From the NCBI RefSeq assembly GCF_003711225.1, contig NZ_CP031030.1:1426001-1490000 (forward strand): DNA of 64,000 bases. The letters are read 5' to 3'. The notes beneath the pieces are model-generated. The model had not been told where the DNA came from. It made no database searches and worked only from the letters and a program-made list of their open reading frames with translations. This document shows positions 1 to 64,000 of the stretch, piece after piece (position 1 is the first letter of the stretch; each line of letters starts with the position of its first letter). Position numbers and translations under genes: made by a program. The stretch is from Runella sp. SP2 (GTDB lineage: Bacteria; Bacteroidota; Bacteroidia; Cytophagales; Spirosomataceae).

Positions 1-1185
1 ACGGAATTGAATTTACCTATTCCAGTAATTGGTGGTTGGATGGAGTCTGGAGCAAAGTCTCTTATAAATGATTTCTCTAATCACATAGACTTAGCTGTTA
101 TTATGTTATATAACGGTAATAAGATAATATACATTGATAAATATAAAATTAAATATTATTTAGTTCCAAGGAATGATTCTGGTTTGAAATTTAACTTTGA
201 AGAAGTTAATAAGCATTTTAGACCAGATTTAGTTCATATTCACGGTACCGAGTATTCTCATTCTTTAGCTTATATTAATGCATGTGGAATATCTAATGTA
301 GTGGTTTCTATTCAAGGCTTAGTGAGTGTATATTCTAGGTATTATTTTGGAGGTATTAAAAGGAGACAATTATTTCCTACTTTAAGAGATATACTAAAGA
401 TTGACACACTTTTTCTTCAGTATAAAGACATGGTAAGAAGAGGGAAGAATGAAATTGAACTACTTAAAAAAATTGAACATGTCATTGGAAGAACTAGGTG
501 GGATCAGTCAAATGTCTGGGCTATAAACCCATTTGTTACTTATCATTTGTGTAATGAAACCTTACGTGACTCATTTTATAGCATTCAATGGAAAATTGAC
601 GAATGTGAACCATATAGTATTTTTTTAAGCCAAGCTCATTACCCAATTAAAGGATTGCAACAAGTAATCAAAGCGGTTTCAATAGTTAAATTACATTGTC
701 CAGAAATTAAGGTTAAAATTGCTGGCGTTGACTTACTTAATAAATCTTACTGGAAAATAAGTGGATATGGAAATTATATCAAAAGACTTTTAAGAAAATA
801 TGATGTTTTTGAAAATTTTATTTTTCTTGGTTCACTATCAGAAAAAGAGATAACTTTACAATATCTAAAAGCTAATATATTTATTTGCCCATCGTCTATC
901 GAGAATAGTCCAAATTCTGTAGGTGAAGCACAATTAGTTGGCACACCATGTATTGCTTCATATGTAGGAGGTAATATGGATATGATTGAAGATAAAGTGT
1001 CTGGGTTCTTATATCGTTATGAAGAAGTTGAGTTGTTAGCATATAGAATATGTCAACTTTTTGAAAATCCTAAGCTCTGCAAGAAATTTTCTAATCAAGG
1101 TAGGATTGCTGCACAGTTAAGGCATGATTCCCGTAAAAATGCACAGGATTTGTTTTTTATATATACATCAATTCTTAACCAATGA
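1..1185 (+). CDS. Glycosyltransferase family 4 (GT-B), 5' end outside window
   Basis: Retaining GT-B glycosyltransferase, probably adding a sugar to a surface polysaccharide repeat unit on the cytoplasmic face of the membrane. The reading frame is open to base 1; the first visible residues (TELNLPIPVIGGWMES) resemble the acceptor-side loop that normally lies ~15-20 residues into such proteins, so the TTG at 7 is probably not the start and the true N-terminus lies upstream. The C-terminal half has the Rossmann-like donor domain (FLSQAHYPIKG, then FLGSLSEKE) and the ENSPNSVGEAQ segment, equivalent to the E-x7-E donor-binding motif of GT4. The stop overlaps the next start (ATGA), so it is translationally coupled to the acyltransferase. 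The DNA is strongly AT-rich compared with the rest of the window. Sugar specificity cannot be read from the sequence. Confidence 0.85.
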   Translation, partial: TELNLPIPVIGGWMESGAKSLINDFSNHIDLAVIMLYNGNKIIYIDKYKIKYYLVPRNDSGLKFNFEEVNKHFRPDLVHIHGTEYSHSLAYINACGISNVVVSIQGLVSVYSRYYFGGIKRRQLFPTLRDILKIDTLFLQYKDMVRRGKNEIELLKKIEHVIGRTRWDQSNVWAINPFVTYHLCNETLRDSFYSIQWKIDECEPYSIFLSQAHYPIKGLQQVIKAVSIVKLHCPEIKVKIAGVDLLNKSYWKISGYGNYIKRLLRKYDVFENFIFLGSLSEKEITLQYLKANIFICPSSIENSPNSVGEAQLVGTPCIASYVGGNMDMIEDKVSGFLYRYEEVELLAYRICQLFENPKLCKKFSNQGRIAAQLRHDSRKNAQDLFFIYTSILNQ

Positions 1186-1790
1186 TTATTTTTATAATTT
1201 ACAAGTCGATTAGAAGAGCTTGGAAATATTTAAGAGCTATTATAGATAAATTATATTTCATATTCCTTTTTAAAGGAAATAAAGTAATTTATGCTAATTT
1301 TAAGTGTATTGGTACTCCCTATGTCATGGTAGCAAAGGGCGGCAGTTTTTCAATAGGAAAAAACTTCTCCATGAACAATGGTATCTCAGGTAATCCAATA
1401 GGGTGTTATGACCGTTGTACTTTCTTTGTGGACAGAGGGGCAAAATTGAGTATTGGCGACAATGTGGGAATGTCTCAAGCGGCATTGATTTGCCATCAGA
1501 GCATTACAATTGGCAATTATGTAAAAATAGGGGGTGGGGTGAAAATTTATGATACCGATTTCCATTCTTTAAATCCTGTCATTCGCGCGAGTAAAAATGA
1601 TTTAATACACAAAGTAAAAGCCCCCGTTGTTGTTAAAGATAATGTTTTTATTGGGGCTTTCACAATCATTCTTAAAGGAGTTACTATTGGACAAAATTCA
1701 ATAATTGGTGCTGGTTCTGTTGTTACAAAATCAGTACCAGACAATCAAGTTTGGGCTGGTAATCCAGCAAGGTTTATAAGAGCACTTTAA
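1182..1790 (+). CDS. Hexapeptide-repeat acyltransferase (LbH family)
   Basis: Left-handed beta-helix acyltransferase of the WbbJ/NodL/maltose-acetyltransferase type, expected to O- or N-acetylate a sugar of the polysaccharide. The protein is 202 residues. Hexapeptide turns run from about residue 50 to 195 (for example IGDNVGM, IGNYVKIG, IGQNSIIGAGSVV), with the catalytic-type histidine in YDTDFHSL and the typical C-terminal VPDNQVWAGNPARFIR cap. The N-terminal ~35 residues are basic and hydrophobic. The start ATG lies inside the stop of the preceding glycosyltransferase, and the gene abuts the next one (GTG at 1791). Acetyl is the usual donor group in this family, but the acceptor sugar is unknown. 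Confidence 0.88.
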   Translation: MIIFIIYKSIRRAWKYLRAIIDKLYFIFLFKGNKVIYANFKCIGTPYVMVAKGGSFSIGKNFSMNNGISGNPIGCYDRCTFFVDRGAKLSIGDNVGMSQAALICHQSITIGNYVKIGGGVKIYDTDFHSLNPVIRASKNDLIHKVKAPVVVKDNVFIGAFTIILKGVTIGQNSIIGAGSVVTKSVPDNQVWAGNPARFIRAL

Positions 1791-2618
1791 GTGAAAACTA
1801 TCGCAGTCCTAATCACCGTCCACAACCGTAAAAATAAAACCCTGCAATGCTTGACTCATCTTTTTGACCAACAAGCAGTGGAAGGGTATCAGTTGGAGGT
1901 GTACCTCACCGACGACGGATGCACAGATGGGACAGTCCAAGCAGTGACAAATCAATACCCTTCGGTACAAATTGTACAAGGTGATGGTACTTTGTTTTGG
2001 AATCGTGGCATGCACCGTGCTTGGCAAGCGGCATCCCAAACCAAAGATTATGATTTTTACTTATGGCTTAATGATGATACGGTATTGTTTGCTGATGCTA
2101 TGAAGAATATACTTACCGCAAGTAAGCAAACCTATTTTTCGGCTATAGTATGTGGGGCTACCTGTGCTAAAGCGACCCAACTTGTAACTTACAGTGGATG
2201 GCTCCACTCAAGTAAAAAACTTTTGGCGCCGAATGGTAAACTTCAGCAATGCAATATAGTAAATGGTAATTTTGTGCTAGTGCCGAAGGTTGTTTTTGAT
2301 AAAGTAGGGAATTTAGATTGGAAATTTCGTCATGCCATCGGCGATTTTGACTATGGTTTGCGGGCGCAAAAAGCGGGCTTCAAGTGTTTTATTGCTCCGC
2401 AATTCGTGGGAACCTGTGAAGCAAACCCTACTTTACCCAAATGGTGTCTGAAAACCACTTCTTTAATCAAACGGTTGAAATTGCTTTACTCACCATTAGG
2501 GTATGCAGAGCCAATTCCTTTTTTTATCTATGAAAAAAGACATTTTGGTCTGTTAATAGCACTAAAGCATTTCTTTTCTATTCATTTGAGAGTTTTATTG
2601 CCTCACTTATGGAAGTAA
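1791..2618 (+). CDS. Glycosyltransferase family 2
   Basis: GT-A fold, inverting glycosyltransferase of 275 residues, resembling the rhamnosyl/galactofuranosyl-transferase-like GT2 group. The N-terminal nucleotide-binding motif is VLITVHNRKNKTLQCL, the first acidic motif is LTDDGCTDGT, and the metal-binding DxD-like motif is LWLNDDTVLF (about residues 90-99). A late acceptor-side acidic motif occurs in HAIGDFDYGLRA. The start is GTG, directly after the previous stop. Codon use and GC look higher than in the AT-rich genes on both sides, so this gene may have a different origin from its neighbours. Likely cytoplasmic, membrane-associated, in polysaccharide repeat-unit assembly. Confidence 0.85.
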   Translation: MKTIAVLITVHNRKNKTLQCLTHLFDQQAVEGYQLEVYLTDDGCTDGTVQAVTNQYPSVQIVQGDGTLFWNRGMHRAWQAASQTKDYDFYLWLNDDTVLFADAMKNILTASKQTYFSAIVCGATCAKATQLVTYSGWLHSSKKLLAPNGKLQQCNIVNGNFVLVPKVVFDKVGNLDWKFRHAIGDFDYGLRAQKAGFKCFIAPQFVGTCEANPTLPKWCLKTTSLIKRLKLLYSPLGYAEPIPFFIYEKRHFGLLIALKHFFSIHLRVLLPHLWK

Positions 2619-3457
2619 ATAGTCGAGACTTTGTATTTCAAACTGATTCTAAAATTGTTCAATCAGCTTTTGAAAATGACAATTACTTAATTGAACTTCA
2701 GGAAGAAAATTACAATGAAAATATTTGTGTTGTTTACTTTAGCAGTAATAATATTTATTATCCTAACACAGAAGAAGTGTTTAAAAAGCAGATTTTAGAA
2801 AAAAATTTCTATGAAATGTACCGTACTAGAGTTAAGAATGCTCACAAGCATATTTTTGTACGTGATATTTTTAAGCAATGGTATTTGAAAGGTATTAATT
2901 CTAAAATAAATTCACATGAAAAGTTTCTTGGTTTTTTAAAAATGGAAACAGAAAATTATTTAATCTATACAATTGGTAGCTCTGCTGGAGGGTATGCTGC
3001 AGTTTTATATGGGCAATTATTAGGTGCGAATAAAATATTTAGTTTTAATGGTCAGTTTATGCTATTTGATTTGCTAGAGAGCTCAAGCAAAGAAATTAAT
3101 CCATTAATATTTAGATTAAGATACAATAAAGATATAATAAAATTATACAGCTTAAGGGAGTTTATAACAGAACCAGGACGTATATTTTATTTCAATTCAA
3201 GTAAAAATATATGGGATTCTGAGCAATTAAATCATATTGCAGATAAACAAATAAATGTGATTAGATTGAGGACGTCTCATCACGGAATTCCATTCTTAAA
3301 AATTGCTTTACAAAATGTAATTTGTTCATCAAATAAAACTTTAATGAAATATACCAATAAAATAAATAATCCAACTTTATTTTCATTAAGATTTGTAGGT
3401 TTTTTTCGAATAATTAAGTATATTGTTTATGTATGTTTGAAAAAAATAGCAAAATAA
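2609..3457 (+). CDS. Orphan serine-hydrolase-like protein of the polysaccharide locus
   Basis: I do not assign a firm function. The 282-residue protein has no signal peptide and has a nucleophile-elbow-like motif IGSSAGGYAAVLYG at about residues 121-134, followed by GANKIFSFNGQ, as in alpha/beta-hydrolase-like proteins encoded in capsule and accessory-Sec glycosylation loci (Asp2-like). A late histidine (TSHHGIPFL, about residues 224-232) could complete a triad. It overlaps the previous gene by 10 nt and the next by 25 nt, so it is clearly part of the same transcript and probably modifies or trims the glycan or its acyl groups. Its DNA is among the most AT-rich in the window. Confidence 0.6.
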   Translation: MEVNSRDFVFQTDSKIVQSAFENDNYLIELQEENYNENICVVYFSSNNIYYPNTEEVFKKQILEKNFYEMYRTRVKNAHKHIFVRDIFKQWYLKGINSKINSHEKFLGFLKMETENYLIYTIGSSAGGYAAVLYGQLLGANKIFSFNGQFMLFDLLESSSKEINPLIFRLRYNKDIIKLYSLREFITEPGRIFYFNSSKNIWDSEQLNHIADKQINVIRLRTSHHGIPFLKIALQNVICSSNKTLMKYTNKINNPTLFSLRFVGFFRIIKYIVYVCLKKIAK

Positions 3458-4566
3458 AGGTGTCAGTAAAAGAAAAAGCATTAGTGTTTTATTCATACTT
3501 GCCTCCATGGCGTATTGATATATTTAACGCCATGAATGAATATTACGACTTAAAAATCGTTTTTTTGAATTCAGAAAGTGATGGTTTTACTTATAACCGT
3601 GATTTACTTTTAAATAATTTACATGTTGATTCTATATTTTATAATAAAGGATTTAATATAGGTACAAAAGCTTTTAGATTGGGTATATATAATATTGTTA
3701 AGAAATATAAACCCGATATAGTATTCACTCACGAGTATTCTCCTACGAGTGTTTTTTTGGCTCTATTACTTCGGATTAATATATTTAATTTCCGTTTGAT
3801 TGTAACCACATCTGATAATTTTAAAATGGCTCAATCTGTTTATGGATTAAAGAAATATTTTAGATTATATGTTTTAAATTCAGCAAATGGTGTTGTAGTA
3901 TATAGTGAGAATGTTAGAGAATGGTATAAAGAAAATTTTCCACATTTAAAAGTTGAAGTGTGCCCAAATATTCAAAACCCAAGAACACTATTGGCTCACA
4001 AAAAATATTTTAAATCTATACTTAAAGGTTATAATAATTTATTTCATTTGAATAAGCCTATTGTTCTATATATTGGTAGGTTAGAAAAAATAAAAGGTGT
4101 CGATTTGTTAATCGAGGCGTTTAATAATTCACTCAAAGAAACTCATCAATTGGTACTAGTAGGAGAAGGCTCTGAGAGCCAAAATTTAAAAAATTTGGTT
4201 CAAAAATATAATATTGGAAATTCTGTGATTTTCACAGGTTCATATTATGGGAGAGATTTGTATGCTTGGTATTATTTAGCAGATTTTTTTGTCTTACCTA
4301 GCCGTTATGAGCCATTTGGGGCAGTTGTTAATGAGGCATTAATATTCGGATGTCCTGTTTTAGCGAGTAAAAATATTGGAGCTTTAGATTATATAAATGA
4401 AGGTAATAATGGTTTGATTTTTGACCCTGAGAATAATGAAAGTTTCGTAGATACATTATTCAAAGCTTCAAATTCTTTTACCAAAGGCGGTACTGAAAGA
4501 GACAATCTGATGCTTGTATCATTTAATCAATATTCAAAGGTATTTTACAAAATCGCTCAACCCTAG
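3433..4566 (+). CDS. Glycosyltransferase family 4
   Basis: GT-B glycosyltransferase of 377 residues. The C-terminal donor domain is clear: VLYIGRLEKIKGVDLLIEAF (about residues 213-232), LVGEGSES, FTGSYYGRDLYAWY, and the E-x7-E motif in PSRYEPFGAVVNEAL. The N-terminal domain (FYSYLPPWRIDIFNAM) fits the acceptor domain. The ATG at 3433 overlaps the upstream gene by 25 nt; a GTG at 3460, just after the upstream stop, is an alternative start. AT-rich, like its neighbours, and part of the same cotranscribed island. Donor and acceptor sugars are unknown. Confidence 0.87.
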   Translation: MFEKNSKIKVSVKEKALVFYSYLPPWRIDIFNAMNEYYDLKIVFLNSESDGFTYNRDLLLNNLHVDSIFYNKGFNIGTKAFRLGIYNIVKKYKPDIVFTHEYSPTSVFLALLLRINIFNFRLIVTTSDNFKMAQSVYGLKKYFRLYVLNSANGVVVYSENVREWYKENFPHLKVEVCPNIQNPRTLLAHKKYFKSILKGYNNLFHLNKPIVLYIGRLEKIKGVDLLIEAFNNSLKETHQLVLVGEGSESQNLKNLVQKYNIGNSVIFTGSYYGRDLYAWYYLADFFVLPSRYEPFGAVVNEALIFGCPVLASKNIGALDYINEGNNGLIFDPENNESFVDTLFKASNSFTKGGTERDNLMLVSFNQYSKVFYKIAQP

Positions 4567-4569
4567 TTT

Positions 4570-5148
4570 ATGAAAATAGAATATGTAAATATTCCTAATA
4601 ATTCAAGTAAATTTAATTTTGCACTAAGGTATATATTTAACAAATTTCGTACTTGGTATTTATTCAGTATCAGATTTAAGTGGGTTAAATACAGTGGTTT
4701 TGTTAGAGTAATGAAAGGGACTTCATTCGCAAGAATGAATATCCAAATAGGTAACAATGTACAATTTGGCGAATACTGTAATGTAGCAAATAATGTAATT
4801 TTTGGAAATTATATTTTGATGGCAGGTAGAGTGTGTTTTGTTGGTAAACATGATCACCCTTTTGATACGGCTGGGCAGTATATATGGCATGGTAGTAGAG
4901 ACACATCAGGTTTTTGCACTGTCGAGGATGATGTTTGGATTGGCCATAATTCTACTATTGTGGGGAATATTAAAATAGAAAGGGGTTCTATCATCGCAGC
5001 AGGTTCTGTTGTAATTAATAATATCCCTCCGTGTGAAATTTGGGGTGGTGTTCCTGCAAAAAAAATAAGAAACCGTTTTCAAAATGATAGCGATAAATTA
5101 AAACATTTACACTTTTTAGACGCTCAACTTAAAACTTTTAATGCTTAA
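4570..5148 (+). CDS. Hexapeptide-repeat acyltransferase (WbbJ-like)
   Basis: Second left-handed beta-helix acyltransferase of the island, 192 residues. Hexapeptide repeats run from about residue 55 to 165 (IGNNVQFG, NNVIFGNYILMAG, VWIGHNSTIVGN, GSIIAAGSVV) and the catalytic-type His is in FVGKHDHPFD. The C-terminus has the family cap PPCEIWGGVPAKKIRNR. It starts 3 nt after the preceding stop and its last 8 nt overlap the next gene. Expected to acetylate a glycan residue in the cytoplasm; the target is not visible. It is not closely similar to the acyltransferase at 1182, so this is not a simple duplication. Confidence 0.87.
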   Translation: MKIEYVNIPNNSSKFNFALRYIFNKFRTWYLFSIRFKWVKYSGFVRVMKGTSFARMNIQIGNNVQFGEYCNVANNVIFGNYILMAGRVCFVGKHDHPFDTAGQYIWHGSRDTSGFCTVEDDVWIGHNSTIVGNIKIERGSIIAAGSVVINNIPPCEIWGGVPAKKIRNRFQNDSDKLKHLHFLDAQLKTFNA

Positions 5149-6400
5149 AGTCCTCATCAATGCCTACGCCTGCTCTCCACACATGGGCAGTGAACCTGGT
5201 ATGGCGTGGAATTGGTGTATTCATTTAGCTAAGTATTGTGAGTTACACGTTATTACAGAAGGGGAATTCAGAGACAAAATAGAAGCAGAACTACCCAAGT
5301 TACCTCAAGCCAAAAACCTCCACTTTTATTACAACCCTGTACCTGAACGAGTTAGAGAGATGTGCTGGAACCAAGGGGATTGGCGGTTTTACAAGTACTA
5401 TCAAGATTGGCAATGGAAAACGTATCAAATTGCGTTGGGAATCGTCCAGCAAACCCCCATTGGCATTATTCATCAGCTCAATATGATTGGATTTAGGGAG
5501 CCTGGTTACTTATGGAAAATTGAGCAAATTCCGTTCGTTTGGGGGCCTATAGGAGGATTAAAACAATTTCCTATACGCTACCTGACAAGTGGTAGCTTGA
5601 AAATTGTGATGTATTTTATTCTTAAAAATTGTCTAAATATACTCCAAGTAAAATATAATAAAAGAATTAGGTTAGCATTTCAAAGTTCTTCTATTTTGGT
5701 TAGTTCAATTCCTAACTCTTATGTTGCAATTAAAAAGTATATTGGTAAAGACTCTATTTTAATCCCTGAAACGGGTTGTTATCCTAGTAATAGTGTTCCA
5801 TTTGATCGATTTGATAAATCAGACTTTAATGTTCTTTGGGTTGGAAAATTTGATTTTAGAAAGCAACTCCATTTAGCTTTAGAAGCTCTTGCCTTATCAA
5901 ATAACAAAAGAGTTATACTCAATATTTTTGGTACAGGTAACGAGCGTACTCTTATGAAGTACCAAAAGCTTTGTGATAATTTAGGAATTTCTGAGCAGGT
6001 TATATGGCATGGTGTAAAATCAAATGAGATTATTTTATCTATAATGAGGAGTGCTCAGCTGCTATTTTTTACAAGTGTAAGTGAAGATACCTCTACGGTG
6101 GTTTTAGAAGCATTAAGTAACCAACTACCAGTTTTATGTTTTGATACTTGTGGATTTGGAGCTATTATTGATGAAAAAGTAGGAATTAAAATAAGCTTAA
6201 CAAACCCCAGTCAATCGGTACACGACTTTGCTCAGGCACTCAATTATTTAGAAAGCAACAGAGACATTTTAAAAGAACTTTCAGCCAACTGTGTAGCACG
6301 CCAGCGCGAACTCTCATGGGATAACAAAGCGCTTCAGATGGTGAATCTTTATCAAGAATGTTTGTCTAAAACTTCCTCAAAATCAGAAGAAATAGCCTAA
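5141..6400 (+). CDS. Glycosyltransferase family 4
   Basis: GT-B glycosyltransferase of 419 residues. The N-terminus LINAYACSPHMGSEPGMAWNW is typical of one Bacteroidota GT4 subgroup; the donor domain has VLWVGKFDFRKQLHLALEAL and the E-x7-E region in TSVSEDTSTVVLEAL. The gene is visibly mosaic: roughly 5141-5560 and 6200-6400 have the higher GC of the flanking chromosome, while about 5600-6200 is AT-rich like the upstream island. It overlaps the acyltransferase by 8 nt and is the last gene of the tightly packed island; 117 nt separate its stop from the start of the WecG-like gene. Confidence 0.86.
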   Translation: MLKVLINAYACSPHMGSEPGMAWNWCIHLAKYCELHVITEGEFRDKIEAELPKLPQAKNLHFYYNPVPERVREMCWNQGDWRFYKYYQDWQWKTYQIALGIVQQTPIGIIHQLNMIGFREPGYLWKIEQIPFVWGPIGGLKQFPIRYLTSGSLKIVMYFILKNCLNILQVKYNKRIRLAFQSSSILVSSIPNSYVAIKKYIGKDSILIPETGCYPSNSVPFDRFDKSDFNVLWVGKFDFRKQLHLALEALALSNNKRVILNIFGTGNERTLMKYQKLCDNLGISEQVIWHGVKSNEIILSIMRSAQLLFFTSVSEDTSTVVLEALSNQLPVLCFDTCGFGAIIDEKVGIKISLTNPSQSVHDFAQALNYLESNRDILKELSANCVARQRELSWDNKALQMVNLYQECLSKTSSKSEEIA

Positions 6401-6517
6401 CAGGTTACTTCTCTGCTTCCTCTATCATTTATTCATTTCAAGCTGCTTTTTCAAGCAGGCAGGTATTGCTATGCTTTCGTATAAAACTAGTTGTCACACC
6501 TAATAACCTGTTTTACT

Positions 6518-7318
6518 ATGCTAATGCAACAAACTCGGTTGTTGACCATACCCCTTAACCTTGGGGGGTATTCTCATTTTGTAGATTCTATTTTTGAGCT
6601 AGCTACCAAACGCACGTCATCGTACGTATGCGTGGCCAACGTTCATACCTGTGTGGAATCGTACCGCAACAAGGACTTTTCCAACGCCATTGCCCAAGCG
6701 GACATGGTCACGCCCGATGGAATGCCGCTCAATTTGGCGCTTCGGTGGTTGTACCAACTGAAACAAGAACGAATTGCGGGACCTGATTTGATGCCCGTGC
6801 TCCTGCGTGAATCCGAAAAAAGGAAATTGAAGGTCTTTTTTTACGGTTGTACCCAAGAAGTGCTTGACACAATCAAAGAAAAATGCCGCGTTGACTTCCC
6901 TCAACTCGAAATTGCGGGCATGATTTCTCCGCCTTATCGGGGGCTCACCAACGAAGAAGTGCTTTCGTACCAGCAAACCATCAACGATTCGGGGGCCAAC
7001 CTTGTGCTGGTGTCGTTGGGTTGCCCCAAACAAGAACGCTGGATGGCGAGTATGAAAGGAAAAATTGACGCCGTTATGATTGGGGTAGGGGCGGCCTTCC
7101 CGATGATGGCAGGGGTTGAGCGCCGTGCTCCCCGTTGGATGCAACGCATTTGTTTGGAGTGGCTATTTCGTATGCTGTGCAATCCCCGTCGTTTGTTTAA
7201 ACGGTACGTTGTAACCAACACCTATTTCCTCTATTTACTCCTGCTCGAAAAATTTCGTCTTAGCCTTTTTAGTCCTCCCATTACTCCCCAACGCCGTATC
7301 GTCGAATATTACATTTAA
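6518..7318 (+). CDS. WecG/TagA/CpsF family glycosyltransferase (GT26)
   Basis: Inverting GT26 enzyme that transfers a sugar such as ManNAc, ManNAcA or glucose from a nucleotide donor to a polyprenyl-diphosphate-linked sugar. Family motifs are complete: ADMVTPDGMPLNLALR with the catalytic-type Asp, RIAGPDLMPVLL, LVSLGCPKQERWM, and GVGAAFPMMAGVERRAPRWM followed by a basic amphipathic C-terminus that anchors such proteins to the membrane. An in-frame TTG at 6491 exists, but the ATG at 6518 (or 6524) gives the usual ~265-residue length, so I chose 6518. It sits just before the secreted/outer-membrane block and is probably part of glycan repeat-unit assembly. Confidence 0.88.
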   Translation: MLMQQTRLLTIPLNLGGYSHFVDSIFELATKRTSSYVCVANVHTCVESYRNKDFSNAIAQADMVTPDGMPLNLALRWLYQLKQERIAGPDLMPVLLRESEKRKLKVFFYGCTQEVLDTIKEKCRVDFPQLEIAGMISPPYRGLTNEEVLSYQQTINDSGANLVLVSLGCPKQERWMASMKGKIDAVMIGVGAAFPMMAGVERRAPRWMQRICLEWLFRMLCNPRRLFKRYVVTNTYFLYLLLLEKFRLSLFSPPITPQRRIVEYYI

Positions 7319-7428
7319 TAGTTGCCCTTTTATCCTAGCCTAACGCCATCAAAGTTATCTCCCAATACCTACTTATTTTTTGAAACACAATTCCCTAAAA
7401 TAATTATTAATCAACCATTTTATTCACA

Positions 7429-8454
7429 ATGAAAAATCGCTCATTTTCACTGATTGTGTACCTACTTGCCCTGACAGCGGCGATGTACAATTGTAAAAAA
7501 GGGGATCCCCTGGAACCCGATGCTGACTTGGTAGAAGAGCTAACAAGTATTAAGTTGGATACTGTTTCGTTAACCAAACCTGCCGCAGTGACCAGTACGC
7601 CCGCTATGGTAACTCCCTCCGCTCAGGCAACAGCAGTGGCTAGTGGGGTTGCTTCCATCGCTAGTTCAGGAACTGTTCCTGCGACGGTAGCGACGGCTGC
7701 GAGTGATGTGAAAGCAGCCATCTCCACGGCTGAAGTAACTAAATTAGCCACCATTCCCGCATCCACTATTTCGGCGGTGGCAGGAGGTGGTGCTTTACCT
7801 GCCGACTTGAAGAGCATTTTGGACAAAGCCAGTGCTGACCCTAAGTTAAAGGCATATTTACCTACGTTTACGCTTCCGACGGTCAATGGTAAAGCCATTC
7901 CTGCCCGTACGGGTGGGGTAGAGGGTATTGCCCACACGGACGGCATTGATGGAATCACGGCTTCGCCCGAGTGTATAAAAAAAGGAGAGGATGCCTTTCA
8001 AACCAAAAAATCGGAGCTAGATAAGGCTAAAACTGACGAGCTTGCACGGGTTCAGAGTGCGTATAATGCCGCAACTAGCACCCTAGCTGCCCAAGAAACG
8101 ACCTGTAAGAGTAGCCTTCCTAACAAGTATGCGGCCATTCGTGCCGCTGCGCAAGCGGCTTATGATGCTGCTAAGAAAGATTTGGATGCGGCCAAGACAG
8201 TATTAGGAGAAGAGACATTTACGTTACTGGATGCGTTGAATAGTTTGGCCTTGTTAGGGAATTTGTCAACGGTCAATACCTTAGAATCGGCTGATTCTAA
8301 GGCTTGCACCGAGCTAGTCGCGGCTTTGAAGGCGGCAGCAGATGCCGCAAAAAAGATCAATGATGATGCCGTAGAAGCTAATTATCAAAAGGCATTAAAA
8401 GAAGCAAATGATGCCAAAACTGCCGTAATCGAAAGTTGTCACAATCAAGGATAA
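7429..8454 (+). CDS. Ala-rich secreted protein, possible lipoprotein
   Basis: Unrecognised protein of 341 residues. It has an N-terminal hydrophobic signal (about residues 5-20) ending in LTAAMYNC, where C22 could be lipidated although the lipobox is not canonical. The body is very rich in Ala, Lys, Asp and Thr: residues ~35-130 are low-complexity Ala/Thr/Val, and ~190-335 look like long helices (KSELDKAKTDELARVQSAYNAA) with coiled-coil character and four scattered Cys. It is first in the block 7429-13885, 9 nt before the YjbH-like gene. By position it may correspond loosely to the small secreted YjbE/GfcA-type protein of enterobacterial yjb/gfc operons, but I see no sequence match to support that. 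Confidence 0.6.
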   Translation: MKNRSFSLIVYLLALTAAMYNCKKGDPLEPDADLVEELTSIKLDTVSLTKPAAVTSTPAMVTPSAQATAVASGVASIASSGTVPATVATAASDVKAAISTAEVTKLATIPASTISAVAGGGALPADLKSILDKASADPKLKAYLPTFTLPTVNGKAIPARTGGVEGIAHTDGIDGITASPECIKKGEDAFQTKKSELDKAKTDELARVQSAYNAATSTLAAQETTCKSSLPNKYAAIRAAAQAAYDAAKKDLDAAKTVLGEETFTLLDALNSLALLGNLSTVNTLESADSKACTELVAALKAAADAAKKINDDAVEANYQKALKEANDAKTAVIESCHNQG

Positions 8455-8478
8455 ATAATCAAAGTGCAAACTAAACGT

Positions 8479-9306
8479 ATGAAAATGGTTGAGAATGGGA
8501 GCAACAAGTACATCATTGGTGTGCTTGTTCTGCTCCTATTTTCTCTTCGCCTTTTTTCCCAAACCAACTTGTCTGGGAAGCCTGGGTTATTATATACTCC
8601 TTCAGCTCTAGAACTGAAAGACGGTGATTTTCAGTTTGGGTACAACTACAACCCTATTCATTACGGTTTGATTGGGGCAAAGAAAAATCCAGAACAAGTG
8701 TGGTATGCACGGCTAACCCTCATACCTCGTTTTGAAATTTCTATTTCGTTGCTCCAAATGCTTAACTCTAAATACCGAGATGTGAGTCAAATTCAAGGAA
8801 TCGGGGATCGTTCCATGGATTTTCGTTATCTTATTTTGCGTGAGACGCCCAAGAGACCTTCACTAACAGTCATCATGACGGCTCCATTTATTATTCATGG
8901 TCCTATGCTCACCCACGTTTTAGTTGCCACCAAAAACTTCACATTGACCGATTCTTGGAAACTTGAAACGAGTATCGGTTATGGAAGTCCGTATTACATT
9001 TACCGAGCAGTGTCCAATAACTCTAACTCAACGTTTTTAAAAGGGTTCGTTTTACAAAAAAAGAGCACCAATAATTTTAAAAACCACTACCTCGAAGGCC
9101 CCTTCGGAGGTGCTATCCTTCATTTTAGGAAAAAAGCGGGTCTTATGGTCGAGTATGACTCACAGCACATCAACGTCGGAGGGTACGTTACCTTTTTTAA
9201 AAAATGGACGCTACAAGCAGGTCTGCTCAACGGTGATCAAGTGATGTTTGGCACGTCGCTGAATACCAATCTTTTAAAATCCCTCACTTTTCTCAAAAAG
9301 AAGTAA
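8479..9306 (+). CDS. YjbH-like outer-membrane protein, N-terminal half
   Basis: The mature protein begins SQTNLSGKPGLLYTPSALELKDGDFQFGYNY and continues with RLTLIPRFEISISLLQM and GIGDRSMDFRYLILRE. This matches the N-terminal beta-barrel half of YjbH/GfcD proteins, exopolysaccharide-associated outer-membrane porins. A signal peptide covers about the first 28 residues. YjbH proteins are usually ~700 residues with two barrel halves; this one stops at about 275, and the next gene carries what looks like the second half. ATG 8479 is preferred over the in-frame GTG at 8464. Likely role: secretion or anchoring of the polysaccharide made by the neighbouring genes. Confidence 0.68.
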   Translation: MKMVENGSNKYIIGVLVLLLFSLRLFSQTNLSGKPGLLYTPSALELKDGDFQFGYNYNPIHYGLIGAKKNPEQVWYARLTLIPRFEISISLLQMLNSKYRDVSQIQGIGDRSMDFRYLILRETPKRPSLTVIMTAPFIIHGPMLTHVLVATKNFTLTDSWKLETSIGYGSPYYIYRAVSNNSNSTFLKGFVLQKKSTNNFKNHYLEGPFGGAILHFRKKAGLMVEYDSQHINVGGYVTFFKKWTLQAGLLNGDQVMFGTSLNTNLLKSLTFLKKK

Positions 9307-9309
9307 CCC

Positions 9310-10416
9310 ATGACTCGACTTTTATGCTTAGGGATGCTGGTATTGGTTGTTTGCATCAGGGGGTATTCCCAGCAGAAGCCTCTTTCGGTTGCCTTCGAAA
9401 ATGTGAGCCAACAGCAAAATCACTTTTATTATGAACAGCGCTTGTACCGCAACCCATTGAAGGGAATGGTGGAGTTAAGTAAAATTCTTGCTATCCCCAA
9501 CGATTCTATTGCTTACACCCCTCTTTTTCAGGGCATTCCCCTAGCTACCTATCGTTTTTCAGGCATTGGTGACGTTCGACCTATTACAGCCATTGAACAA
9601 AAAATTGTGACTAATAAGTATCACTTTCCTCTCCAAAAAAAGTACAAAGTTGACGTTTGGCTTCAGCCCGTTTTTCGGGCAAAATTTGGTTACTACAAAA
9701 AACCAGTTCGGAGTAACGCCAGCCTTTTGCTTCAAAGTCAGCTGTATCTATGGGCGGGTTTGAGTGTCAATTTTGGTGTTCTTTTTCCCCTTACCAACGA
9801 CTTGGACAACCGTCCTCAGATCATCCGCCCCGCTCCGCTGTTTATTAATCAGTTTTACAAAAGAGCCAACCATTTTGTGAGTGCCACGGTAGGTTTATTT
9901 CACAATGATCAGTACGGAATTAACCTTCAGTACCGTCAGACCGATTTTAAGAGCGCTTGGTCGTACGGGGTTGAACTTGGCCTAACGGGTATGTATTATT
10001 ATCCCCGCGGCGGTTTGTATAACGAAAAAATGGACAAACTATTGGCGTTAATGGATGTCGAGTACCGTTTTCAGAAGCTGGATTTACTGCTAAAAGCAAC
10101 CGCAGGGCAATTTATGTACGGGGATAAAGGGGTTCGGTTCGATTTTATTAGGCAGTATTCCAACGTTGAAATTGGGCTTTTTGCCGTTGGTACTCAAAAC
10201 GGCGCAACGGCGGGATTCAATTTTGCCGTGCCCATTCCTCCTGGTAAAATTATCCAAAGCAAGAAGTTTCAGTTTCGTACTGGACAGGAGTTTCGTTGGG
10301 AATATTTGTACGCAGGAGGTTATCGCATCGGAGAACGCTATCAAACGGGCTACCAACTCGACCAACGGTTGCGGCAGTATCACCAGTGGTATTTGAATCG
10401 TCAGTTTAAAAAATGA
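9310..10416 (+). CDS. YjbH-like outer-membrane protein, C-terminal half
   Basis: 368-residue exported protein (signal peptide ~1-20, ending GYSQQ). Residues ~105-345 resemble the C-terminal half of YjbH: LQPVFRAKFGYYKKP, LSVNFGVLFPLTNDLDN, YGINLQYRQTDFKSAWSYGVELGLTGMYYYPRGG, and AGQFMYGDKGVRFDFIRQYSNVEIGLFAVGTQNGATAGFNFAVPI, the GDxG / IG / F-IP pattern seen near the YjbH C-terminus. The N-terminal ~100 residues correspond to the periplasmic linker domain. The gene starts 3 nt after the upstream half and ends in a 4-nt overlap with the next gene. The two halves probably assemble together in the outer membrane. Assignment is by motif pattern only. Confidence 0.6.
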   Translation: MTRLLCLGMLVLVVCIRGYSQQKPLSVAFENVSQQQNHFYYEQRLYRNPLKGMVELSKILAIPNDSIAYTPLFQGIPLATYRFSGIGDVRPITAIEQKIVTNKYHFPLQKKYKVDVWLQPVFRAKFGYYKKPVRSNASLLLQSQLYLWAGLSVNFGVLFPLTNDLDNRPQIIRPAPLFINQFYKRANHFVSATVGLFHNDQYGINLQYRQTDFKSAWSYGVELGLTGMYYYPRGGLYNEKMDKLLALMDVEYRFQKLDLLLKATAGQFMYGDKGVRFDFIRQYSNVEIGLFAVGTQNGATAGFNFAVPIPPGKIIQSKKFQFRTGQEFRWEYLYAGGYRIGERYQTGYQLDQRLRQYHQWYLNRQFKK

Positions 10417-11120
10417 AAATCCTTCTCTCTTTTTTACTGCTCTTGGGTGGCTACCAAACTTTGGCGTCGTCCGACAATAAAAAGACGCCGTCGCGTTGGT
10501 GGCCGCAAGGGCTGAGCCTCCAAGCTGGTGTAACGGGGGTAGGGGTACAAGGCGCTTGGCGGTTGCCTAAGCGTCCGCAGTGGGTGGTGCGGGTAGGAGG
10601 TAGCTATTTGGGCTACAAAAAAAAGCATCAATTTGATTTGGGAGATAGTTCGATTGTGGAGTTTCGCCCTGATTTTGTCATTGGCTTGGTGCAGAGTTCG
10701 GTCAAATGGCAGCCTTTTCGTCGTTCGTCATTCTTCTTAACTGCAGGGGCAGGCTACACTTGGCGACCCGACGTTCGGCTTCAGCTCCAAGCACTGAGTC
10801 CCATCGAACTGGGTGGCATTCAAATGAAACCCGAGGAATTTGGCACCATCGACTTACGCGTCAGATGGTCTTCGGTGGTGGGCTACGCAGGACTAGGCAT
10901 GGGGCGTTCGATTCCTAAACGTCGTTGGGGCTTCGGGTTTGAGCTAGGTTGTTATTATTGGGGCAAACCCAAACTAAGCGCTGATTATGAAGGGTTTTTA
11001 GAAACTACTACCCTCGACGAACAACTCCCAATGATAGAGCGCAACATGCGAGGGTATCGGTTTTTGCCCAATCTCCAAGTCGTTCTTTCGTATTCGCTCG
11101 TTAGAAAAACTCAAAAATAA
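10413..11120 (+). CDS. Predicted small outer-membrane beta-barrel protein
   Basis: Not recognised at family level. The 235-residue protein has a clear signal peptide (MKILLSFLLLLGGYQTLAS) and then alternating hydrophobic/polar stretches rich in Gly and aromatic residues (LSLQAGVTGVGVQGAW, VVRVGGSYLGY, SFFLTAGAGYTWRPDV, SVVGYAGLGMGRSI, WGFGFELGCYYWG), ending in a strand with a penultimate-region aromatic (VVLSYSLVRKTQK). This is the pattern of an 8-10-strand outer-membrane barrel. It is coupled to the YjbH C-half gene (ATGA overlap) and to the repeat lipoprotein downstream (1-nt overlap), so all four probably form one surface complex. Confidence 0.6.
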   Translation: MKILLSFLLLLGGYQTLASSDNKKTPSRWWPQGLSLQAGVTGVGVQGAWRLPKRPQWVVRVGGSYLGYKKKHQFDLGDSSIVEFRPDFVIGLVQSSVKWQPFRRSSFFLTAGAGYTWRPDVRLQLQALSPIELGGIQMKPEEFGTIDLRVRWSSVVGYAGLGMGRSIPKRRWGFGFELGCYYWGKPKLSADYEGFLETTTLDEQLPMIERNMRGYRFLPNLQVVLSYSLVRKTQK

Positions 11121-13885
11121 TGTATCGCATTTCGGCGTTTTGTTTGCTGTTCTTTTGTTTTCTGTGGGCGTGTAAAAACCCCTTGGATGGTTTTGAGCTA
11201 CGCTTTAAGAAACCATTTCCAGTGGCTTTGGATGTGCAGTATTACACCAAAGGAGGATTGGAAGTGCCTACCGATGCCCAAGTACTCATCACGGGGCCTG
11301 ATGCAGCAAGGGTGATTACGACCGTAGAAACCAAAAAGTTTCGACTGACGGGCGACGGTACTTTGTTTTTATCCATTGATTCCTTGGGGCCACGGCCTAG
11401 CGCGCAAAATCCGTTGCGTTTTACGGTGGTGGTAAAATCGCGAGGAGAGTTGGAGGCGGTGCTGCCTGTTGAATTAAGGGATGATAAGCAACGATCGGTT
11501 ACGTTGGTTTTTCAACCCCAAGAGGCAACCAACACGAAAGTGAACGTTTCCCAACGGTCGAGCAGTAATGCGGGCCGAATCGACTCGGATTGGATCCTCG
11601 AAACGCCCGAACTTGTGGGAGCTAATCAATCAAAAGTCAAAGCTACGGTTTCACAAGCAAGCATCGTAAAAGATGCGGTGGGAAAAGAAATTGCGGGGAC
11701 TTTAACGGCCCGATTTCAGGTAGTCGATATTACCAAACCCCATGATAATTTTTTAATTAACCCCATTATGAATGCTACCATAGCCCGCCCTTTGCTCAAA
11801 GATGGTAGTGGGGTAGGTAGTAATCAGCAGTTTACGCAACTGGCGGGAGCTTTTTTGTTACAAATTTACAATGAGCAGTTTCGTCTTGTCAAATCCTTGA
11901 CCAGCTCCATCAAAGTTCGGTTTTCGGTTTCTTCACAGCTTTATCATCCACAAGAGCGGCGATTAATTAAGGAGGGGGATGAAATTCCGCTGTATAGCTA
12001 CGACGCAGCGACCGATACGTGGCAAACGGAGGCATTTGGGAAAGTGGTAAAAGGGACAGAGGGAAGTTTGGCTTACGAAGCGGAACTACCCCACTTATCA
12101 CTCTGGGTAGCAGGGTTTACCAAGCAAAAATGCGAAACGGGCCCAAGTTTTAAAATCAAAAGCAGCCTTCCCGCCAGCGACTTACAGTATCAGTGTGAAG
12201 TACTTGCTGACGGTACCAATACTCGTTTACAAGTATTCAAATCGACGATTAATAACGGAGAGGTAATTCGGGTAAACGGTTTGGAGAGTGACCAATACGT
12301 GCGCCTTCGAATCACGGACGCTTTGGGCTCGGCTACGGTTACCTCAGAAGTAATCAATGGTTGTGGTGGTACCGAACAAGTGTTGGATGTGTCGTCGTTC
12401 AAAAAACAGATTCTCAAGTGTACGACGGGGCCAGGTTTTCAAATAAAGAGCAACCTGCCACCAAGCGACTACCGTTATAACTGTGTGGTTGTCAACGCCG
12501 AAACCAATGCTACCCTTCAAAGTTTTCAAACGACGGCCAACAACGGGGAAGTGATTCGACTCAATGGTTTGGATAGCGACCAGAAAATTCGTTTGAAGCT
12601 ATCGGACATTGTAAGTAGTGCCGTAGCAGTTTCGGAAGCGGTGGATGCTTGTGCCACCTCCGTACAGTCGTTAGATATTAGTTCGTTTAAACTTCCCCCT
12701 CAGCGTTGTACTGCATCGCCCATTTTTAAGATACAAAGTACCTTACCCGCCAGTGATCGTACTTATACCTTTGAAGTAATAAAACCTGACTCCAAAAATC
12801 GCTTACAAGTTTTTCAATCGACGGCCAACAACGGCGATTTTATTCGGCTAAGCGGGTTGTACGATAACACGGGGCCAATTCAGTTACGTATATTTGACAT
12901 AGTTAGCGCGACGGTTGCCACTTCTGCCGTTGTAGAAGCGTGCAGTAATACCACGTATTTATTGGTTCTCGAAGGGTTTCAAACCCCCGCACCTCGTTGT
13001 GCTTCGACCCTAAATTTTAGAATAAAAAGCAGTTTACCCAACAGCTCGCACCAATACACCTTTGAGGTGATTAATGCCAAGACCAACGGTACGATGCAAA
13101 AATTCCAGTCCACGGCCAACAACGGTGACATTGTTCGTATCAATGGCTTGTACAGCGACGAAACAGTTCGACTACGGATAACGGATTTGTTTAGTACAGC
13201 TACTGTTCAGTCGGTTGGTTTGGCGGCATGTACCACCACTACCCAAGAAATAGACCTCACTTCGTTTAAAGCTCCGCCTACCAAGTGTCCCACTCCGCTA
13301 ACGTTTACGGTGAAAAGTAGCTTGCCAGTAAGCGATCGGGTGTATGATTGTGAATTGCTTAATGCCACAACTAACGTTATTCTGAGGTCATTTCAAAGCA
13401 GGTTGAGTAGTGGTAGTACAATAAGAATCAGTAACTTAGAGTCGGGGGGGCAGGTAAAACTGAAAGTTTATGACAACCAAAGCTCGGCCATTGGAATCTC
13501 AAGTGCAGTAGATCCTTGCTCGGCCACTGCCCAAACGATTGACTTGTCGTCGTTTAAAGTACCTTCCAGTTTACAGTCAGGAGAAGTGCGTATTACGTTA
13601 CAGTTTCCTTGTAAAGCATTGGATGAACCCAAACTTCCAACCCGCGAGCTATTTGGAAGATTTCGGGAAACGGGAACGCTGCAATGGAAAAACTTGCCAA
13701 GCATGAAATATATATCGGGTCAAACGTCTTTCAGCATTGTTACCGATTTATTGGTTGTTGGCAAAACCTACGATTTTCAAGTTGGCCCTGCGCCAGGCTA
13801 CTATTCCTTTAGCGAAAATGCTTACACCCTTCGAAAAGCCGATTGGGTGATACGGATTGATACGGACGAGTATTGCAAGAAATAG
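11120..13885 (+). CDS. Surface lipoprotein with five ~96-residue Cys-initiated repeats
   Basis: 921-residue predicted lipoprotein: signal peptide with lipobox FLWAC, lipidated Cys18. Residues ~20-330 form a region that includes carboxypeptidase-regulatory-like and other beta-rich segments. From about residue 337 to 817 there are five tandem repeats of ~96 residues, each opening with a Cys and a pattern like C-x3-P-x-F-x-I-x-SSLP-x-SD, a central FQSTANNG-x-x-IR-x-NGL, and closing with a second Cys and DLSSFK. The paired cysteines suggest one disulphide per repeat. Residues ~820-921 are a different C-terminal domain. No family recognised; the Ig-like repeat layout suggests a stalk or glycan-contacting protein of the secretion complex. 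Confidence 0.68.
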   Translation: MYRISAFCLLFFCFLWACKNPLDGFELRFKKPFPVALDVQYYTKGGLEVPTDAQVLITGPDAARVITTVETKKFRLTGDGTLFLSIDSLGPRPSAQNPLRFTVVVKSRGELEAVLPVELRDDKQRSVTLVFQPQEATNTKVNVSQRSSSNAGRIDSDWILETPELVGANQSKVKATVSQASIVKDAVGKEIAGTLTARFQVVDITKPHDNFLINPIMNATIARPLLKDGSGVGSNQQFTQLAGAFLLQIYNEQFRLVKSLTSSIKVRFSVSSQLYHPQERRLIKEGDEIPLYSYDAATDTWQTEAFGKVVKGTEGSLAYEAELPHLSLWVAGFTKQKCETGPSFKIKSSLPASDLQYQCEVLADGTNTRLQVFKSTINNGEVIRVNGLESDQYVRLRITDALGSATVTSEVINGCGGTEQVLDVSSFKKQILKCTTGPGFQIKSNLPPSDYRYNCVVVNAETNATLQSFQTTANNGEVIRLNGLDSDQKIRLKLSDIVSSAVAVSEAVDACATSVQSLDISSFKLPPQRCTASPIFKIQSTLPASDRTYTFEVIKPDSKNRLQVFQSTANNGDFIRLSGLYDNTGPIQLRIFDIVSATVATSAVVEACSNTTYLLVLEGFQTPAPRCASTLNFRIKSSLPNSSHQYTFEVINAKTNGTMQKFQSTANNGDIVRINGLYSDETVRLRITDLFSTATVQSVGLAACTTTTQEIDLTSFKAPPTKCPTPLTFTVKSSLPVSDRVYDCELLNATTNVILRSFQSRLSSGSTIRISNLESGGQVKLKVYDNQSSAIGISSAVDPCSATAQTIDLSSFKVPSSLQSGEVRITLQFPCKALDEPKLPTRELFGRFRETGTLQWKNLPSMKYISGQTSFSIVTDLLVVGKTYDFQVGPAPGYYSFSENAYTLRKADWVIRIDTDEYCKK
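12127..13570 (+). repeat. Five tandem ~288-bp coding repeats
   Basis: Tandem protein-coding repeats within the surface lipoprotein gene. Units start near 12127, 12417, 12705, 12996 and 13282 and are about 288 bp each. They are diverged at DNA level but share the same Cys/SSLP/NNG/NGL framework, so the array is old rather than a recent slippage product. The fifth unit lacks the NNG motif (it reads RLSSGSTIRISNL). Confidence 0.8.
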
Positions 13886-13906
13886 AAGTTTTAAAATTGG
13901 AAGAGG

Positions 13907-15325
13907 ATGTCAGTATTGAATGTATTATCTCCCTCGCCTGATTTTCGAATCAGGCGTCGAAAAAATCATTTAAGGCTATTAAGTGATTTTATAGTCATAG
14001 CTATAGTGTATGTATTTAGTACACTTTGTTGTCAAAGAGAATTGAGCCAAATAAATACGCTCATTATCATTGGTTTGTTACTTGTTTGGTACTTTTCAAG
14101 TAAATTTATTAAAATTTATGACGACTTTAGATTTTCATTATTTACTGATGAATTACTAAGCTTACTTCCTAATTTAATTGTTCAACTGGTTGTACTATCA
14201 ATTTCATTGTTTTTGCTCGATGATCATTTTCACGCAAGAATATTTACGGTAATATATGCGACAACATTAATGGTTACTGTCGGTTTTAAAATGTATTTTA
14301 CCCGTAGTTTATTATTGTACTGGTACGCACGAGGTATAAACCAAAAAAAAGTAATAGTTGTAGGAGATTTTCCTTCCGTTCATGAATTTATTGACTTGAT
14401 TCAGAAAAAGCCCCAATCTGGCTATAAAATTGCAGGAGCACGCGCCCATGATTTTGTAAAAAATGAGAAATCAACTTTACAAGAAACGTTGATTTTTCTG
14501 AAAAATACCCCAATCAATGAAATAGATGAACTGGTTATTGCGGTTCAAAAATTTAGCGAAACATACGTAGCAGGCTTGATTGAATGGGCCGATAAACAGG
14601 GTGTACCTGTTAAGTTTACTCCTGGCTTTTTTCAGTTAAATGCCTCCCGTTATTCGTTTGAATTATTTGGACAATACCCGTTGGTAACCGTACGAAGTAC
14701 GCTGTTAGATTTGAATTACTGGCAAGGGGTAAAACGTGCTTTTGATGTTGTTTTTAGTATATGTTTTTTGTTGTTGATTGCGTTGTGGTTGTTTCCAATC
14801 ATAGCGCTGGCGATAAAAATTAACTCCAAAGGACCCGTGTTTTTTATCCAAGGCCGTTGGGGGCAAAAAGGAAAAATTATCAAAGTGTGGAAGTTCAGAA
14901 CGATGTATCACGGCGCATCGACCATCAAAAAGGAGGGAGGCTTTAATCAAACCACTTCCAATGATCCACGGGTGACGCGCGTCGGGCAGTTTTTACGAAA
15001 AACCAGTTTGGACGAACTTCCGCAGTTTATCAACGTTTTTTTGGGGAGTATGTCAGTGGTGGGGCCTCGCCCACATGCTACAAAGCACAGCGAAGAAACC
15101 CTCCCACTGATAGATAATTACATGATTCGGCACCGCGTTAAGCCAGGGATTACGGGTTGGGCGCAGGTCAATGGCTACCGAGGTGAAACTCACGAGATTG
15201 GACTGATGCGGAAACGAGTGGAATACGACATTTGGTACATCGAAAACTGGAGCCTTTTGTTAGATATACAGGTAATTTTTAAAACGGTATATAATATGAT
15301 GAAAGGTGAACCCCAAGCATATTAG
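13907..15325 (+). CDS. Undecaprenyl-phosphate glycosyl-1-phosphate transferase, copy 1
   Basis: Polyisoprenyl-phosphate hexose-1-phosphate transferase (WbaP/WcaJ type, 472 residues) that starts repeat-unit synthesis by transferring a sugar-1-phosphate to undecaprenyl phosphate. Four N-terminal membrane helices lie at about residues 25-130, followed by a CoA-binding-like domain ([14 protein letters not shown]) and then the catalytic bacterial sugar transferase domain ([15 protein letters not shown] helix, [12 protein letters not shown] near 327, [23 protein letters not shown] near 368, [17 protein letters not shown]). A second copy lies at 19183-20601, nearly identical from about residue 245 onward. 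A terminator follows at 15352-15389. Confidence 0.93.
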
Positions 15326-15351
15326 ATATTAGGTTATCCACATTGATTACT

Positions 15352-15389
15352 AACCTCTCAAATGTTGTAAGACTTCTGAGAGGTTTTTT
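15352..15389 (+). terminator. Rho-independent terminator
   Basis: Stem AACCTCTCA (15352-15360) pairs perfectly with TGAGAGGTT (15377-15385) over a 16-nt loop and runs into a T-run. It follows the first glycosyl-1-phosphate transferase by 26 nt and separates it from the downstream sugar-transfer module. Confidence 0.75.
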
Positions 15390-15471
15390 ATTTACTGATG
15401 CGTTAATTTTTGCAATTTTGCTGACGATTGTTGTGAGTAATGTAGAGACTGGGTCATCAAAATAAAAACGG

Positions 15472-17112
15472 ATGAGTATTGCAAAAAGTAATAAATGGCA
15501 CGTATTGGCTGTAATTTTGGCAATACCTGCCCTTTTTTCACACTTGGGCTATATTCCGTTGGACATGTCAACCGACGAAGCGCGGCGGGCGCTGGTGGCA
15601 CTGGAAATGGATTTGACGGGAAATTATTTGACACCCACCTTAAACGGAGAACTATATTTTAACAAACCCCCGCTCTATAACTGGCTCATATTAGCCTCGT
15701 TTCGGTTTTGGGGCGATTACTCGTCGTGGAGCCTTAGGTTTCCCATGGCGGTGTCGGTAATTGGGTTTTCTTTCACCATTTTTTACTGGATGCGTCGGTA
15801 CGTACCTTATCAGATTGCGGCCATGGTAGCGTTGTTGCAATTGGTCAACGGACGCGTACTTTTTTACGAAACGCTCTATGGCCTGATTGATATTACCTAC
15901 TCATGGGCGACGTTTACGGCCTTTATGGTGATTTATGAGTATGACAAACGCAAAAAATACGGCTTACTGTTTTTGTACTCTTATCTCATTTGCGCTTTGG
16001 GGTTTATGATGAAAGGGCTGCCCTCTTTGGTTTTTCAGGGGATGACGTTGGTGGCTTGGCTAGGTTACCAGCGGAAGTGGCGGGTGTTATGGCACCCTAC
16101 TCATTTTTTTGGCATAGCGGTTTTTCTCGGGATTGTGGGGACGTATTATGCCCTGAGCATAGCGGCGTTTGGTTTCCCACTCCAAAAAGCAATGTATGTC
16201 CTGTGGGACGAAAGTGTAAAGCGGACGGGTGTGGCTTTTGGCATAACTGCTACGGTGCTGCACATTCTCACTTTTCCGTTTGAATACATTTTTCATTTTT
16301 TACCTTTTACGTTATTTATTCTCTTATTTTATCCTTCAACTCCCCAAAAATCGTGGTCAACTGCGCTGGCTTCGTTGCGAAAATACACAAGCCCGATGGA
16401 CTCCTTTTTGCGGTTTTGTGCCATTACTTTTGTGGCCAATGTATTCGTCTATTGGGTCTCGCCGCAGGTGTATGCACGCTATACGTTGATGCTTCTGCCG
16501 CTTTTCTTTACGCTGGTGGTGGTGGCTTATTACCAACAGGAAGGGCACTGGCAGCGGCGTTGGATTGAAGTTTTTATGGGGAGCGTCATGGGAATCACGG
16601 TTTTTGCGGTTTGGATTGCGTTTGGCATTGAAGCGACCCGAAAACTACCCTACGTGTGGGGAGCATGCTTGGCAACGAGCGGGGTGGTGGGACTCATGTG
16701 CTGGTGGTATTTTCACCAAAAAGAAGTCCGCTTGGATATTTTTGTGGTGTTTCTTTTGGTGGCTCGTATATCTTTTAATTTTTTGTTTGTTCCGCCCCGC
16801 GAGGCCAAGCGGCAGCGGTATTTGGAAGACAATGTGAAAGCAGCGCTGATGACCATAGATGCGAGGGGGAATGCCCTGCCTTTGAAGAGTTATAAAACGA
16901 CCATTGGTGATGATGGAGCGACGGATGTCAATAGTTTTCACATCGAAACTACGCGGCGGAAAGTCCTTCCCATAAGTTTTAAAAAAGAGAAAGGAGTGTA
17001 TTACTTGGCTGATTCTAGTAACTTGGCGGGCGAAAAGTACAAAGAGATCGCTAGGCTGACGCTTTATCCAGAGCGACCTGCCAAAATAGTCCGCTTCGAC
17101 CAAGCACCTTAA
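15472..17112 (+). CDS. GT39/ArnT-like membrane glycosyltransferase (PMT fold)
   Basis: Integral-membrane GT-C transferase of 546 residues that uses a polyprenyl-phosphate-linked sugar and acts on the periplasmic side. The catalytic acidic pair D34-E35 sits in the first periplasmic loop (DMSTDEARRA), followed by the family segment GELYFNKPPLYNWLI. About 11-12 hydrophobic helices run to residue ~450, then a soluble C-terminal domain of ~90 residues. The last base of its stop starts the next gene (TAATGA), coupling it to a GtrB/ArnC-type transferase that can supply the lipid-linked donor. The substrate may be lipid A, a glycan or a protein. Confidence 0.82.
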   Translation: MSIAKSNKWHVLAVILAIPALFSHLGYIPLDMSTDEARRALVALEMDLTGNYLTPTLNGELYFNKPPLYNWLILASFRFWGDYSSWSLRFPMAVSVIGFSFTIFYWMRRYVPYQIAAMVALLQLVNGRVLFYETLYGLIDITYSWATFTAFMVIYEYDKRKKYGLLFLYSYLICALGFMMKGLPSLVFQGMTLVAWLGYQRKWRVLWHPTHFFGIAVFLGIVGTYYALSIAAFGFPLQKAMYVLWDESVKRTGVAFGITATVLHILTFPFEYIFHFLPFTLFILLFYPSTPQKSWSTALASLRKYTSPMDSFLRFCAITFVANVFVYWVSPQVYARYTLMLLPLFFTLVVVAYYQQEGHWQRRWIEVFMGSVMGITVFAVWIAFGIEATRKLPYVWGACLATSGVVGLMCWWYFHQKEVRLDIFVVFLLVARISFNFLFVPPREAKRQRYLEDNVKAALMTIDARGNALPLKSYKTTIGDDGATDVNSFHIETTRRKVLPISFKKEKGVYYLADSSNLAGEKYKEIARLTLYPERPAKIVRFDQAP

Positions 17113-18086
17113 TGATGACGCATTCGCTTTCCCACCCAGCGCCACTTGTATCGGTTGTGGTTTGTGTATTTAATGAGGCCGAAAACATTCGTCCGTTGAT
17201 AATAGAAATAGATGAAGCCCTGCGTGGATGTTCTTACGAAATCATTTACGTCAACGATGGCTCAACGGATAATACCCTTTGGGAACTGAAAAATATCACG
17301 CATAAAAGTTTAAAAGTAATTGATTTTCAGCGTAATTATGGCCAAAGTCAAGCCTTGGCGGCGGGCATAGAGGCGGCATCAGGTGAGTATATTGCTACTT
17401 TGGATGGTGATTTGCAAAATGACCCTTCGGACATACCTGCCTTACTCACCGTCGCCCAGCAAGGTGATTATGACATGATTGCTACCGTACGGTTGAAACG
17501 AAAAGATAGTTTTGCTACCCGAAAACTGCCCAGTATCATCGCCAATTGGCTCATCCGCAACCTATTGGATGTACACTGCAAAGACTATGGAAGTACGTTG
17601 CGGGTATTTAGGGCGCCTTTGGCGAAAAGACTGCCCTTGTACGGCGAGTTGCACCGATTTATTCCAGTACTTGCTGCCTTAGAAGGGGCAAAGATGACCG
17701 AAGTGGTGGTGAAACATCGTCCACGGATTTCGGGGACTTCCAAATATAATTTAGGGCGGACAACCAAAGTAATCAGTGATTTGGTTTGGGTATATTTTAT
17801 GAAAAAATACATGTTAAAGCCCATTCATTTTTTTGGAAAAATAGCGATTTGGATGTTTGTAGGGTCATTTTTAGTGTGTTTGTACATGGGTTGTACGCTA
17901 GTGGCTCGACCAGAAGTGAGCTTGGCGTCTTGGCCAACAGCTGCGCTGATTCTTGCCGTTTCAGGGGTTCAATTGTTGGGCATGGGCATTGTAGCCGAGC
18001 TAGTAATGCGGTCTCTTTTTGAATCGCAGGGCAAAAAAACGTACATCATCCGTCAGATTTATACTTCTCATAACCAACGACAGTAA
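17112..18086 (+). CDS. Polyprenyl-phosphate glycosyltransferase, GtrB/ArnC type (GT2)
   Basis: GT2 enzyme (324 residues) that makes a polyprenyl-phosphate sugar. The soluble domain has VVVCVFNEAENIRPLI, IYVNDGSTDNT and the metal-binding ATLDGDLQNDPSDI. The C-terminus has a basic segment (HRPRISGTSKYNLGRTTK) and two membrane helices (about residues 237-260 and 275-298), the usual GtrB/ArnC layout. Start overlaps the stop of the GT39-like gene; the next gene starts 2 nt downstream. Together with that neighbour and the epimerase it forms a compact make-and-transfer module for one lipid-linked sugar. Confidence 0.9.
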   Translation: MMTHSLSHPAPLVSVVVCVFNEAENIRPLIIEIDEALRGCSYEIIYVNDGSTDNTLWELKNITHKSLKVIDFQRNYGQSQALAAGIEAASGEYIATLDGDLQNDPSDIPALLTVAQQGDYDMIATVRLKRKDSFATRKLPSIIANWLIRNLLDVHCKDYGSTLRVFRAPLAKRLPLYGELHRFIPVLAALEGAKMTEVVVKHRPRISGTSKYNLGRTTKVISDLVWVYFMKKYMLKPIHFFGKIAIWMFVGSFLVCLYMGCTLVARPEVSLASWPTAALILAVSGVQLLGMGIVAELVMRSLFESQGKKTYIIRQIYTSHNQRQ

Positions 18087-18088
18087 GC

Positions 18089-19066
18089 ATGGTCATTTTG
18101 ATAACGGGTGGTGCTGGTTTTATTGGCTCTCACCTTTCAGAACAATTACTTCAGCAAGGGCATCAAGTTGTATGTGTTGATAACCTTGATGAATACATCT
18201 ATTGTTCGGCGTTGAAGCGCGAGAACCTCAGTGCGTTGGCACAGTACGACAACTTTATTTTTATCAAGGCAGATATTCGTGATAAAGCAGCTTTACAACA
18301 ACTTTTGGTGGATTATCAATGTGAACTGGTGATTCATTTGGCCGCCTACGCAGGCGTGAGGCCGTCGGTAATGGAGCCCGAAAAGTTTTTTGAAATCAAC
18401 GTAAACGGGACATTGGCGGTGTTAGAGGCGATGCGAAAAACGGGCGTCCGTCGAATCATCATGGCGTCGTCGTCGTCGGTTTATGGCAATAGTGCTGCGC
18501 GTATATTTAAAGAAACAGACGCCGCCGATCAGCCAATTTCTCCCTATGCCGCGTCGAAGCGAGCGGCAGAATTGGTGGCATATTCGTATCATTCGCTTCA
18601 CCAATTTGACGTAACCTGCTTGCGATTATTTACGGTGTTTGGCCCGAGGCAACGCCCCGAAATGGCCATCCGAAAATTTATTGAACGTATCCAAGCAGAA
18701 CAACCTATTGATATCTATGGCGATGGGCAATCCATCCGAAATTATACGTACATCTCAGACGTGGTCAATGCCTTTTTAAAGGCGATGGATAAACCTCAAG
18801 GGTTTGGGGTGTATAACATCGCTGGGCCAACTACCACAAGCCTTCTGGAAACGATTGAAGTGATTGAGAAGCAGGTTGGAAAACAAAGCCAACGCACCTA
18901 TAAACCAGAACAAGCAGGTGACATGCGGCAGACGGCTGCGGATATTTCAAAAGCGCAACAGGAGCTGGGCTATTTTCCTCAAGTTGAATTTGAAGAGGGA
19001 ATAAGCCGAGTGATTGACTGGATGATGCGTGAGTCTTCAAAGCAACTGCTGGTGGCTTGTAAGTAG
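18089..19066 (+). CDS. NAD-dependent nucleotide-sugar epimerase (UDP-glucuronate 4-epimerase-like)
   Basis: Extended short-chain dehydrogenase/reductase of 325 residues. The NAD-binding motif GGAGFIGSH is at residues 7-15, the catalytic Ser region is MASSSSVYGNSA and the YxxxK pair is in SPYAASKRAAELVAY. CLRLFTVFGPRQRPEMAI matches the UDP-glucuronate/GlcNAcA 4-epimerase subgroup. It probably supplies the nucleotide sugar (for example UDP-galacturonate) that the GtrB-like enzyme loads on lipid. It is the last gene of the module between the two glycosyl-1-phosphate transferases. Confidence 0.85.
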   Translation: MVILITGGAGFIGSHLSEQLLQQGHQVVCVDNLDEYIYCSALKRENLSALAQYDNFIFIKADIRDKAALQQLLVDYQCELVIHLAAYAGVRPSVMEPEKFFEINVNGTLAVLEAMRKTGVRRIIMASSSSVYGNSAARIFKETDAADQPISPYAASKRAAELVAYSYHSLHQFDVTCLRLFTVFGPRQRPEMAIRKFIERIQAEQPIDIYGDGQSIRNYTYISDVVNAFLKAMDKPQGFGVYNIAGPTTTSLLETIEVIEKQVGKQSQRTYKPEQAGDMRQTAADISKAQQELGYFPQVEFEEGISRVIDWMMRESSKQLLVACK

Positions 19067-19182
19067 TTAAGCAAAGTTAATTGTATATAGTTGTCAAATC
19101 GAGGTGGCTTTCCGCAACGATTATTGGCCTGTTATATACTTCAATTTATCTTCATAATGTTTTTTTAGTGATTGTCGAGGCT

Positions 19183-20601
19183 ATGTCTATTTCAAACGCA
19201 CACCCTCCGTCTCCTAATTACCGTATTCGGCGTCGAAAAAATCATCTTCGACTATTGGCGGATTTTGCCTTTATTGGTATTGTATATGTTTTTAGTTCTC
19301 TTTTTTTTGGCAGAGAATTAAAACAATTAGACATACTGGTCGTCGGAGGCCTTGTTTTGGCTTGGTATTTTTCCTCCAAAGTGAGCAAGTTATACCAAGA
19401 TTTTCGAATGGCTGCTTTTATTGAGGAGCTGTTGCCGCTCTTCCTAACATTGTTTGTTCAGTTTGTGACTTTATCTATTTCACTTTTTTTGTTAAATAAT
19501 CATTTCTATGCCCGTAGTTTTACTGTTGTCTATACAGTTTCATTGACGATTGTTATTGGCTTGAAAATGTATGTAATTCGACAAATAATGAACCGTTGGC
19601 ACATAAAAGGCACCAATCAAAAAAGTGTTGTCGTTGTTGGTGATTTTGCTTCAGTGCACGAGTTTATAGATTTGGTACAACAAAGACCGCATTACGGCTA
19701 TAAAATCGTGGGCGCGCGTGTTCATGACTTTGTTAAAAATGATAAGGTTGTGTTAAAAGAAACATTAAATTTTTTACAATCTACATCCATCAATGAAGTA
19801 GATGAGTTAGTAATTGCCCTTCAAAAATTTAGTGAAATTTACGTAGCGGGTTTGATTGAGTGGGCAGATAAACAGGGTGTTCTTGTTAAGTTTACCCCTG
19901 GCTTTTTTCAATTTAATGCCTCACGCTATTCGTTTGAATTATTTGGACAATATCCGCTGGTAACCGTACGAAGTACGCTGCTGGATTTGAATTATTGGCA
20001 GGGAATAAAACGGGCTTTTGATGTTGTTTTTAGTGTGTGTTTTTTGTTGCTGATTGCCTCGTGGTTGTTTCCAATAATAGCGCTGGCGATAAAAATTAAC
20101 TCCAAAGGACCCGTGTTTTTTATCCAAGGTCGCTGGGGACAAAAAGGGAAAATTATCAAGGTGTGGAAGTTCAGGACGATGTATCACGGCGCATCGACTG
20201 TTAAAAAGGAGGGAGGATTTAGCCAAACTACTTCCAATGATCCACGGGTGACGCTCGTCGGGCAGTTTTTACGAAAAACCAATTTGGACGAACTTCCGCA
20301 GTTTATCAACGTTTTTTTGGGGAGTATGTCAGTGGTAGGGCCTCGTCCACATGCCACAAAGCACAGCGAAGAAACCCTCCCACTGATTGATAATTATATG
20401 ATTCGGCACCGCGTTAAGCCAGGGATTACGGGTTGGGCGCAGGTCAATGGCTACCGAGGTGAAACCCACGAGATTGGCCTGATGCGCAAACGAGTAGAAT
20501 ACGACATTTGGTACATCGAAAATTGGAGCCTTTTGCTAGATATACAGGTAGTTTTTAAAACGGTATATAACATGGTGAAAGGTGATCCGCAGGCATATTG
20601 A
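19183..20601 (+). CDS. Undecaprenyl-phosphate glycosyl-1-phosphate transferase, copy 2
   Basis: Paralogue of the gene at 13907, the same 472-residue length when started at ATG 19183; an in-frame TTG at 19081 would add 34 residues with no counterpart in copy 1, so I rejected it. Same layout: N-terminal helices, nucleotide-binding-like middle domain, C-terminal sugar transferase with [22 protein letters not shown] and [12 protein letters not shown]. From about residue 245 to the end the two proteins differ at only about ten positions and the DNA is over 90% alike, while the N-terminal halves are clearly diverged. This points to recent gene conversion. The presence of two initiating enzymes suggests two glycans or redundancy. 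Confidence 0.93.
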   Translation: MSISNAHPPSPNYRIRRRKNHLRLLADFAFIGIVYVFSSLFFGRELKQLDILVVGGLVLAWYFSSKVSKLYQDFRMAAFIEELLPLFLTLFVQFVTLSISLFLLNNHFYARSFTVVYTVSLTIVIGLKMYVIRQIMNRWHIKGTNQKSVVVVGDFASVHEFIDLVQQRPHYGYKIVGARVHDFVKNDKVVLKETLNFLQSTSINEVDELVIALQKFSEIYVAGLIEWADKQGVLVKFTPGFFQFNASRYSFELFGQYPLVTVRSTLLDLNYWQGIKRAFDVVFSVCFLLLIASWLFPIIALAIKINSKGPVFFIQGRWGQKGKIIKVWKFRTMYHGASTVKKEGGFSQTTSNDPRVTLVGQFLRKTNLDELPQFINVFLGSMSVVGPRPHATKHSEETLPLIDNYMIRHRVKPGITGWAQVNGYRGETHEIGLMRKRVEYDIWYIENWSLLLDIQVVFKTVYNMVKGDPQAY

Positions 20602-20612
20602 TCAAAACTGCA

Positions 20613-20633
20613 TGACCGACTCAGGTTCGGTCA
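20613..20633. terminator. Hairpin between convergent genes
   Basis: TGACCGA (20613-20619) pairs with TCGGTCA (20627-20633) over a 7-nt loop in the 33-nt gap between the stops of convergent genes. There is no clear T-run on either side, so bidirectional termination is plausible but weakly supported. Confidence 0.4.
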
Positions 20634-20634
20634 A

Positions 20635-21900
20635 CTACACTTTCTTCTTAATGACTTCAAAGGCGGCGTTGTATTGACTTTGGACTTTTGCCATTGATTG
20701 TTTTACGCTCTTTTTAGCTGCCCCATAATCCGCCACTGTTTGTAATAGCCTGTCGGTGATTTGTTGTCCCGTCGTCTCTTCAATTTCAAACGTCCAATCT
20801 TTCAATCCTAAGTCGTAATACATCTGTCCTTTGATGGTGTCTTGGGGTTGACGCAAATAAAAGGCGGGAGTACCGTTAGTCAGCGCAATGATGGGGGAAT
20901 GGCACTCATAGCTCAACACAGCGTGGGCGTGGGAATACAACGACGCCGCTTCATCGGGCAGCCAATAGCCGTGTTTGACCACAAAAGGCTTCACATCTTC
21001 AGGGAGCGGGTTGACCAATAATTCATCAATAATATCTACTTGATAGGTCATTTCGGGGCAAACGACGATTTTGTTACCCGTTTTTCGTACCCACGCTACC
21101 ATCGATTCACGGACTTTGGCGTGGTCGATTTCTTTCCATTTGTCGTTGAGGTCGTTGACTTCCTTGATACGCTCTTCACTCCAGCCGCTGGGCCTGATTT
21201 TGTAATAAGGGGTTACTCGAAGGCGCGGAATCACACAAATGAATTTGCGATGTTCTAACTTATTTTCCTGAATAAATTGATTGGCTTTTTGGTCGTTATG
21301 AATCTCCAACACAAAAGTAGCATCAGGCGCAAAGGCAATGTGCGGCCCTTGTACACCCGCTTCTTGTAGCTTTTGAATAGAAGCCGTTTCCCGTGTAAAA
21401 ACAAACGAGGCGTGTTGGAGCAGGTCTTTCAACGCAGGAGAAATAGTTTGCGTAGTGACCCCAAAAATACCAAACGGCTTCTGGGTTTGCTTGTGCCAAG
21501 CTTGTAAGTAATCGGTAGCAACGACCGACGGCCCTGAACCGTGAAGGAAAAAATCAGCTTCCTGAAATGCCCGTTTTACTTCTTCCGTTTGAGGTGTCAA
21601 CTCCTTATCTACCGCCCCGTGAATAATGGTGACGTCGGGGTAGTATTTGTTGAGCATGGTTTCTACCATCTCACTTTTACTTTTTTTCCATAGAATAATC
21701 CTAGCTTTGGGCAGGCGTTTTTTCAACAGGCCAATCAGCCCGGGCGTATGGGCAATGTCTCCGATGTTGACATCCTGCCAACCCGAAGTGATGAGTATTA
21801 CAGGGTTGTTTTTTTGAGTGGCTTGTACCAAAAAAGGGAACATGGCTGCGGCTGAAATTAAGCTGCTTTGTTGTATAAATTGACGACGATTGAGATGCAT
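20635..21900 (-). CDS. Tat-exported polysaccharide pyruvyl transferase-fold protein 1
   Basis: 421-residue member of the polysaccharide pyruvyl transferase family (PF04230-like). The N-terminus MHLNRRQFIQQSS plus a hydrophobic stretch is a twin-arginine signal, so the protein is expected in the periplasm or on the envelope. Family landmarks: NIGDIAHTPG (residues 45-54, the donor-side N-x-GD motif), LHGSGPSVVATD, and the C-terminal SYECHSPIIALTNGTPAF (His-containing acceptor loop). Known PssM/WcaK enzymes put a ketal pyruvate on sugars from PEP in the cytoplasm; exported versions must use another donor or do something else. Third of three tandem paralogues, downstream of susD in the direction of transcription. 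Confidence 0.72.
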   Translation of the reverse strand: MHLNRRQFIQQSSLISAAAMFPFLVQATQKNNPVILITSGWQDVNIGDIAHTPGLIGLLKKRLPKARIILWKKSKSEMVETMLNKYYPDVTIIHGAVDKELTPQTEEVKRAFQEADFFLHGSGPSVVATDYLQAWHKQTQKPFGIFGVTTQTISPALKDLLQHASFVFTRETASIQKLQEAGVQGPHIAFAPDATFVLEIHNDQKANQFIQENKLEHRKFICVIPRLRVTPYYKIRPSGWSEERIKEVNDLNDKWKEIDHAKVRESMVAWVRKTGNKIVVCPEMTYQVDIIDELLVNPLPEDVKPFVVKHGYWLPDEAASLYSHAHAVLSYECHSPIIALTNGTPAFYLRQPQDTIKGQMYYDLGLKDWTFEIEETTGQQITDRLLQTVADYGAAKKSVKQSMAKVQSQYNAAFEVIKKKV

Positions 21901-21912
21901 GGGAATTAGATT

Positions 21913-23238
21913 TTATTTCGCCAGTTTTTTCACTACTGACATGGTTTCTTTTTGGCGGTTGCGGACTACATCCATGGCTTTTTGGGCTTTGGCTTTGGCC
22001 GTTTTGTAGTCTTTGTAAATTGTTAAAACTGCTCCCGTAATATCGGATGCAGGCGCTTGGTCTATTTCAAATAGCCACTCGGGGACACCAATGTCCCGAA
22101 ACATCCACCCTTTGCGACCGTGTTTGAGCGGGCGAGCATGAACCACAGGCACTCCCAACGCCAAGCCCATAATGAGCGAATGGGGTTCCATCCCAAACAT
22201 CGTATGTGCTCGGGCATACACCGACATGGCTTCGTCGGCACTCCAAAAGGTCTCTCGGCATACGACTTTGGCCTTGATGCTATCGTCTAATTGGTCGTAG
22301 AGCATCGTTTTGGCGTATTTAGTTTCTTTCAATGCCTCGGGCGCAATCAAAACTTTCATACCCGTAGTCGTGACCCACTGATGGATTAAGTCCTTCACTT
22401 TTCCCAATCGCAGCGCATCTTGTTGTTGCTGTTCGGGTGTAGGAGCAGGATTCATCATGTCGCCTTTGCCTGTGGCATTCAAATGCGGCGTATTGGTTCG
22501 TACTACTACCACCAAAAACTTCCCTTCTTCCAACCCTGTCTGACGAAGATAGGCAAGCCCCTTGGCTTCGTCCCGCACGTCTATTCCAAAACATCCATCT
22601 GGGCCAAATTCAATGATGGGGGTTTTGAACTGGTTTTCTTTCAAGAACTTGACCGACTCGGTATCACGACAATAGATAAAAGACGCACGGCTCAGTACAT
22701 CCCGAAAAAGCGATAACGCGGGCGGCGCAAACTTGTCGAACGACTGCCCGTAAAGCCCAAAAGGAATGTTGTTTTCGAGGCAATAATAAAAGGGAGCAAG
22801 GTTGGACATGACGCCAGTCCATTCATAATTGAACAAACCATAGTTCATCGACATTCCTGAGTTATGAATATATACGTCGGCTTGCTCGAATGCCGTTTTA
22901 AGTTCTCCCTGCAAACCTTCGTCTTGGTTGAAAAAAGCCCCGTGAACGATTTTTACTTTCGGGAAGTTTTTGACAATCAATGCCTCCGTAACGGGGCGAG
23001 GTTGGGCGTGCCACAAAATAATTTGCGCTTCGGGAATGTGTCTTTCCAACAAACGCAAAGTGCCAGGCGTATGACCAATGTCCCCAATGTTGTTGTCGTT
23101 CCACGACGAGCGGAGTAGTATCGTGGGTGTTTTGGCCAATGGTATTTCAGATATGTTCAGTTGTTCCCGTAGGGGCACTTGAATAGTAGTAGCCGCAAGG
23201 GTAGAAAGTTTAAGAAAATCTCGACGGGAAGTAGGCAT
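21913..23238 (-). CDS. Tat-exported polysaccharide pyruvyl transferase-fold protein 2
   Basis: Paralogue of its two neighbours. I start it at 23238 (MPTSRRDFLKLS), which places the twin-arginine four residues in, as in the two paralogues; an ATG at 23268 is also open but overlaps the upstream gene. The mature part has SSWNDNNIGDIGHTPG, then VYIHNSGMSM, FGPDGCFGIDVRD and GMEPHSLIMGLALGVPVVHARP. Its middle region is slightly longer than in the paralogues. It lacks the LHGSGPS motif of the other two (HNSGMS instead), so activities may differ within the trio. It lies 12 nt from paralogue 1 and is almost certainly cotranscribed. Confidence 0.72.
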   Translation of the reverse strand: MPTSRRDFLKLSTLAATTIQVPLREQLNISEIPLAKTPTILLRSSWNDNNIGDIGHTPGTLRLLERHIPEAQIILWHAQPRPVTEALIVKNFPKVKIVHGAFFNQDEGLQGELKTAFEQADVYIHNSGMSMNYGLFNYEWTGVMSNLAPFYYCLENNIPFGLYGQSFDKFAPPALSLFRDVLSRASFIYCRDTESVKFLKENQFKTPIIEFGPDGCFGIDVRDEAKGLAYLRQTGLEEGKFLVVVVRTNTPHLNATGKGDMMNPAPTPEQQQQDALRLGKVKDLIHQWVTTTGMKVLIAPEALKETKYAKTMLYDQLDDSIKAKVVCRETFWSADEAMSVYARAHTMFGMEPHSLIMGLALGVPVVHARPLKHGRKGWMFRDIGVPEWLFEIDQAPASDITGAVLTIYKDYKTAKAKAQKAMDVVRNRQKETMSVVKKLAK

Positions 23239-23251
23239 GACGTTTTTCGGT

Positions 23252-24526
23252 TCAGGTTGTAAAGACATTCTTTTTCAAGACATTCATGGTTTGTTCTTGT
23301 CGCTGTTTCACAAAGGCTTGGGCTTTTTTTACCTTCATTTTAGCGGCTTTGGGGTTCTTAGCCATTTCGAGTACCGTCGGAACAATTTTGGCGACATCAT
23401 TTGGCGTGTCCATGTCAAAGAGCCACTCGCCCAGCCCAATGTCTCGCCACATGTAGCCCTTGCTGGTTTGTTCGTCAAACCGACAAACGATGGCAGGAAT
23501 TCCCTGCGCAATGCACATAATGGGCGAGTGCATTTCCAAACCAAACAAGCCTGCCGAACGAATATACGTACTCACTGCTTCGTCGGTAAGCCAATAGGTA
23601 TCTCGCCATACCACCTTCTTTTTTACATCCTCAGGAAGTGGGTCGTAGAGCATTTCTTTCCCAATTCGCATTTGAGTCGCATTTTCGGGAACGAGCAAGA
23701 CTTGGAGCGGTGTTTGGCGTACCACGGCGATGATTGCTTCACGAATAGGGGCGTTGTCCTGCTCTTTCATCTTTTCGTTGTGCGCGTGCTTGGCTTCGTT
23801 GATGGTTTGCTTTTTAGAAGGCAACTCCCACCAAGGCGAAAACCGTACTTGGGGAATTGCGCACAAAAACTTCCCCGTTTCGAGACCGTGTTCCCGTAAA
23901 AAAGCATCGGCCGCTTGGTCGTCTCTGACATCCACTGCAAAGGCACCATCGGGACAAAATTCCATGATGGGACAGTTGACTCCCTGTTTTTTGGCAAAAT
24001 CCATGGATACCGAATCTCTGAAATAAGCAAAACGGGCTTGGGCCAAGATGTCTAAGTCGAGCGGCGTTACTTTTTGGCGATCTTCAGGGAAGCCATAGAC
24101 GCCAGGAAATGTAATGCCATAAATGCCGTAAGGTTTACCCGTGGTTTTTCGCCAACGCTCCACGTCTTGCTTGGCGACCAACGAAGGTCCTGAGCCATGC
24201 AGCAAAAAAACACATTCGGTAAATGCTTGCTGAATTTCTTCGGGAGTTTGGATAATGCGCAGTTGGGGAAAACGCTTTCGCAGCATTTCTTCCACGCCAT
24301 TTTTGACATTGGAAGGCCATAGGCGTACTTCAACTTCGGGCAAATATTTTTCCAAAAGTGTCAGCACGCCTGGCGTATGTGCAATGTCTCCAATGTTTTC
24401 GGTTTGCCACGACGAACGCAAAATGATCGACTTAGGTACTGCTGCCGTAGCTTCTCCCAACGCCACGTGCAACGAAGCCGCAAACAGGGAAGTCTGTTTT
24501 AAAAAAGTACGTCTATTGAGTGTCAT
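23252..24526 (-). CDS. Tat-exported polysaccharide pyruvyl transferase-fold protein 3
   Basis: First of the trio in transcription order, 424 residues. Tat signal MTLNRRTFLKQTS; N-x-GD motif ENIGDIAHTPG at residues 43-53; LLHGSGPSLVAKQDVE; EFCPDGAFAVDVRDDQA; and GLEMHSPIMCIAQGIPAI in the C-terminal domain. Overall the same two-domain Rossmann-like plan as its paralogues. It follows susD after a 135-nt gap filled by a palindromic element. What is seen: Tat signal and fold motifs. What is known: the fold is shared by pyruvyl transferases and related polysaccharide enzymes. Inferred: envelope-located action on the glycan taken up by the adjacent SusCD pair. Confidence 0.72.
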   Translation of the reverse strand: MTLNRRTFLKQTSLFAASLHVALGEATAAVPKSIILRSSWQTENIGDIAHTPGVLTLLEKYLPEVEVRLWPSNVKNGVEEMLRKRFPQLRIIQTPEEIQQAFTECVFLLHGSGPSLVAKQDVERWRKTTGKPYGIYGITFPGVYGFPEDRQKVTPLDLDILAQARFAYFRDSVSMDFAKKQGVNCPIMEFCPDGAFAVDVRDDQAADAFLREHGLETGKFLCAIPQVRFSPWWELPSKKQTINEAKHAHNEKMKEQDNAPIREAIIAVVRQTPLQVLLVPENATQMRIGKEMLYDPLPEDVKKKVVWRDTYWLTDEAVSTYIRSAGLFGLEMHSPIMCIAQGIPAIVCRFDEQTSKGYMWRDIGLGEWLFDMDTPNDVAKIVPTVLEMAKNPKAAKMKVKKAQAFVKQRQEQTMNVLKKNVFTT

Positions 24527-24552
24527 ATTTATCTTGAGAATGGAAGTTTATC

Positions 24553-24648
24553 CCCGCAGAAACTCGCAGAAATTTATAACCGTTGATTTTCGCTGAATTT
24601 CCTGCATCTGCGTCATTCTGCGGCCTTAAATCTGCGTTGGTCTGCGGG
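24553..24648. repeat. Imperfect palindromic intergenic element
   Basis: The arms 24553-24573 (beginning CCCGCAGA) and 24628-24648 (ending TCTGCGGG) are imperfect inverted repeats. Between them the word CTGCG recurs (CATCTGCGTCATTCTGCGG). The element fills the gap between susD and the first pyruvyl transferase-like gene, so the RNA hairpin could attenuate or stabilise the downstream part of the operon. It resembles REP-like elements of Bacteroidota; only one copy was seen in this window. Confidence 0.65.
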
Positions 24649-24661
24649 TAAAATAAATAGT

Positions 24662-26359
24662 CTAATAGCCAGGATTTTGCTCAAACTTGGCTCCTGTGTT
24701 GGCATCAATTACTTTTTGGGGAATAGGCCAATACTTGTTAAAATCTTGGATTGTTTTGCCCGAAGAAGGACCATTCGCCACCGACGGTTCTGAATTATAT
24801 TTTCTTACCCTGTCCACCAAACGTCCCATGCGAATTAAGGTGCGTAATCTGGGCTCTTCCACAATCAACTCCCGCGTTCTTTCGTCCAAAATAAAGTCTT
24901 CGGTTACTTTTGTTGCACTGATTAAGGTAGCTTTTGCCCTTGTCCGCACTACGTTGATGTCTTTGGCGGCATTTTCCAAATCACCCTTTCTGAAATAAGC
25001 TTCTGCCCTCAGCAAATAGGTCTCGGCGACCCTCATGCGGCTAAAATCTTTGGACGTATTGCCCGATAAAATATCGTTATTGATGGATGAGCCCTCAATT
25101 TTTCGGAAATAAGGATAATATTGGCGCAAGGTATCAATGGAAATGGCTGTGAGCGTACCGTCGTTTCGGGCCAAAAACAAGTTTCCGTTAGTTCCCTTTT
25201 TGACGACAATTGGCTTCCCAAAATAATCTTTGTCGGCAGGGTTGTTGTAGTAAAAAGTGCGGCGGATGTTATAAACCGAATTTCTCATGTCTTTGGGGTC
25301 TAATGCCCACACCTCGTATTTGGCATAATTGGTCGGAGAATTAACCCCAATTCCTCTTCCTATGCTATCGACTACGACATTCAAGACGCGATTGGGAGTT
25401 TGTAAGCGGTCATATTCGGGTCCCCAGTAACGAATACTGTTATTGGCCAAAGAAGTCGAAAAGCTCCCGCCTACGTTGGTACTTTCAAATTGCCAAGCCC
25501 ACATCACCTCTTTGTTACCCGCCGAGTAGTTGACTTGCCCATTGGCAAAAAGGTCAGAAAAAACATCGCCAGGCCGCGAAGCCGCCGCGCCAAATCGCGT
25601 CGTCATGAGTTGATAATCGCCCGCTTCTTTGTTAATCACTTTGCTGGCCGCACTGATGGATTTATCATAGAATGACGCATCTTTTGACTCCATTCCCAGT
25701 GAGATATAAATTTCGCTCAATAGGTGAAACGCCGCCGCTCGGGGGATGCGGCCGTCTTTGACTTGCAGCGGTAGTAGGGTGATGGCCTCTTCCAAATCTT
25801 TGGCCGCAAAATTGAGTACTTCGAGCCGAGAGTTTCTTACAAAATCAAATTTGGGTTCGGTGATTGTTTGCTTTACAATTGGTACACCTCCGTAAATATT
25901 GGCCAAAAAATTGTACGTGTAGGCCCGAAAGAAAAGCGCTTGTCCTTTAATGTTGTTAAGGTCTTCGGTCTTAATGCTGAGATTGGGGTTATTGAGGCCG
26001 TCCAAAACGGTATTGGCCCGTAAAATCATGGTTTTATATGCCCAATCCCAATACACAATGGTCGCATCTAAGTTGGGGTTAAGCAGGCTGTAATCTTTAT
26101 TCCCGCGCGAGTCGTTTCGTCCCCATTGAGTTTGATCGGTCCCTACGGTCATGTATTCAAAGTTGAGGGATGCAATGATGTGTTCCTGACGTGCGCCTTC
26201 GTACAAACCCACCACGGCGGCATCGAACCCTGCGGTATTGGTTAGTAAGTTTTCGGGGCTAAACCGATCCAACGGCACTTCCTTTAAAAAATCATCGTTG
26301 CAGGCGGTCGTAATGCCCAAAAGTGATAGAAGTAAGAATACTTTATATGTTGATTTCAT
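24662..26359 (-). CDS. RagB/SusD family outer-membrane lipoprotein 1
   Basis: Surface glycan-binding lipoprotein that acts as the lid on its SusC partner. 565 residues; lipobox LLGITTAC with Cys20. Features of the family: N-terminal FLKEVPLDRFSPENLLTN, TPR-like helices (IKGQALFFRAYTYNFLANIYGGVP), and the C-terminal SusD part with RVAETYLLRAEAYFRKGD, INVVRTRA, ERTRELIVEEPRLRTLIRMGRL, and WPIPQKVIDANTG..FEQNPGY. It lies 12 nt downstream of the susC stop. The ligand cannot be predicted; the neighbouring pyruvyl transferase-fold genes hint at an acidic glycan. Confidence 0.93.
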   Translation of the reverse strand: MKSTYKVFLLLSLLGITTACNDDFLKEVPLDRFSPENLLTNTAGFDAAVVGLYEGARQEHIIASLNFEYMTVGTDQTQWGRNDSRGNKDYSLLNPNLDATIVYWDWAYKTMILRANTVLDGLNNPNLSIKTEDLNNIKGQALFFRAYTYNFLANIYGGVPIVKQTITEPKFDFVRNSRLEVLNFAAKDLEEAITLLPLQVKDGRIPRAAAFHLLSEIYISLGMESKDASFYDKSISAASKVINKEAGDYQLMTTRFGAAASRPGDVFSDLFANGQVNYSAGNKEVMWAWQFESTNVGGSFSTSLANNSIRYWGPEYDRLQTPNRVLNVVVDSIGRGIGVNSPTNYAKYEVWALDPKDMRNSVYNIRRTFYYNNPADKDYFGKPIVVKKGTNGNLFLARNDGTLTAISIDTLRQYYPYFRKIEGSSINNDILSGNTSKDFSRMRVAETYLLRAEAYFRKGDLENAAKDINVVRTRAKATLISATKVTEDFILDERTRELIVEEPRLRTLIRMGRLVDRVRKYNSEPSVANGPSSGKTIQDFNKYWPIPQKVIDANTGAKFEQNPGY

Positions 26360-26371
26360 TGTTCCTGAATT

Positions 26372-29300
26372 TTAGAATGACACGTTAATCCCGCCAATAA
26401 ATGTTTTAAGCAATGGCCCGTTTGTGCCTGGGTCACGGCCGCCGCCCCCAAACTCGGGATCCCATCCGTTCCATTTGGTCCACGTAAATAAGTTTTTGCC
26501 ACTTACATACACTTGAAGGTTGGCTATTTTCAACTTCTTGATCAACGCCTCCGAAAAATTATAGGACAACGATACGTCTTGCAGCCTTGCGAAGCTTCGA
26601 CTTTCGTAAAAACCATACCCGAGCGGATTACGATAGTTGATTCGGGGGTGGGTATTGATAGGGTTTGAGGGCGTCCAATAAGGCGTATTGAGGAAATTGG
26701 CTTGGTCGAAGAAATTAGAGCCAGGGTTGATGAGCGAGTTAGAACTGTAACCACCCTCTCTGATATTGAACGTAGAGGACAAACTAAACCTTTTGAAGTT
26801 GACGATATTGGTGATTCCTACATTAAAATTAGGTTGGTTGCTGTGCAATACTGCGCGGTCTAAGGGCGTGATTTTGCCATCTGGTACTCCATTGGGGCCG
26901 CTGATGTCCTTAAATTTTATGTCTCCTGGCTTAGAGCCTGGTATTAACGACAAATCGTCTCCTTCCTGAAAAATACCATCAAATACATAGTCAAAGTTAC
27001 TGCCCAGCGGCTGCCCGATAAACCATCCACTGGCAATGTCATCGTCTTCTATGCCATCGTTGTTGATGTCTCTGCCCGTGAGCTGAACGATTTTGTTTCT
27101 ATTGAGCGAAAAAGCGAGGTTGGTATTCCATCCCCAGTCTCCTCTTTCAATATTTTTGGTTTTGAGGTCTAACTCAAAGCCTTTGTTTCTGGTTTTTCCA
27201 ATATTTCTCAAGAAAACCTCAAAACCGTTGGTGTTCGGGATGGTCTGGTTGAGGAGCAGGTCAAACGTGTTGGAAACGTAAAAATTGAGGGAGGCCGAAA
27301 TTCGACTGGAAAATGCCTGAACGTCGGTGCCAATGTTGAAACTTTCGGTCGTTTCCCAACCCAAATTAGGATTGGCGAGCGTGGTAGGGATGAGGCCGAT
27401 TGATACAGGTTGTCCATCTCCAAAAACATAATTCCGCTGACCAACTTGGCTCAAAGACGAGTACTCGCTCACGCCTCGGTTTCCGTTGCGTCCCCACGAT
27501 GCCCGCAGTTTTAAGAAGTCAATTTTTTTGACGTCTTTCATAAAACCTTCATCACTTACGTTCCAACTGAAAGCAACCGAGGGAAAAGTTCCGAATTTAC
27601 GACCCTCTCCAAAGGCCGAAAATCCATCTCTGCGTACACTCAAAGTAAAGAAGTATTTACTTTTCAACGAATAGCCCAAGCGCGCCATGGAAGAGATTTG
27701 ACGGTTTTGAGTGGCGCCTACGTCAATGCTGTAGCCTTCGCCAATTTCCAATGAATTGTAGCCTAACGCATCGTTGAAAATGTTTTGGCTTGACAGGAAT
27801 GAAAACTGGTTTGACAACTGATAAATGCCGTAAAGAACGGTCAAATCAAGGCTGTGTTCTTGGGCAAATCTTCGCTGGTATTTCATTATATTTTCCAACG
27901 TAAAGTTTTGGGTTTCCCCGTGCCTTTTAGAGCCAGAACCCAGACGATTGATAGGGGCATAGGTAGGGCTGTAAGCGAATGTTTTGGAGTCGGTTCGGGT
28001 ATAGCCGCCGTTGAGTTTATAGGTTAAACCTTCCAGCAAGGTCACATCGGCGTAGGCATTGGCAAAGAGAATATTGGTGATGGATTTGTTGGTGTTTAAA
28101 AGTGTTCCCAATAAGGGGTTGGTTACTAAGCCCCAGTTTTGGGGAAGAGGGGTAGGAGAGACGCCATCCTCTAAATATAAACTTGCGTAGGGGCTTAGGT
28201 AAGATGTTGCCAAAAGATTGGCCCTTACTCCTGAATTGTCTCTGGACGAATACCCAGAATTGATACCCAATTTGAGCCAATCGGTGGCTTGTACGCCCAA
28301 GTTTAATCGGCTCGACAAACGATTGAAATTGTCGCCTCTGACGGGCGATTTAGAGTCGGTGTAAGCCCCTGAAAAAAAGTAACTTAATCTATCCATTTTC
28401 CCTGAAACGTTGAGCTCATAATTCGACATCGGAGCACTTTGTTTGATTTCTTGGAAGGGGTTAATGGTTTTTCCAGCGGCAATATTTGCTTGCTCAATCA
28501 CCGAAAATGGGACACTTCCTCCCTCGGCTACTTCTGCATCTTTGCGCGCCGCCAAGTACTGCTCGGGGGTGCGGTAATTTGGTAAAAAAGCATAATCTGA
28601 AGCCCCCAAATAGGTGGTGAACGTAAATTTAGGTTTTCCTGATTTTCCTTTTTTGGTGGTAATTTCAATGACACCGTTGGTTGCCAAAGAGCCATAAATG
28701 GCCGTCGAACTGGCATCTTTCAAAATGTCGATGGTCTCGATGTCGTTGGGGTTGATGTCGGCCAAATTCCCTCCTGCATAAATAATACCATCCAATACGA
28801 TAAGGGGAGAACTATTGGCTGAAATAGAGTTGATTCCTCGGATTCGGATCGTTCCTGCTTGCCCAGGGCGACCATTGTCAATGACTTGCACGCCTGCCGT
28901 TGTTCCTCTCAGGATTTGCGACGCGTTGGTGTTGGGTTGCAATCGGGTGGCTTCCACGTCCACACTTGCGATGGCTCCCGTCAGGTCTTTCTTTTTCTGG
29001 GTTCCATAACCCACCACCACCACTTCTTCGAGGGCTTTGGTGTCGGGCTTGAGCGATACGTTGAGGGTGGTTTGGTTGCCAATGGCAAATTCTTGAGAAA
29101 TATACCCCACAAATGAAAATACCAAGACTTCGCTGTTACTAGCAAGAACAATTCGGTATTTTCCTGCGGCGTCAGTACTTGTACCGCGTACAGTTCCTTT
29201 CACTAAAACACTGACACCTGGCAAGCCCATTCCGTTTTCGTCAGTAACTGTACCCGTGATGGCTTGGTCTAATTGCAGGTCGAACATAGTGGGTTGATTC

Positions 29301-29695
29301 TTAGGTTCTAACCCTTCTGGCACGTTTCCCAAAACCCGACGCGTCAACACAATTTTGTTGGATCGGAGCACTTGGAAGTTGATTTGACGCGGGGTAAGAA
29401 TTTGCTGCAACACCGACTCCAAGGTTTCGTCTTTGATGTCGAGGGTCAATTTTTCGTTGGTAGTGAGGACTCCTTTTTGGTAAGAAAAAACGACATTGGT
29501 TTTTTGCTCAATGGTTTTGAGTACCGTTTTTAGTTCGGTATTTTTCAAATGGAGCGTAATTTTTTCTTGCAGTCGTTCTTGGCCAAAAGTATTCTCCGCA
29601 AAACTGAGGGTAGTCAGCAGACAAACAAACAGCAAGGGGGTGAGGGTGATTTTCATAAGATAGAAAATCTCTTTTCTGGTAAAGAAATTTGACAT
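26372..29695 (-). CDS. SusC/RagA TonB-dependent transporter 1, with STN signalling domain
   Basis: Outer-membrane TonB-dependent glycan importer of 1107 residues. Order of domains: signal peptide (if begun at the inner ATG at 29656, MKITLTPLLFVCLL), STN domain (about 45-115, LHLKNTELKTVLKTIEQKT), carboxypeptidase-regulatory-like domain (about 147-225, GTVTDENGMGLPGVSVLVKGT), plug with the SusC box EEVVVVGYGTQKKKDLTGAI, then the 22-strand barrel ending in an aromatic (NVSF). The STN domain fits signalling to the FecR/sigma pair encoded upstream. The 29695 start adds 13 residues, common in this family; 29656 is the alternative. Confidence 0.94.
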   Translation of the reverse strand: MSNFFTRKEIFYLMKITLTPLLFVCLLTTLSFAENTFGQERLQEKITLHLKNTELKTVLKTIEQKTNVVFSYQKGVLTTNEKLTLDIKDETLESVLQQILTPRQINFQVLRSNKIVLTRRVLGNVPEGLEPKNQPTMFDLQLDQAITGTVTDENGMGLPGVSVLVKGTVRGTSTDAAGKYRIVLASNSEVLVFSFVGYISQEFAIGNQTTLNVSLKPDTKALEEVVVVGYGTQKKKDLTGAIASVDVEATRLQPNTNASQILRGTTAGVQVIDNGRPGQAGTIRIRGINSISANSSPLIVLDGIIYAGGNLADINPNDIETIDILKDASSTAIYGSLATNGVIEITTKKGKSGKPKFTFTTYLGASDYAFLPNYRTPEQYLAARKDAEVAEGGSVPFSVIEQANIAAGKTINPFQEIKQSAPMSNYELNVSGKMDRLSYFFSGAYTDSKSPVRGDNFNRLSSRLNLGVQATDWLKLGINSGYSSRDNSGVRANLLATSYLSPYASLYLEDGVSPTPLPQNWGLVTNPLLGTLLNTNKSITNILFANAYADVTLLEGLTYKLNGGYTRTDSKTFAYSPTYAPINRLGSGSKRHGETQNFTLENIMKYQRRFAQEHSLDLTVLYGIYQLSNQFSFLSSQNIFNDALGYNSLEIGEGYSIDVGATQNRQISSMARLGYSLKSKYFFTLSVRRDGFSAFGEGRKFGTFPSVAFSWNVSDEGFMKDVKKIDFLKLRASWGRNGNRGVSEYSSLSQVGQRNYVFGDGQPVSIGLIPTTLANPNLGWETTESFNIGTDVQAFSSRISASLNFYVSNTFDLLLNQTIPNTNGFEVFLRNIGKTRNKGFELDLKTKNIERGDWGWNTNLAFSLNRNKIVQLTGRDINNDGIEDDDIASGWFIGQPLGSNFDYVFDGIFQEGDDLSLIPGSKPGDIKFKDISGPNGVPDGKITPLDRAVLHSNQPNFNVGITNIVNFKRFSLSSTFNIREGGYSSNSLINPGSNFFDQANFLNTPYWTPSNPINTHPRINYRNPLGYGFYESRSFARLQDVSLSYNFSEALIKKLKIANLQVYVSGKNLFTWTKWNGWDPEFGGGGRDPGTNGPLLKTFIGGINVSF

Positions 29696-29702
29696 AATTT
29701 TG
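29695..29702 (+). promoter_or_regulatory. Candidate antisense promoter (-7 box TAnnTTTG)
   Basis: TAATTTTG is an exact match to the Bacteroidota -7 consensus TAnnTTTG, on the strand opposite susC. Upstream, TTTT at about 29672-29675 is only a rough fit to the -33 TTTG element. It lies 70 nt before a + strand terminator with no + strand gene in between, which is why I note it. Confidence 0.3.
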
Positions 29703-29708
29703 ATTGTT

Positions 29709-29805
29709 TTTGTTTTGGAAAAGACAAAGCACGAACGCGCGGTGCTTCCTACACAACCGCAAGTTCAATAAGGGAAAGATGTGACCGCATCTTTCCTCTT
29801 TTTTT
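29709..29805 (+). ncRNA. Candidate antisense sRNA at the susC 5' region (DonS-like arrangement)
   Basis: Predicted ~95-nt RNA running opposite to susC through its leader, from the candidate promoter at 29695-29702 to the terminator at 29773-29805. Bacteroides utilisation loci are known to carry such cis-antisense RNAs between the anti-sigma gene and susC that repress susC. The location here is the same. The support is structural only: the terminator is strong, while the 5' end is a guess. Confidence 0.35.
29773..29805 (+). terminator. Strong hairpin + T-run on the strand opposite fecR/susC
   Basis: GGAAAGATG (29773-29781) pairs perfectly with CATCTTTCC (29788-29796) over a 6-nt loop, followed by TC and seven T residues (29799-29805) on the + strand. 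On the - strand, the direction of fecR and susC, no T-run follows. There is no + strand gene upstream that needs it. It is 117 nt from the MKIT start codon of susC. Confidence 0.7.
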
Positions 29806-29848
29806 GATTATGGGGGATAATTTTTTTTGGTTTACATACTGGTTGGGT

Positions 29849-30943
29849 TTAATGACATCCCTTTGACTCGATAATTATCTGGGCATCAATCTCTTTGTAA
29901 GCCGCGCCGATGGTTTGGCAAATCACTTCAAGTTGGTCGTACAGCGAATCATCGCTGATGGTGGTGGTGAGGATACAGTCGGAAAGCGTGTCTTCGTTGT
30001 AGCGGATTTCGACGCCAAACAATTTCTCCAACTCTTTGAATACTTCGGCTACTTTCACTTCGTCAAACTGCCTTTTAACCAGCGTTTTTTGGGTCACGAT
30101 AGGGATTGGTACTTCTACCAAGCTGCGGTTCAACAGCTCGTTGGTTCGGTTAAAAACGGCTTGTTGGTTGGGTAATAAAAGCAATCCTTTGGTTTCGGGA
30201 TCGGCGATGTCGATGCGGTTTTGTTTAAATACCGATACTCTCCCCGTCTGGACTTTCACCGTTACTTGTTTGCTATTTTCTAAGGCCGCGATACGGAAAC
30301 TCGTTCCCAGTACTCTGGTAATCAATTCATTAGAATAGACATAAAAAGGCTTGGCGGGATTTTCGGCTACTTCAAAAAAAGCTTCCCCACTCAGCACAAC
30401 TTCGCGTTTTTTGGCTTCAAAATGTACTGGAAAACTCAAACGGCTCCCTTTCTCCAGGTGCACTAACGTGCCATCTTCAAGCTGTACTTTTTGGGTGGTA
30501 GGGCCGTTGTTGATTATTTCCTGACGCGGGCTTTTTGCTTCAACCACTGCAATCAAATCTTGGTAATTGACTTGATGATCGGGTTGTTTCATGGTCCAAA
30601 GCCAAGCCGCACCTGCCACCAAGACCAAGCTTGCTGCCCACTTGAAAGCCCTTGTTTGCCAAAATTGAGGTAAGAAACTGACCTGTTTTTCCACAATATC
30701 TTCCTCAGAAATGAGGGCAGAGATATTGTTCCAAATGGATTTTTGGTCAAGCGAATGGGCTGTGGCTTCTTCCGCCTTTTGTACAGCCAAAATCAATTGT
30801 TTTGCTTGGGCAACTTCGTTGGCTTTGGTAGGATGTTGTTGCAGAAACTGTTGCCAAAAAGCGTCTTCTTCCCGAAACAATACCCATCGGACAAACGAGT
30901 CGTCGTGTAAAAAGTCGTTGCGTTTAAATTGGTCATAGTTCAT
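29849..30943 (-). CDS. FecR-family anti-sigma factor 1
   Basis: Inner-membrane anti-sigma regulator of 364 residues. The N-terminal cytoplasmic part (~1-90) binds the ECF sigma factor, a single membrane helix follows (about 92-110, WAASLVLVAGAAWLW), then the periplasmic FecR domain (NGPTTQKVQLEDGTLVHL, LSGEAFFEVAENPAKPFYV, TRVLGTSFRIAA) and a C-terminal DUF4974/STN-like domain (FDEVKVAEVFKELEKLFGVEIRYN). It receives the signal from the STN domain of SusC 1. It starts 21 nt after the sigma gene, so the two are cotranscribed. Confidence 0.93.
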   Translation of the reverse strand: MNYDQFKRNDFLHDDSFVRWVLFREEDAFWQQFLQQHPTKANEVAQAKQLILAVQKAEEATAHSLDQKSIWNNISALISEEDIVEKQVSFLPQFWQTRAFKWAASLVLVAGAAWLWTMKQPDHQVNYQDLIAVVEAKSPRQEIINNGPTTQKVQLEDGTLVHLEKGSRLSFPVHFEAKKREVVLSGEAFFEVAENPAKPFYVYSNELITRVLGTSFRIAALENSKQVTVKVQTGRVSVFKQNRIDIADPETKGLLLLPNQQAVFNRTNELLNRSLVEVPIPIVTQKTLVKRQFDEVKVAEVFKELEKLFGVEIRYNEDTLSDCILTTTISDDSLYDQLEVICQTIGAAYKEIDAQIIIESKGCH

Positions 30944-30964
30944 GATGTCGAAAACAAAAAATGG

Positions 30965-31576
30965 TTAATTAATAAGGCGGGATAGTTGTAAAAAAAGCAG
31001 TATGAGTGGCTGTATTCCTTTGATAGTGAGGCGCAATACGCTGTATGCTTTGAAGAGTAAGTTGCTGACCGACTGTTTACTAAGCCCCATGAGCTGGGTC
31101 ATTTGGTCGAGGCTCATGCCGTGGTAAAAACGTAAGTTGATGGCCTCCTGCTGACGCTGGCTTAATTGAGAAATGGCTTTGGCAACGGCTTGCGTTTGAT
31201 TGACTTGGGTTTCCTGCTCAATGGATTGTTGTTCGGACGAAAACGCCACCAAAAAATCAAGAAAATCATTGATGTCTTCCGAGGTTTCAAGCAAATCGTT
31301 GCGGGTGTTTCGGATCACCTGATGGCGCAAAGCCCGAAATAAATAAAACTTGACACTTTCTACGTCGGCAAGGTGCTGCCTGCGCCGCCACACATCCACA
31401 AAAACGTCCTGAATGGCGTCTTCAAGCTGTTGTTTGTCAGTGCTTAACCGATAGCCATAATTGGCCAACACCTCAAAGTAGCGGTTGTACAATTGTTCAA
31501 AGGCGCGTACATCGCCTTTTTTGAATGCAATCCAGAGGGTTGTTTCGTCGGTATGGTTTGGGTGGTTTTTCTTCAT
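30965..31576 (-). CDS. ECF RNA polymerase sigma factor 1
   Basis: Sigma-70-family ECF factor that would switch on the adjoining susC/susD operon. Region 2 is seen in LYNRYFEVLANYGYRLSTD and LEDAIQDVFVDVWRRR; region 4 in LSQRQQEAINLRFYHGMSLDQMTQLMGLSKQSVSNLLFKAYSVLR (helix-turn-helix). I start it at ATG 31576 (MKKNHPNH), because the 17 extra residues possible from 31627 do not look like sigma sequence. Pairs with the FecR gene directly downstream. Confidence 0.9.
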   Translation of the reverse strand: MKKNHPNHTDETTLWIAFKKGDVRAFEQLYNRYFEVLANYGYRLSTDKQQLEDAIQDVFVDVWRRRQHLADVESVKFYLFRALRHQVIRNTRNDLLETSEDINDFLDFLVAFSSEQQSIEQETQVNQTQAVAKAISQLSQRQQEAINLRFYHGMSLDQMTQLMGLSKQSVSNLLFKAYSVLRLTIKGIQPLILLFLQLSRLIN

Positions 31577-31938
31577 GTTTTTGCAAACGCTTGGTTGTCT
31601 GCTTGGGATAGTCACATTTATTCTCAAACGAGTGATAAACGCTTCACAAGTACAGGTACAAGGTTCGCAAAAAAATACCCTTCGTTGAGAAATATTTTTT
31701 TGGGGGGGAGAAGGTGGAGGCGGGCGAGGAGGAAGGGTTTTATTAGTTTTCTAAGCCACGCCTTTTGAGGTTAACTTATCGGATTAAAAAGCTCTATGCC
31801 TTCGGCTTTGTTGGGTAAGTTGATGGTTATCTGGGGGATAATTACTGTTGGTTTTCTCCGTTAAATCTTTGCAAATTGAATATACCAATCCAAGAAACTT
31901 GTCGAAATCAACGTGTTTGTAAAAAATATTGTTCATTT
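31577..31938. other. Gene-free interval, no recognised element
   Basis: 362 nt between the sigma start and the toxin gene stop. It must hold the sigma promoter, but I found no exact TAnnTTTG box on the - strand. It contains a G-rich purine tract (about 31699-31737). Short open frames on the + strand here have no recognisable features. Confidence 0.4.
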
Positions 31939-32208
31939 TTACGATTTAGGCTGCCATTCTAAGAATTGACGAGGGGTCAGGATTTCAATATTTCGATAAG
32001 GGTTTAGTACCAATAAATCGTCATCGCCTGACACAATGATTTGGGCTTTCCCTGATACAGCTGTCTCTAAAAATTTGTTATCTTTTGAATCGCGGCAGTC
32101 GGTAATGACTTCCTCAATATCTATCATTTCCACGGTTTCTAAATAGTGGACATAAAACTCTTGCCGCTCTTTCAAACTGACATATTTGTCAAACACAATC
32201 CTAATCAC
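31939..32208 (-). pseudogene. PIN-domain toxin remnant, N-terminal catalytic part missing
   Basis: The 89-residue product matches only the C-terminal two thirds of PIN toxins of the TIGR00305 type (~135-140 residues): FDKYVSLKERQEFYVHYL, then VITDCRDSKDNKFLETAVSGKAQIIVSGDDDLLVL and the terminal EILTPRQFLEW. The start (GTG, overlapping the antitoxin stop) gives MIRIV, as expected for a normal start, but the following D-T-N catalytic segment and about 45 residues are absent, so the sequence jumps straight to FDKYVS. This fits an in-frame internal deletion. Later acidic residues (CRDSKDN, SGDDDL) remain. It is probably inactive as an RNase, though it could still bind the antitoxin. Confidence 0.7.
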
Positions 32209-32446
32209 GCTCTTCGTCTATTTCAGCCAAAAGGGAGGCTAATGTTTCTTCAGTTAAGCCATTTATTTCGGCTTGGTCTGACAGTTTATCCATGGATAAC
32301 AGTAATCGTTTTTTGGGATTTGGTTCGGTAGCGGTTTTTAATAAGTTCGTAATCAGAAAGTTGAGCTTTTTACGTTTCTGTTTGTCTCGACGTAAATCAG
32401 CCCCAACCTGATCATCTACCTTTATTTTGAATGTTAATGTGGTCAT
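32201..32446 (-). CDS. Antitoxin of PIN-type toxin-antitoxin pair
   Basis: 81-residue protein beginning MTTLTFKIKVDDQVGADLRRDKQKRKKLN, the kind of small N-terminal beta-strand plus helix seen in antitoxins paired with PIN toxins in Bacteroidota. The C-terminus is acidic (LASLLAEIDEERD), suited to wrapping the toxin. Its stop overlaps the GTG start of the toxin by 8 nt (GTGATTAG), the usual coupled layout. Family identity is inferred from context more than from a distinctive motif. Confidence 0.65.
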   Translation of the reverse strand: MTTLTFKIKVDDQVGADLRRDKQKRKKLNFLITNLLKTATEPNPKKRLLLSMDKLSDQAEINGLTEETLASLLAEIDEERD

Positions 32447-32574
32447 CGCTTTCTTTTTTACCCAAATATAACGATTTTACTAATAACTCACCGCGCTCAT
32501 ACAAAAGCCAAAGGTAGAAATGGCGGGTTATTGTCCTTACTGTTTTTAGGCAGAAATCAAACAAATATCCAACC

Positions 32575-34611
32575 ATGAAACTTAGAAGTAACCTGCTCCT
32601 TTCTCTTTTATTTTTTCTATCCCTGAACCTTTTCGCCCAAAAACCTTGGCAAAAAATGGTGACGGTGGAGGATGTCTGCGAAAGTTATCCCAAAGAAATG
32701 CAACGGCTTTTGAGTCGGCTTGATTTGGAAACCAAAGGCTTGGCACAAACGCGTGAAGCCTATCAAAAGGGGGACTTGGTGAATGCCTGCAAAGTCTTGT
32801 TGGCCTATTATAAGAATAATGGAAAAGTAGCCTTCCTGCGCAAAACTCAACCCGCCAAAGGTACAAAAACCGTCGCCAGTGCCGACACGATTTTGAAGGA
32901 TGTGTTTGTGGTGCAAAATGTGAAGGGAAAAGTGACGTATGGTGCCGATGGTCACCGCGATTGGTACTACAAGGGTCCCAACAACGACCGTGAATGGGCT
33001 TGGCTTTCCAATCGTCATAGTCAAGTGTTGGAGGTGTTTGAGGCGTATTTTGACACAGGAAACCCGAAATATGCCCAGTACATTGATGGTTTTTTGCGGG
33101 ATTTTATCATTAAAAGTTGGCCTTATCCTGCTGCCAAAGGAAGCGAGTCCATTTGGCGCGGTCTGGAAGTGGCGGCGAGGGCAAAGGCTTGGTCGAAGGT
33201 TTTTTATGGTCTCATCAACAGCGAATATCTATCGCCAGCTACTCAATTGCTGATGCTGAGCAGCCTGCCCGACCACGCTCATTACAATCGGAGTTTTCAC
33301 GGAGGGAACAATTGGCTTACGATGGAAATCTCGGCTTTGGCAACGGTGGCGACCAATTTTTCTGAGTTTAAATCGTCGAATGAATGGCTTGACTACTCCA
33401 TTGCTACCATGGCCGAAAGCATGAAAGGACAGGTTTATCCAGATGGAATTCAGACCGAACTAACCTCTCATTATCATAATGTTGCGTTGGATAATTTTGT
33501 GCTTTTCAAAGAGATTTGTGACCGTGCTAACAAGCCTTTACCCGATTTTTTCAACCAAACCATCGAAAACATGTATGGCTACATTGCCCACGCCATACGT
33601 CCTGATGGTTTTCGGATTTTAAATAACGACGGCGACCGAGGAAGTGACCGAGCAATCGTGCTGGAAGCTGCCCAAAAGTTCAATAAAAGTGATTGGGCGT
33701 ACATTGCCTCCAACGGAAAAACGGGTTCAAAACCTGTGGACGGGCCTTCTTATTTTTTTCCTTGGGCGGGGCAGCTCATTTCAAGAAGTGGCTATGATGC
33801 CCAGGCGCATTGGTCATTTTTTGACATTGGCCCTTGGGGAAGTGGTCACCAGCACAACGACAAACTTCATCTGTCAGTCTCGGCTTATGGCCGCGATTTA
33901 TTGGTGGATGCGGGACGCTTTGCCTACACGGGTGAAACGGCGGACAAATTTCGTCCCTACGCCAAAGGTAGCGAAGGACATAATCTTTTGTTGATAGACG
34001 GACACGGCCAAAAATCAGGCCCGACGCACGCCAAAAGCCCGCTAGGGGATTCGTATTTTAAGCTGCACAAAGACTTTGATTACGCAGCCAATTCCATGAG
34101 TGATTTTATAGATTTGGAAGGCAAGGCCGAGCACAGAAGGGCGCTTTTTTACGTGAGAGGGGCGTTTTGGGTGGTGGTTGATCAAATCAAAACCGATAAG
34201 CCAAGGCAAATTGAGGCGCTTTGGCATTGGCATCCGTCGTGTACTGTTGTGAAGGACAATTCAACGGTAAAAACACAAAATCATTCTGGGAACTTGGCCA
34301 TTGTTCCAGTTAGTTCACAGAAGTTTGACATTACCTTTATTAAAGGACAGGAAAAACCGACGATTCAGGGATGGTACAGTCGGGAGTATAATTTGTACGA
34401 ACCAAACACCATGAGTAAGTTCAGTACCCACATTCAAAGCAATGATACGCTGGTTTGGCTATTACTTCCCTCAGAAAAAGAAACGCCCATGGTCAATGCC
34501 AAGATTTTAACCCAAAACGAAACTGAAATGAGCCTTGAAGTGAAAATGAAGGGGAAAACATGGCAACTAACCATTCCCTACGCGGATAGCGGTGATGCAA
34601 GGCTCAAATGA
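32575..34611 (+). CDS. Secreted heparinase II/III-type polysaccharide lyase
   Basis: 678-residue exported enzyme (signal peptide ~1-22, LNLFAQ). The N-terminal two thirds form an alpha/alpha toroid typical of alginate-lyase/heparinase II families (SESIWRGLEVAARAKAW, GGNNWLTMEISALATVA, QTELTSHYHNVALDNF with a conserved Tyr/His pair). The heparinase II/III beta-sandwich signature follows: GPWGSGHQHNDKLHLSV with H425, Q426, H427 and N428, then GRDLLVDAGRFAYTG. Expected to cleave uronic-acid-containing polysaccharide by beta-elimination in the periplasm (PL12/15/17/21 range). It stands alone between two SusCD loci, convergent with the second, so its partner transporter is uncertain. Confidence 0.82.
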   Translation: MKLRSNLLLSLLFFLSLNLFAQKPWQKMVTVEDVCESYPKEMQRLLSRLDLETKGLAQTREAYQKGDLVNACKVLLAYYKNNGKVAFLRKTQPAKGTKTVASADTILKDVFVVQNVKGKVTYGADGHRDWYYKGPNNDREWAWLSNRHSQVLEVFEAYFDTGNPKYAQYIDGFLRDFIIKSWPYPAAKGSESIWRGLEVAARAKAWSKVFYGLINSEYLSPATQLLMLSSLPDHAHYNRSFHGGNNWLTMEISALATVATNFSEFKSSNEWLDYSIATMAESMKGQVYPDGIQTELTSHYHNVALDNFVLFKEICDRANKPLPDFFNQTIENMYGYIAHAIRPDGFRILNNDGDRGSDRAIVLEAAQKFNKSDWAYIASNGKTGSKPVDGPSYFFPWAGQLISRSGYDAQAHWSFFDIGPWGSGHQHNDKLHLSVSAYGRDLLVDAGRFAYTGETADKFRPYAKGSEGHNLLLIDGHGQKSGPTHAKSPLGDSYFKLHKDFDYAANSMSDFIDLEGKAEHRRALFYVRGAFWVVVDQIKTDKPRQIEALWHWHPSCTVVKDNSTVKTQNHSGNLAIVPVSSQKFDITFIKGQEKPTIQGWYSREYNLYEPNTMSKFSTHIQSNDTLVWLLLPSEKETPMVNAKILTQNETEMSLEVKMKGKTWQLTIPYADSGDARLK

Positions 34612-34627
34612 GAAAAATAATGACAAA

Positions 34628-35845
34628 TTAATCTGGATATAAAAGATATTTTGCCCGAATCGCCTTGAATTTTTGCAATCCAGGTTCCCAGCTTTTTCTG
34701 ATGTCGGCTTCCGACATTCCCGCTATGATTTGCTTTCTAAGTTGATCTGTCCCGATACGCAAATCAAAGGGAGATACACCGTTGGCTCTTTCTTGCTGGA
34801 AGAAATTGGCTTTGTCAGGATAGGCATTGTAGAGTTCAATGACCCACGATAAATTAATCTGACGACTTTTGCGCAAAGGGCTTATGTCATAGCCACGAAG
34901 GTCGAGTCCATAACAAACAGAATCTTTTTGATTGGGGCGTTCGCTCATTCCAGGAATGCTTACTGGTTTGTACGAAAACGAATACTTGCCTTTCAATGCG
35001 GGCGCTCCCAAAATGGTAAAGGGCATGTAAGTCCCTCGGCCTTCGTTGATTGCTGTCCCTTCAAACATACATAAACTCGGGAAAAGCACCACCGCTTGCT
35101 GCGTATTTAAGTTGGGAGAGGGATTGATAGGCAGGTCATAAGGAGTGGTATGGTCGTAATTGGCCACTTTGATAACCTTAATTTTGCATGGTTCTTTCAG
35201 ATAACCTTCACCGTTGAGATAGTGTGCAAATTCCCCGATGGTCATGCCATGGGTCATAGGGGTGTAATGTATCCCAATGGCCGATTTATATTTATCTTCC
35301 GTCATGACGGGGCCATCCACGACGTAAGCGTTTGGGTTTGGCCTGTCAAGAATCAAGAGTTCTTTATTGTTTTCGGCACAAGCTTCCATCACATACTCAA
35401 GCGTATTGATGTTGGTATAATAGCGGCAGCCCACATCCTGAATATCAAAGACCATTAAGTCGATATCTGCCAATTGTTCTTTGGTGGGTTTCTGATTTTT
35501 ACCGTATAAAGAGATAATCGGAAGTCCCGTTTTCGCATCTTTTTCGTCGCTTACTACCGCTCCATTGCTGGCGTTGCCTCTAAAGCCGTGCTCAGGGCCA
35601 AACACTTTTACAATCTTAACGCCGAGACTCAGTAAACTGTCCACACTGCTTTTTTTGCCAATAATAGAACTCTGATTGGCAACCAGTGCAATTCGTTTTC
35701 CTTTTAGATAAGGTACATATTTTTCAGTCTGGTCGGCACCCGTAATAATTCCCCGTTTTGGATTTGATGATTTACTTTGTGCGACGCCTTTATTATTGCT
35801 GATTATCAGTAGGATAAAAAAAAGGACAGAAGTAAATCGTAACAT
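34628..35845 (-). CDS. namZ: Exo-beta-N-acetylmuramidase, NamZ-type (DUF1343)
   Basis: 405-residue secreted protein (signal peptide ~1-22). It matches DUF1343, whose characterised member NamZ releases MurNAc from the non-reducing end of peptidoglycan fragments (GH171). Motifs: GKRIALVANQSSI, VKVFGPEHGFRG with E85-H86, PIISLYGKNQKPTKEQL, MVFDIQDVGCRYYT, LDRPNPNAYVVDGPV, HYTPMTHGMTIGEFAHYLN, and LCMFEGTAINEGRGT. It lies at the 3' end of the second SusCD locus on the same strand, 196 nt after the 835-residue protein with a palindromic repeat in between. The gene symbol is by family, not proven orthology. Confidence 0.85.
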   Translation of the reverse strand: MLRFTSVLFFILLIISNNKGVAQSKSSNPKRGIITGADQTEKYVPYLKGKRIALVANQSSIIGKKSSVDSLLSLGVKIVKVFGPEHGFRGNASNGAVVSDEKDAKTGLPIISLYGKNQKPTKEQLADIDLMVFDIQDVGCRYYTNINTLEYVMEACAENNKELLILDRPNPNAYVVDGPVMTEDKYKSAIGIHYTPMTHGMTIGEFAHYLNGEGYLKEPCKIKVIKVANYDHTTPYDLPINPSPNLNTQQAVVLFPSLCMFEGTAINEGRGTYMPFTILGAPALKGKYSFSYKPVSIPGMSERPNQKDSVCYGLDLRGYDISPLRKSRQINLSWVIELYNAYPDKANFFQQERANGVSPFDLRIGTDQLRKQIIAGMSEADIRKSWEPGLQKFKAIRAKYLLYPD

Positions 35846-35907
35846 CTTTAGTTGGTTTTAGTGTTGGTGCAATGCGGGATAGGGCGGCTAAATTAGTGAA
35901 TTTTGGC

Positions 35908-36040
35908 TAATTCAACCTCATCCCCAACCCTTCCGCTCAGGCGGCCCTGTCCTTTCTGGAGAAGGGCTTTTAAAGTCCCCCTCTTCTGAAAGGCCGCGAC
36001 GGCGTACCGTGAGGGGGATTTAGGGGGTGAGGTTGAATTA
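35908..36040. repeat. Palindromic REP-like element, family member A
   Basis: The 13-bp outer arms TAATTCAACCTCA (35908-35920) and TGAGGTTGAATTA (36028-36040) are perfect inverted repeats, extended inward by C-rich/G-rich tracts. A nested imperfect hairpin runs from about 35951 to 35993. The core GGGGATTTAGGGG word is shared with the elements at 62387-62469 and 63599-63721. It sits between the 835-residue protein gene and namZ and ends 1 nt short of the stop codon of the former. Confidence 0.75.
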
Positions 36041-36041
36041 C

Positions 36042-38549
36042 TTATTTATACGTCAACCAAGCTGTAGCTTCGCAGTTTTTATTGGCTGAAAAACGAATCC
36101 AGCGTGCTTGAAAACCAGCAGGAAAGGTGTAGTTGAAAGTTTCTCCCGCTTTCACGGTAACTTCTTTATAATTCATCCAAGGGCCATGACCAATCGGTTC
36201 TACTTCTACCGTAAAGGTGACGGCTTCGCTACTTTTGTGGGAAAGCTGGAGGCTTTTTTTGTCATAAAAACCAATCAAATACGGGTCAGAAGGGGTATTG
36301 GCACGTACTTGGCTGTTTTTCCAAGGCCCACCTTGCCCCGTAGGTTTTCCCAGTTTCCAAAGGTCATCGATGGTGCCTGCCCATACTTTGGCTTTCCCGT
36401 CGGTGGAGGCAATGATGTGATTGCTGTTGGGCGTTTGGGCGTCTAGGCCAGTCATCACAAACAACCCACGGTAAGAGGAGTAGTCGTGAATCGTCAACGA
36501 GTGTGAAGCTACGGGGCGAATCTTGGCAAAACCGTCGGCATTTTCGGCGGGTAGTTCGTAAAAAGTGCCGTGTACATTCATTAAGTCACGCTCGGTAGCC
36601 ACTTCCCGACAAATCCGCAAGGAAGCACTGTTCGTTTTGGTGGTAAATGCTTCATTGCCTTTGGGTAAACGCCAACGGCGGCCTGAGTCATCTACGACCA
36701 ATACCGATGCCTCGTCCACACTGACCACATCTTTGGGAATGGCAAATTCTTTACGAATAAACTGTGCCGTGGCGGCATCTTCTTTACGGACGAGGTTAAG
36801 GGCGCTGTCGAGTTCATAATAACCGTTTTCGCTAAATTGTCCATTCACAAAATCGCCTGCCAAAATCCCCAACTGACGGCGGTTTTTGCCCAAGCCGTAC
36901 AGAAGTCCCGCTTTATAATTGTTGCTACTGATGCTGGCCAATCCGTCAAATGATTTGTCTTTGGCAACGGCAAAACGGCTTTCGTCTGTGTAGTTGAAGT
37001 TGACTGTCGCAGTCGTGTTTTTGTTGGTTTTTACCCGAATCCATTCACCTTGTTCGGTTGCGGCAAAAGCCATTGACGCCGCTTGTCCCGCTTTTACGGT
37101 GACAGATTTGGCCGATTTCCAGCTTCCTTTTCCGTTCGTGTCGATCTCAAACGTAAACGTCACGTCTTCGTTGCCCGCATTTTTTACCCACGCCATGCGC
37201 TGTTTCCAACCCGCAAACAAAAATGGGTCGGAAGCCACGTTTGCTTCTATTTTATCGTTGAGCCAAATCGCTCCTTGGGCAGTGTTAGGGCCTAATTGGT
37301 CGGGCATATTGAAGGAGGTAAACCACAAATTAGAGTTCGATTGTCCTGGGCCTTCGATGTTTCCTTTGGTTTTACGTTTATTCAAAAACTCTTTTTGAGC
37401 TGAATCATCGCAGCCAAAAACGAGGCCATTTTGCCAGCGTGTGTAGTCGCCGATGACTTTCAAATACGCCGAACGTGGACGAATACCAGCGGTGTTTTTC
37501 GACGAAAATGTTTGGGGGAAACGCCAGAATAGCCCGTGCATGGTCATCAAATAATCAGGCTGCGTAGCGGTGCCAATGTCGCGGATGCGTGGCCATTCGG
37601 TGTTCCAGCCGTGTGCACCGTCGTAGCTGTGGCTGGCTTTGGGAAGCCTAAAAAACGACCATTTTCCGCTGTCGCGCACCGCTAATAGTACTGAGCGATG
37701 ATCCCAGCCCGTTGCCCAAATAGGGTCGGTTTCGGGGTTTTTGTTGCCATAAATCCCGCCTGGCCCCGTCACCTCTACAAACTGATTGCGACGCACGACC
37801 TTCCAATCTTTGCCATTCCATTCGGCCAGCACCCCCGCTTCAATGTGAAACTGTTTGAGGGCTTGGGGGCCAGGTTCACCGTTGTTGGAATACACCATCA
37901 CGCCTTGTCCCGAATACAAACCTTTTCCGTGCGCTCCAGGAAGCAACGTACCGTTGTGGTTGTTGGCGACGTCGTTTTCTTTTTTGGTTTTTACGTTGCC
38001 GTCTTGGTACAAAAGTTTTGATTCTAAGGTGTTTACATCCACTTCATAAAATCCTTCTTCCATCGTACCGTAGTAAATCTTGTGGGTGGGGTCGGTCAAG
38101 TGTCGCGCATTCCCCGTATGACGGCCAGGCATTTGGGCATAAGGAATGGTGCTGACTTTTCCGTTGTCGGCAATGGCATACGGGCCAATAAATAACTGCT
38201 TACTTTCGGCATGAACCATGCGATTGGCGGGTGTTCCACCGATGCTTTCCGAACGAATGGTTTCGTGCAAATCTGGCGTGATTTCGTAAAGTTTGTCCGA
38301 AGAGCCGTTGGGCAAGTGCGGCCCGTACGTAATGACCCAGAGCTTTCCAGCCCAAGGGACTACTGCGCCCGTGCCGCATTCGCCTTCGTTGTTATAATAA
38401 GCAAGGTGTGGATATATGCCGCTGATTTGTCGGAAAGATGTTTTTGGTTGGGCGTAGGAAGTCTGGGTGGTTAGTTTCAAGCCAATAATGACAGTTGTTA
38501 CCAACCATTTTAATGGTATTTTATGCATGGTAAAATGAAGTTTAATCAA
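36042..38549 (-). CDS. Large secreted protein with duplicated C-terminal beta domain, SusCD-linked
   Basis: Unrecognised 835-residue exported protein (signal peptide; ATG 38528, MHKIPLKW, is an alternative start). Residues ~35-420 look like a repeated-strand, propeller-like domain (GKLWVITYGPHLPNG, HKIYYGTMEEGFYEVDVNTL, GWDHRSVLLAVRDSGKWSFFRL). A ~95-residue beta domain occurs twice, at ~425-520 and ~738-835; both share SDP[FY]L, VTF-x-x-E, SVTVKAG/EVTVKAG, W-[IV]-R and NKN-x-x-AT. Between them is a second strand-rich block. It follows susD by 19 nt and is likely a surface or periplasmic protein that binds or degrades the imported glycan. No catalytic residues are identified. Confidence 0.65.
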   Translation of the reverse strand: MIKLHFTMHKIPLKWLVTTVIIGLKLTTQTSYAQPKTSFRQISGIYPHLAYYNNEGECGTGAVVPWAGKLWVITYGPHLPNGSSDKLYEITPDLHETIRSESIGGTPANRMVHAESKQLFIGPYAIADNGKVSTIPYAQMPGRHTGNARHLTDPTHKIYYGTMEEGFYEVDVNTLESKLLYQDGNVKTKKENDVANNHNGTLLPGAHGKGLYSGQGVMVYSNNGEPGPQALKQFHIEAGVLAEWNGKDWKVVRRNQFVEVTGPGGIYGNKNPETDPIWATGWDHRSVLLAVRDSGKWSFFRLPKASHSYDGAHGWNTEWPRIRDIGTATQPDYLMTMHGLFWRFPQTFSSKNTAGIRPRSAYLKVIGDYTRWQNGLVFGCDDSAQKEFLNKRKTKGNIEGPGQSNSNLWFTSFNMPDQLGPNTAQGAIWLNDKIEANVASDPFLFAGWKQRMAWVKNAGNEDVTFTFEIDTNGKGSWKSAKSVTVKAGQAASMAFAATEQGEWIRVKTNKNTTATVNFNYTDESRFAVAKDKSFDGLASISSNNYKAGLLYGLGKNRRQLGILAGDFVNGQFSENGYYELDSALNLVRKEDAATAQFIRKEFAIPKDVVSVDEASVLVVDDSGRRWRLPKGNEAFTTKTNSASLRICREVATERDLMNVHGTFYELPAENADGFAKIRPVASHSLTIHDYSSYRGLFVMTGLDAQTPNSNHIIASTDGKAKVWAGTIDDLWKLGKPTGQGGPWKNSQVRANTPSDPYLIGFYDKKSLQLSHKSSEAVTFTVEVEPIGHGPWMNYKEVTVKAGETFNYTFPAGFQARWIRFSANKNCEATAWLTYK

Positions 38550-38568
38550 AAAATGAATAACGTTTCTA

Positions 38569-40281
38569 CTAATACCCCTCGTTTTGTTTCATGTTAGGGT
38601 TGATTTGGATTTCGGCAGTGGGGATGGGCCACAAATACTGGCGGTCGTTCCATGTCGTAGGAACCAAGTTTTTGATCAGCCCTGTTTTTGCCATTTCGCT
38701 AAAATCGGGCGTGCCATCTTCGTCGATTTTGGGAGTTCCAGGGAAAAACCATAGATTTTTGTCAACGACTTTGGCGCGCAAGTCAACAGGGTCGAGCATA
38801 CCGTAAATGGGTCTGTTAAGCACTTTTCCCGCAATCCCCCAGCGAATAATATCCATGTAGCGTAAACCTTCAAAAGCCAACTCCATGCGGCGTTCCATGC
38901 GCAGTTCGCGGCGCAATTCGGCTTGATTGGTGGTAGTGATAGCAGGGTAGGAGGCCGTAGCGGTAAGTGCTACTTTATAGGCCCTTGCCCGTACAGAATT
39001 GATGGCGTCCAAGACCGATTTGTCAATTTGATTTTGTTCAATTTTGGCTTCAGCGTACATCAACAGCACGTCGGCATAGCGGACGATAATCTGCTCAGGA
39101 TCAATCAATCGGCCATTGAGCAACCACGAATCGTCAACGCCTTTTTTCCAAACCAAGCCATTGAATGACGCAAATTGCGCATTAGCACGGTTATCGTTGT
39201 TGGTTACCTTGGTGTTGGTGCTGATACGTGTCACTTGAAGGGTATTTGGGTGGGGATCATAAATAAATCCTAAGTGGGGTTGGCCAAACTCTACGATGGT
39301 GGCCGTACAGCGAGGGTCACGGTTTTTGAATGGGTTTTTGGGGTCGTAAAGTGGCGATTTGTCAATGGTTTTACCGTCTGTACAGAGGTACGAACAAAAC
39401 AAATCCCAGGTTGGGTTAGCCGCCGCAAAGCCCCCCGAAGTACGACTGATAATATCGGAAGTTGGCCCTGTAGTTACTTTCAGTTCCAATGAACGGGGAA
39501 TGGAGAAAATGATTTCTTTGGAGTTTTTGGTACTCTGCAAAAACAAATTGGCATAGTCCGAATGTAACACGTATTGGTTCAAATCGATGCACGCTTTGGC
39601 GGCGTCGCTGGCCGTTTTGTAGTCTTTTTCGTAAAGGGCAAAACGCGCTTTCAAAGCCAATGCAACGCCTTTTGTAGCTCGCTTTACTGCCGAAGCGGCA
39701 TAACTCGTGGGCAAATTGGCAATGGCAAAATCAAAGTCTTCGTAGATTTTGGTCATCACCGTTTTTTTGTCGGTACGGCCTTTGGTATAAGCCTCTTCAA
39801 TACTGACAACGTTGTCGCTGTAAACCACATCACCAAACTTATTGACCAACTTAGCATACTGCCCTGCCCGATGAAGCCGCGCTTCTGCCAAATAAACATC
39901 TAATTTTGCCTGACTTACCTTGGCTTTGGTTTCGGCGCTATTTAGGGCTACAATTGCTCTGTTTGCCCGAGCTATAGCCTTGTAAGAATTGCGCCAAAGT
40001 GCGGTCGAAAACGCCCATTGGCTCGTCACGGTTCCAGCTTTAATAGGTGTAAGGGTTTGCCGATAAAAACCATCGTCTGAAAGATAATTAACGCTTGTAC
40101 CATCTTCATCCCACTGCCAAAATTCAATGCGGTAGAGGTCATTGAGGGCTAGTTGGATCTCGGTTTCGTTAGAGTACCACTTTTCGGCGGAGGGTTCAGC
40201 CAAGGGATAAAGGTCGAGGGAGTTTTGGCAGGAAGCTAACAATAGGAAGCTAAAGACTGCGATGTATATGTTCTTTTTCAT
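38569..40281 (-). CDS. RagB/SusD family outer-membrane lipoprotein 2
   Basis: 570-residue SusD-like lipoprotein, lipobox LLLASC with Cys18. Family signs: LDLYPLAEPSAEKWYSNETEIQLALNDLYR near the N-terminus, TPR-like helices (LHRAGQYAKLVNKFGDVVYS, KRATKGVALALKARFALYEKDY), ADVLLMYAEAKIEQNQID, INSVRARA, ERRMELAFEGLRYMDIIRWG and the WPIPTAEIQINPNMKQNEGY C-terminus. It lies 20 nt after the susC 2 stop and 19 nt before the 835-residue protein gene, so all are cotranscribed. Sequence is only family-level similar to SusD 1. Confidence 0.93.
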   Translation of the reverse strand: MKKNIYIAVFSFLLLASCQNSLDLYPLAEPSAEKWYSNETEIQLALNDLYRIEFWQWDEDGTSVNYLSDDGFYRQTLTPIKAGTVTSQWAFSTALWRNSYKAIARANRAIVALNSAETKAKVSQAKLDVYLAEARLHRAGQYAKLVNKFGDVVYSDNVVSIEEAYTKGRTDKKTVMTKIYEDFDFAIANLPTSYAASAVKRATKGVALALKARFALYEKDYKTASDAAKACIDLNQYVLHSDYANLFLQSTKNSKEIIFSIPRSLELKVTTGPTSDIISRTSGGFAAANPTWDLFCSYLCTDGKTIDKSPLYDPKNPFKNRDPRCTATIVEFGQPHLGFIYDPHPNTLQVTRISTNTKVTNNDNRANAQFASFNGLVWKKGVDDSWLLNGRLIDPEQIIVRYADVLLMYAEAKIEQNQIDKSVLDAINSVRARAYKVALTATASYPAITTTNQAELRRELRMERRMELAFEGLRYMDIIRWGIAGKVLNRPIYGMLDPVDLRAKVVDKNLWFFPGTPKIDEDGTPDFSEMAKTGLIKNLVPTTWNDRQYLWPIPTAEIQINPNMKQNEGY

Positions 40282-40301
40282 GGAAAGTCAAAATGGTTAC
40301 A

Positions 40302-43300
40302 TTAAAAGCCAATGGTAAAGCCGCCCAACACAGTTGTTACGATTCCCATTCCTTCAGGATCCCAACCTTTTGGGTATTTGTTGAGTGAAAATACGTCGGT
40401 TGCATTGAGATACACCCGAATGTTGTTCGAGAGAATTTTGCGCGAAATCCGTTGTGGAATGGTGTAGCCCAATGTGATGTTTTTCAAACGAAAATAACCA
40501 CCATTGAATAACCAGAAATCAGACATAGCGCGGTTCAAACCTTTGTTGGTTTCGGTAAATCTTGGGTATTTGGCCGCAAGGTTTTGGTCGGTAGTATTGT
40601 TCATGCTCCAAGTACTTCCGTCCAAATACACAGGGAACACACCCCAGTTTTCGGCGTTGTAGTCGGTGTAAGGTAGTAGCGACGTATTTTGGTAGCCAAT
40701 GCCCTGAAAGGTTACTCCCAAATCAAATCCGCTGTAGTCTAACTTAAAATTTCCGCCGTACATCCATTGTGGTTGTGAGTTGCCCAATAAAACGCGGTCA
40801 TACTCTGGCGAAATTTTACCGTCAGGTACGCCATTCGGGCCGCTGATGTCGGTGTATTTCATGTCGCCAACTTTGACGTTCGCGTTGATTTTGGGAGAAT
40901 TATTGACGTCTTCTTGGGTTTGGTAAATCCCTTCCGAACGGTAGCCGTACCACTCGTCAAATTGGCTTCCTAATTTTCGGATGCGGTCGCCAATAAACTC
41001 AGTACCACCCAAATCGCCCATGACAGATTTAAACTGTGATAAGTTGAAAGATGCTGAGTAACGTAGTTTGCCGATGTTGTCGGTCCAGCCCAAATCCAAA
41101 TCAATGCCTTTGGTCGTCATGGTGCCCGTATTTTGGTTTGGGTTTTCAAATCCTACAAAAATCGGAATCTGCAAGGCCAACAACATGTCTTTGGTTTGTT
41201 TGTAATAGGCGTCGGCCGTGAAGCGTAAACGATTTTTTAGGAAATAAGCGTCCAAGCCGACATCAATAGAGGATGTTTTCTCCCACGAAATATCCTGGAT
41301 GGCATATTGCACTTGGGCGGCGGTCTGCTGCGCTACGGCTACGTTGTTTTGGTAAAAGAGCGCATTGCCAAAACTCATGATACCCACCGACGGATAGTTT
41401 CCTATGCGCTCGTTGCCCAGGTTTCCCCATGAGGCACGAAGTTTCAGAAAGGACATTACGTTTTGTCTTTTGAAGAAATTTTCCTCGCTTACTACCCAGC
41501 CCGCCGACACCGACGGAAACGTACCCCAACGGTAGTTGGCATTGAAACGCGACGAGCCGTCACGACGAACATTGGCCTGAATCAAGTATTTGTCTTTGAA
41601 GCTATACGTCAAGCGACCGAAATAAGAGCGATAAGCGGTTTCAAAGGCTGACCCGAAGTTATCTCTTAACGCAGCGGGACCTTGGTTGAGATAAGGATAG
41701 GTGTCAAACAAATATTGGTCGCGCGAAGCCCCCATCGACTCGCCTTTGAAGTAGTAGTTTTCGTAACCTGCCAAGGCCGTAAAATCGTGGTCACCAATGG
41801 TTTTTAGGTAATTTCCTAAAAACTGGGTTGTTACACTAAAATTAGTCGTGCGGTTTTCGTCCAAACGTGTCGTAAGACCACCTCCAATTAACGATACCAG
41901 ATATTGGTTGGGGTCGTTGGCGGCATAGACATCTACCTGTCGATTGAAACGTTTTTGAATGTTAAAATCAAAAATAGGTGCGATAATACCCGACAATTTT
42001 AAGCCCTCAATGGGTTTAATATCAAGGGCAAGCCGTCCTCCAATTTGGTTGTAATTGATTCGATCAGTGCCACCATATTTAATTTTAGCATATACGTTTT
42101 CCCCCGCTTTTCCATCAGCAATGCGGCCATCTGCCCAGATTGCGGGATAAATAGGTGATGAAATCAAAATTCGCTGTAAAGGAGTTGCCGCTGAAGGGTT
42201 ACTTCGGGTATCGATTCCAATGGTTCCTAAATCTGTTGCGCTGGTGTTTGCCGTAGGGTCGAGGGTATTCGTTCTCTTAAAGTTAAAATCAACGGTACCT
42301 CCAATGAGTTTATTGATGGTAAAGTCGTTGTTGGAACGGACAAAAATTCGGTTGTAGTTTTTGTTGTCGTAAAAGCCACCTACTTTTTCAAACCGAACCG
42401 ACGCGTTTGATTTTACAAATTTTGAACCTCCTACGATACTGATGCTGTGGGCTTCTCTAGGAGCTACTTTGTTGAGGGTCAAAGCCATCCAGTCGGTGTC
42501 GGGGTAACGATTGGGGTCAGACAAGTGTTTTTGGTTGTAATCCGTCAACAAATCTTGGCTAAAAGTTGGGAAGCGGTTTGCGCCGTTGCCCGCATCATTC
42601 CAGCGGAGTTCGTTGACAAGCTCCATGTAGCGTTGCGCCCGCATGTAGTCGGGTAGCTGCGTAGGGGTATCAAAGCCGTTTTCGTAACTGTATTGAATAG
42701 AAGCTTGGTCGGTTTTGGCGCGCTTGGTCGTAATCAAAATTACCCCTGCTGCTGCGCGTGATCCATAAATAGAGGCCGATGCTGCATCTTTCAGTACGGT
42801 AAGGTTCTCAATATCGTTGGGGTTTACTTGGTTGACATCACTAACGGGTACACCATCGACAACCACCAGTGGGTCAGAACTGCCAATTGTCGTAATCCCC
42901 CGAATCCGAATCGTAGCGCCACCCATGGCACCATTGGCCCCACTGCGTGTCACCATCACGCCCGACATTGCCCCTTGCAGTGCTTGTGCTACCTGCGTTT
43001 CTTTGCGCTCCTTGAACATTTCCGAATTGATCGTGGACACAGCACCCGTGAGGTCTTTTTTCTTTTGAACGCCATAACCTACGACCACCACTTCTTCCAG
43101 TGATTTGGTATCGGGTTTGAGCGAAATATTCAAAGAAGTCTGATTGGCGACATTGATTTCTTGACTCAAATAACCGACAAAAGAGAAAACAAGGATGATG
43201 TTGTCGTCGGGAATCGAGAGACGATAATTGCCATTGGCATCGGTATTGGTGCCACGCTGCGTACCTTTTACCAAAATACTTACCCCAGGTAGCCCTACAC

Positions 43301-43784
43301 CTTTTTCGTCCGAAACTGTCCCCGTGATATTTCTATCGACATTGCGGAATAACTCAAGGCTTGAGGCTTCGCCGTTTGGGAGTACGTCTTTTTCGTTTTT
43401 TACTTTTTTTAGCAAAATCCGATTTTCAATCACTTCGTACGTGACTTCGATGGGCTTCAAAATTTGGTCCAACACTGCCGAAAGGCGGCGGTTGTTAAGA
43501 CTCACAGTTAGGCGCTGCGTTGACTTAATTTTGGTGCTATACACAAACTTGACGTTTGCTTGCTTTTCAATGTCGTTCAAAATTCTACTTAACTCAAGCT
43601 GCTCCCCCGCGACGGTAATGGTGCGGTTGAGCACCTCTTGGGCACGTGTATCGTGTGCGATTGCCATACCACTGCACAACACGATTAGCAACAATTGTGA
43701 TAAGGTAATTTTCATGAGATTCCACCAGATTTTGGGAATTGGTAACGGTTTTTGCATACATTTACTTGTTTTTTGATTGAACAA
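40302..43784 (-). CDS. SusC/RagA TonB-dependent transporter 2, with STN signalling domain
   Basis: 1160-residue TonB-dependent importer. An N-terminal extension (PLPIPKIWWNLMKITLSQ) precedes the signal peptide; inner ATGs at 43757 and 43715 are alternatives. STN domain ~50-120 (LELSRILNDIEKQANVKFVY), carboxypeptidase-like domain ~155-230 (GTVSDEKGVGLPGVSILVKGT), then the SusC box KSLEEVVVVGYGVQKKKDLTGAV, plug (MVTRSGANGAMGGATIRIRG) and long barrel ending GGFTIGF. The STN domain pairs with FecR 2 for ligand-dependent induction. With SusD 2 it forms the outer-membrane uptake complex of the second locus. Confidence 0.94.
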   Translation of the reverse strand: MFNQKTSKCMQKPLPIPKIWWNLMKITLSQLLLIVLCSGMAIAHDTRAQEVLNRTITVAGEQLELSRILNDIEKQANVKFVYSTKIKSTQRLTVSLNNRRLSAVLDQILKPIEVTYEVIENRILLKKVKNEKDVLPNGEASSLELFRNVDRNITGTVSDEKGVGLPGVSILVKGTQRGTNTDANGNYRLSIPDDNIILVFSFVGYLSQEINVANQTSLNISLKPDTKSLEEVVVVGYGVQKKKDLTGAVSTINSEMFKERKETQVAQALQGAMSGVMVTRSGANGAMGGATIRIRGITTIGSSDPLVVVDGVPVSDVNQVNPNDIENLTVLKDAASASIYGSRAAAGVILITTKRAKTDQASIQYSYENGFDTPTQLPDYMRAQRYMELVNELRWNDAGNGANRFPTFSQDLLTDYNQKHLSDPNRYPDTDWMALTLNKVAPREAHSISIVGGSKFVKSNASVRFEKVGGFYDNKNYNRIFVRSNNDFTINKLIGGTVDFNFKRTNTLDPTANTSATDLGTIGIDTRSNPSAATPLQRILISSPIYPAIWADGRIADGKAGENVYAKIKYGGTDRINYNQIGGRLALDIKPIEGLKLSGIIAPIFDFNIQKRFNRQVDVYAANDPNQYLVSLIGGGLTTRLDENRTTNFSVTTQFLGNYLKTIGDHDFTALAGYENYYFKGESMGASRDQYLFDTYPYLNQGPAALRDNFGSAFETAYRSYFGRLTYSFKDKYLIQANVRRDGSSRFNANYRWGTFPSVSAGWVVSEENFFKRQNVMSFLKLRASWGNLGNERIGNYPSVGIMSFGNALFYQNNVAVAQQTAAQVQYAIQDISWEKTSSIDVGLDAYFLKNRLRFTADAYYKQTKDMLLALQIPIFVGFENPNQNTGTMTTKGIDLDLGWTDNIGKLRYSASFNLSQFKSVMGDLGGTEFIGDRIRKLGSQFDEWYGYRSEGIYQTQEDVNNSPKINANVKVGDMKYTDISGPNGVPDGKISPEYDRVLLGNSQPQWMYGGNFKLDYSGFDLGVTFQGIGYQNTSLLPYTDYNAENWGVFPVYLDGSTWSMNNTTDQNLAAKYPRFTETNKGLNRAMSDFWLFNGGYFRLKNITLGYTIPQRISRKILSNNIRVYLNATDVFSLNKYPKGWDPEGMGIVTTVLGGFTIGF

Positions 43785-43837
43785 ATTGGAAAACTAGGCC
43801 CTCCCACAGATTGGCGTTTGTAGAGGGTTTTACTCTT

Positions 43838-43874
43838 GGCCGAAAATGTTCGCTGCATTTTCGGCCGCTTTTTT
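43838..43874 (+). terminator. Strong hairpin + T-run on the strand opposite fecR/susC, second locus
   Basis: GGCCGAAAATG (43838-43848) pairs perfectly with CATTTTCGGCC (43856-43866) over a 7-nt loop, followed by GC and six T residues on the + strand. The - strand side has no T-run. It lies 123 nt from the MKIT start codon of susC 2, nearly the same spacing as in the first locus. No + strand gene needs it, so it may end an antisense RNA; no exact TAnnTTTG box was found upstream (nearest is TAATTTTC at 43706). Confidence 0.7.
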
Positions 43875-43876
43875 AT

Positions 43877-44881
43877 TTAGCAACCGTCTCCATAAATGAA
43901 GACCACCGTGCCACGTTTTTCGTAAGTGGCATCTATGGATTTACAGATAAGTTCGAGTTGGGTAAACATCGAAAGCCCGTTGAGGTCGGCAGTGATGTGG
44001 CAATCCTTGGCGTTGGGATTGGCAATCACAAACTCTAGCCCGTACCGCACTGAGAGGGAGCGGAGGACTTCCTCTAACGAGGTTTCTTTAAACACCAAAG
44101 GAAGGTTCGCTAACTCTGGCGTAGCAATTGGAACAGGGTTTTCAACAATGCCTGGGACAATGTTTTTGGAGGTAACATCATAGAGTACTTTTTGATTTGG
44201 GGTCAAAATGACGCCATTCTTCTCCGCTTTTTGGTTGGGCTTTTCGGTATAAACCGATACCTTGCCCGTCGTAACCGATACTTCGATGGTGTTTGATTTT
44301 TCGTGGTGACTTACCCAAAAACTCGTTCCTAATACCTCGGTCGTTAGCTCTCCTGCGTGCACTACAAAGGGTTTGGTGACGTTGCGTTTTACCTTAAAAA
44401 AGGCTTGTCCTTTTAAATAAACGGTGCGTTTGGTTTGGTTGAAAGTTTTGTCATATACGATGCTGCTGTTTTGTTTGAGCAGCACAATGGTACCGTCTTC
44501 AAGGCGCACTTCTTGTTCGTGCGTGGTCGTGTTTTTTACTTCAATACCCTTGTTTTCGGCTTGCGCCGTAATGGCTTGTAAAGTGATGTTTGAGGTTGTC
44601 GGCTCGTTGGTATTCCACCAAATGAAGCCCATCACCAAACAAGCCGCCGCGGCCGAAACCCACGTCCAGGGCATTTGTAGGAGGCGAGCGCTAGGACGAA
44701 TATGCCCGTGAATACGCTGCCAAAGGCGCTTTTCAAGCGAATTTCGCTGATTTTCTGCTAGATTGGTGGGGTATGAAGAAGGCTGCTGCCGAAGCCATTG
44801 CTCCAAAAACCGCTCCTCTTCTTCGGTTGTTTTCCCTTCTAGGTAGCGCTTTGATAGCTCGTTAAATTCTTGTTGAGTCAT
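43877..44881 (-). CDS. FecR-family anti-sigma factor 2
   Basis: 334-residue anti-sigma regulator. N-terminal cytoplasmic part (LSKRYLEGKTTEEEERFLEQWL) for sigma binding, membrane helix at about residues 68-87 (WTWVSAAAACLVMGFIWW), FecR domain (NTTTHEQEVRLEDGTIVLL, YLKGQAFFKVKRNVTKPFVV, TEVLGTSFWVSHHE) and C-terminal DUF4974-like domain (FKETSLEEVLRSLSVRYGLEFV). It follows the sigma gene by 23 nt and precedes susC 2. Same architecture as FecR 1 but clearly diverged in sequence. Confidence 0.93.
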   Translation of the reverse strand: MTQQEFNELSKRYLEGKTTEEEERFLEQWLRQQPSSYPTNLAENQRNSLEKRLWQRIHGHIRPSARLLQMPWTWVSAAAACLVMGFIWWNTNEPTTSNITLQAITAQAENKGIEVKNTTTHEQEVRLEDGTIVLLKQNSSIVYDKTFNQTKRTVYLKGQAFFKVKRNVTKPFVVHAGELTTEVLGTSFWVSHHEKSNTIEVSVTTGKVSVYTEKPNQKAEKNGVILTPNQKVLYDVTSKNIVPGIVENPVPIATPELANLPLVFKETSLEEVLRSLSVRYGLEFVIANPNAKDCHITADLNGLSMFTQLELICKSIDATYEKRGTVVFIYGDGC

Positions 44882-44904
44882 CTTTATAGGGGTGTGTTTA
44901 TAGC

Positions 44905-45462
44905 CTAGTTGTTGGATTGATACGATTTCAGGTTTTCTTTCAAGAACTTGAGCGATTTGGTAATGTGGTACTCGACCGCTTTTTCACTCAGGTTGAGGCC
45001 ATGAGCAATTTCTTTCACCGATTGATTCTCAAAACGGCTTCTCTTAAAAACCTCCGCACTTTTTTCGGGCAAAAGATTGAGCACTTTGTCCACCGCTTCG
45101 GCCAATTCTACGTAATTGACGATTTCGTCGGTGGCATAATTTTGATGGATTTCCTGAAAAATAAGGTACTCTTGGTATTTGCGGTAATTGACTTGCGACT
45201 TGATGTAGTCATAAACCTGATTCTTGATGGCAATGGTTAGGTACAAATCCAAGTGGCGAATGACTACCTCGTTACGGCGGTTCCAAATGGTTAGAAACAC
45301 CTCCTGTACCAACTCTTCGGCTTCTTCCCGCACCCCCGTTTGGTGGTAGGCAATGCCGTAGAGTTTGTACCAGTACCGACGGTAGATTTCTTCAAAAGCA
45401 GGAATCTTGCCTTCTCGTAGAAACTCCACCAATCGTTCGTCATCCCATTGCTTCATTGTCAT
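44905..45462 (-). CDS. ECF RNA polymerase sigma factor 2
   Basis: 185-residue sigma-70 ECF factor of the Bacteroidota family-1 type. Region 2: FEEIYRRYWYKLYGIAYHQTG and EAEELVQEVFLTIWNRRNEV; region 4: LPEKSAEVFKRSRFENQSVKEIAHGLNLSEKAVEYHITKSLKFLK with a clear helix-turn-helix. Two start codons (residues 1 and 3) are equally possible. First gene of the second SusCD locus and likely its direct activator under control of FecR 2. Confidence 0.92.
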   Translation of the reverse strand: MTMKQWDDERLVEFLREGKIPAFEEIYRRYWYKLYGIAYHQTGVREEAEELVQEVFLTIWNRRNEVVIRHLDLYLTIAIKNQVYDYIKSQVNYRKYQEYLIFQEIHQNYATDEIVNYVELAEAVDKVLNLLPEKSAEVFKRSRFENQSVKEIAHGLNLSEKAVEYHITKSLKFLKENLKSYQSNN

Positions 45463-45560
45463 TATTGTGTGATTTACCAGTACAGTAGAGGAAAGGGAGT
45501 AAATCCCTAAATAATTTTAAAAAATAATTGAATTATCTTGTTTTGAGCCAATAGAGGCAT

Positions 45561-45598
45561 AAAAAACAAAAAAGGAGGCCACGTTCAGTAACCTCCTT
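45561..45598 (-). terminator. Rho-independent terminator of the GDPD-GH16 gene
   Basis: On the - strand, AAGGAGG (45598-45592) pairs with CCTCCTT (45578-45572) over a 13-nt loop and is followed by a T-rich run reading down to about 45561. It begins 22 nt after the stop at 45620. Confidence 0.75.
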
Positions 45599-45619
45599 CG
45601 GAAAAACAATTGGGCCGAT

Positions 45620-47128
45620 TTATTGATAAACGCGTACAAAATCCACTTCCATCGAAGCAGGGAAAACGCTTTCATCAACCCCTTTGGCGCCACCCCAGTT
45701 ACCCCCAACGGCTAAGTTGAGCAACAAATAGTGGGGTTTGTCAAAAGGCCATTCATTGACCGTTTTGTGTTCGTTGGGAATGCTCAAATAAACAACGCCA
45801 TCCAGCAAAAAATCCATCTTCTCGGGTGTCCAGTCCACGGCATACACGTGAAACTCAGTGTAAGGATTTTTGATAAAAATTTTCTTCGATTTCTGCGTTC
45901 CTTTGACGTGGTTGTAGGCTTGGGTGTGAATCGTCCCGACGAGCGTATCGGGGTCGTAGCCAACGTGCTCCATGATGTCGATTTCGCCGCATTTGGGCCA
46001 GCCTACTTCTTTGATGTCTTTGCCAAGCATCCAAATCGCGGGCCAAGTTCCTCGTCCTTTGGGAAGTTTTGCCCGAACTTCAATCCTGCCGTACGTCCAT
46101 TCACCTTTGTCGCGCGTAACCAAACGAGCGGAGGTAAATTTGCGATTTTCCATTGCCTGTGGGCGGGCAGTAATGGTCAAAACACCCTTACGAACGACGG
46201 CGTTGCTGGTATCTTCCTTCGTATAATATTGCAGTTCGTTGTTTCCCCAACCATTTCCGCCGACGTCGTAGCCCCATTTTTTTGAATCAGGTAAACCCGT
46301 ATAATTAAACTCATCACCTCCCACCAATTTGCGTTTGGTTTTGGCAAAATACGCATCGTGTTGCAGCCCTTTTTCGGGTTCATCGGTTGTGAGAAAATCA
46401 ATGTTTCTCCCCAAAAAATAATCCATGAGCAAGGTATCGTTGACTGTCCAGGCATTGGTGACAATTCCCTCTTTTTTTGCTTCATCCAGCCATTGTTCAT
46501 CCCGTTGAAAAACACTAAAATGATAATCGGCGCCACCGATGTTGTCTGCTTTTAGTTGAGACGCCGAAATGTTCCCGTTGAGATATTGCAGCTTTGCGTC
46601 CTTGTCGAGTTCGCGCACTTTTTTCAAAATATCATAATCAAAACTGATATAGACAATCCACTTCTGAGCTTTCATTTTGCGTACCATTTGCACCACTTTT
46701 TCGGCCAAAAGCACCCCTCGTTCTTTACCCGCAGGCGACGGTTTGATTTCCGTCACGAGCATTGTTTTTTTCTGCTTTTTGCCTTCTTTCAAGTATTCCT
46801 CCAGCGTAGGAAGTAATTCGCCGTTTTTGAGCGGTTTTTTACGGAGTTCGGCAAAATCGGTTTGTTCGATGTCCATGCCTTCGTGGTGTGCGTCGTGGTT
46901 GATGACCAACACCTCATCTTTGGTCATCCGCACGTCAAATTCAGAGCCTACACAGCCTAAGCGAACGGCTGCTTGCAAGGAAGCGATGGAGTTTTGAGGA
47001 ACGCCCGTTTTTTTCCAAGCTCCTCGGTGTGCTACTATTTTGTTGTTGTGAAACTGCTGTGCATTTATGACTTGGAGTCTAAAAAGCACCATTGTAAATA
47101 GGACAGAGAAAGTAATTTTTTTATTCAT
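45620..47128 (-). CDS. Fusion of glycerophosphodiester phosphodiesterase and GH16 glucanase
   Basis: 502-residue secreted two-domain enzyme (signal peptide ~1-23). Residues ~28-265 are a GDPD domain with its catalytic set: H34-R35-G36, E63, D65 and H78-D79 (VAHRGAW, GSEFDVRM, INHDAHH). Residues ~270-502 are a family-16 glycoside hydrolase (laminarinase-like) with GEIDIMEHVG, giving E382 as nucleophile, D384 and E387 as acid/base, plus GTWPAIWMLG and the terminal MEVDFVRVYQ strand. GH16 cuts beta-1,3/1,4-glucans or galactans; GDPD releases phosphoglycerol or related phosphodiesters. The fusion suggests a substrate carrying glycerophosphate substituents on a beta-glucan. Confidence 0.88.
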   Translation of the reverse strand: MNKKITFSVLFTMVLFRLQVINAQQFHNNKIVAHRGAWKKTGVPQNSIASLQAAVRLGCVGSEFDVRMTKDEVLVINHDAHHEGMDIEQTDFAELRKKPLKNGELLPTLEEYLKEGKKQKKTMLVTEIKPSPAGKERGVLLAEKVVQMVRKMKAQKWIVYISFDYDILKKVRELDKDAKLQYLNGNISASQLKADNIGGADYHFSVFQRDEQWLDEAKKEGIVTNAWTVNDTLLMDYFLGRNIDFLTTDEPEKGLQHDAYFAKTKRKLVGGDEFNYTGLPDSKKWGYDVGGNGWGNNELQYYTKEDTSNAVVRKGVLTITARPQAMENRKFTSARLVTRDKGEWTYGRIEVRAKLPKGRGTWPAIWMLGKDIKEVGWPKCGEIDIMEHVGYDPDTLVGTIHTQAYNHVKGTQKSKKIFIKNPYTEFHVYAVDWTPEKMDFLLDGVVYLSIPNEHKTVNEWPFDKPHYLLLNLAVGGNWGGAKGVDESVFPASMEVDFVRVYQ

Positions 47129-47587
47129 TTTGTAAAACTGAGATAGAACGTATCAGGGATTCAAGCAAGGCTATTTTTTTGTAAAGGCGAAAGTTCTTGG
47201 TTTCTTCTGCTTTTCTCAAAAAACATTAAAAATGGCTGTGCCCAAGTGATGCAAAAAAGAAAATTAAAAAGAAATGTATGGTTGAGAAAGCGGCTGTTAG
47301 TCAGCGCTTTAAAAAAGGTGTCTTTCTGACACAAAGCAAAGTGGCTCAATACACCTTTAAGTACCATAGCAATTTTATAGTTTGGGCTTCAAAAAAATGA
47401 AAAACCGTTAAGTAATATTTAGATAACATAGCCTTTGTAATACCAAATGAAATTCCTTAATTGCCATCAAAAAGCAAATTAAGCACAATTAACTAATGAA
47501 ATTACCCATCAAAAGCATTGGATTCTGCTGCCTTAAAGACTATTTATCCTTTTGACAATTAGTGCTTATTGTTAAAAAACTTACGTA
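47129..47587. other. Gene-free divergent intergenic region
   Basis: 459 nt between divergent genes (GDPD-GH16 on - and the GltD-like gene on +), so it should hold both promoters. I found no exact TAnnTTTG box for either; TAGCCTTTG (about 47429) and TATCCTTTTG (about 47545) are off-spaced near matches on the + strand. A 68-codon open frame on the - strand at 47161-47367 has no signs of being a gene. Confidence 0.4.
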
Positions 47588-49417
47588 TTGCAGATTTTTC
47601 AAACCATACTTCCTTTGAAACCGACAGATATTAAAAACCCTGAGTATTTCCACAAAGTGGTGGATTGCCAGTACGCTTGCCCTGCGCATACGCCTGTACC
47701 AGAGTACATTCGGCTGATTGCGGCAGAGCGCTACACGGAGGCGTACATGGTCAATTGGGAATCCAATGTTTTCCCAGGTGTGTTGGGTCGTACTTGCGAC
47801 CGTCCGTGTGAACCTGCCTGCCGTCGCGGGCGCGTGGAGGAGGAACCCGTTGCGATTTGCCGCCTCAAGCGCGTTGCTGCCGATAACAAAGGTGACGTAA
47901 AGGCATTTATGCCACAAGGCCCTTTTGTTTCAAACGGTAAGCGCATTGCTTTGATTGGTGGTGGCCCTGCGGCCCTGACCGTTGCGAGAGATTTGGCACC
48001 GCTTGGTTATCAAATCGACCTCTACGACGACCAAGACCGTGGTGGAGGAATGATGCGTAGCCAGATTCCTTCGTTTCGTTTACCCGAAAGCGTGTTGAAC
48101 GAAGAGGTAAACTTTATCCTCGATTTGGGGATTCATACGCATTTCAAAACGCGCGTTGATAGCCTGCGTGGCGTCCTAGACAAAGGATACGATGCGGTTT
48201 TTGTTGGAACGGGCGCACCCAAAGGAAAAGACTTGGCGGATTTGCCAGGACGTTGGGATTCGACTGGCAACATTCACATCGGTATTGAGTGGCTGGCAAG
48301 CGTAGCGTTTGAACACACCCAAAAAATTGGTAAAAAAGTATTGGTTTTGGGTGGTGGAAATACGGCCATGGACTGCTGCCGTACGTCTCGCCGCCTGGGT
48401 GGCGAAGATGTGAAAGTAGTGGTTCGTAGCCCACGCAAAGAAATGAAAGCTTCTCCTTGGGAAATCGAAGATGCCTTGCACGAAGATATTCCTATTTTTG
48501 AAAACCACGTTCCAAAATCCTTCGTTACCGAAAATGGTAAATTGGTAGGAATGATGTTTGAGAAAGTAGAGCCAAAATACGAAAACGGTCGCCGCAAGCT
48601 TGTTCCAACGGGTGAGCCTGAAGTGTTTTTTGAGGCTGATGATGTGTTAATTGCCATCGGACAAGAAAACTCTTTCCCTTGGATTGAGCGCGATTTAGGC
48701 TTGGAGTTTAACCAATGGGGCTTGCCTGCGTTGGATGAAACGACGTTCCAATCAACCGTTCCTAACGTGTTTTTTGGTGGTGACGCTGCACTGGGGCCGA
48801 AAAACGTCATCACGGCAGTAGCACAAGGACACCAAGCGGCGGTTTCGATTGATTTGTACTGTAACCAACAATCGCTTACTGAGCGTCCGTCGCCTTATAC
48901 CAACTTGATTAGCCAAAAAATGGGTATTCACGAGTGGATTTATGATAGCGATGTGACGACTGATATTCGCTATAAAGTTCCGCACGCCGATAAAAGCTTG
49001 ACCCTCAAAGACCGCAAAAAAGAAGTAGAATTGGGCTTTAGCCAAGATACGGGCTTCAAAGAAGCACAACGCTGCCTCAATTGCGACGTTCAAACGGTCT
49101 TCTCGGAAAGCCGTTGTATCGAATGTGATGCTTGTGTAGATATTTGTCCTACGACTTGTATCACATTTACCACAAATGGTGAAGAAGAAGACCTTCGCAC
49201 GCGTTTGAACGCCCCCGCCAACGACACCGACCAAGACTTGTACGTGTCGGATACGCTGAAAACAGGGCGGGTGATGATCAAAGACGAAAACGTGTGTTTA
49301 CACTGTGGCCTTTGCGCCGAACGCTGTCCTACATCGGCTTGGGACATGCAGAAATATTTATATTCAGTTACCAAAGCAGGGAATCAATGCGGAATCTTAC
49401 AGGAATTAACGACTTAG
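47588..49417 (+). CDS. GltD-like NAD(P)H flavoprotein with C-terminal 2x[4Fe-4S] ferredoxin domain
   Basis: 609-residue electron-transfer subunit. The N-terminal cysteine-rich part (VDCQYACPAHTPVPEYI, GRTCDRPCEPACRRG) binds Fe-S clusters as in GltD/DPYD. Then come FAD-binding GGGPAALTVARDLAPLGYQ (~118-140), NAD(P)-binding VLVLGGGNTAMDCCRTSRR (~251-270) and a C-terminal ferredoxin domain with CIECDACVDICP and CLHCGLCAERCP. It would move electrons between NAD(P)H and the 2-oxoacid oxidoreductase encoded next. Start: TTG at 47588 is the only start codon after the in-frame stop at 47573 that keeps the conserved N-terminus. It overlaps the next gene by 31 nt. Confidence 0.88.
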   Translation: MQIFQTILPLKPTDIKNPEYFHKVVDCQYACPAHTPVPEYIRLIAAERYTEAYMVNWESNVFPGVLGRTCDRPCEPACRRGRVEEEPVAICRLKRVAADNKGDVKAFMPQGPFVSNGKRIALIGGGPAALTVARDLAPLGYQIDLYDDQDRGGGMMRSQIPSFRLPESVLNEEVNFILDLGIHTHFKTRVDSLRGVLDKGYDAVFVGTGAPKGKDLADLPGRWDSTGNIHIGIEWLASVAFEHTQKIGKKVLVLGGGNTAMDCCRTSRRLGGEDVKVVVRSPRKEMKASPWEIEDALHEDIPIFENHVPKSFVTENGKLVGMMFEKVEPKYENGRRKLVPTGEPEVFFEADDVLIAIGQENSFPWIERDLGLEFNQWGLPALDETTFQSTVPNVFFGGDAALGPKNVITAVAQGHQAAVSIDLYCNQQSLTERPSPYTNLISQKMGIHEWIYDSDVTTDIRYKVPHADKSLTLKDRKKEVELGFSQDTGFKEAQRCLNCDVQTVFSESRCIECDACVDICPTTCITFTTNGEEEDLRTRLNAPANDTDQDLYVSDTLKTGRVMIKDENVCLHCGLCAERCPTSAWDMQKYLYSVTKAGNQCGILQELTT

Positions 49418-51210
49418 TAGTACGATTTGCCAACGTTAACGGGACAGGGTCGGCCAGTGCTAACAACATGTTTGCGATGTCCATTTTTAGAATGGGCATT
49501 CCCATGACGGCTAAAAATATTTTCCCCTCTAATATCCAAGGACTACCAACTTGGTACGAGGTTCGGGTGAGCGAAAAAGGCTATTTAGGCCGCCGTGAAG
49601 GGGTGGACGTGTTGGTGTGCGTCAACCCACAAAGTATGAAACAAGACATTGCTTCCGTCAAATCGGGGGGGTATTTTGTGTACGATAACACCAAAAATTT
49701 ACACAAAGATTTTATCCGCGAAGACATCAATTACATCGGGATTCCGATGATTGGTATCTGTATGCGTTTGTACCAAGACCCTCGTCAGCGTCAGTTGTTC
49801 AAAAACATGATTTACGTGGGTGCCTTGGCTGCTTTGCTGGACATTGAGTTGGAGGTGGTAAAAGGAATCATTGCCGATGAGTTTGCCAAAAAACCAAAAC
49901 TCATTGAACCCAACGTGCAAGCAATGATGGAAGGTGTAAAATACGTGCAGGACAATTATAGCTACCCGCTCCACGTACGCGTCGAACGCCGTGATTTGGT
50001 GGGCGATAGCATTGTGATTGACGGAAACACCGCCTGCGGTCTCGGGGCAGTGTACGCAGGAGCGACCGTCGCGGGTTGGTACCCGATTACTCCCTCGACC
50101 TCACTGGTAGAAGCTTTTGCCAAATACGCCAACAAATACCGACTTGACCCCGAAACGGGACTCAAAAAAGTAGCCATTGTGCAAGCGGAAGACGAGCTCG
50201 CTGCTTTTGGGATGGTGTTGGGTGCTTCGTGGAACGGAGCGCGGGCGTTTACGGCAACGAGTGGCCCTGGGGTTTCGTTGATGAACGAATTTTTGGGCTT
50301 AGCCTATTTTGCCGAAATTCCAGCGGTGTTGGTGGATGTACAACGTGGTGGCCCTTCAACGGGGATGCCGACGCGTACGCAGCAGTCTGACTTGTTGTTG
50401 GCTGCCTATGCGTCGCACGGGGATACCAAACACGTTTTGTTGTTGCCAAGTACGCCAACGGAATGTTTCAATTTGATGGCCGATGCGTTTGATTTGGCAG
50501 AACGTTTGCAAACGCCTGTCATTATGATGACAGATTTGGATTTGGGCATGAATGACCACTTGACGGCACCATTGAAATGGGATGATAGCCGTCGTTATGA
50601 CCGTGGAAAAGTATATACCGCGCAAGATTTGGACGATTTGACGGCGGTGGGTAAGCAATTTGGTCGTTATTTAGACGTGGACGGCGACGGAATTCCGTAC
50701 CGTACCATTCCCGCCACGCACCCAACAAAAGGTTCATTCTTCACACGCGGTACGTCGCACGACGAATATGCGCGCTATACCGAAGACGGAGTAAAAAATG
50801 CCGAAGTGCTTGACCGTTTGCTTAAAAAGTGGGACACCGCCAAAGAAATTACGCCAAAGCCTGAGTTTTACCAAACTGAAAATAAAAGCAATGTCGGGGT
50901 AATTTTCTTCGGAACAACGACCTACGCGGCTTTGGAAGCGATGGATTTGCTCCGTGAAGAAGAGGGGATTACGCTAGATGCGATGCGTGCCACGGCCTTC
51001 CCGTTCCATTCGTCGGTAGAGGAGTTTATTGCGGCGCACGACCAAGTATTTGTGATTGAGCAAAACCGCGATGCGCAGTTCCGTACGTTGTTAATCAATG
51101 AATTGGAAGTGAATCCGAAGAAGCTCATCAAAATCCTCAATTACGACGGAATGCCAATCACCGCAGAAGCGATTCGTCGTCAGATTGCGGGAGTTTTAGC
51201 GACGGTTTAA
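49387..51210 (+). CDS. 2-oxoacid:acceptor oxidoreductase subunit alpha (fused gamma-alpha)
   Basis: 607 residues from ATG 49387; a longer open frame from 49294 lies inside the upstream gene's ferredoxin motif and is not supported. The N-terminal ~180 residues are the gamma domain (VRFANVNGTGSASANNMFA), followed by the pyrimidine-binding alpha domain with YPITPSTSLVEAFAKY (~232) and GASWNGARAFTATSGPGVSLM. The C-terminal part (VGVIFFGTTTYAALEAM, FVIEQNRDAQFRTLL) is the transketolase-C-like domain. Oxidatively decarboxylates a 2-oxoacid, probably 2-oxoglutarate or pyruvate, with thiamine diphosphate and the beta subunit. Confidence 0.9.
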   Translation: MRNLTGINDLVVRFANVNGTGSASANNMFAMSIFRMGIPMTAKNIFPSNIQGLPTWYEVRVSEKGYLGRREGVDVLVCVNPQSMKQDIASVKSGGYFVYDNTKNLHKDFIREDINYIGIPMIGICMRLYQDPRQRQLFKNMIYVGALAALLDIELEVVKGIIADEFAKKPKLIEPNVQAMMEGVKYVQDNYSYPLHVRVERRDLVGDSIVIDGNTACGLGAVYAGATVAGWYPITPSTSLVEAFAKYANKYRLDPETGLKKVAIVQAEDELAAFGMVLGASWNGARAFTATSGPGVSLMNEFLGLAYFAEIPAVLVDVQRGGPSTGMPTRTQQSDLLLAAYASHGDTKHVLLLPSTPTECFNLMADAFDLAERLQTPVIMMTDLDLGMNDHLTAPLKWDDSRRYDRGKVYTAQDLDDLTAVGKQFGRYLDVDGDGIPYRTIPATHPTKGSFFTRGTSHDEYARYTEDGVKNAEVLDRLLKKWDTAKEITPKPEFYQTENKSNVGVIFFGTTTYAALEAMDLLREEEGITLDAMRATAFPFHSSVEEFIAAHDQVFVIEQNRDAQFRTLLINELEVNPKKLIKILNYDGMPITAEAIRRQIAGVLATV

Positions 51211-51223
51211 ATAAAATCCTCCC

Positions 51224-51274
51224 AACTTCTCGAAAGTTTAAAACTTTCGAGAAGTTCTAAACTTTCGAGAAGTT
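51224..51274. repeat. Perfect inverted repeat with a third copy, between alpha and beta subunit genes
   Basis: AACTTCTCGAAAGTTT (51224-51239) and its exact complement AAACTTTCGAGAAGTT (51241-51256) are 1 nt apart; a third copy of the latter follows at 51259-51274. The RNA could fold as either of two alternative hairpins. It fills most of the 85-nt gap between the two subunit genes, so it may affect processing or stability of the operon mRNA. Confidence 0.8.
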
Positions 51275-51295
51275 ACTAGAAATTAGACATTCAAA

Positions 51296-52348
51296 ATGAC
51301 TTACATAAAACCAAAATTTCGTCACCCCGAAATGCCCAAAAATACCATTGGGTACGCCAAAGCCGACTACGAAGGGGTGATTTCGACGCTTTGTGCAGGT
51401 TGTGGCCACGATTCTATCAGTGGTGCCATCGTACAAGCTTGCTATGAAATGGCGATTGAGCCGCACCGCGTGGCCAAGTTGTCGGGGATTGGTTGCTCGT
51501 CTAAGACGCCCAACTATTTCTTGAACAATTCGCACGGCTTTAACTCTGTTCACGGTCGGATGCCTTCGGTGGCGACGGGCGCTAACATGGCCAACCGCGA
51601 CCTGATTTACCTTGGTGTCTCGGGCGATGGCGATACGGCTTCCATCGGGATGGGCCAGTTTGTTCACGCCATTCGTCGGAATTTGAACATGCTTTACATC
51701 GTGATGAACAACGGCTGCTACGGACTGACCAAAGGGCAAGATTCGGCAACAGCCGACCAAGGTTCGGTGAGCAAAAGTGGTTCGGTGAATCCTTTTGAGG
51801 GAATTGACCTGCCTGGCATGGCGCTTGAGTTAGGGGCAACCTTTGTAGCACGTAGCTTTTCAGGAGATAAAACCCAACTCGTGCCACTCATCAAAGCCGC
51901 ACTTTCCCACAAAGGTTTTGCGTTGATTGACGTGATGTCTCCGTGCGTTACGTTCAACAACAATGCGGGCTCAACCAAATCGTACGACTACGTTCGCGAC
52001 CACATCGAAGCCTTGGCTGAAATTGGTTTTGTGCCTGAAAAAGACGAGATAACTGTCTCATACGAAACGGGTACAACCGTTGATGTAGAACTTCACGACG
52101 GTTCGGTGGTACATTTGCAAAAACTGGCCGATGGCTGGGATCCGCGCGACCGCCAAGCAGCAATGCGTCGTTTGCAAGCAGCAAAAACAGAGGGAGAAAT
52201 CCTTACGGGTTTGTTGTATATCGACCCCAATAGCAAAGATTTGCACGAAGTGATTAAATCTGATTTGCGTCCTTTAAATAGCCTCACCGAAGAAGATTTG
52301 TGTCCAGGTTCGGCTATCTTAGCGTCAATCAATGAGGATTTTAGATAG
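51296..52348 (+). CDS. 2-oxoacid:acceptor oxidoreductase subunit beta
   Basis: 350-residue thiamine-diphosphate-binding subunit. Motifs: STLCAGCGHDSISG with C33 and C36 in the usual CxGCGH context, KLSGIGCSSKTPNYF, the TPP-Mg motif GDGD (110-113) closed by MNNGCYGLTKGQ, and a C-terminal tail (LVPLIKAALSHKGFALIDVMSPCVTFNN) typical of KorB-type subunits. Follows the alpha subunit by 85 nt. With alpha and the GltD-like protein it probably makes a reversible 2-oxoacid oxidoreductase linked to ferredoxin or NAD(P)H. Confidence 0.92.
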   Translation: MTYIKPKFRHPEMPKNTIGYAKADYEGVISTLCAGCGHDSISGAIVQACYEMAIEPHRVAKLSGIGCSSKTPNYFLNNSHGFNSVHGRMPSVATGANMANRDLIYLGVSGDGDTASIGMGQFVHAIRRNLNMLYIVMNNGCYGLTKGQDSATADQGSVSKSGSVNPFEGIDLPGMALELGATFVARSFSGDKTQLVPLIKAALSHKGFALIDVMSPCVTFNNNAGSTKSYDYVRDHIEALAEIGFVPEKDEITVSYETGTTVDVELHDGSVVHLQKLADGWDPRDRQAAMRRLQAAKTEGEILTGLLYIDPNSKDLHEVIKSDLRPLNSLTEEDLCPGSAILASINEDFR

Positions 52349-52390
52349 CAATAAACGCTATTGTAAATCAAACAATCATCCAATCATCGT

Positions 52391-52432
52391 CGCCGACAAA
52401 TTAAGTTCCAAGTCACGAAATATTTGTCGGCG
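52391..52432. terminator. Bidirectional terminator-like hairpin between convergent genes
   Basis: CGCCGACAAAT (52391-52401) pairs perfectly with ATTTGTCGGCG (52422-52432) over a 20-nt loop, in the 87-nt gap between the convergent oxidoreductase beta and LacI genes. The stem is strong but T-runs are poor, so termination efficiency is uncertain. Confidence 0.5.
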
Positions 52433-52435
52433 ATG

Positions 52436-53464
52436 CTATTTGTCCAAGTTTTGTCGAATAGACGAAGCTCGAATGACCAAGTTGGTTTTTAATGTTTTGG
52501 TTACTGACTGTGTGTTTTCGTTGGGTTTTTTGATAAGTTTAATGAGCAGTTCTGCGGCCGAACGACCCATTTCAAACGCAGGTTGTGCCACCGAACTCAA
52601 CGGCGGGTTAAGCATAGCGGCCATGGGCAAATCAGAGAACCCAATTAAGGCAATGTCTTTGGGCATGGTCAGACCCGTTTCGGTAATGGCCGCGTGGCAT
52701 CCAATGGCAATGTTGTCGCTGGCGGCAAAGATCCCATCGGGCTTGATGGCGCTTTTGAGTAACTCCCGCGCTACTTCAATCGACTGCTGTGAGTCAAAAT
52801 GGGTGGACCACACATATTCTTCATGATACGGCAACCCGTGGTCGAGCAAGGCAGTTTTGTACCCTTGAAGACGCCTTTTGCTGATTAACAAATGTGGTGG
52901 CCCTGAGATGTGAACAATTCGCTGACACCCTTGGTCTATCAGGTGTTTGGTGGCATTATAGGCTCCTTCATAGTCATCGACGGCGACTTTATGGGTGTCT
53001 ATTTCTTCGTAAATGCGGTCAAAAAATACAATCGGGAAGCCTTTATCGTGCAAGTTTTTGAAGTGCGAGAAATCAGTGGTATTGGTCGCAACGGCGACTA
53101 GAAAGCCGTCTTTTCGCCGATTGTAAATGTGTTTTACGTTTAATACTTCGCGTTCGTAGTCGTCGTGGCTTTGGTAAATCACGACATGGTATCCTTCGGC
53201 AAAAGCGACGTCTTCGATTCCTGCAATCACAATCGCAAAAAACGGATTAGAAATATCAGGCACAATCACCCCGATGTCGTTACTGTGGCTGTTTAATAAG
53301 CTTAGGGCAACGGGGTCGGGGGTATAGTCTAGCTGTTCGGCAAGTTCAAGAACCTTGCGTTTGGTTTCGATACCAATTTCGTGACTATCTCGCAGTGCCC
53401 TCGATACGGTCGAGGTCGAGAGGTTCAGTTGTTTGGCAATGTCTTTTATCGTGACTTTTCTCAT
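52436..53464 (-). CDS. LacI-family transcriptional regulator
   Basis: 342-residue repressor. HTH at the N-terminus (TIKDIAKQLNLSTSTVSRALRDSHEIG, first half given by TIKDIAKQLNLSTSTV) with the hinge helix near residues 50-58 (PVALSLLNSH), then a periplasmic-binding-protein-like sensor domain (IGVIVPDISNPFFAIVIAGI, FFDRIYEEIDTHKVAVDDY, IVHISGPPHL, DGIFAASDNIAIGCH, IALIGFSDLPMA). Divergent from the DUF1080/GH3/mannonate dehydratase genes 278 nt away, which it probably controls; the effector is likely a sugar or uronate derived from their substrate. Confidence 0.92.
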   Translation of the reverse strand: MRKVTIKDIAKQLNLSTSTVSRALRDSHEIGIETKRKVLELAEQLDYTPDPVALSLLNSHSNDIGVIVPDISNPFFAIVIAGIEDVAFAEGYHVVIYQSHDDYEREVLNVKHIYNRRKDGFLVAVATNTTDFSHFKNLHDKGFPIVFFDRIYEEIDTHKVAVDDYEGAYNATKHLIDQGCQRIVHISGPPHLLISKRRLQGYKTALLDHGLPYHEEYVWSTHFDSQQSIEVARELLKSAIKPDGIFAASDNIAIGCHAAITETGLTMPKDIALIGFSDLPMAAMLNPPLSSVAQPAFEMGRSAAELLIKLIKKPNENTQSVTKTLKTNLVIRASSIRQNLDK

Positions 53465-53593
53465 GGGAGTGCAAACCTAAAAAAGTCCTATTTAATTCTC
53501 AAAGTATGGTCTTTAAATAAGAAACATAAATATAACAGTAGGCGCTTATTTTCCAATTTTATATTGAAGAAAGCTGGGTAGTGCAACCGTTCC

Positions 53594-53607
53594 CGAAAAC
53601 GTTTGCG
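53594..53607. promoter_or_regulatory. Candidate LacI-type operator
   Basis: CGAAAACGTTTGCG contains the AAACGTTT palindrome with a near-symmetric flank (GAAAACGTTTGC), the usual look of a LacI/GalR-family site with a central CG. It lies in the divergent gap 130 nt upstream of the regulator start and 136 nt upstream of the DUF1080 start. A partial half-site GCAACCGTTCCC precedes it. Confidence 0.5.
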
Positions 53608-53742
53608 TAAATAAATGAATCTTACTTCTTTCATAAGCGGGCATTAAATTCTAACATCATGGAAGAAAAATGCCCTGTCGCTCTTATTTAAGAGATACAA
53701 AATCTAAATATAATACCATTTTATTTACTAAAAATTGTACGA

Positions 53743-55098
53743 ATGAAAAAGCAACTAGCTATTCTTTTCACCTTACTTTGGGTATCGGGTTCTGTCTTTG
53801 CCCAAAAAGAAAAATGGACACCTTTATTTGATGGAAAATCATTCAAAGGTTGGAAGCAACTCAACGGCCAAGCAAAATATACCATTGAAAATGGTGAAAT
53901 TGTGGGAACAACCGTTGCCAATACCCCCAACTCTTTCATGGCTACCGAAAAAGAATACGGTGATTTTATTTTAGAATTAGACCTTAAAGTCGATAATTCA
54001 ATGAACTCAGGTATTCAGATTCGTAGTTTGTCAAAGCCTGATTACCAAAATGGCCGTGTTCACGGTTACCAAATCGAAATCGACCCGTCAGACCGCGCTT
54101 GGTCGGGTGGGGTGTATGACGAAGCACGCCGTGGTTGGTTGTATAACCTAAATTTTAACCCAGAAGGTAAAAAAGCCTTCCGCCGCGACCAGTGGAATCA
54201 TTACCGCATTGAGGCCATCGGAAGCGTGATTCGTACGTGGATAAATGGTATTCCAACGGCACATTTGATTGATGACATGACACCCCAGGGCTTTATTGCG
54301 CTTCAGGTACATGCCATCGGAAAAGACCAAAAAGAAGGAACGCAGATTCGTTGGAAAAACATTAAAATTCAGACAGAAAACCTCAAAGCAAGCCCCGTTG
54401 ACAATTGCCCCGTTGAAAACTGGACGATTAATAGCTTGTCGGAGCAGGAAAAATCGCAAGGTTTTAAGTTGTTGTTTAATGGCAAGGACTTTACAGGTTG
54501 GAGAGCTGTACACAGCGACAAAATGTCGGGTAAGCACTGGAATGTGGTGGATGGCACGATGAACGTAAGCCCTTCGGATGGGTCTGAAACGGGCAATGAC
54601 ATCGTTACGACTGACCAATACGGCGCGTTTGAAATGAAGTTTGAGTTTAAACTGACCGAAGGGGCTAACTCAGGCGTGAAGTATTTTGTAAATGAAGCCT
54701 TTGATTCGGGAGGTAAGTCGGGTATTGGCTTGGAGTTTCAAGTGTTGGACGATGAAAAACACCCCGATGCTAAAATGGGCGCTGCTGGAAACCGTACCTT
54801 GGCGAGTCTCTACGACTTGATTCCATCGTACAAATTGGACAAACGCTTCCAGAAAAAAATTGGTGAGTGGAACCAAGGCCGCATTGTGGTGTATCCAAAT
54901 AACATCGTTCAACACTGGCTCAATGGCTTCAAAGTGATTGAATACGAGCGAAAAAGCAATATTTACGATGCACTTGTTGCACGTTCAAAATACTCGAAAT
55001 ATAAGGAGTTTGGCGCAGGTGATAAAGGCCATATTCTTCTTCAGGATCATGGCGATAACGTGTCGTTCCGTAACTTGAAAATCCGCGAATTGAAGTAA
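53743..55098 (+). CDS. Secreted protein with two DUF1080 (LamG-like) domains
   Basis: 451 residues, signal peptide ~1-21. Two tandem DUF1080 domains: ~22-212 (WTPLFDGKSFKGWKQLNG, SMNSGIQIRS) and ~240-450 (KLLFNGKDFTGWRAVHS, GANSGVKYFVNEAF, ILLQDHGDNVSFRNLKI). The fold is a concanavalin-like jelly roll; members have been linked to 3-keto-glycoside hydrolysis and to glycan binding in sugar-degradation clusters. First gene after the LacI-controlled gap, followed by GH3 and mannonate dehydratase genes, supporting a role in breakdown of a glycoside. The catalytic residues are not defined here. Confidence 0.82.
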   Translation: MKKQLAILFTLLWVSGSVFAQKEKWTPLFDGKSFKGWKQLNGQAKYTIENGEIVGTTVANTPNSFMATEKEYGDFILELDLKVDNSMNSGIQIRSLSKPDYQNGRVHGYQIEIDPSDRAWSGGVYDEARRGWLYNLNFNPEGKKAFRRDQWNHYRIEAIGSVIRTWINGIPTAHLIDDMTPQGFIALQVHAIGKDQKEGTQIRWKNIKIQTENLKASPVDNCPVENWTINSLSEQEKSQGFKLLFNGKDFTGWRAVHSDKMSGKHWNVVDGTMNVSPSDGSETGNDIVTTDQYGAFEMKFEFKLTEGANSGVKYFVNEAFDSGGKSGIGLEFQVLDDEKHPDAKMGAAGNRTLASLYDLIPSYKLDKRFQKKIGEWNQGRIVVYPNNIVQHWLNGFKVIEYERKSNIYDALVARSKYSKYKEFGAGDKGHILLQDHGDNVSFRNLKIRELK

Positions 55099-55102
55099 TA
55101 CT

Positions 55103-55189
55103 TTTACCACATAGGACACACTAGGTAAGAAGCACATCAGAAAACATAGAAAACCTATGTGTAAATACTAATGTGAACTATGTGGTAAA
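55103..55189. repeat. Nested cruciform-forming element
   Basis: TTTACCACATAG (55103-55114) and CTATGTGGTAAA (55178-55189) are perfect 12-bp inverted repeats; inside them ACATAG (55144-55149) and CTATGT (55155-55160) make a second hairpin. The whole element fills the gap between the DUF1080 and GH3 genes and may modulate read-through to the glucosidase. Confidence 0.7.
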
Positions 55190-55212
55190 CCATAACTAAC
55201 CAAACCTTCCCG

Positions 55213-57222
55213 ATGAAAAAATTACTGTTATTCTTATCCATCGTAGGCGTAGCCAACGCCCAAAAACAACCTCAGCTAAGTCACCGTTCGGTCAAGGTAT
55301 TAAAAGTGAACGGTTTAGAGTTTAAAGACTTAAACAAAAACGGTAAGCTTGACAAATACGAAGACTGGCGTTTGTCTGCCGAAGAACGGGCAAAAGATGT
55401 TTTGTCGCAAATGACGTTGGAAGAAAAAGTGGGCTTTATGCTCATCAGCACGACGCGGATGGCTGGCGACATGGCACTGGTTTCTGTAGGAGGAGCAAGG
55501 GCCGAAATCACAAGTGGCTTCAACGAAGAAGATTTGGTACAAGCCAATAACATGTTCACACGCAAGCCCTTGGCCGTGCCGATGCTTTCTGCTTCGGGGA
55601 CCACGAAGGGAGTAACGCAGCGACATCTTCGCCATTTTATTTTACGGGCTAATACCAACGTGAAAAACATGGCCGAATGGTCGAACAACCTGCAAGCGTT
55701 GTGTGAAAATACGCGGCTCGGTATCCCTGCGGTGGTGGCTTCCAACCCGCGCAACCACGTTACTTCAGATGCAGCGGTAGGGCTGAGCGTTGGCACAACT
55801 GCTTTTTCTAAGTGGCCAGGTGAATTGGGGTTGGCTGCCATGCGGGACTTAAAACTTACCCGTGAGTTTGCCCAAATTGCCGCCCAAGAGTGGGCCGCCG
55901 TTGGCTTGCGCAAAGGCTATATGTACATGGCCGATTTGGCAACCGAGCCACGTTGGAACCGTACGGAAGGAACGTTTGGAGAAGATGCGGACCTTTCTGC
56001 GGCGATGATTCGCGAAATTGTGCTGGGCTTTCAAGGAACAAAACTCGGCAATACTTCCGTAGCGATGACGACCAAGCACTTTCCAGGAGGGGGCCCGCAA
56101 GAAGGTGGACAAGATTCTCATTTCGATTGGGGAAAGTTTGCCCACTACCCAGGAGGGATGTTTGATTATCATTTAAAACCATTCAAAGCGGCTATTGAGG
56201 CAGGAACCTCGTCGATTATGCCCTACTACTCAGCTCCGAAAGGGAAAGAGTTTGAAGAGGTTGGTTTTTCGTATAATAAAGCTATTATCGACGACTTATT
56301 ACGCAAAAAATTGGGTTTTAAAGGAATTATCAACTCTGATACAGGGCCTATCGACATGATGCCGTGGGGAGTGGAGTCGTTGACCCTTGAGCAACGTTAT
56401 CAAAAGGCATTAAATGCGGGCGTAGATATTTTTTCGGGAACGGCTGACCCGACAGTGTTACTCGAAACCGTTAAAAAAGGATTGGTCACCGAAAGCCGTA
56501 TTAACGAGTCGGTGGGGCGACTCCTAAAAGAAAAATTTGAATTAGGTCTCTTTGAAAATCCCTACGTGGATGTAGAAAAAGCAGAGAAAATAGTTGGGAA
56601 GGCCGAATTTCAGCAAAAAGCGGATATAGCTCACCGTAAGTCCATTGTGTTGTTGCGAAACAACGAAGCACTATTGCCAGTCACTAAAAAAACAAAGGTT
56701 TATTTTGAAGTGTATAGAGAGGCTGGTGGTCGAGGGGCTCAAGGAGCAGAATCGCCGATTAAGGTGATTAAGCCCACAGCTCAGTACCCTCAATTTGAGT
56801 TTGTTTCGACCAAAGAAGAAGCCGACATGGTTTTGCTTTGGTTGTTTCCCACGACGGGAGGGTTGTTTAGTTCCAGCGGTAAACCTATTGAATTAAGCTT
56901 ATCTAAAAATAAAATTGATGTAGCACACGTCAATGAGTTGCTCAAAAGCAAACCCACTGTGGTGGTTGTCAATTATACCAATCCGTGGGTAATTGAGGAA
57001 ATTGAGGGAAATACTAAAACACTTTTAGCTACTTTTGGCACAACTCCTGAGGCTTTGTTGGATATTGTAGCGGGGAAATTTAACCCAACGGGCAAGATGC
57101 CATTTGCGATTCCTGTCTCAGAAAAAGCGGTAGCGGAGAACAAATCTGACGTTCCTGGCAGTAAGGAAAACGCAGGCTACGCTTTGTTTAACTTTGGAGC
57201 TGGATTAAATTATAAGAAATAA
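55213..57222 (+). CDS. Glycoside hydrolase family 3 beta-glycosidase
   Basis: 669-residue secreted enzyme (signal peptide ~1-16). A Ca-loop-like segment [14 protein letters not shown] opens the mature protein. The GH3 barrel has [39 protein letters not shown], the substrate-binding [12 protein letters not shown], and the nucleophile segment [14 protein letters not shown] with D376. The second alpha/beta domain ([17 protein letters not shown] to the C-terminus) completes the active site, but the usual fibronectin-III tail is absent. Releases terminal beta-linked sugars. Part of the LacI-linked cluster; mannonate dehydratase follows by 16 nt. Confidence 0.9.
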
Positions 57223-57238
57223 ATCGTACTCATTATTT

Positions 57239-58426
57239 ATGGCATTAGAACAAACATGGCGCTGGTACGGCCCCAACGACCCCGTGAGTCTTTGGGATGT
57301 ACGCCAAGCAGGCGCAACGGGTGTAGTATCGGCTTTGCACCACATTCCGAATGGCCAAGTGTGGACCATCGCAGAAATCGAAAAACGTAAAGCAGAAATT
57401 GAGGCCGTGGGTCTTACGTGGTCAGTGGTAGAAAGTGTACCCGTTCACGAAGACATCAAAAAAGCAACGGGGAACTACAAACAATACATCGAAAACTACA
57501 AAGAAAGCTTGTCTAATTTGGCGGCTTGCGGGATAGATACCGTTTGTTATAATTTTATGCCCGTCTTGGACTGGACACGCACTGACTTGGATTATCGTTT
57601 ACCCGACGGCTCAACAGCTTTGCGGTTTGATATGACGGAATTTTGTGCGTTTGAAACCTATATTTTGAAACGCCCCAATGCCGAAAAAAGCTATTCGGAA
57701 GCCCAATTACAGAAAGCAAAAAGCTGGATTGATAATGCTTCAGAAGCATCGGTTCAAAAACTAATCCGAAACATCATTGCAGGTTTGCCAGGAAGTGAAG
57801 AAAGTTTTACGGTAGAGGAGTTTGCAGAAGTGTTGAAATCGTACGACAACGTGGACGATACGGCACTTCGTACTAATTTATACAACTTTTTGAAAGAAAT
57901 TACTCCCGTAGCTGAGAACGCAGGCGTATTGTTGGCCATTCACCCCGACGACCCCCCGTATCCGATTTTGGGACTTCCGCGCGTGGTAAGTACCGAAACC
58001 GATGCTCAGCAACTGTTGAAAGCGTACGAAAGCAAGCATAACGGTCTTTGTTTTTGCACGGGAAGCTATGGCGTACGGGCCGACAACGACCTCGTAGGCA
58101 TGGTCGAACGCATGGGAAATCGCATCAATTTTGTGCATTTGCGGGCTACAACGCGCGATGCCGAAGGTAATTTTTATGAGGCGGATCACCTAACAGGTGA
58201 CGTGGATATGTACGGTGTAATGAAGGCTCTGGTGACCGAACAACGACGTCGTATTGCCGAAAACCGTCCCGATTACCGTTTGCCTTTCCGTCCTGACCAC
58301 GGACACCGAATGTTGGACGATTTGAACCCCAATAAAAAAACAAACCCAGGCTACACGGCTATCGGTCGCCTCCGTGGGCTGGCAGAGCTTCGTGGGTTGG
58401 AATTGGGGATTGAAAGAAGTTTATAG
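57239..58426 (+). CDS. uxuA: Mannonate dehydratase
   Basis: 395-residue TIM-barrel enzyme that dehydrates D-mannonate to 2-keto-3-deoxygluconate in hexuronate breakdown. The N-terminus [35 protein letters not shown] and the segments [46 protein letters not shown] and [13 protein letters not shown] carry the metal-binding Cys/His/Asp residues of UxuA, and the length is normal for the family. Cytoplasmic. Placed after the secreted GH3 enzyme, it suggests that the sugar released contains glucuronate. A short terminator-like hairpin follows at 58439-58456. Confidence 0.94.
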
Positions 58427-58438
58427 ATATAGAATCTC

Positions 58439-58456
58439 AAACCTTGGAAAGGTTTT
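58439..58456 (+). terminator. Short terminator-like hairpin after mannonate dehydratase
   Basis: AAACCTT (58439-58445) pairs with AAGGTTT (58449-58455) over a 3-nt loop, followed by a weak T-run (TTTTAT). It lies between uxuA and the TTG start of the AraC gene, so it may partly separate the two. Confidence 0.45.
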
Positions 58457-58474
58457 ATTGAAGCGATACTCATT

Positions 58475-59383
58475 TTGAAAACCGATGCAGTTCCTATTCT
58501 AAACCCCTTTGAAATGGGGCAGCTCCATTTTGAAGAAGATTTGGCGTGGCAGTCGTTGTTTGCGCCAACGCATCACTATTTTCACATCAATCGACTTGAA
58601 GACTACAAAGACATGATGCGGTTTCCTTTGCCGCCGCATCGAAAAGTAGTGTATGATTTTGTGTTTTTGACCCAAGGTGAAAGTGTACGGAGCAAGGGAC
58701 TCGATAGCTTCTCGTTTTCGGCCAATACTTTTTTCTTTTTACCCGCTTACCAAATCACCAGTCATAAGTCGATGAGTGCTGACGCACGAGGGTTCTATTG
58801 CCACTTCGACCTTGATTTATTGACCAAAAATATCCACCACAAAGAGATTTTGCAGGATTTCTCTTTTCTTCAATTTATTGGGAATCCGTTGGTGTCGGTT
58901 GATGAAACAACCAGAGAAACCATCCTTTTTTTGCTCCAACGCCTCGAAAAAGAGTACCAAAAGCCCGAAAAACCTGATTTTCGACTTGCACAATTGTATT
59001 TGTTGGCGTTGATGACCGAAATTAAACCGTTTGTCGTGGCTGATAAAAGGGTGAAAATCAACGCTGCGTCGCAAATAACCGAGCGTTATAAAAGTGCGCT
59101 GGAGCAATTTATTTACCAAAAGCAAAAAATCACAGATTTTGCCGAAATCTTAGCCGTGACGCCCAATCACCTCAATAAATGTGTCAAGGCAACGACGGGC
59201 AAATCAGCCCATGAACTGTTGGACGATATGCTTTTATTGGAGGCCAAAGTGCTTCTAAAACAAACAACGCTGCCCATTGCTGACGTGGCGCTTCGTATAG
59301 GCAAAAGCGAACTCAGTGATTTTGGACGATTTTTTAAGCAGAAAACGGGCTTTACTCCCAGTGAATACCGTAAAATGGATTGA
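58475..59383 (+). CDS. AraC-family transcriptional regulator
   Basis: 302-residue regulator. The N-terminal ~190 residues are a cupin-like sensor (VVYDFVFLTQGESVRSKGLDSFSF, NTFFFLPAYQITSH, GFYCHFDLDLL). The C-terminal AraC double HTH runs from ~210: ITDFAEILAVTPNHLNKCVKATTGKSA, then LPIADVALRIGKSELSDFGRFFKQKTGFTPSEYRK. The start is TTG at 58475, the only codon that keeps the beginning of the sensor domain. Lies between the uronate genes and the double-esterase gene and probably controls one of them, likely in response to a sugar. Confidence 0.9.
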   Translation: MKTDAVPILNPFEMGQLHFEEDLAWQSLFAPTHHYFHINRLEDYKDMMRFPLPPHRKVVYDFVFLTQGESVRSKGLDSFSFSANTFFFLPAYQITSHKSMSADARGFYCHFDLDLLTKNIHHKEILQDFSFLQFIGNPLVSVDETTRETILFLLQRLEKEYQKPEKPDFRLAQLYLLALMTEIKPFVVADKRVKINAASQITERYKSALEQFIYQKQKITDFAEILAVTPNHLNKCVKATTGKSAHELLDDMLLLEAKVLLKQTTLPIADVALRIGKSELSDFGRFFKQKTGFTPSEYRKMD

Positions 59384-59472
59384 TTTAGCCAATAATTCTT
59401 CGTTTTTTGACTATCAATTTTCAATTATTTGTATAAGCTTTGTACAAAAAAAACGTGTTAAATTGATACAAA

Positions 59473-61035
59473 ATGAAAAAAGCGTTCATAATCGTTGCGG
59501 CTTTACTTTTGGGAGTAAGCCTCGAAAACCAAGCGCAACAAGTCATCCCTTTGTACGAAGGAAAAGCTCCAGGTTCCGAAAACTGGACGTGGTCGGAGCA
59601 AGAATATTCCAACAACGCCTTCAAAACTCGCGTGATTTATAACGTCGTACAACCTACCTTAACGGTCTATTTACCCAAGCCTGAATTAGCAACAGGAACG
59701 GCTGTCATTGTAGCACCAGGGGGAGCATTTCATATTTTATCCATTGATAACGAAGGCATTGATGTAGCAAAATGGCTAAATTCTAAGGGTATTGCTGCGT
59801 TTGTGTTGAAATACCGTTTGGTACGAAGCCTGACTGATAATCCTGTGGCGGAGTTAATGCCCAAAATGCAGGATTTTAAGAAACTCGATGAAATCAATGC
59901 TCCCGTGGTAGAGATGGCTGTGGCCGACGGAAAAAAAGCGATTGAGTATGTACGGAGTCATGCCAAAGAGCTTGATATTTTGCCCAACCAAATCGGAATC
60001 ATGGGTTTTTCGGCAGGAGGAGCTTTAACGTTAGGGGTAGGACTAAGTTATTCGGCAGCCAATCGCCCCGATTTTATTGCTCCCATTTACCCCAAAACCG
60101 ATATTTTTGGCCCGCTTAAAGTCCCAGCCGATGCACCGCCTGCGTGGATTTGTGCCGCTTCCGACGACCAATTGGGCTTTGCTCCGCACGCAACGGCATT
60201 GTACGATGCTTGGATTGGCGCGAAAAAAATTGCAGAATTACACATGTATCAAAAAGGAGGACACGGTTTTGGCATGAATAAACAAAAAATACCGACCGAT
60301 ACGTGGTACGAACGTTTTGGAGAATGGATGAAATTGCAGGGTTTATTAAAAAAACTACGCCCGTCTGCATTGGAATTGAAATATTCGGAAGCGCAAATTG
60401 CGAATTTTGAACGCAACGATTGGGCTAATTTCAGTCGCTACAGTGAGGCCAATAAAAAGCTGCCCGCTCCCAAAGAGGGTGAAAATCGCATCGTATTTTT
60501 GGGAAATTCCATTACTGAAGGCTGGGTTAGAGCTCAACCCGATTTTTTCGCCAACGGAAATTACATCGGTCGTGGTATTAGCGGACAAACTTCGCCCCAA
60601 GCTTTGCTGCGTTTTCGCCCTGATGTGGTGGACTTGAAGCCTAAAGTGGTGGTTATCAATATTGGCATCAATGATATTGCCGAAAACACAGGGCCATATA
60701 ACCCCGATTTTACGTTAGGGAACATTGCGTCGATGGTTGAAATTGCCAAAGCCAACGGCATCAAAGTTGTTTTGGCATCGGTACATCCTGCTTATGAGTT
60801 TCCTTGGCGAAAAGACATCAGCGATGTGCCCAACAAAATCATTCGCTTCAACGAACGTCTCAAGCAGTACGCTCAGTCACAAGGAGTTGTTTACCTCGAT
60901 TACCACAGTGCTATGAAAGATAGTCGTAACGGCATGGCGCCCGATATTGCCGAAGACGGCGTTCACCCAACGCTGAAAGGGTACCAAATAATGGCACCCC
61001 TGGCCGAAGCAGCAATTGCCAAAGCGCTGAAATAA
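59473..61035 (+). CDS. Secreted double esterase: alpha/beta hydrolase fused to SGNH hydrolase
   Basis: 520 residues, signal peptide ~1-22. Residues ~30-290 are an alpha/beta hydrolase like bacterial acetyl-xylan esterases (VIVAPGGAFHILSID with an oxyanion HGG-like loop, IGIMGFSAGGALTLG with S180, and MYQKGGHGFGM with the His). Residues ~310-520 are an SGNH/GDSL hydrolase: IVFLGNSITEGW with S346, YIGRGISGQTS (Gly block), INIGINDIAENTG (Asn block) and DGVHPTLKGY with D495 and H498. Both active sites look complete. It likely removes acetyl or other acyl groups from plant-type polysaccharides in the periplasm. Follows the AraC regulator gene by 89 nt. Confidence 0.9.
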   Translation: MKKAFIIVAALLLGVSLENQAQQVIPLYEGKAPGSENWTWSEQEYSNNAFKTRVIYNVVQPTLTVYLPKPELATGTAVIVAPGGAFHILSIDNEGIDVAKWLNSKGIAAFVLKYRLVRSLTDNPVAELMPKMQDFKKLDEINAPVVEMAVADGKKAIEYVRSHAKELDILPNQIGIMGFSAGGALTLGVGLSYSAANRPDFIAPIYPKTDIFGPLKVPADAPPAWICAASDDQLGFAPHATALYDAWIGAKKIAELHMYQKGGHGFGMNKQKIPTDTWYERFGEWMKLQGLLKKLRPSALELKYSEAQIANFERNDWANFSRYSEANKKLPAPKEGENRIVFLGNSITEGWVRAQPDFFANGNYIGRGISGQTSPQALLRFRPDVVDLKPKVVVINIGINDIAENTGPYNPDFTLGNIASMVEIAKANGIKVVLASVHPAYEFPWRKDISDVPNKIIRFNERLKQYAQSQGVVYLDYHSAMKDSRNGMAPDIAEDGVHPTLKGYQIMAPLAEAAIAKALK

Positions 61036-61398
61036 ATTAATGTGCAGGAGGTTTCTCAAAACCTCCTTAAATAAGCCTCTGCAGAGGCGTAACATTTGTA
61101 CCTAACGTGCAGGAGGTTTCTCAAAACCTCCTTTTTTGTGTAAAGGCATAAAAATTGATATAAAATTAGAAGTATTAGAAGATAAACGTGTAGGAGGTTT
61201 CTCAAAACCTCCTTTTTTTATGTAAAGGCATAAAAATTGATATAAAATTAGAAGTATTAGAAGATAAATTTTAAAAATGGATTGATTTTGTAGAATAGTT
61301 GCGTCTTTTAGATTAACCACTGTTGCGTAAAATGTTGAAACTTTGCATTGAAAAATTGAACTATTTTAAGCGATATTCAACTTTAAAAACATACGTTA
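61036..61398. repeat. Intergenic hairpin array with ~81-bp tandem duplication
   Basis: 363 nt without a gene. It holds three copies of the 22-nt hairpin with arms AGGAGGTTT / AAACCTCCT and a 4-nt loop: 61046-61067, 61111-61132 and 61192-61213. The last two are followed by T-runs, so they could terminate on the + strand. The sequence between them (61140-61186) is repeated at about 61222-61268, a ~81-bp tandem duplication. The remaining 61269-61398 is AT-rich and probably holds the promoter of the VOC gene. A 72-codon open frame on the - strand here is a by-product of the repeats. Confidence 0.8.
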
Positions 61399-62388
61399 GT
61401 GGCAAAGAATCCGCATTTCCTTTCGCAAATGGCCCACATAGAGGTGCTAACAACAGACCTTGAAAAGTCAGTCTATTTCTTCCGAGATGTCGTTGGCATG
61501 GACGAAACAGGGCGTGAAGAAAATTCAGTTTACCTCCGTGCTTGGGGTGATTATTTTCATCATACATTAAAACTCACCCAAAGTGATAAATCAGGACTGG
61601 GACACATCGGCTGGCGTGCTGATAGTGCCGAAGCCCTCGAAGAATGTGTAGCGCATTTGGAAAGTCTAGGTGCGGGCAGAGGCTGGGTCGAAGGAGATTT
61701 AGGCCACGGGAAAGCGTATCGTTTTCAGTCGCCCGATGGTCACATACACGAGGTATTTTGGGACGTAGTGTGGCTTCGCGAAACGGGCGAACGTGGTAGT
61801 GTCTATGCCGACCGTTATGCAAGCAATCGCTTGAAAGGAGCTAATCCCCGTCGCTTTGACCACGTAACCTACATGGTAGCCAAAGGGAAATACGCCGCAG
61901 AGAAAGCATTTTGGCAAACATTTGGACTCAAAAACCCTGACGAAATACGAATTGCGGACGAAATACCACCTGTCGGTGGATTGTGGACTATCGGAAACCT
62001 GTCGCATGATATTGCCGTCTTCACTGACCCTAACATTGGCGAAAATGAAGGCGTTTTGAATCACATTTGTTGGAATGTGGACAGCCGTGAAGAGGTACTT
62101 TTAGCGTTAGATTATTTCATCGAAAAAGGCTTCAAGAGTGTGATGGGAGCACCCACTCGCCACAAAGCTGACGAAGGCTTCTTTATTTACATCCAAGACC
62201 CAGGCAGCGGCGTTTTGTTTGAATACTATGCCTGCGCACGTCTTGTGTTTGCGCCTGACCATCAGGATGTTCATTACCTAAAAGATAACCCGAACGATGC
62301 GTGGGGAAGCGTGAATCCATTTGCCGAAATGGCCAAAGGGAAAAAACTCGGCCTTACCGACGGACAAGTTAAACCAGTGGACGTTTAG
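61399..62388 (+). CDS. VOC-family extradiol dioxygenase-like enzyme (catechol 2,3-dioxygenase type)
   Basis: 329-residue two-domain vicinal-oxygen-chelate protein, starting at GTG 61399. The first domain (MAHIEVLTTDLEKSVYFFRDVVGM, H13) is followed by the catalytic second domain with FDHVTYMVAKGK, LNHICWNVDSREEV and GVLFEYYA, carrying the 2-His-1-Glu metal set. Length and domain duplication fit type I extradiol dioxygenases, which cleave catechol-like rings. It is cotranscribed, across a palindromic repeat, with an alpha/beta hydrolase and a HisD-like dehydrogenase. The substrate is not visible and could be a non-catechol. Confidence 0.85.
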   Translation: MAKNPHFLSQMAHIEVLTTDLEKSVYFFRDVVGMDETGREENSVYLRAWGDYFHHTLKLTQSDKSGLGHIGWRADSAEALEECVAHLESLGAGRGWVEGDLGHGKAYRFQSPDGHIHEVFWDVVWLRETGERGSVYADRYASNRLKGANPRRFDHVTYMVAKGKYAAEKAFWQTFGLKNPDEIRIADEIPPVGGLWTIGNLSHDIAVFTDPNIGENEGVLNHICWNVDSREEVLLALDYFIEKGFKSVMGAPTRHKADEGFFIYIQDPGSGVLFEYYACARLVFAPDHQDVHYLKDNPNDAWGSVNPFAEMAKGKKLGLTDGQVKPVDV

Positions 62389-62469
62389 CCCCCTAACCCC
62401 CAATGGGGGAAAAGGGTATTCAAAATAATTTTTAACATTTTAAAAGTCCCCATTGGGGATTTAGGGGCT
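62387..62469. repeat. Palindromic REP-like element, family member B
   Basis: The left arm (62387-62408, from AGCCCCCTAACCCCC) is the near-complement of the right arm (62448-62469, ending GGGGATTTAGGGGCT). It starts inside the TAG stop codon of the VOC gene and ends directly at the ATG of the next gene, so it makes up the whole gap between them. Shares its core with members A and C. Confidence 0.85.
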
Positions 62470-63600
62470 ATGTGGCATTATTTTCCAGGGCAATATATGC
62501 CCTCATATCAAGTCAATCGTGCATTAACCCAAGCCCATTACGGGGGCGGGGAATTTGCGGAAATTTTAGAAGTAGCAAGTGAAATCGACCCGCTCGACCG
62601 CGAGAGTTTTAACCGTGCTTGGGTGAAAATGGGCGATAAAGTCTATGACAAAGCAGAAGCCTATGCACAGGCCAATCAGCGTGTGTCGGCGCGACGTACC
62701 TACTTGCGGGCGTTCAATTACTTACGTACGGCAGAGTTTTTTATGACTTTGCACGACGAACGCAAAATACCTTATTACCTCAAATGCCGTGATGCGTTTA
62801 TCAAAGCCATTGATTTGTTTGATGAACGACCAATTACGGTTGATATTCCGTTTGAAGGCTCAACCCTTCCTGCCTATCTTTTTCTTCCAAATAATTTCCC
62901 CCATCGGGGGGCAGGGGGCCATCCGCCAGTAGTGGTCATGTTTGGTGGGTTGGACAGTTTGGCCGAAGAGCTTTACTTCGGAATTGCCCAACACCTTAAT
63001 GAACGCGGAATCGCTATGATGGCCGTCGATGGGCCTGGACAAGGGGCATCGCTGCGTTTAAATCACATCCATACTCGCTACGATTACAATGTGGCTGGAA
63101 CGGCAGTGTTGGACTATATTATTGAAAACCTCGGCGAGCATGTCGATACCGCTCGGGTAGGGGTTGGAGCGGTTTCGATGGGCGGCTACATGGCGGCGCG
63201 CTGTGCAGCTTTTGAACCTCGTTTTAAGGTGTGTATGATTTTCGGGGCCGTGTGGTCGTACTATGACATCTGGAAAAACCGCCCAGATAATCACCCATTG
63301 GCCGAAATCGTACAGCATATCGTAGGAGCGGACAATATGGCCGACGCCCGCGAGCGTCTCAAAAACTTCACTTTAGAAGGTGTTGCTGAAAAAATTCAAT
63401 GCCCGACTTACATTCTCCACGGTGAAGACGACCGCCAAAATTTTGTAGAAAATGCCTACAAAGTAAACGACGCCTTGACTTGCGAACACGTGATGGAAAT
63501 CGTGCCTAAAGACGAAAGTGGCTCTGCTCACTGCTCAGTTGATGATTTTACCAAGACTTTTAATATGTACGATTGGATTGAGAAGAAGATTAAAGAATAG
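62470..63600 (+). CDS. Alpha/beta hydrolase of the 2,6-dihydroxypseudooxynicotine hydrolase type
   Basis: 376-residue hydrolase with a helical N-terminal cap (~1-115: AYAQANQRVSARRTYLRAFNYLR) and an alpha/beta core. The oxyanion region is VVMFGGLDSLAEE, the nucleophile elbow VGAVSMGGYMAA with S236, the acid is in LHGEDDRQNF and the catalytic His is H354 (SGSAHCSVDDF). Similar enzymes cleave C-C or ester bonds in ring-degradation pathways, which suits the adjoining dioxygenase. Odd: residues ~142-150 (FPHRGAGGH) are encoded by a 25-nt copy of the local palindromic repeat, placed in frame in a loop before the oxyanion strand. Confidence 0.82.
   Translation: MWHYFPGQYMPSYQVNRALTQAHYGGGEFAEILEVASEIDPLDRESFNRAWVKMGDKVYDKAEAYAQANQRVSARRTYLRAFNYLRTAEFFMTLHDERKIPYYLKCRDAFIKAIDLFDERPITVDIPFEGSTLPAYLFLPNNFPHRGAGGHPPVVVMFGGLDSLAEELYFGIAQHLNERGIAMMAVDGPGQGASLRLNHIHTRYDYNVAGTAVLDYIIENLGEHVDTARVGVGAVSMGGYMAARCAAFEPRFKVCMIFGAVWSYYDIWKNRPDNHPLAEIVQHIVGADNMADARERLKNFTLEGVAEKIQCPTYILHGEDDRQNFVENAYKVNDALTCEHVMEIVPKDESGSAHCSVDDFTKTFNMYDWIEKKIKE
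62895..62919 (+). repeat. REP-like repeat fragment inside coding sequence
   Basis: These 25 nt match 63696-63720 (part of the repeat downstream) at 23 positions; the two differences are T/C changes. The frame is kept and no stop is created, so the alpha/beta hydrolase gains a short Gly/Pro-rich loop. Confidence 0.75.
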
Positions 63601-63721
63601 CCCCCTAACCCCCGAAGGGGGAACTCGTTAGAGGGCGAATAAAATGATTTTAAACTAATGCTTTTAAGTTCTTATTAGGGATTTAGGGGGGTTTATTTCC
63701 CCCATTGGGGGGTAGGGGGCT
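63599..63721. repeat. Palindromic REP-like element, family member C (compound)
   Basis: Outer arms AGCCCCCTAACCCCC (63599-63613) and GGGGGGTAGGGGGCT (63707-63721) are inverted repeats with one mismatch. A second internal right arm, TAGGGATTTAGGGGGG (63676-63692), suggests that two elements are nested. It spans the gap from the hydrolase stop codon to 1 nt before the HisD-like start. Confidence 0.8.
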
Positions 63722-63722
63722 T

Positions 63723-64000
63723 ATGATACAACAAATAAAAAAAGGAATTACCTATGCCGAAAGTAAAGAAGCAGATCGTAAAGTGCGTGCTTTGGTAGAG
63801 GAAATGCTCGAAAATGTGGCACAAAATGGCGACAAGGCCGTGCGTGAGTACTCGGCAAAGCTTGATCATTGGTCGCCCGAAAGTTTCCGACTTTCGGACG
63901 AAACGATAAAGAAAATCGTCGCATCATTGCCAGAGCAAGTGATTGAAGATATCAAATTTGCACAAACCCAAATCCGAAATTTCGCCCAAATCCAACGAGA
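63723..64000 (+). CDS. Histidinol dehydrogenase-like protein, 3' end outside window
   Basis: Only the first 92 codons are visible (open to the window end): MIQQIKKGITYAESKEADRK, VEEMLENVAQNGDKAVREYSAKLDHW and FAQTQIRNFAQIQRE. This is the N-terminal helical region of the HisD superfamily. Because it is in a dioxygenase/hydrolase operon and not a his operon, it is more likely a HisD-like catabolic alcohol dehydrogenase (the family also includes the sulfopropanediol dehydrogenase HpsN) than the histidine biosynthetic enzyme. The catalytic and metal residues lie beyond the window. Confidence 0.82.
   Translation, partial: MIQQIKKGITYAESKEADRKVRALVEEMLENVAQNGDKAVREYSAKLDHWSPESFRLSDETIKKIVASLPEQVIEDIKFAQTQIRNFAQIQR

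What the first reader, a model, noticed from the sequence alone, without database searches (positions are those of the whole stretch)
20635..24526. Three tandem Tat-exported pyruvyl transferase-fold proteins attached to a SusCD locus
Seen: three adjacent paralogues, each with an N-terminal twin-arginine motif (RRQFIQ, RRDFLK, RRTFLK) plus a hydrophobic stretch, NIGDI[AG]HTPG, and a late [EM]xHS[PL]I motif. Known: polysaccharide pyruvyl transferases (PssM/WcaK type) work in the cytoplasm with PEP. Inference: the exported trio acts on the glycan handled by the neighbouring SusC/SusD pair, perhaps removing or rearranging a pyruvate ketal or using the fold for another envelope reaction. This is the best candidate here for an undescribed system: a utilisation locus with no hydrolase but three Tat-secreted, PEP-independent pyruvyl-transferase-like enzymes.
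Basis: partly seen in the sequence, partly recalled or inferred. Interest (0 to 1): 0.78.

Follow-up and report, generated by a model that had tools for sequence, protein, structure and literature searches.

The report
Exported pyruvyl-transferase-fold trio beside SusCD
Three neighbouring genes encode probably exported relatives of enzymes that normally attach pyruvate to sugars inside the cell; they sit in an operon for sugar-polymer uptake, an arrangement repeated in many related bacteria, and may trim an acidic glycan.

Summary
Genes A (20635-21900), B (21913-23268) and C (23252-24526) are on the minus strand, are PF04230 proteins over the curated cut-off, and begin with twin-arginine motifs. 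They end a run ECF sigma - FecR - SusC - SusD - C - B - A. The linkage recurs: in sampled regions of the host's family, 44 of 59 with this type of protein have SusC or SusD within four genes, against 2 of 52 ordinary PF04230 genes. The ordinary ones lack the Tat-like start (0 of 52, against 92 of 103), and the two types separate cleanly by profile score. Exceptions exist: five single A-type genes sit beside a sugar-transferase gene instead. Three old paralogue clades recur in varied combinations beside at least two SusD lineages. The predicted fold is GT-B. Of four PEP-docking residues of CsaB, Arg and His (and probably Lys) are kept, but one Arg is an almost invariant Glu, so PEP-dependent transfer looks unlikely. 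Some loci add uronate-acting enzymes, which suggests an acidic glycan. Removal of a pyruvate ketal is my preferred reaction, unproven; another cleavage is as likely. 'No hydrolase' is true of the operon, but a heparinase-II/III-family gene lies 0.9 kb away. My searches found no description.

The parts
20635..21900 (-). Protein A (421 aa): exported-type PF04230 protein, RRQFIQ start, ECHSPI motif
   Evidence: ORF; PF04230 63.3 bits; AlphaFold2 pLDDT 92.0, pTM 0.88; GT-B matches
21913..23268 (-). Protein B (451 aa): exported-type PF04230 protein, RRDFLK start, EPHSLI motif; R201, E361, H363, K386
   Evidence: ORF; PF04230 78.6 bits; AlphaFold2 pLDDT 92.6, pTM 0.87; GT-B matches
23252..24526 (-). 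Protein C (424 aa): exported-type PF04230 protein, RRTFLK start, EMHSPI motif
   Evidence: ORF; PF04230 40.3 bits
24662..26359 (-). SusD-like outer-membrane lipoprotein (565 aa)
   Evidence: PF07980 and PF14322 over cut-off
26372..29695 (-). SusC/RagA-type TonB-linked outer-membrane protein (1107 aa)
   Evidence: TIGR04056 789 bits over cut-off 368
29849..30943 (-). FecR-type anti-sigma factor
   Evidence: PF04773 and PF16344 over cut-off
30965..31627 (-). ECF-type sigma factor
   Evidence: PF08281, PF04542 over cut-off
32575..34611 (+). Heparinase-II/III-family protein, divergent neighbour; a 95% identical piece lies at the matching edge of the Runella defluvii locus L004, no close copy was found in the other Runella regions read
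   Evidence: PF16889 and PF07940 over cut-off; neighbour check

Best explanation
A, B and C belong to a distinct exported branch of the PF04230 (polysaccharide pyruvyl transferase) superfamily that mostly serves SusCD glycan-uptake loci. Shown by sequence: the gene set, the Tat-like signals, the recurrent linkage, the GT-B fold prediction and the altered active-site pattern. Inferred: an ECF sigma/anti-sigma pair induces the operon when the SusCD pair meets its glycan; SusCD brings acidic oligosaccharides into the periplasm; the Tat-exported paralogues, each for a different position or sugar, remove a carboxylate-bearing group. That group is most likely a pyruvate ketal, held by the retained Arg/His/Lys pocket (R201, H363, K386 in B) and cleaved by hydrolysis with Glu361 (and perhaps Glu311) as acid/base, so that lyases and glycosidases made elsewhere can finish the job.
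For: PF04230 membership. Tat-like start in 92 of 103 branch members in the sampled family regions and 0 of 52 ordinary PF04230 proteins, one of which has the RR motif without the hydrophobic stretch; TatC in the genome. SusC or SusD within four genes (either strand) in 44 of 59 regions against 2 of 52 ordinary ones; 36 of 60 (59 plus the window) have SusC-SusD-(at most one gene)-PF04230 in a row on one strand. CsaB docks PEP with R148, R306, H308, K328 (PMC10435577, passages); hhalign with E. coli WcaK aligns B R201 and H363 to the Arg and His, and E361 to the Arg two before the His. R201 and H363 are kept in 206 of 206 members, K386 and E361 in 204 of 206; the two exceptions are two copies of one gene whose tail is out of frame. 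E311 and H66 are 206 of 206. Uronate-acting neighbours in some loci: PL8 (nearest chondroitinase AC), heparinase-like, alginate lyase, GH88-like and GntP permease.
Against: No activity is known to me for any member, and sequence searches found no PDB relative. The nearest solved folds are nucleotide-sugar epimerases and glycosyltransferases, so a glycosidic reaction is as natural. Fifteen of 59 regions have no SusC/SusD within four genes; in five (L180, L184, L195, L206, L219) an A-type gene is followed on the same strand, about 280-550 bp on, by a sugar-transferase gene (PF02397 checked in L180), which points to glycan synthesis there. In the window too a sugar-transferase gene ends 33 bp from A. 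Some relatives sit with GH31 and GH97 genes rather than uronate enzymes. 31 of 120 listed homologues of B lack the RR motif; some, such as Oceanipulchritudo P0070 and Kiritimatiellaeota P0081, show no signal. K386 is matched to CsaB K328 by spacing only: hhalign puts the WcaK Lys two residues off. The PL8 neighbours resemble chondroitinase, not xanthan lyase. TIGR01409 gave no match over its cut-off.
Confidence: 0.33

Rival explanations
1. The exported branch uses the GT-B fold to break a glycosidic bond or the bond to another substituent (hydrolysis, elimination or phosphorolysis) of an acidic polysaccharide, unrelated to pyruvate; the paralogues are the depolymerising enzymes of loci that have no other one.
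Against: I know of no GT-B-fold polysaccharide hydrolase (recalled). The retained Arg/His/Lys pocket points to a carboxylate or phosphate ligand rather than a neutral sugar.
Confidence: 0.34
2. They are exported pyruvyl transferases that add pyruvate to a surface or periplasmic glycan with PEP or another donor.
For: PF04230 over cut-off; Arg and His, probably Lys, of the PEP pocket retained; a glycan-synthesis cluster ends 33 bp from gene A, and in five regions without SusCD an A-type gene precedes a sugar-transferase gene on the same strand. Pvg1p works in the Golgi with imported PEP (PMC4872226, passages).
Against: I know of no PEP supply in the periplasm (recalled). The Arg that meets PEP is a Glu in every row of 206 with an in-frame tail. 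In most regions the neighbours are SusC/SusD. In the window the synthesis cluster is convergent, and apart from the window that cluster was seen beside the trio only in R. defluvii (L004 and L163, apparently the same genome).
Confidence: 0.13
3. They are non-catalytic periplasmic glycan-binding partners of SusCD that kept the fold of an enzyme.
For: Signal plus frequent SusCD linkage; no catalytic data.
Against: Several charged residues (D63, H66, R201, D224, E311, H363) are kept in all 206 sequences from several phyla, which suggests catalysis.
Confidence: 0.1

Closest known systems
Ketal-pyruvyltransferases of PF04230 (CsaB, WcaK, Pvg1p)
   Same: Pfam family for CsaB-type proteins; N-x-G-D motif; Arg, His and probably Lys of the PEP pocket
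   Different: Tat-like signal; Arg306(CsaB)/Arg337(Pvg1p) position is Glu; extra invariant H66, E311, W342; SusCD context; TIGR03609 CsaB only 22.6-30 bits against a cut-off of 213
SusCD polysaccharide utilisation loci with ECF sigma/FecR control
   Same: Sigma, FecR, SusC, SusD in canonical order
   Different: The operon's enzyme genes are PF04230 paralogues; no glycosidase or lyase in the operon itself
Non-hydrolysing UDP-GlcNAc 2-epimerases / BshA-type GT-B enzymes
   Different: 7-15% identity; those enzymes are cytoplasmic and use nucleotide sugars (recalled)
Xanthan degradation with PL8 lyases that release pyruvylated mannose
   Same: Acidic, pyruvylated exopolysaccharide as target; PL8 genes occur in some relatives' cassettes
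   Different: The Paenibacillus system (PMC12827396, passages) releases pyruvylated mannose, and the passages seen name no depyruvylating enzyme; the PL8 here is nearest chondroitinase AC
PvGal-ase of Bacillus HMA207
   Same: An enzyme for breaking down pyruvylated glycans (PMC6090015, abstract)
   Different: A beta-galactosidase that releases pyruvylated galactose, by the abstract, so the ketal stays on the sugar

Membership tests
PF04230 superfamily | Profile score over the curated cut-off (25.3 bits) | tested here: met
   63.3, 78.6, 40.3 bits
Ketal-pyruvyltransferase (function) | PEP-docking set R148, R306, H308, K328 (CsaB numbering) | tested here: not met
   R and H kept in 206 of 206, K in 204 of 206 (by spacing), but the R306 position is Glu in 204 of 206 and out of frame in the other two. 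Of 52 ordinary PF04230 proteins in the same genomes none was read as Glu there: 28 Arg, 10 Ser, 2 Thr, 1 Ala, 1 Lys, 10 not readable by a simple motif search. So Arg is not universal in ordinary ones either
Ketal-pyruvyltransferase (function) | PEP-dependent transfer activity | not testable with these tools
   Needs an enzyme assay
CsaB equivalog TIGR03609 | Score over 213.1 bits | tested here: not met
   22.6, 30.0, 23.6 bits
Tat substrate | Twin-arginine motif followed by a hydrophobic stretch, Tat translocase in the genome | tested here: met
   No TatP/SignalP program was available; the test was a motif and hydropathy script with thresholds of my own
Tat substrate | TIGR01409 Tat signal model over its cut-off (16.7 bits) | tested here: not met
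   B 14.7 bits; A and C not listed, though their N-termini align weakly to Tat proteins (FtsP 11.0, PvdN 11.4 bits)
Tat substrate | Measured Tat-dependent export | not testable with these tools
   Needs a reporter fusion
SusCD utilisation locus | Adjacent SusC and SusD with regulator | tested here: met
SusCD utilisation locus | A glycan-cleaving enzyme in the locus | tested here: inconclusive
   None in the operon; heparinase-II/III family gene divergent, 0.9 kb away
GT-B fold | Two Rossmann-like domains matching solved GT-B proteins | tested here: met

The most novel reading that the evidence does not exclude
The exported PF04230 branch is a new class of polysaccharide-processing enzyme: either the first enzymes known to me that strip pyruvate ketals from glycans, or GT-B-fold enzymes that cleave an acidic glycan, and they are the only enzymes of a recurrent sigma-FecR-SusC-SusD operon that carries no glycosidase of its own.
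Probability: 0.48. Interest if true: 0.82.

Novelty: new variant of a known kind. Interest (0 to 1): 0.62.

Why it matters
Where sources name these proteins at all, most call them 'polysaccharide pyruvyl transferase' (360 relatives listed), which puts probable catabolic enzymes under a biosynthetic name. [quoted passage not shown] This branch gives specific genes, residues and loci with which to look for one, or for an unexpected use of the GT-B fold in glycan breakdown. It would also explain SusCD operons that seem to have no enzyme.

Tried and rejected
Ordinary biosynthetic PF04230 genes misread as exported: rejected by the bimodal profile scores. Against the A3 profile, 24 of 127 matching ORFs scored 54 bits or less and 103 scored 268 or more.

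Linkage to SusCD as an accident of one genome: rejected. Linkage to SusCD as universal: also rejected (15 of 59 without).

Xanthan as the target because PL8 lies in three Larkinella/Spirosoma cassettes: weakened, since that PL8 is nearest chondroitinase AC.

Heparinase neighbour as a constant part: not supported. A 95% identical piece lies at the edge of R. defluvii L004, but no close copy was found in the other Runella regions read; some of those regions end near the equivalent place.

Promoter and terminator scan of 20400-32700: no more hits than shuffles (14 against 17.4; 14 against 16.6), so no use.

Pvg1p (5ax7) was not among the rows shown by Foldseek or VIA-align, which decides nothing. 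Sequence searches of the PDB gave no relative, nor for WcaK. A phylum-wide sample found the family in 2 of 395 genomes, one of them the host's own, but only four candidates per genome were scored in the rows shown, so it is a lower bound. No atomic coordinates were available, so distances in the active site could not be measured.

Paper searches without a relevant paper for 'pyruvyl transferase' with utilisation-locus terms: (20 of 50 seen in the last). Searches for ketal-removing enzymes: (15 of 284 seen).

Full report
What is there. Three adjacent genes on the minus strand (A 20635-21900, B 21913-23268, C 23252-24526) encode proteins of 421, 451 and 424 aa. C and B overlap by 17 bp, and B and A are 12 bp apart. 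Upstream on the same strand lie SusD (24662-26359), SusC (26372-29695), a FecR-type anti-sigma factor (29849-30943) and an ECF sigma factor (30965-31627). The last gene, A, ends 33 bp from a convergent sugar-transferase gene at the end of a run of glycan-synthesis-like genes. All three score over the PF04230 cut-off, and they are the genome's only three PF04230 matches. The nearest named genome in the tree is Runella defluvii, 96-98% identical for the three proteins.

Export. Each protein starts with a twin-arginine motif and a hydrophobic stretch. The genome has TatC. The TIGR01409 Tat model gives 14.7 bits for B, under its cut-off of 16.7, and does not list A or C. The stronger evidence is comparative: in 120 regions taken from the host's family, 92 of 103 members of this branch have the motif plus a hydrophobic stretch, and 0 of 52 ordinary PF04230 proteins do. 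Among 120 listed homologues of B, 89 have an RRx[FLMI] motif in the first 45 residues; of the other 31 some look Sec-exported, some are fragments and others show no signal, among them named Oceanipulchritudo and Kiritimatiellaeota proteins (names).

A separate branch. A profile of 98 sequences (A3) scores the 127 matching ORFs of the 120 family regions in two groups with nothing between 54 and 268 bits. The regions were chosen from the matches listed; ten listed places and all unlisted matches were not fetched, so this is a large but not complete sample. A quick tree of 97 rows (SH-aLRT support only, some long branches flagged) shows A, B and C in separate clades with support 100, 100 and 95-100, each with rows from other genera and, in the B clade or as neighbours of A and C, from other phyla. 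The trio is thus a set of old paralogues, not a recent triplication.

Linkage to SusCD. Of the 59 regions with this branch, 44 have SusC or SusD within four genes on either strand, and 39 have the sigma factor or FecR within four genes. Of 61 regions with ordinary PF04230 genes, 5 have SusC or SusD anywhere in about 19 kb. Of the 52 in which the gene itself was located, 2 have one within four genes. In 36 of 60 regions (59 plus the window) SusC, SusD, at most one gene, and one to four of these proteins follow each other on one strand, in combinations A, B, BA, CA, CBA, CCBA, BCC and others. The SusD beside them falls into at least two groups: one 48-96% identical to the window's, the other 24-34%, in part over short stretches. 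The module has therefore been used with more than one SusCD pair. In six named Verrucomicrobiota loci a relative lies within four genes of a TonB-receptor cluster (L040, L048, L054, L055, L067, L071; Pfam checked in L067).

Where the linkage fails. Fifteen of the 59 regions have no SusC or SusD within four genes: L168, L173, L179, L180, L184, L185, L195, L196, L206, L210, L218, L219, L222, L227, L233. Fourteen hold a single gene of this branch, read as A-type; L218 is a 4.4 kb contig, and L173 and L227 are also short. In L180, L184, L195, L206 and L219 the A-type gene is followed on the same strand by a sugar-transferase gene of the same cluster as the window's two (PF02397 in L180), with a LytTR-type response regulator upstream (L180). 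These look like glycan-synthesis surroundings and count against a purely catabolic role for all members.

Which glycan. Many cassettes show no other enzyme. Where there is one, it often acts on uronates: a PL8 lyase between SusD and the PF04230 genes in L013, L014 and L016 (Pfam in L014 and L013), nearest chondroitinase AC; heparinase-like proteins in L081, L196 and L223 (the L223 one is below the Pfam cut-off); an alginate lyase in L223; GH28 in L011; and in several Runella genomes, downstream of the PF04230 genes, some or all of a GntP gluconate-type permease, a GH88-like protein below the Pfam cut-off, an FMN oxidoreductase and a short-chain dehydrogenase. Against a single theme stand GH31 and GH97 beside L030's gene (L027 by cluster), GH29 in L012 and GH39 in L007. 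In the window a heparinase-II/III-family gene lies 0.9 kb beyond the sigma gene, divergent, and a mannonate dehydratase (UxuA) lies 33 kb away.

Reading. A pocket that keeps groups for a carboxylate but puts a Glu where PEP's Arg sat, in a protein with an export signal mostly tied to glycan import, fits removal of a carboxylate-bearing group better than PEP-dependent addition. Pyruvate ketals are the obvious candidate; they occur on exopolysaccharides such as xanthan and succinoglycan (PMC6801904, passages). Cleavage of a uronic-acid-containing glycan by the same fold fits as well. No step of the chemistry is shown. I give 0.33 to ketal removal, 0.34 to another cleavage, 0.13 to PEP-type transfer and 0.1 to binding alone. 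I name ketal removal as the lead because it uses the retained pocket, not because the odds differ.

Literature. Ten searches were made. No paper was found that joins PF04230 or pyruvyl transferases to utilisation loci (in one search, 20 of 50 papers were seen, and 'susc' there appears to match words such as 'susceptible'). The seven papers with 'PF04230' (listing only) appear from their titles to concern synthesis or general genomics. A search for words such as depyruvylase found none. The library is open-access PMC only, so absence there is not absence from print.

Noticed in passing
window 34628-47128: A second sigma-FecR-SusC-SusD locus next door (SusD and a TonB plug domain by Pfam; the sigma and FecR genes read from sequence only) with an exo-beta-N-acetylmuramidase (NamZ) family protein, an 835-aa protein with only a sub-threshold CBM35 match, and a protein joining a GDPD phosphodiesterase to a GH16 domain.
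   Followed up: partly
window 13907-15325 and 19081-20601: Two similar sugar-transferase genes (PF02397) flank part of the glycan-synthesis run; the reading frame of the second is longer at its start, from a TTG.
   Followed up: partly
window 11120-13885: A 921-aa protein with several repeats of about 100 residues, seen by eye, and no Pfam match.
   Followed up: no
window 59473-61035: One protein joins an alpha/beta-hydrolase to a GDSL-type lipase domain; nearby are a mannonate dehydratase (57239-58426) and a protein with two 3-keto-disaccharide hydrolase stretches (53743-55098).
   Followed up: no
L049, L053, L056, L059, L061, L070: In Verrucomicrobiota the PF04230 relatives lie in a recurrent block with FAD_oxidored (PF12831, Pfam in L056), mostly with DUF4886-type and in some loci DUF4838-type genes, another uncharacterised neighbourhood.
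   Followed up: partly
L174 and L176: A protein of about 1055 aa with repeated FAD_oxidored matches (Pfam in L176) lies in the same gene run as the PF04230 gene and SusCD.
   Followed up: no
L018 9036-10232 and L186 7570-8766: One C-type gene of this branch has a tail that reads out of frame after the WLTDEA motif, in two copies of apparently the same genome; decayed gene or sequencing error.
   Followed up: no
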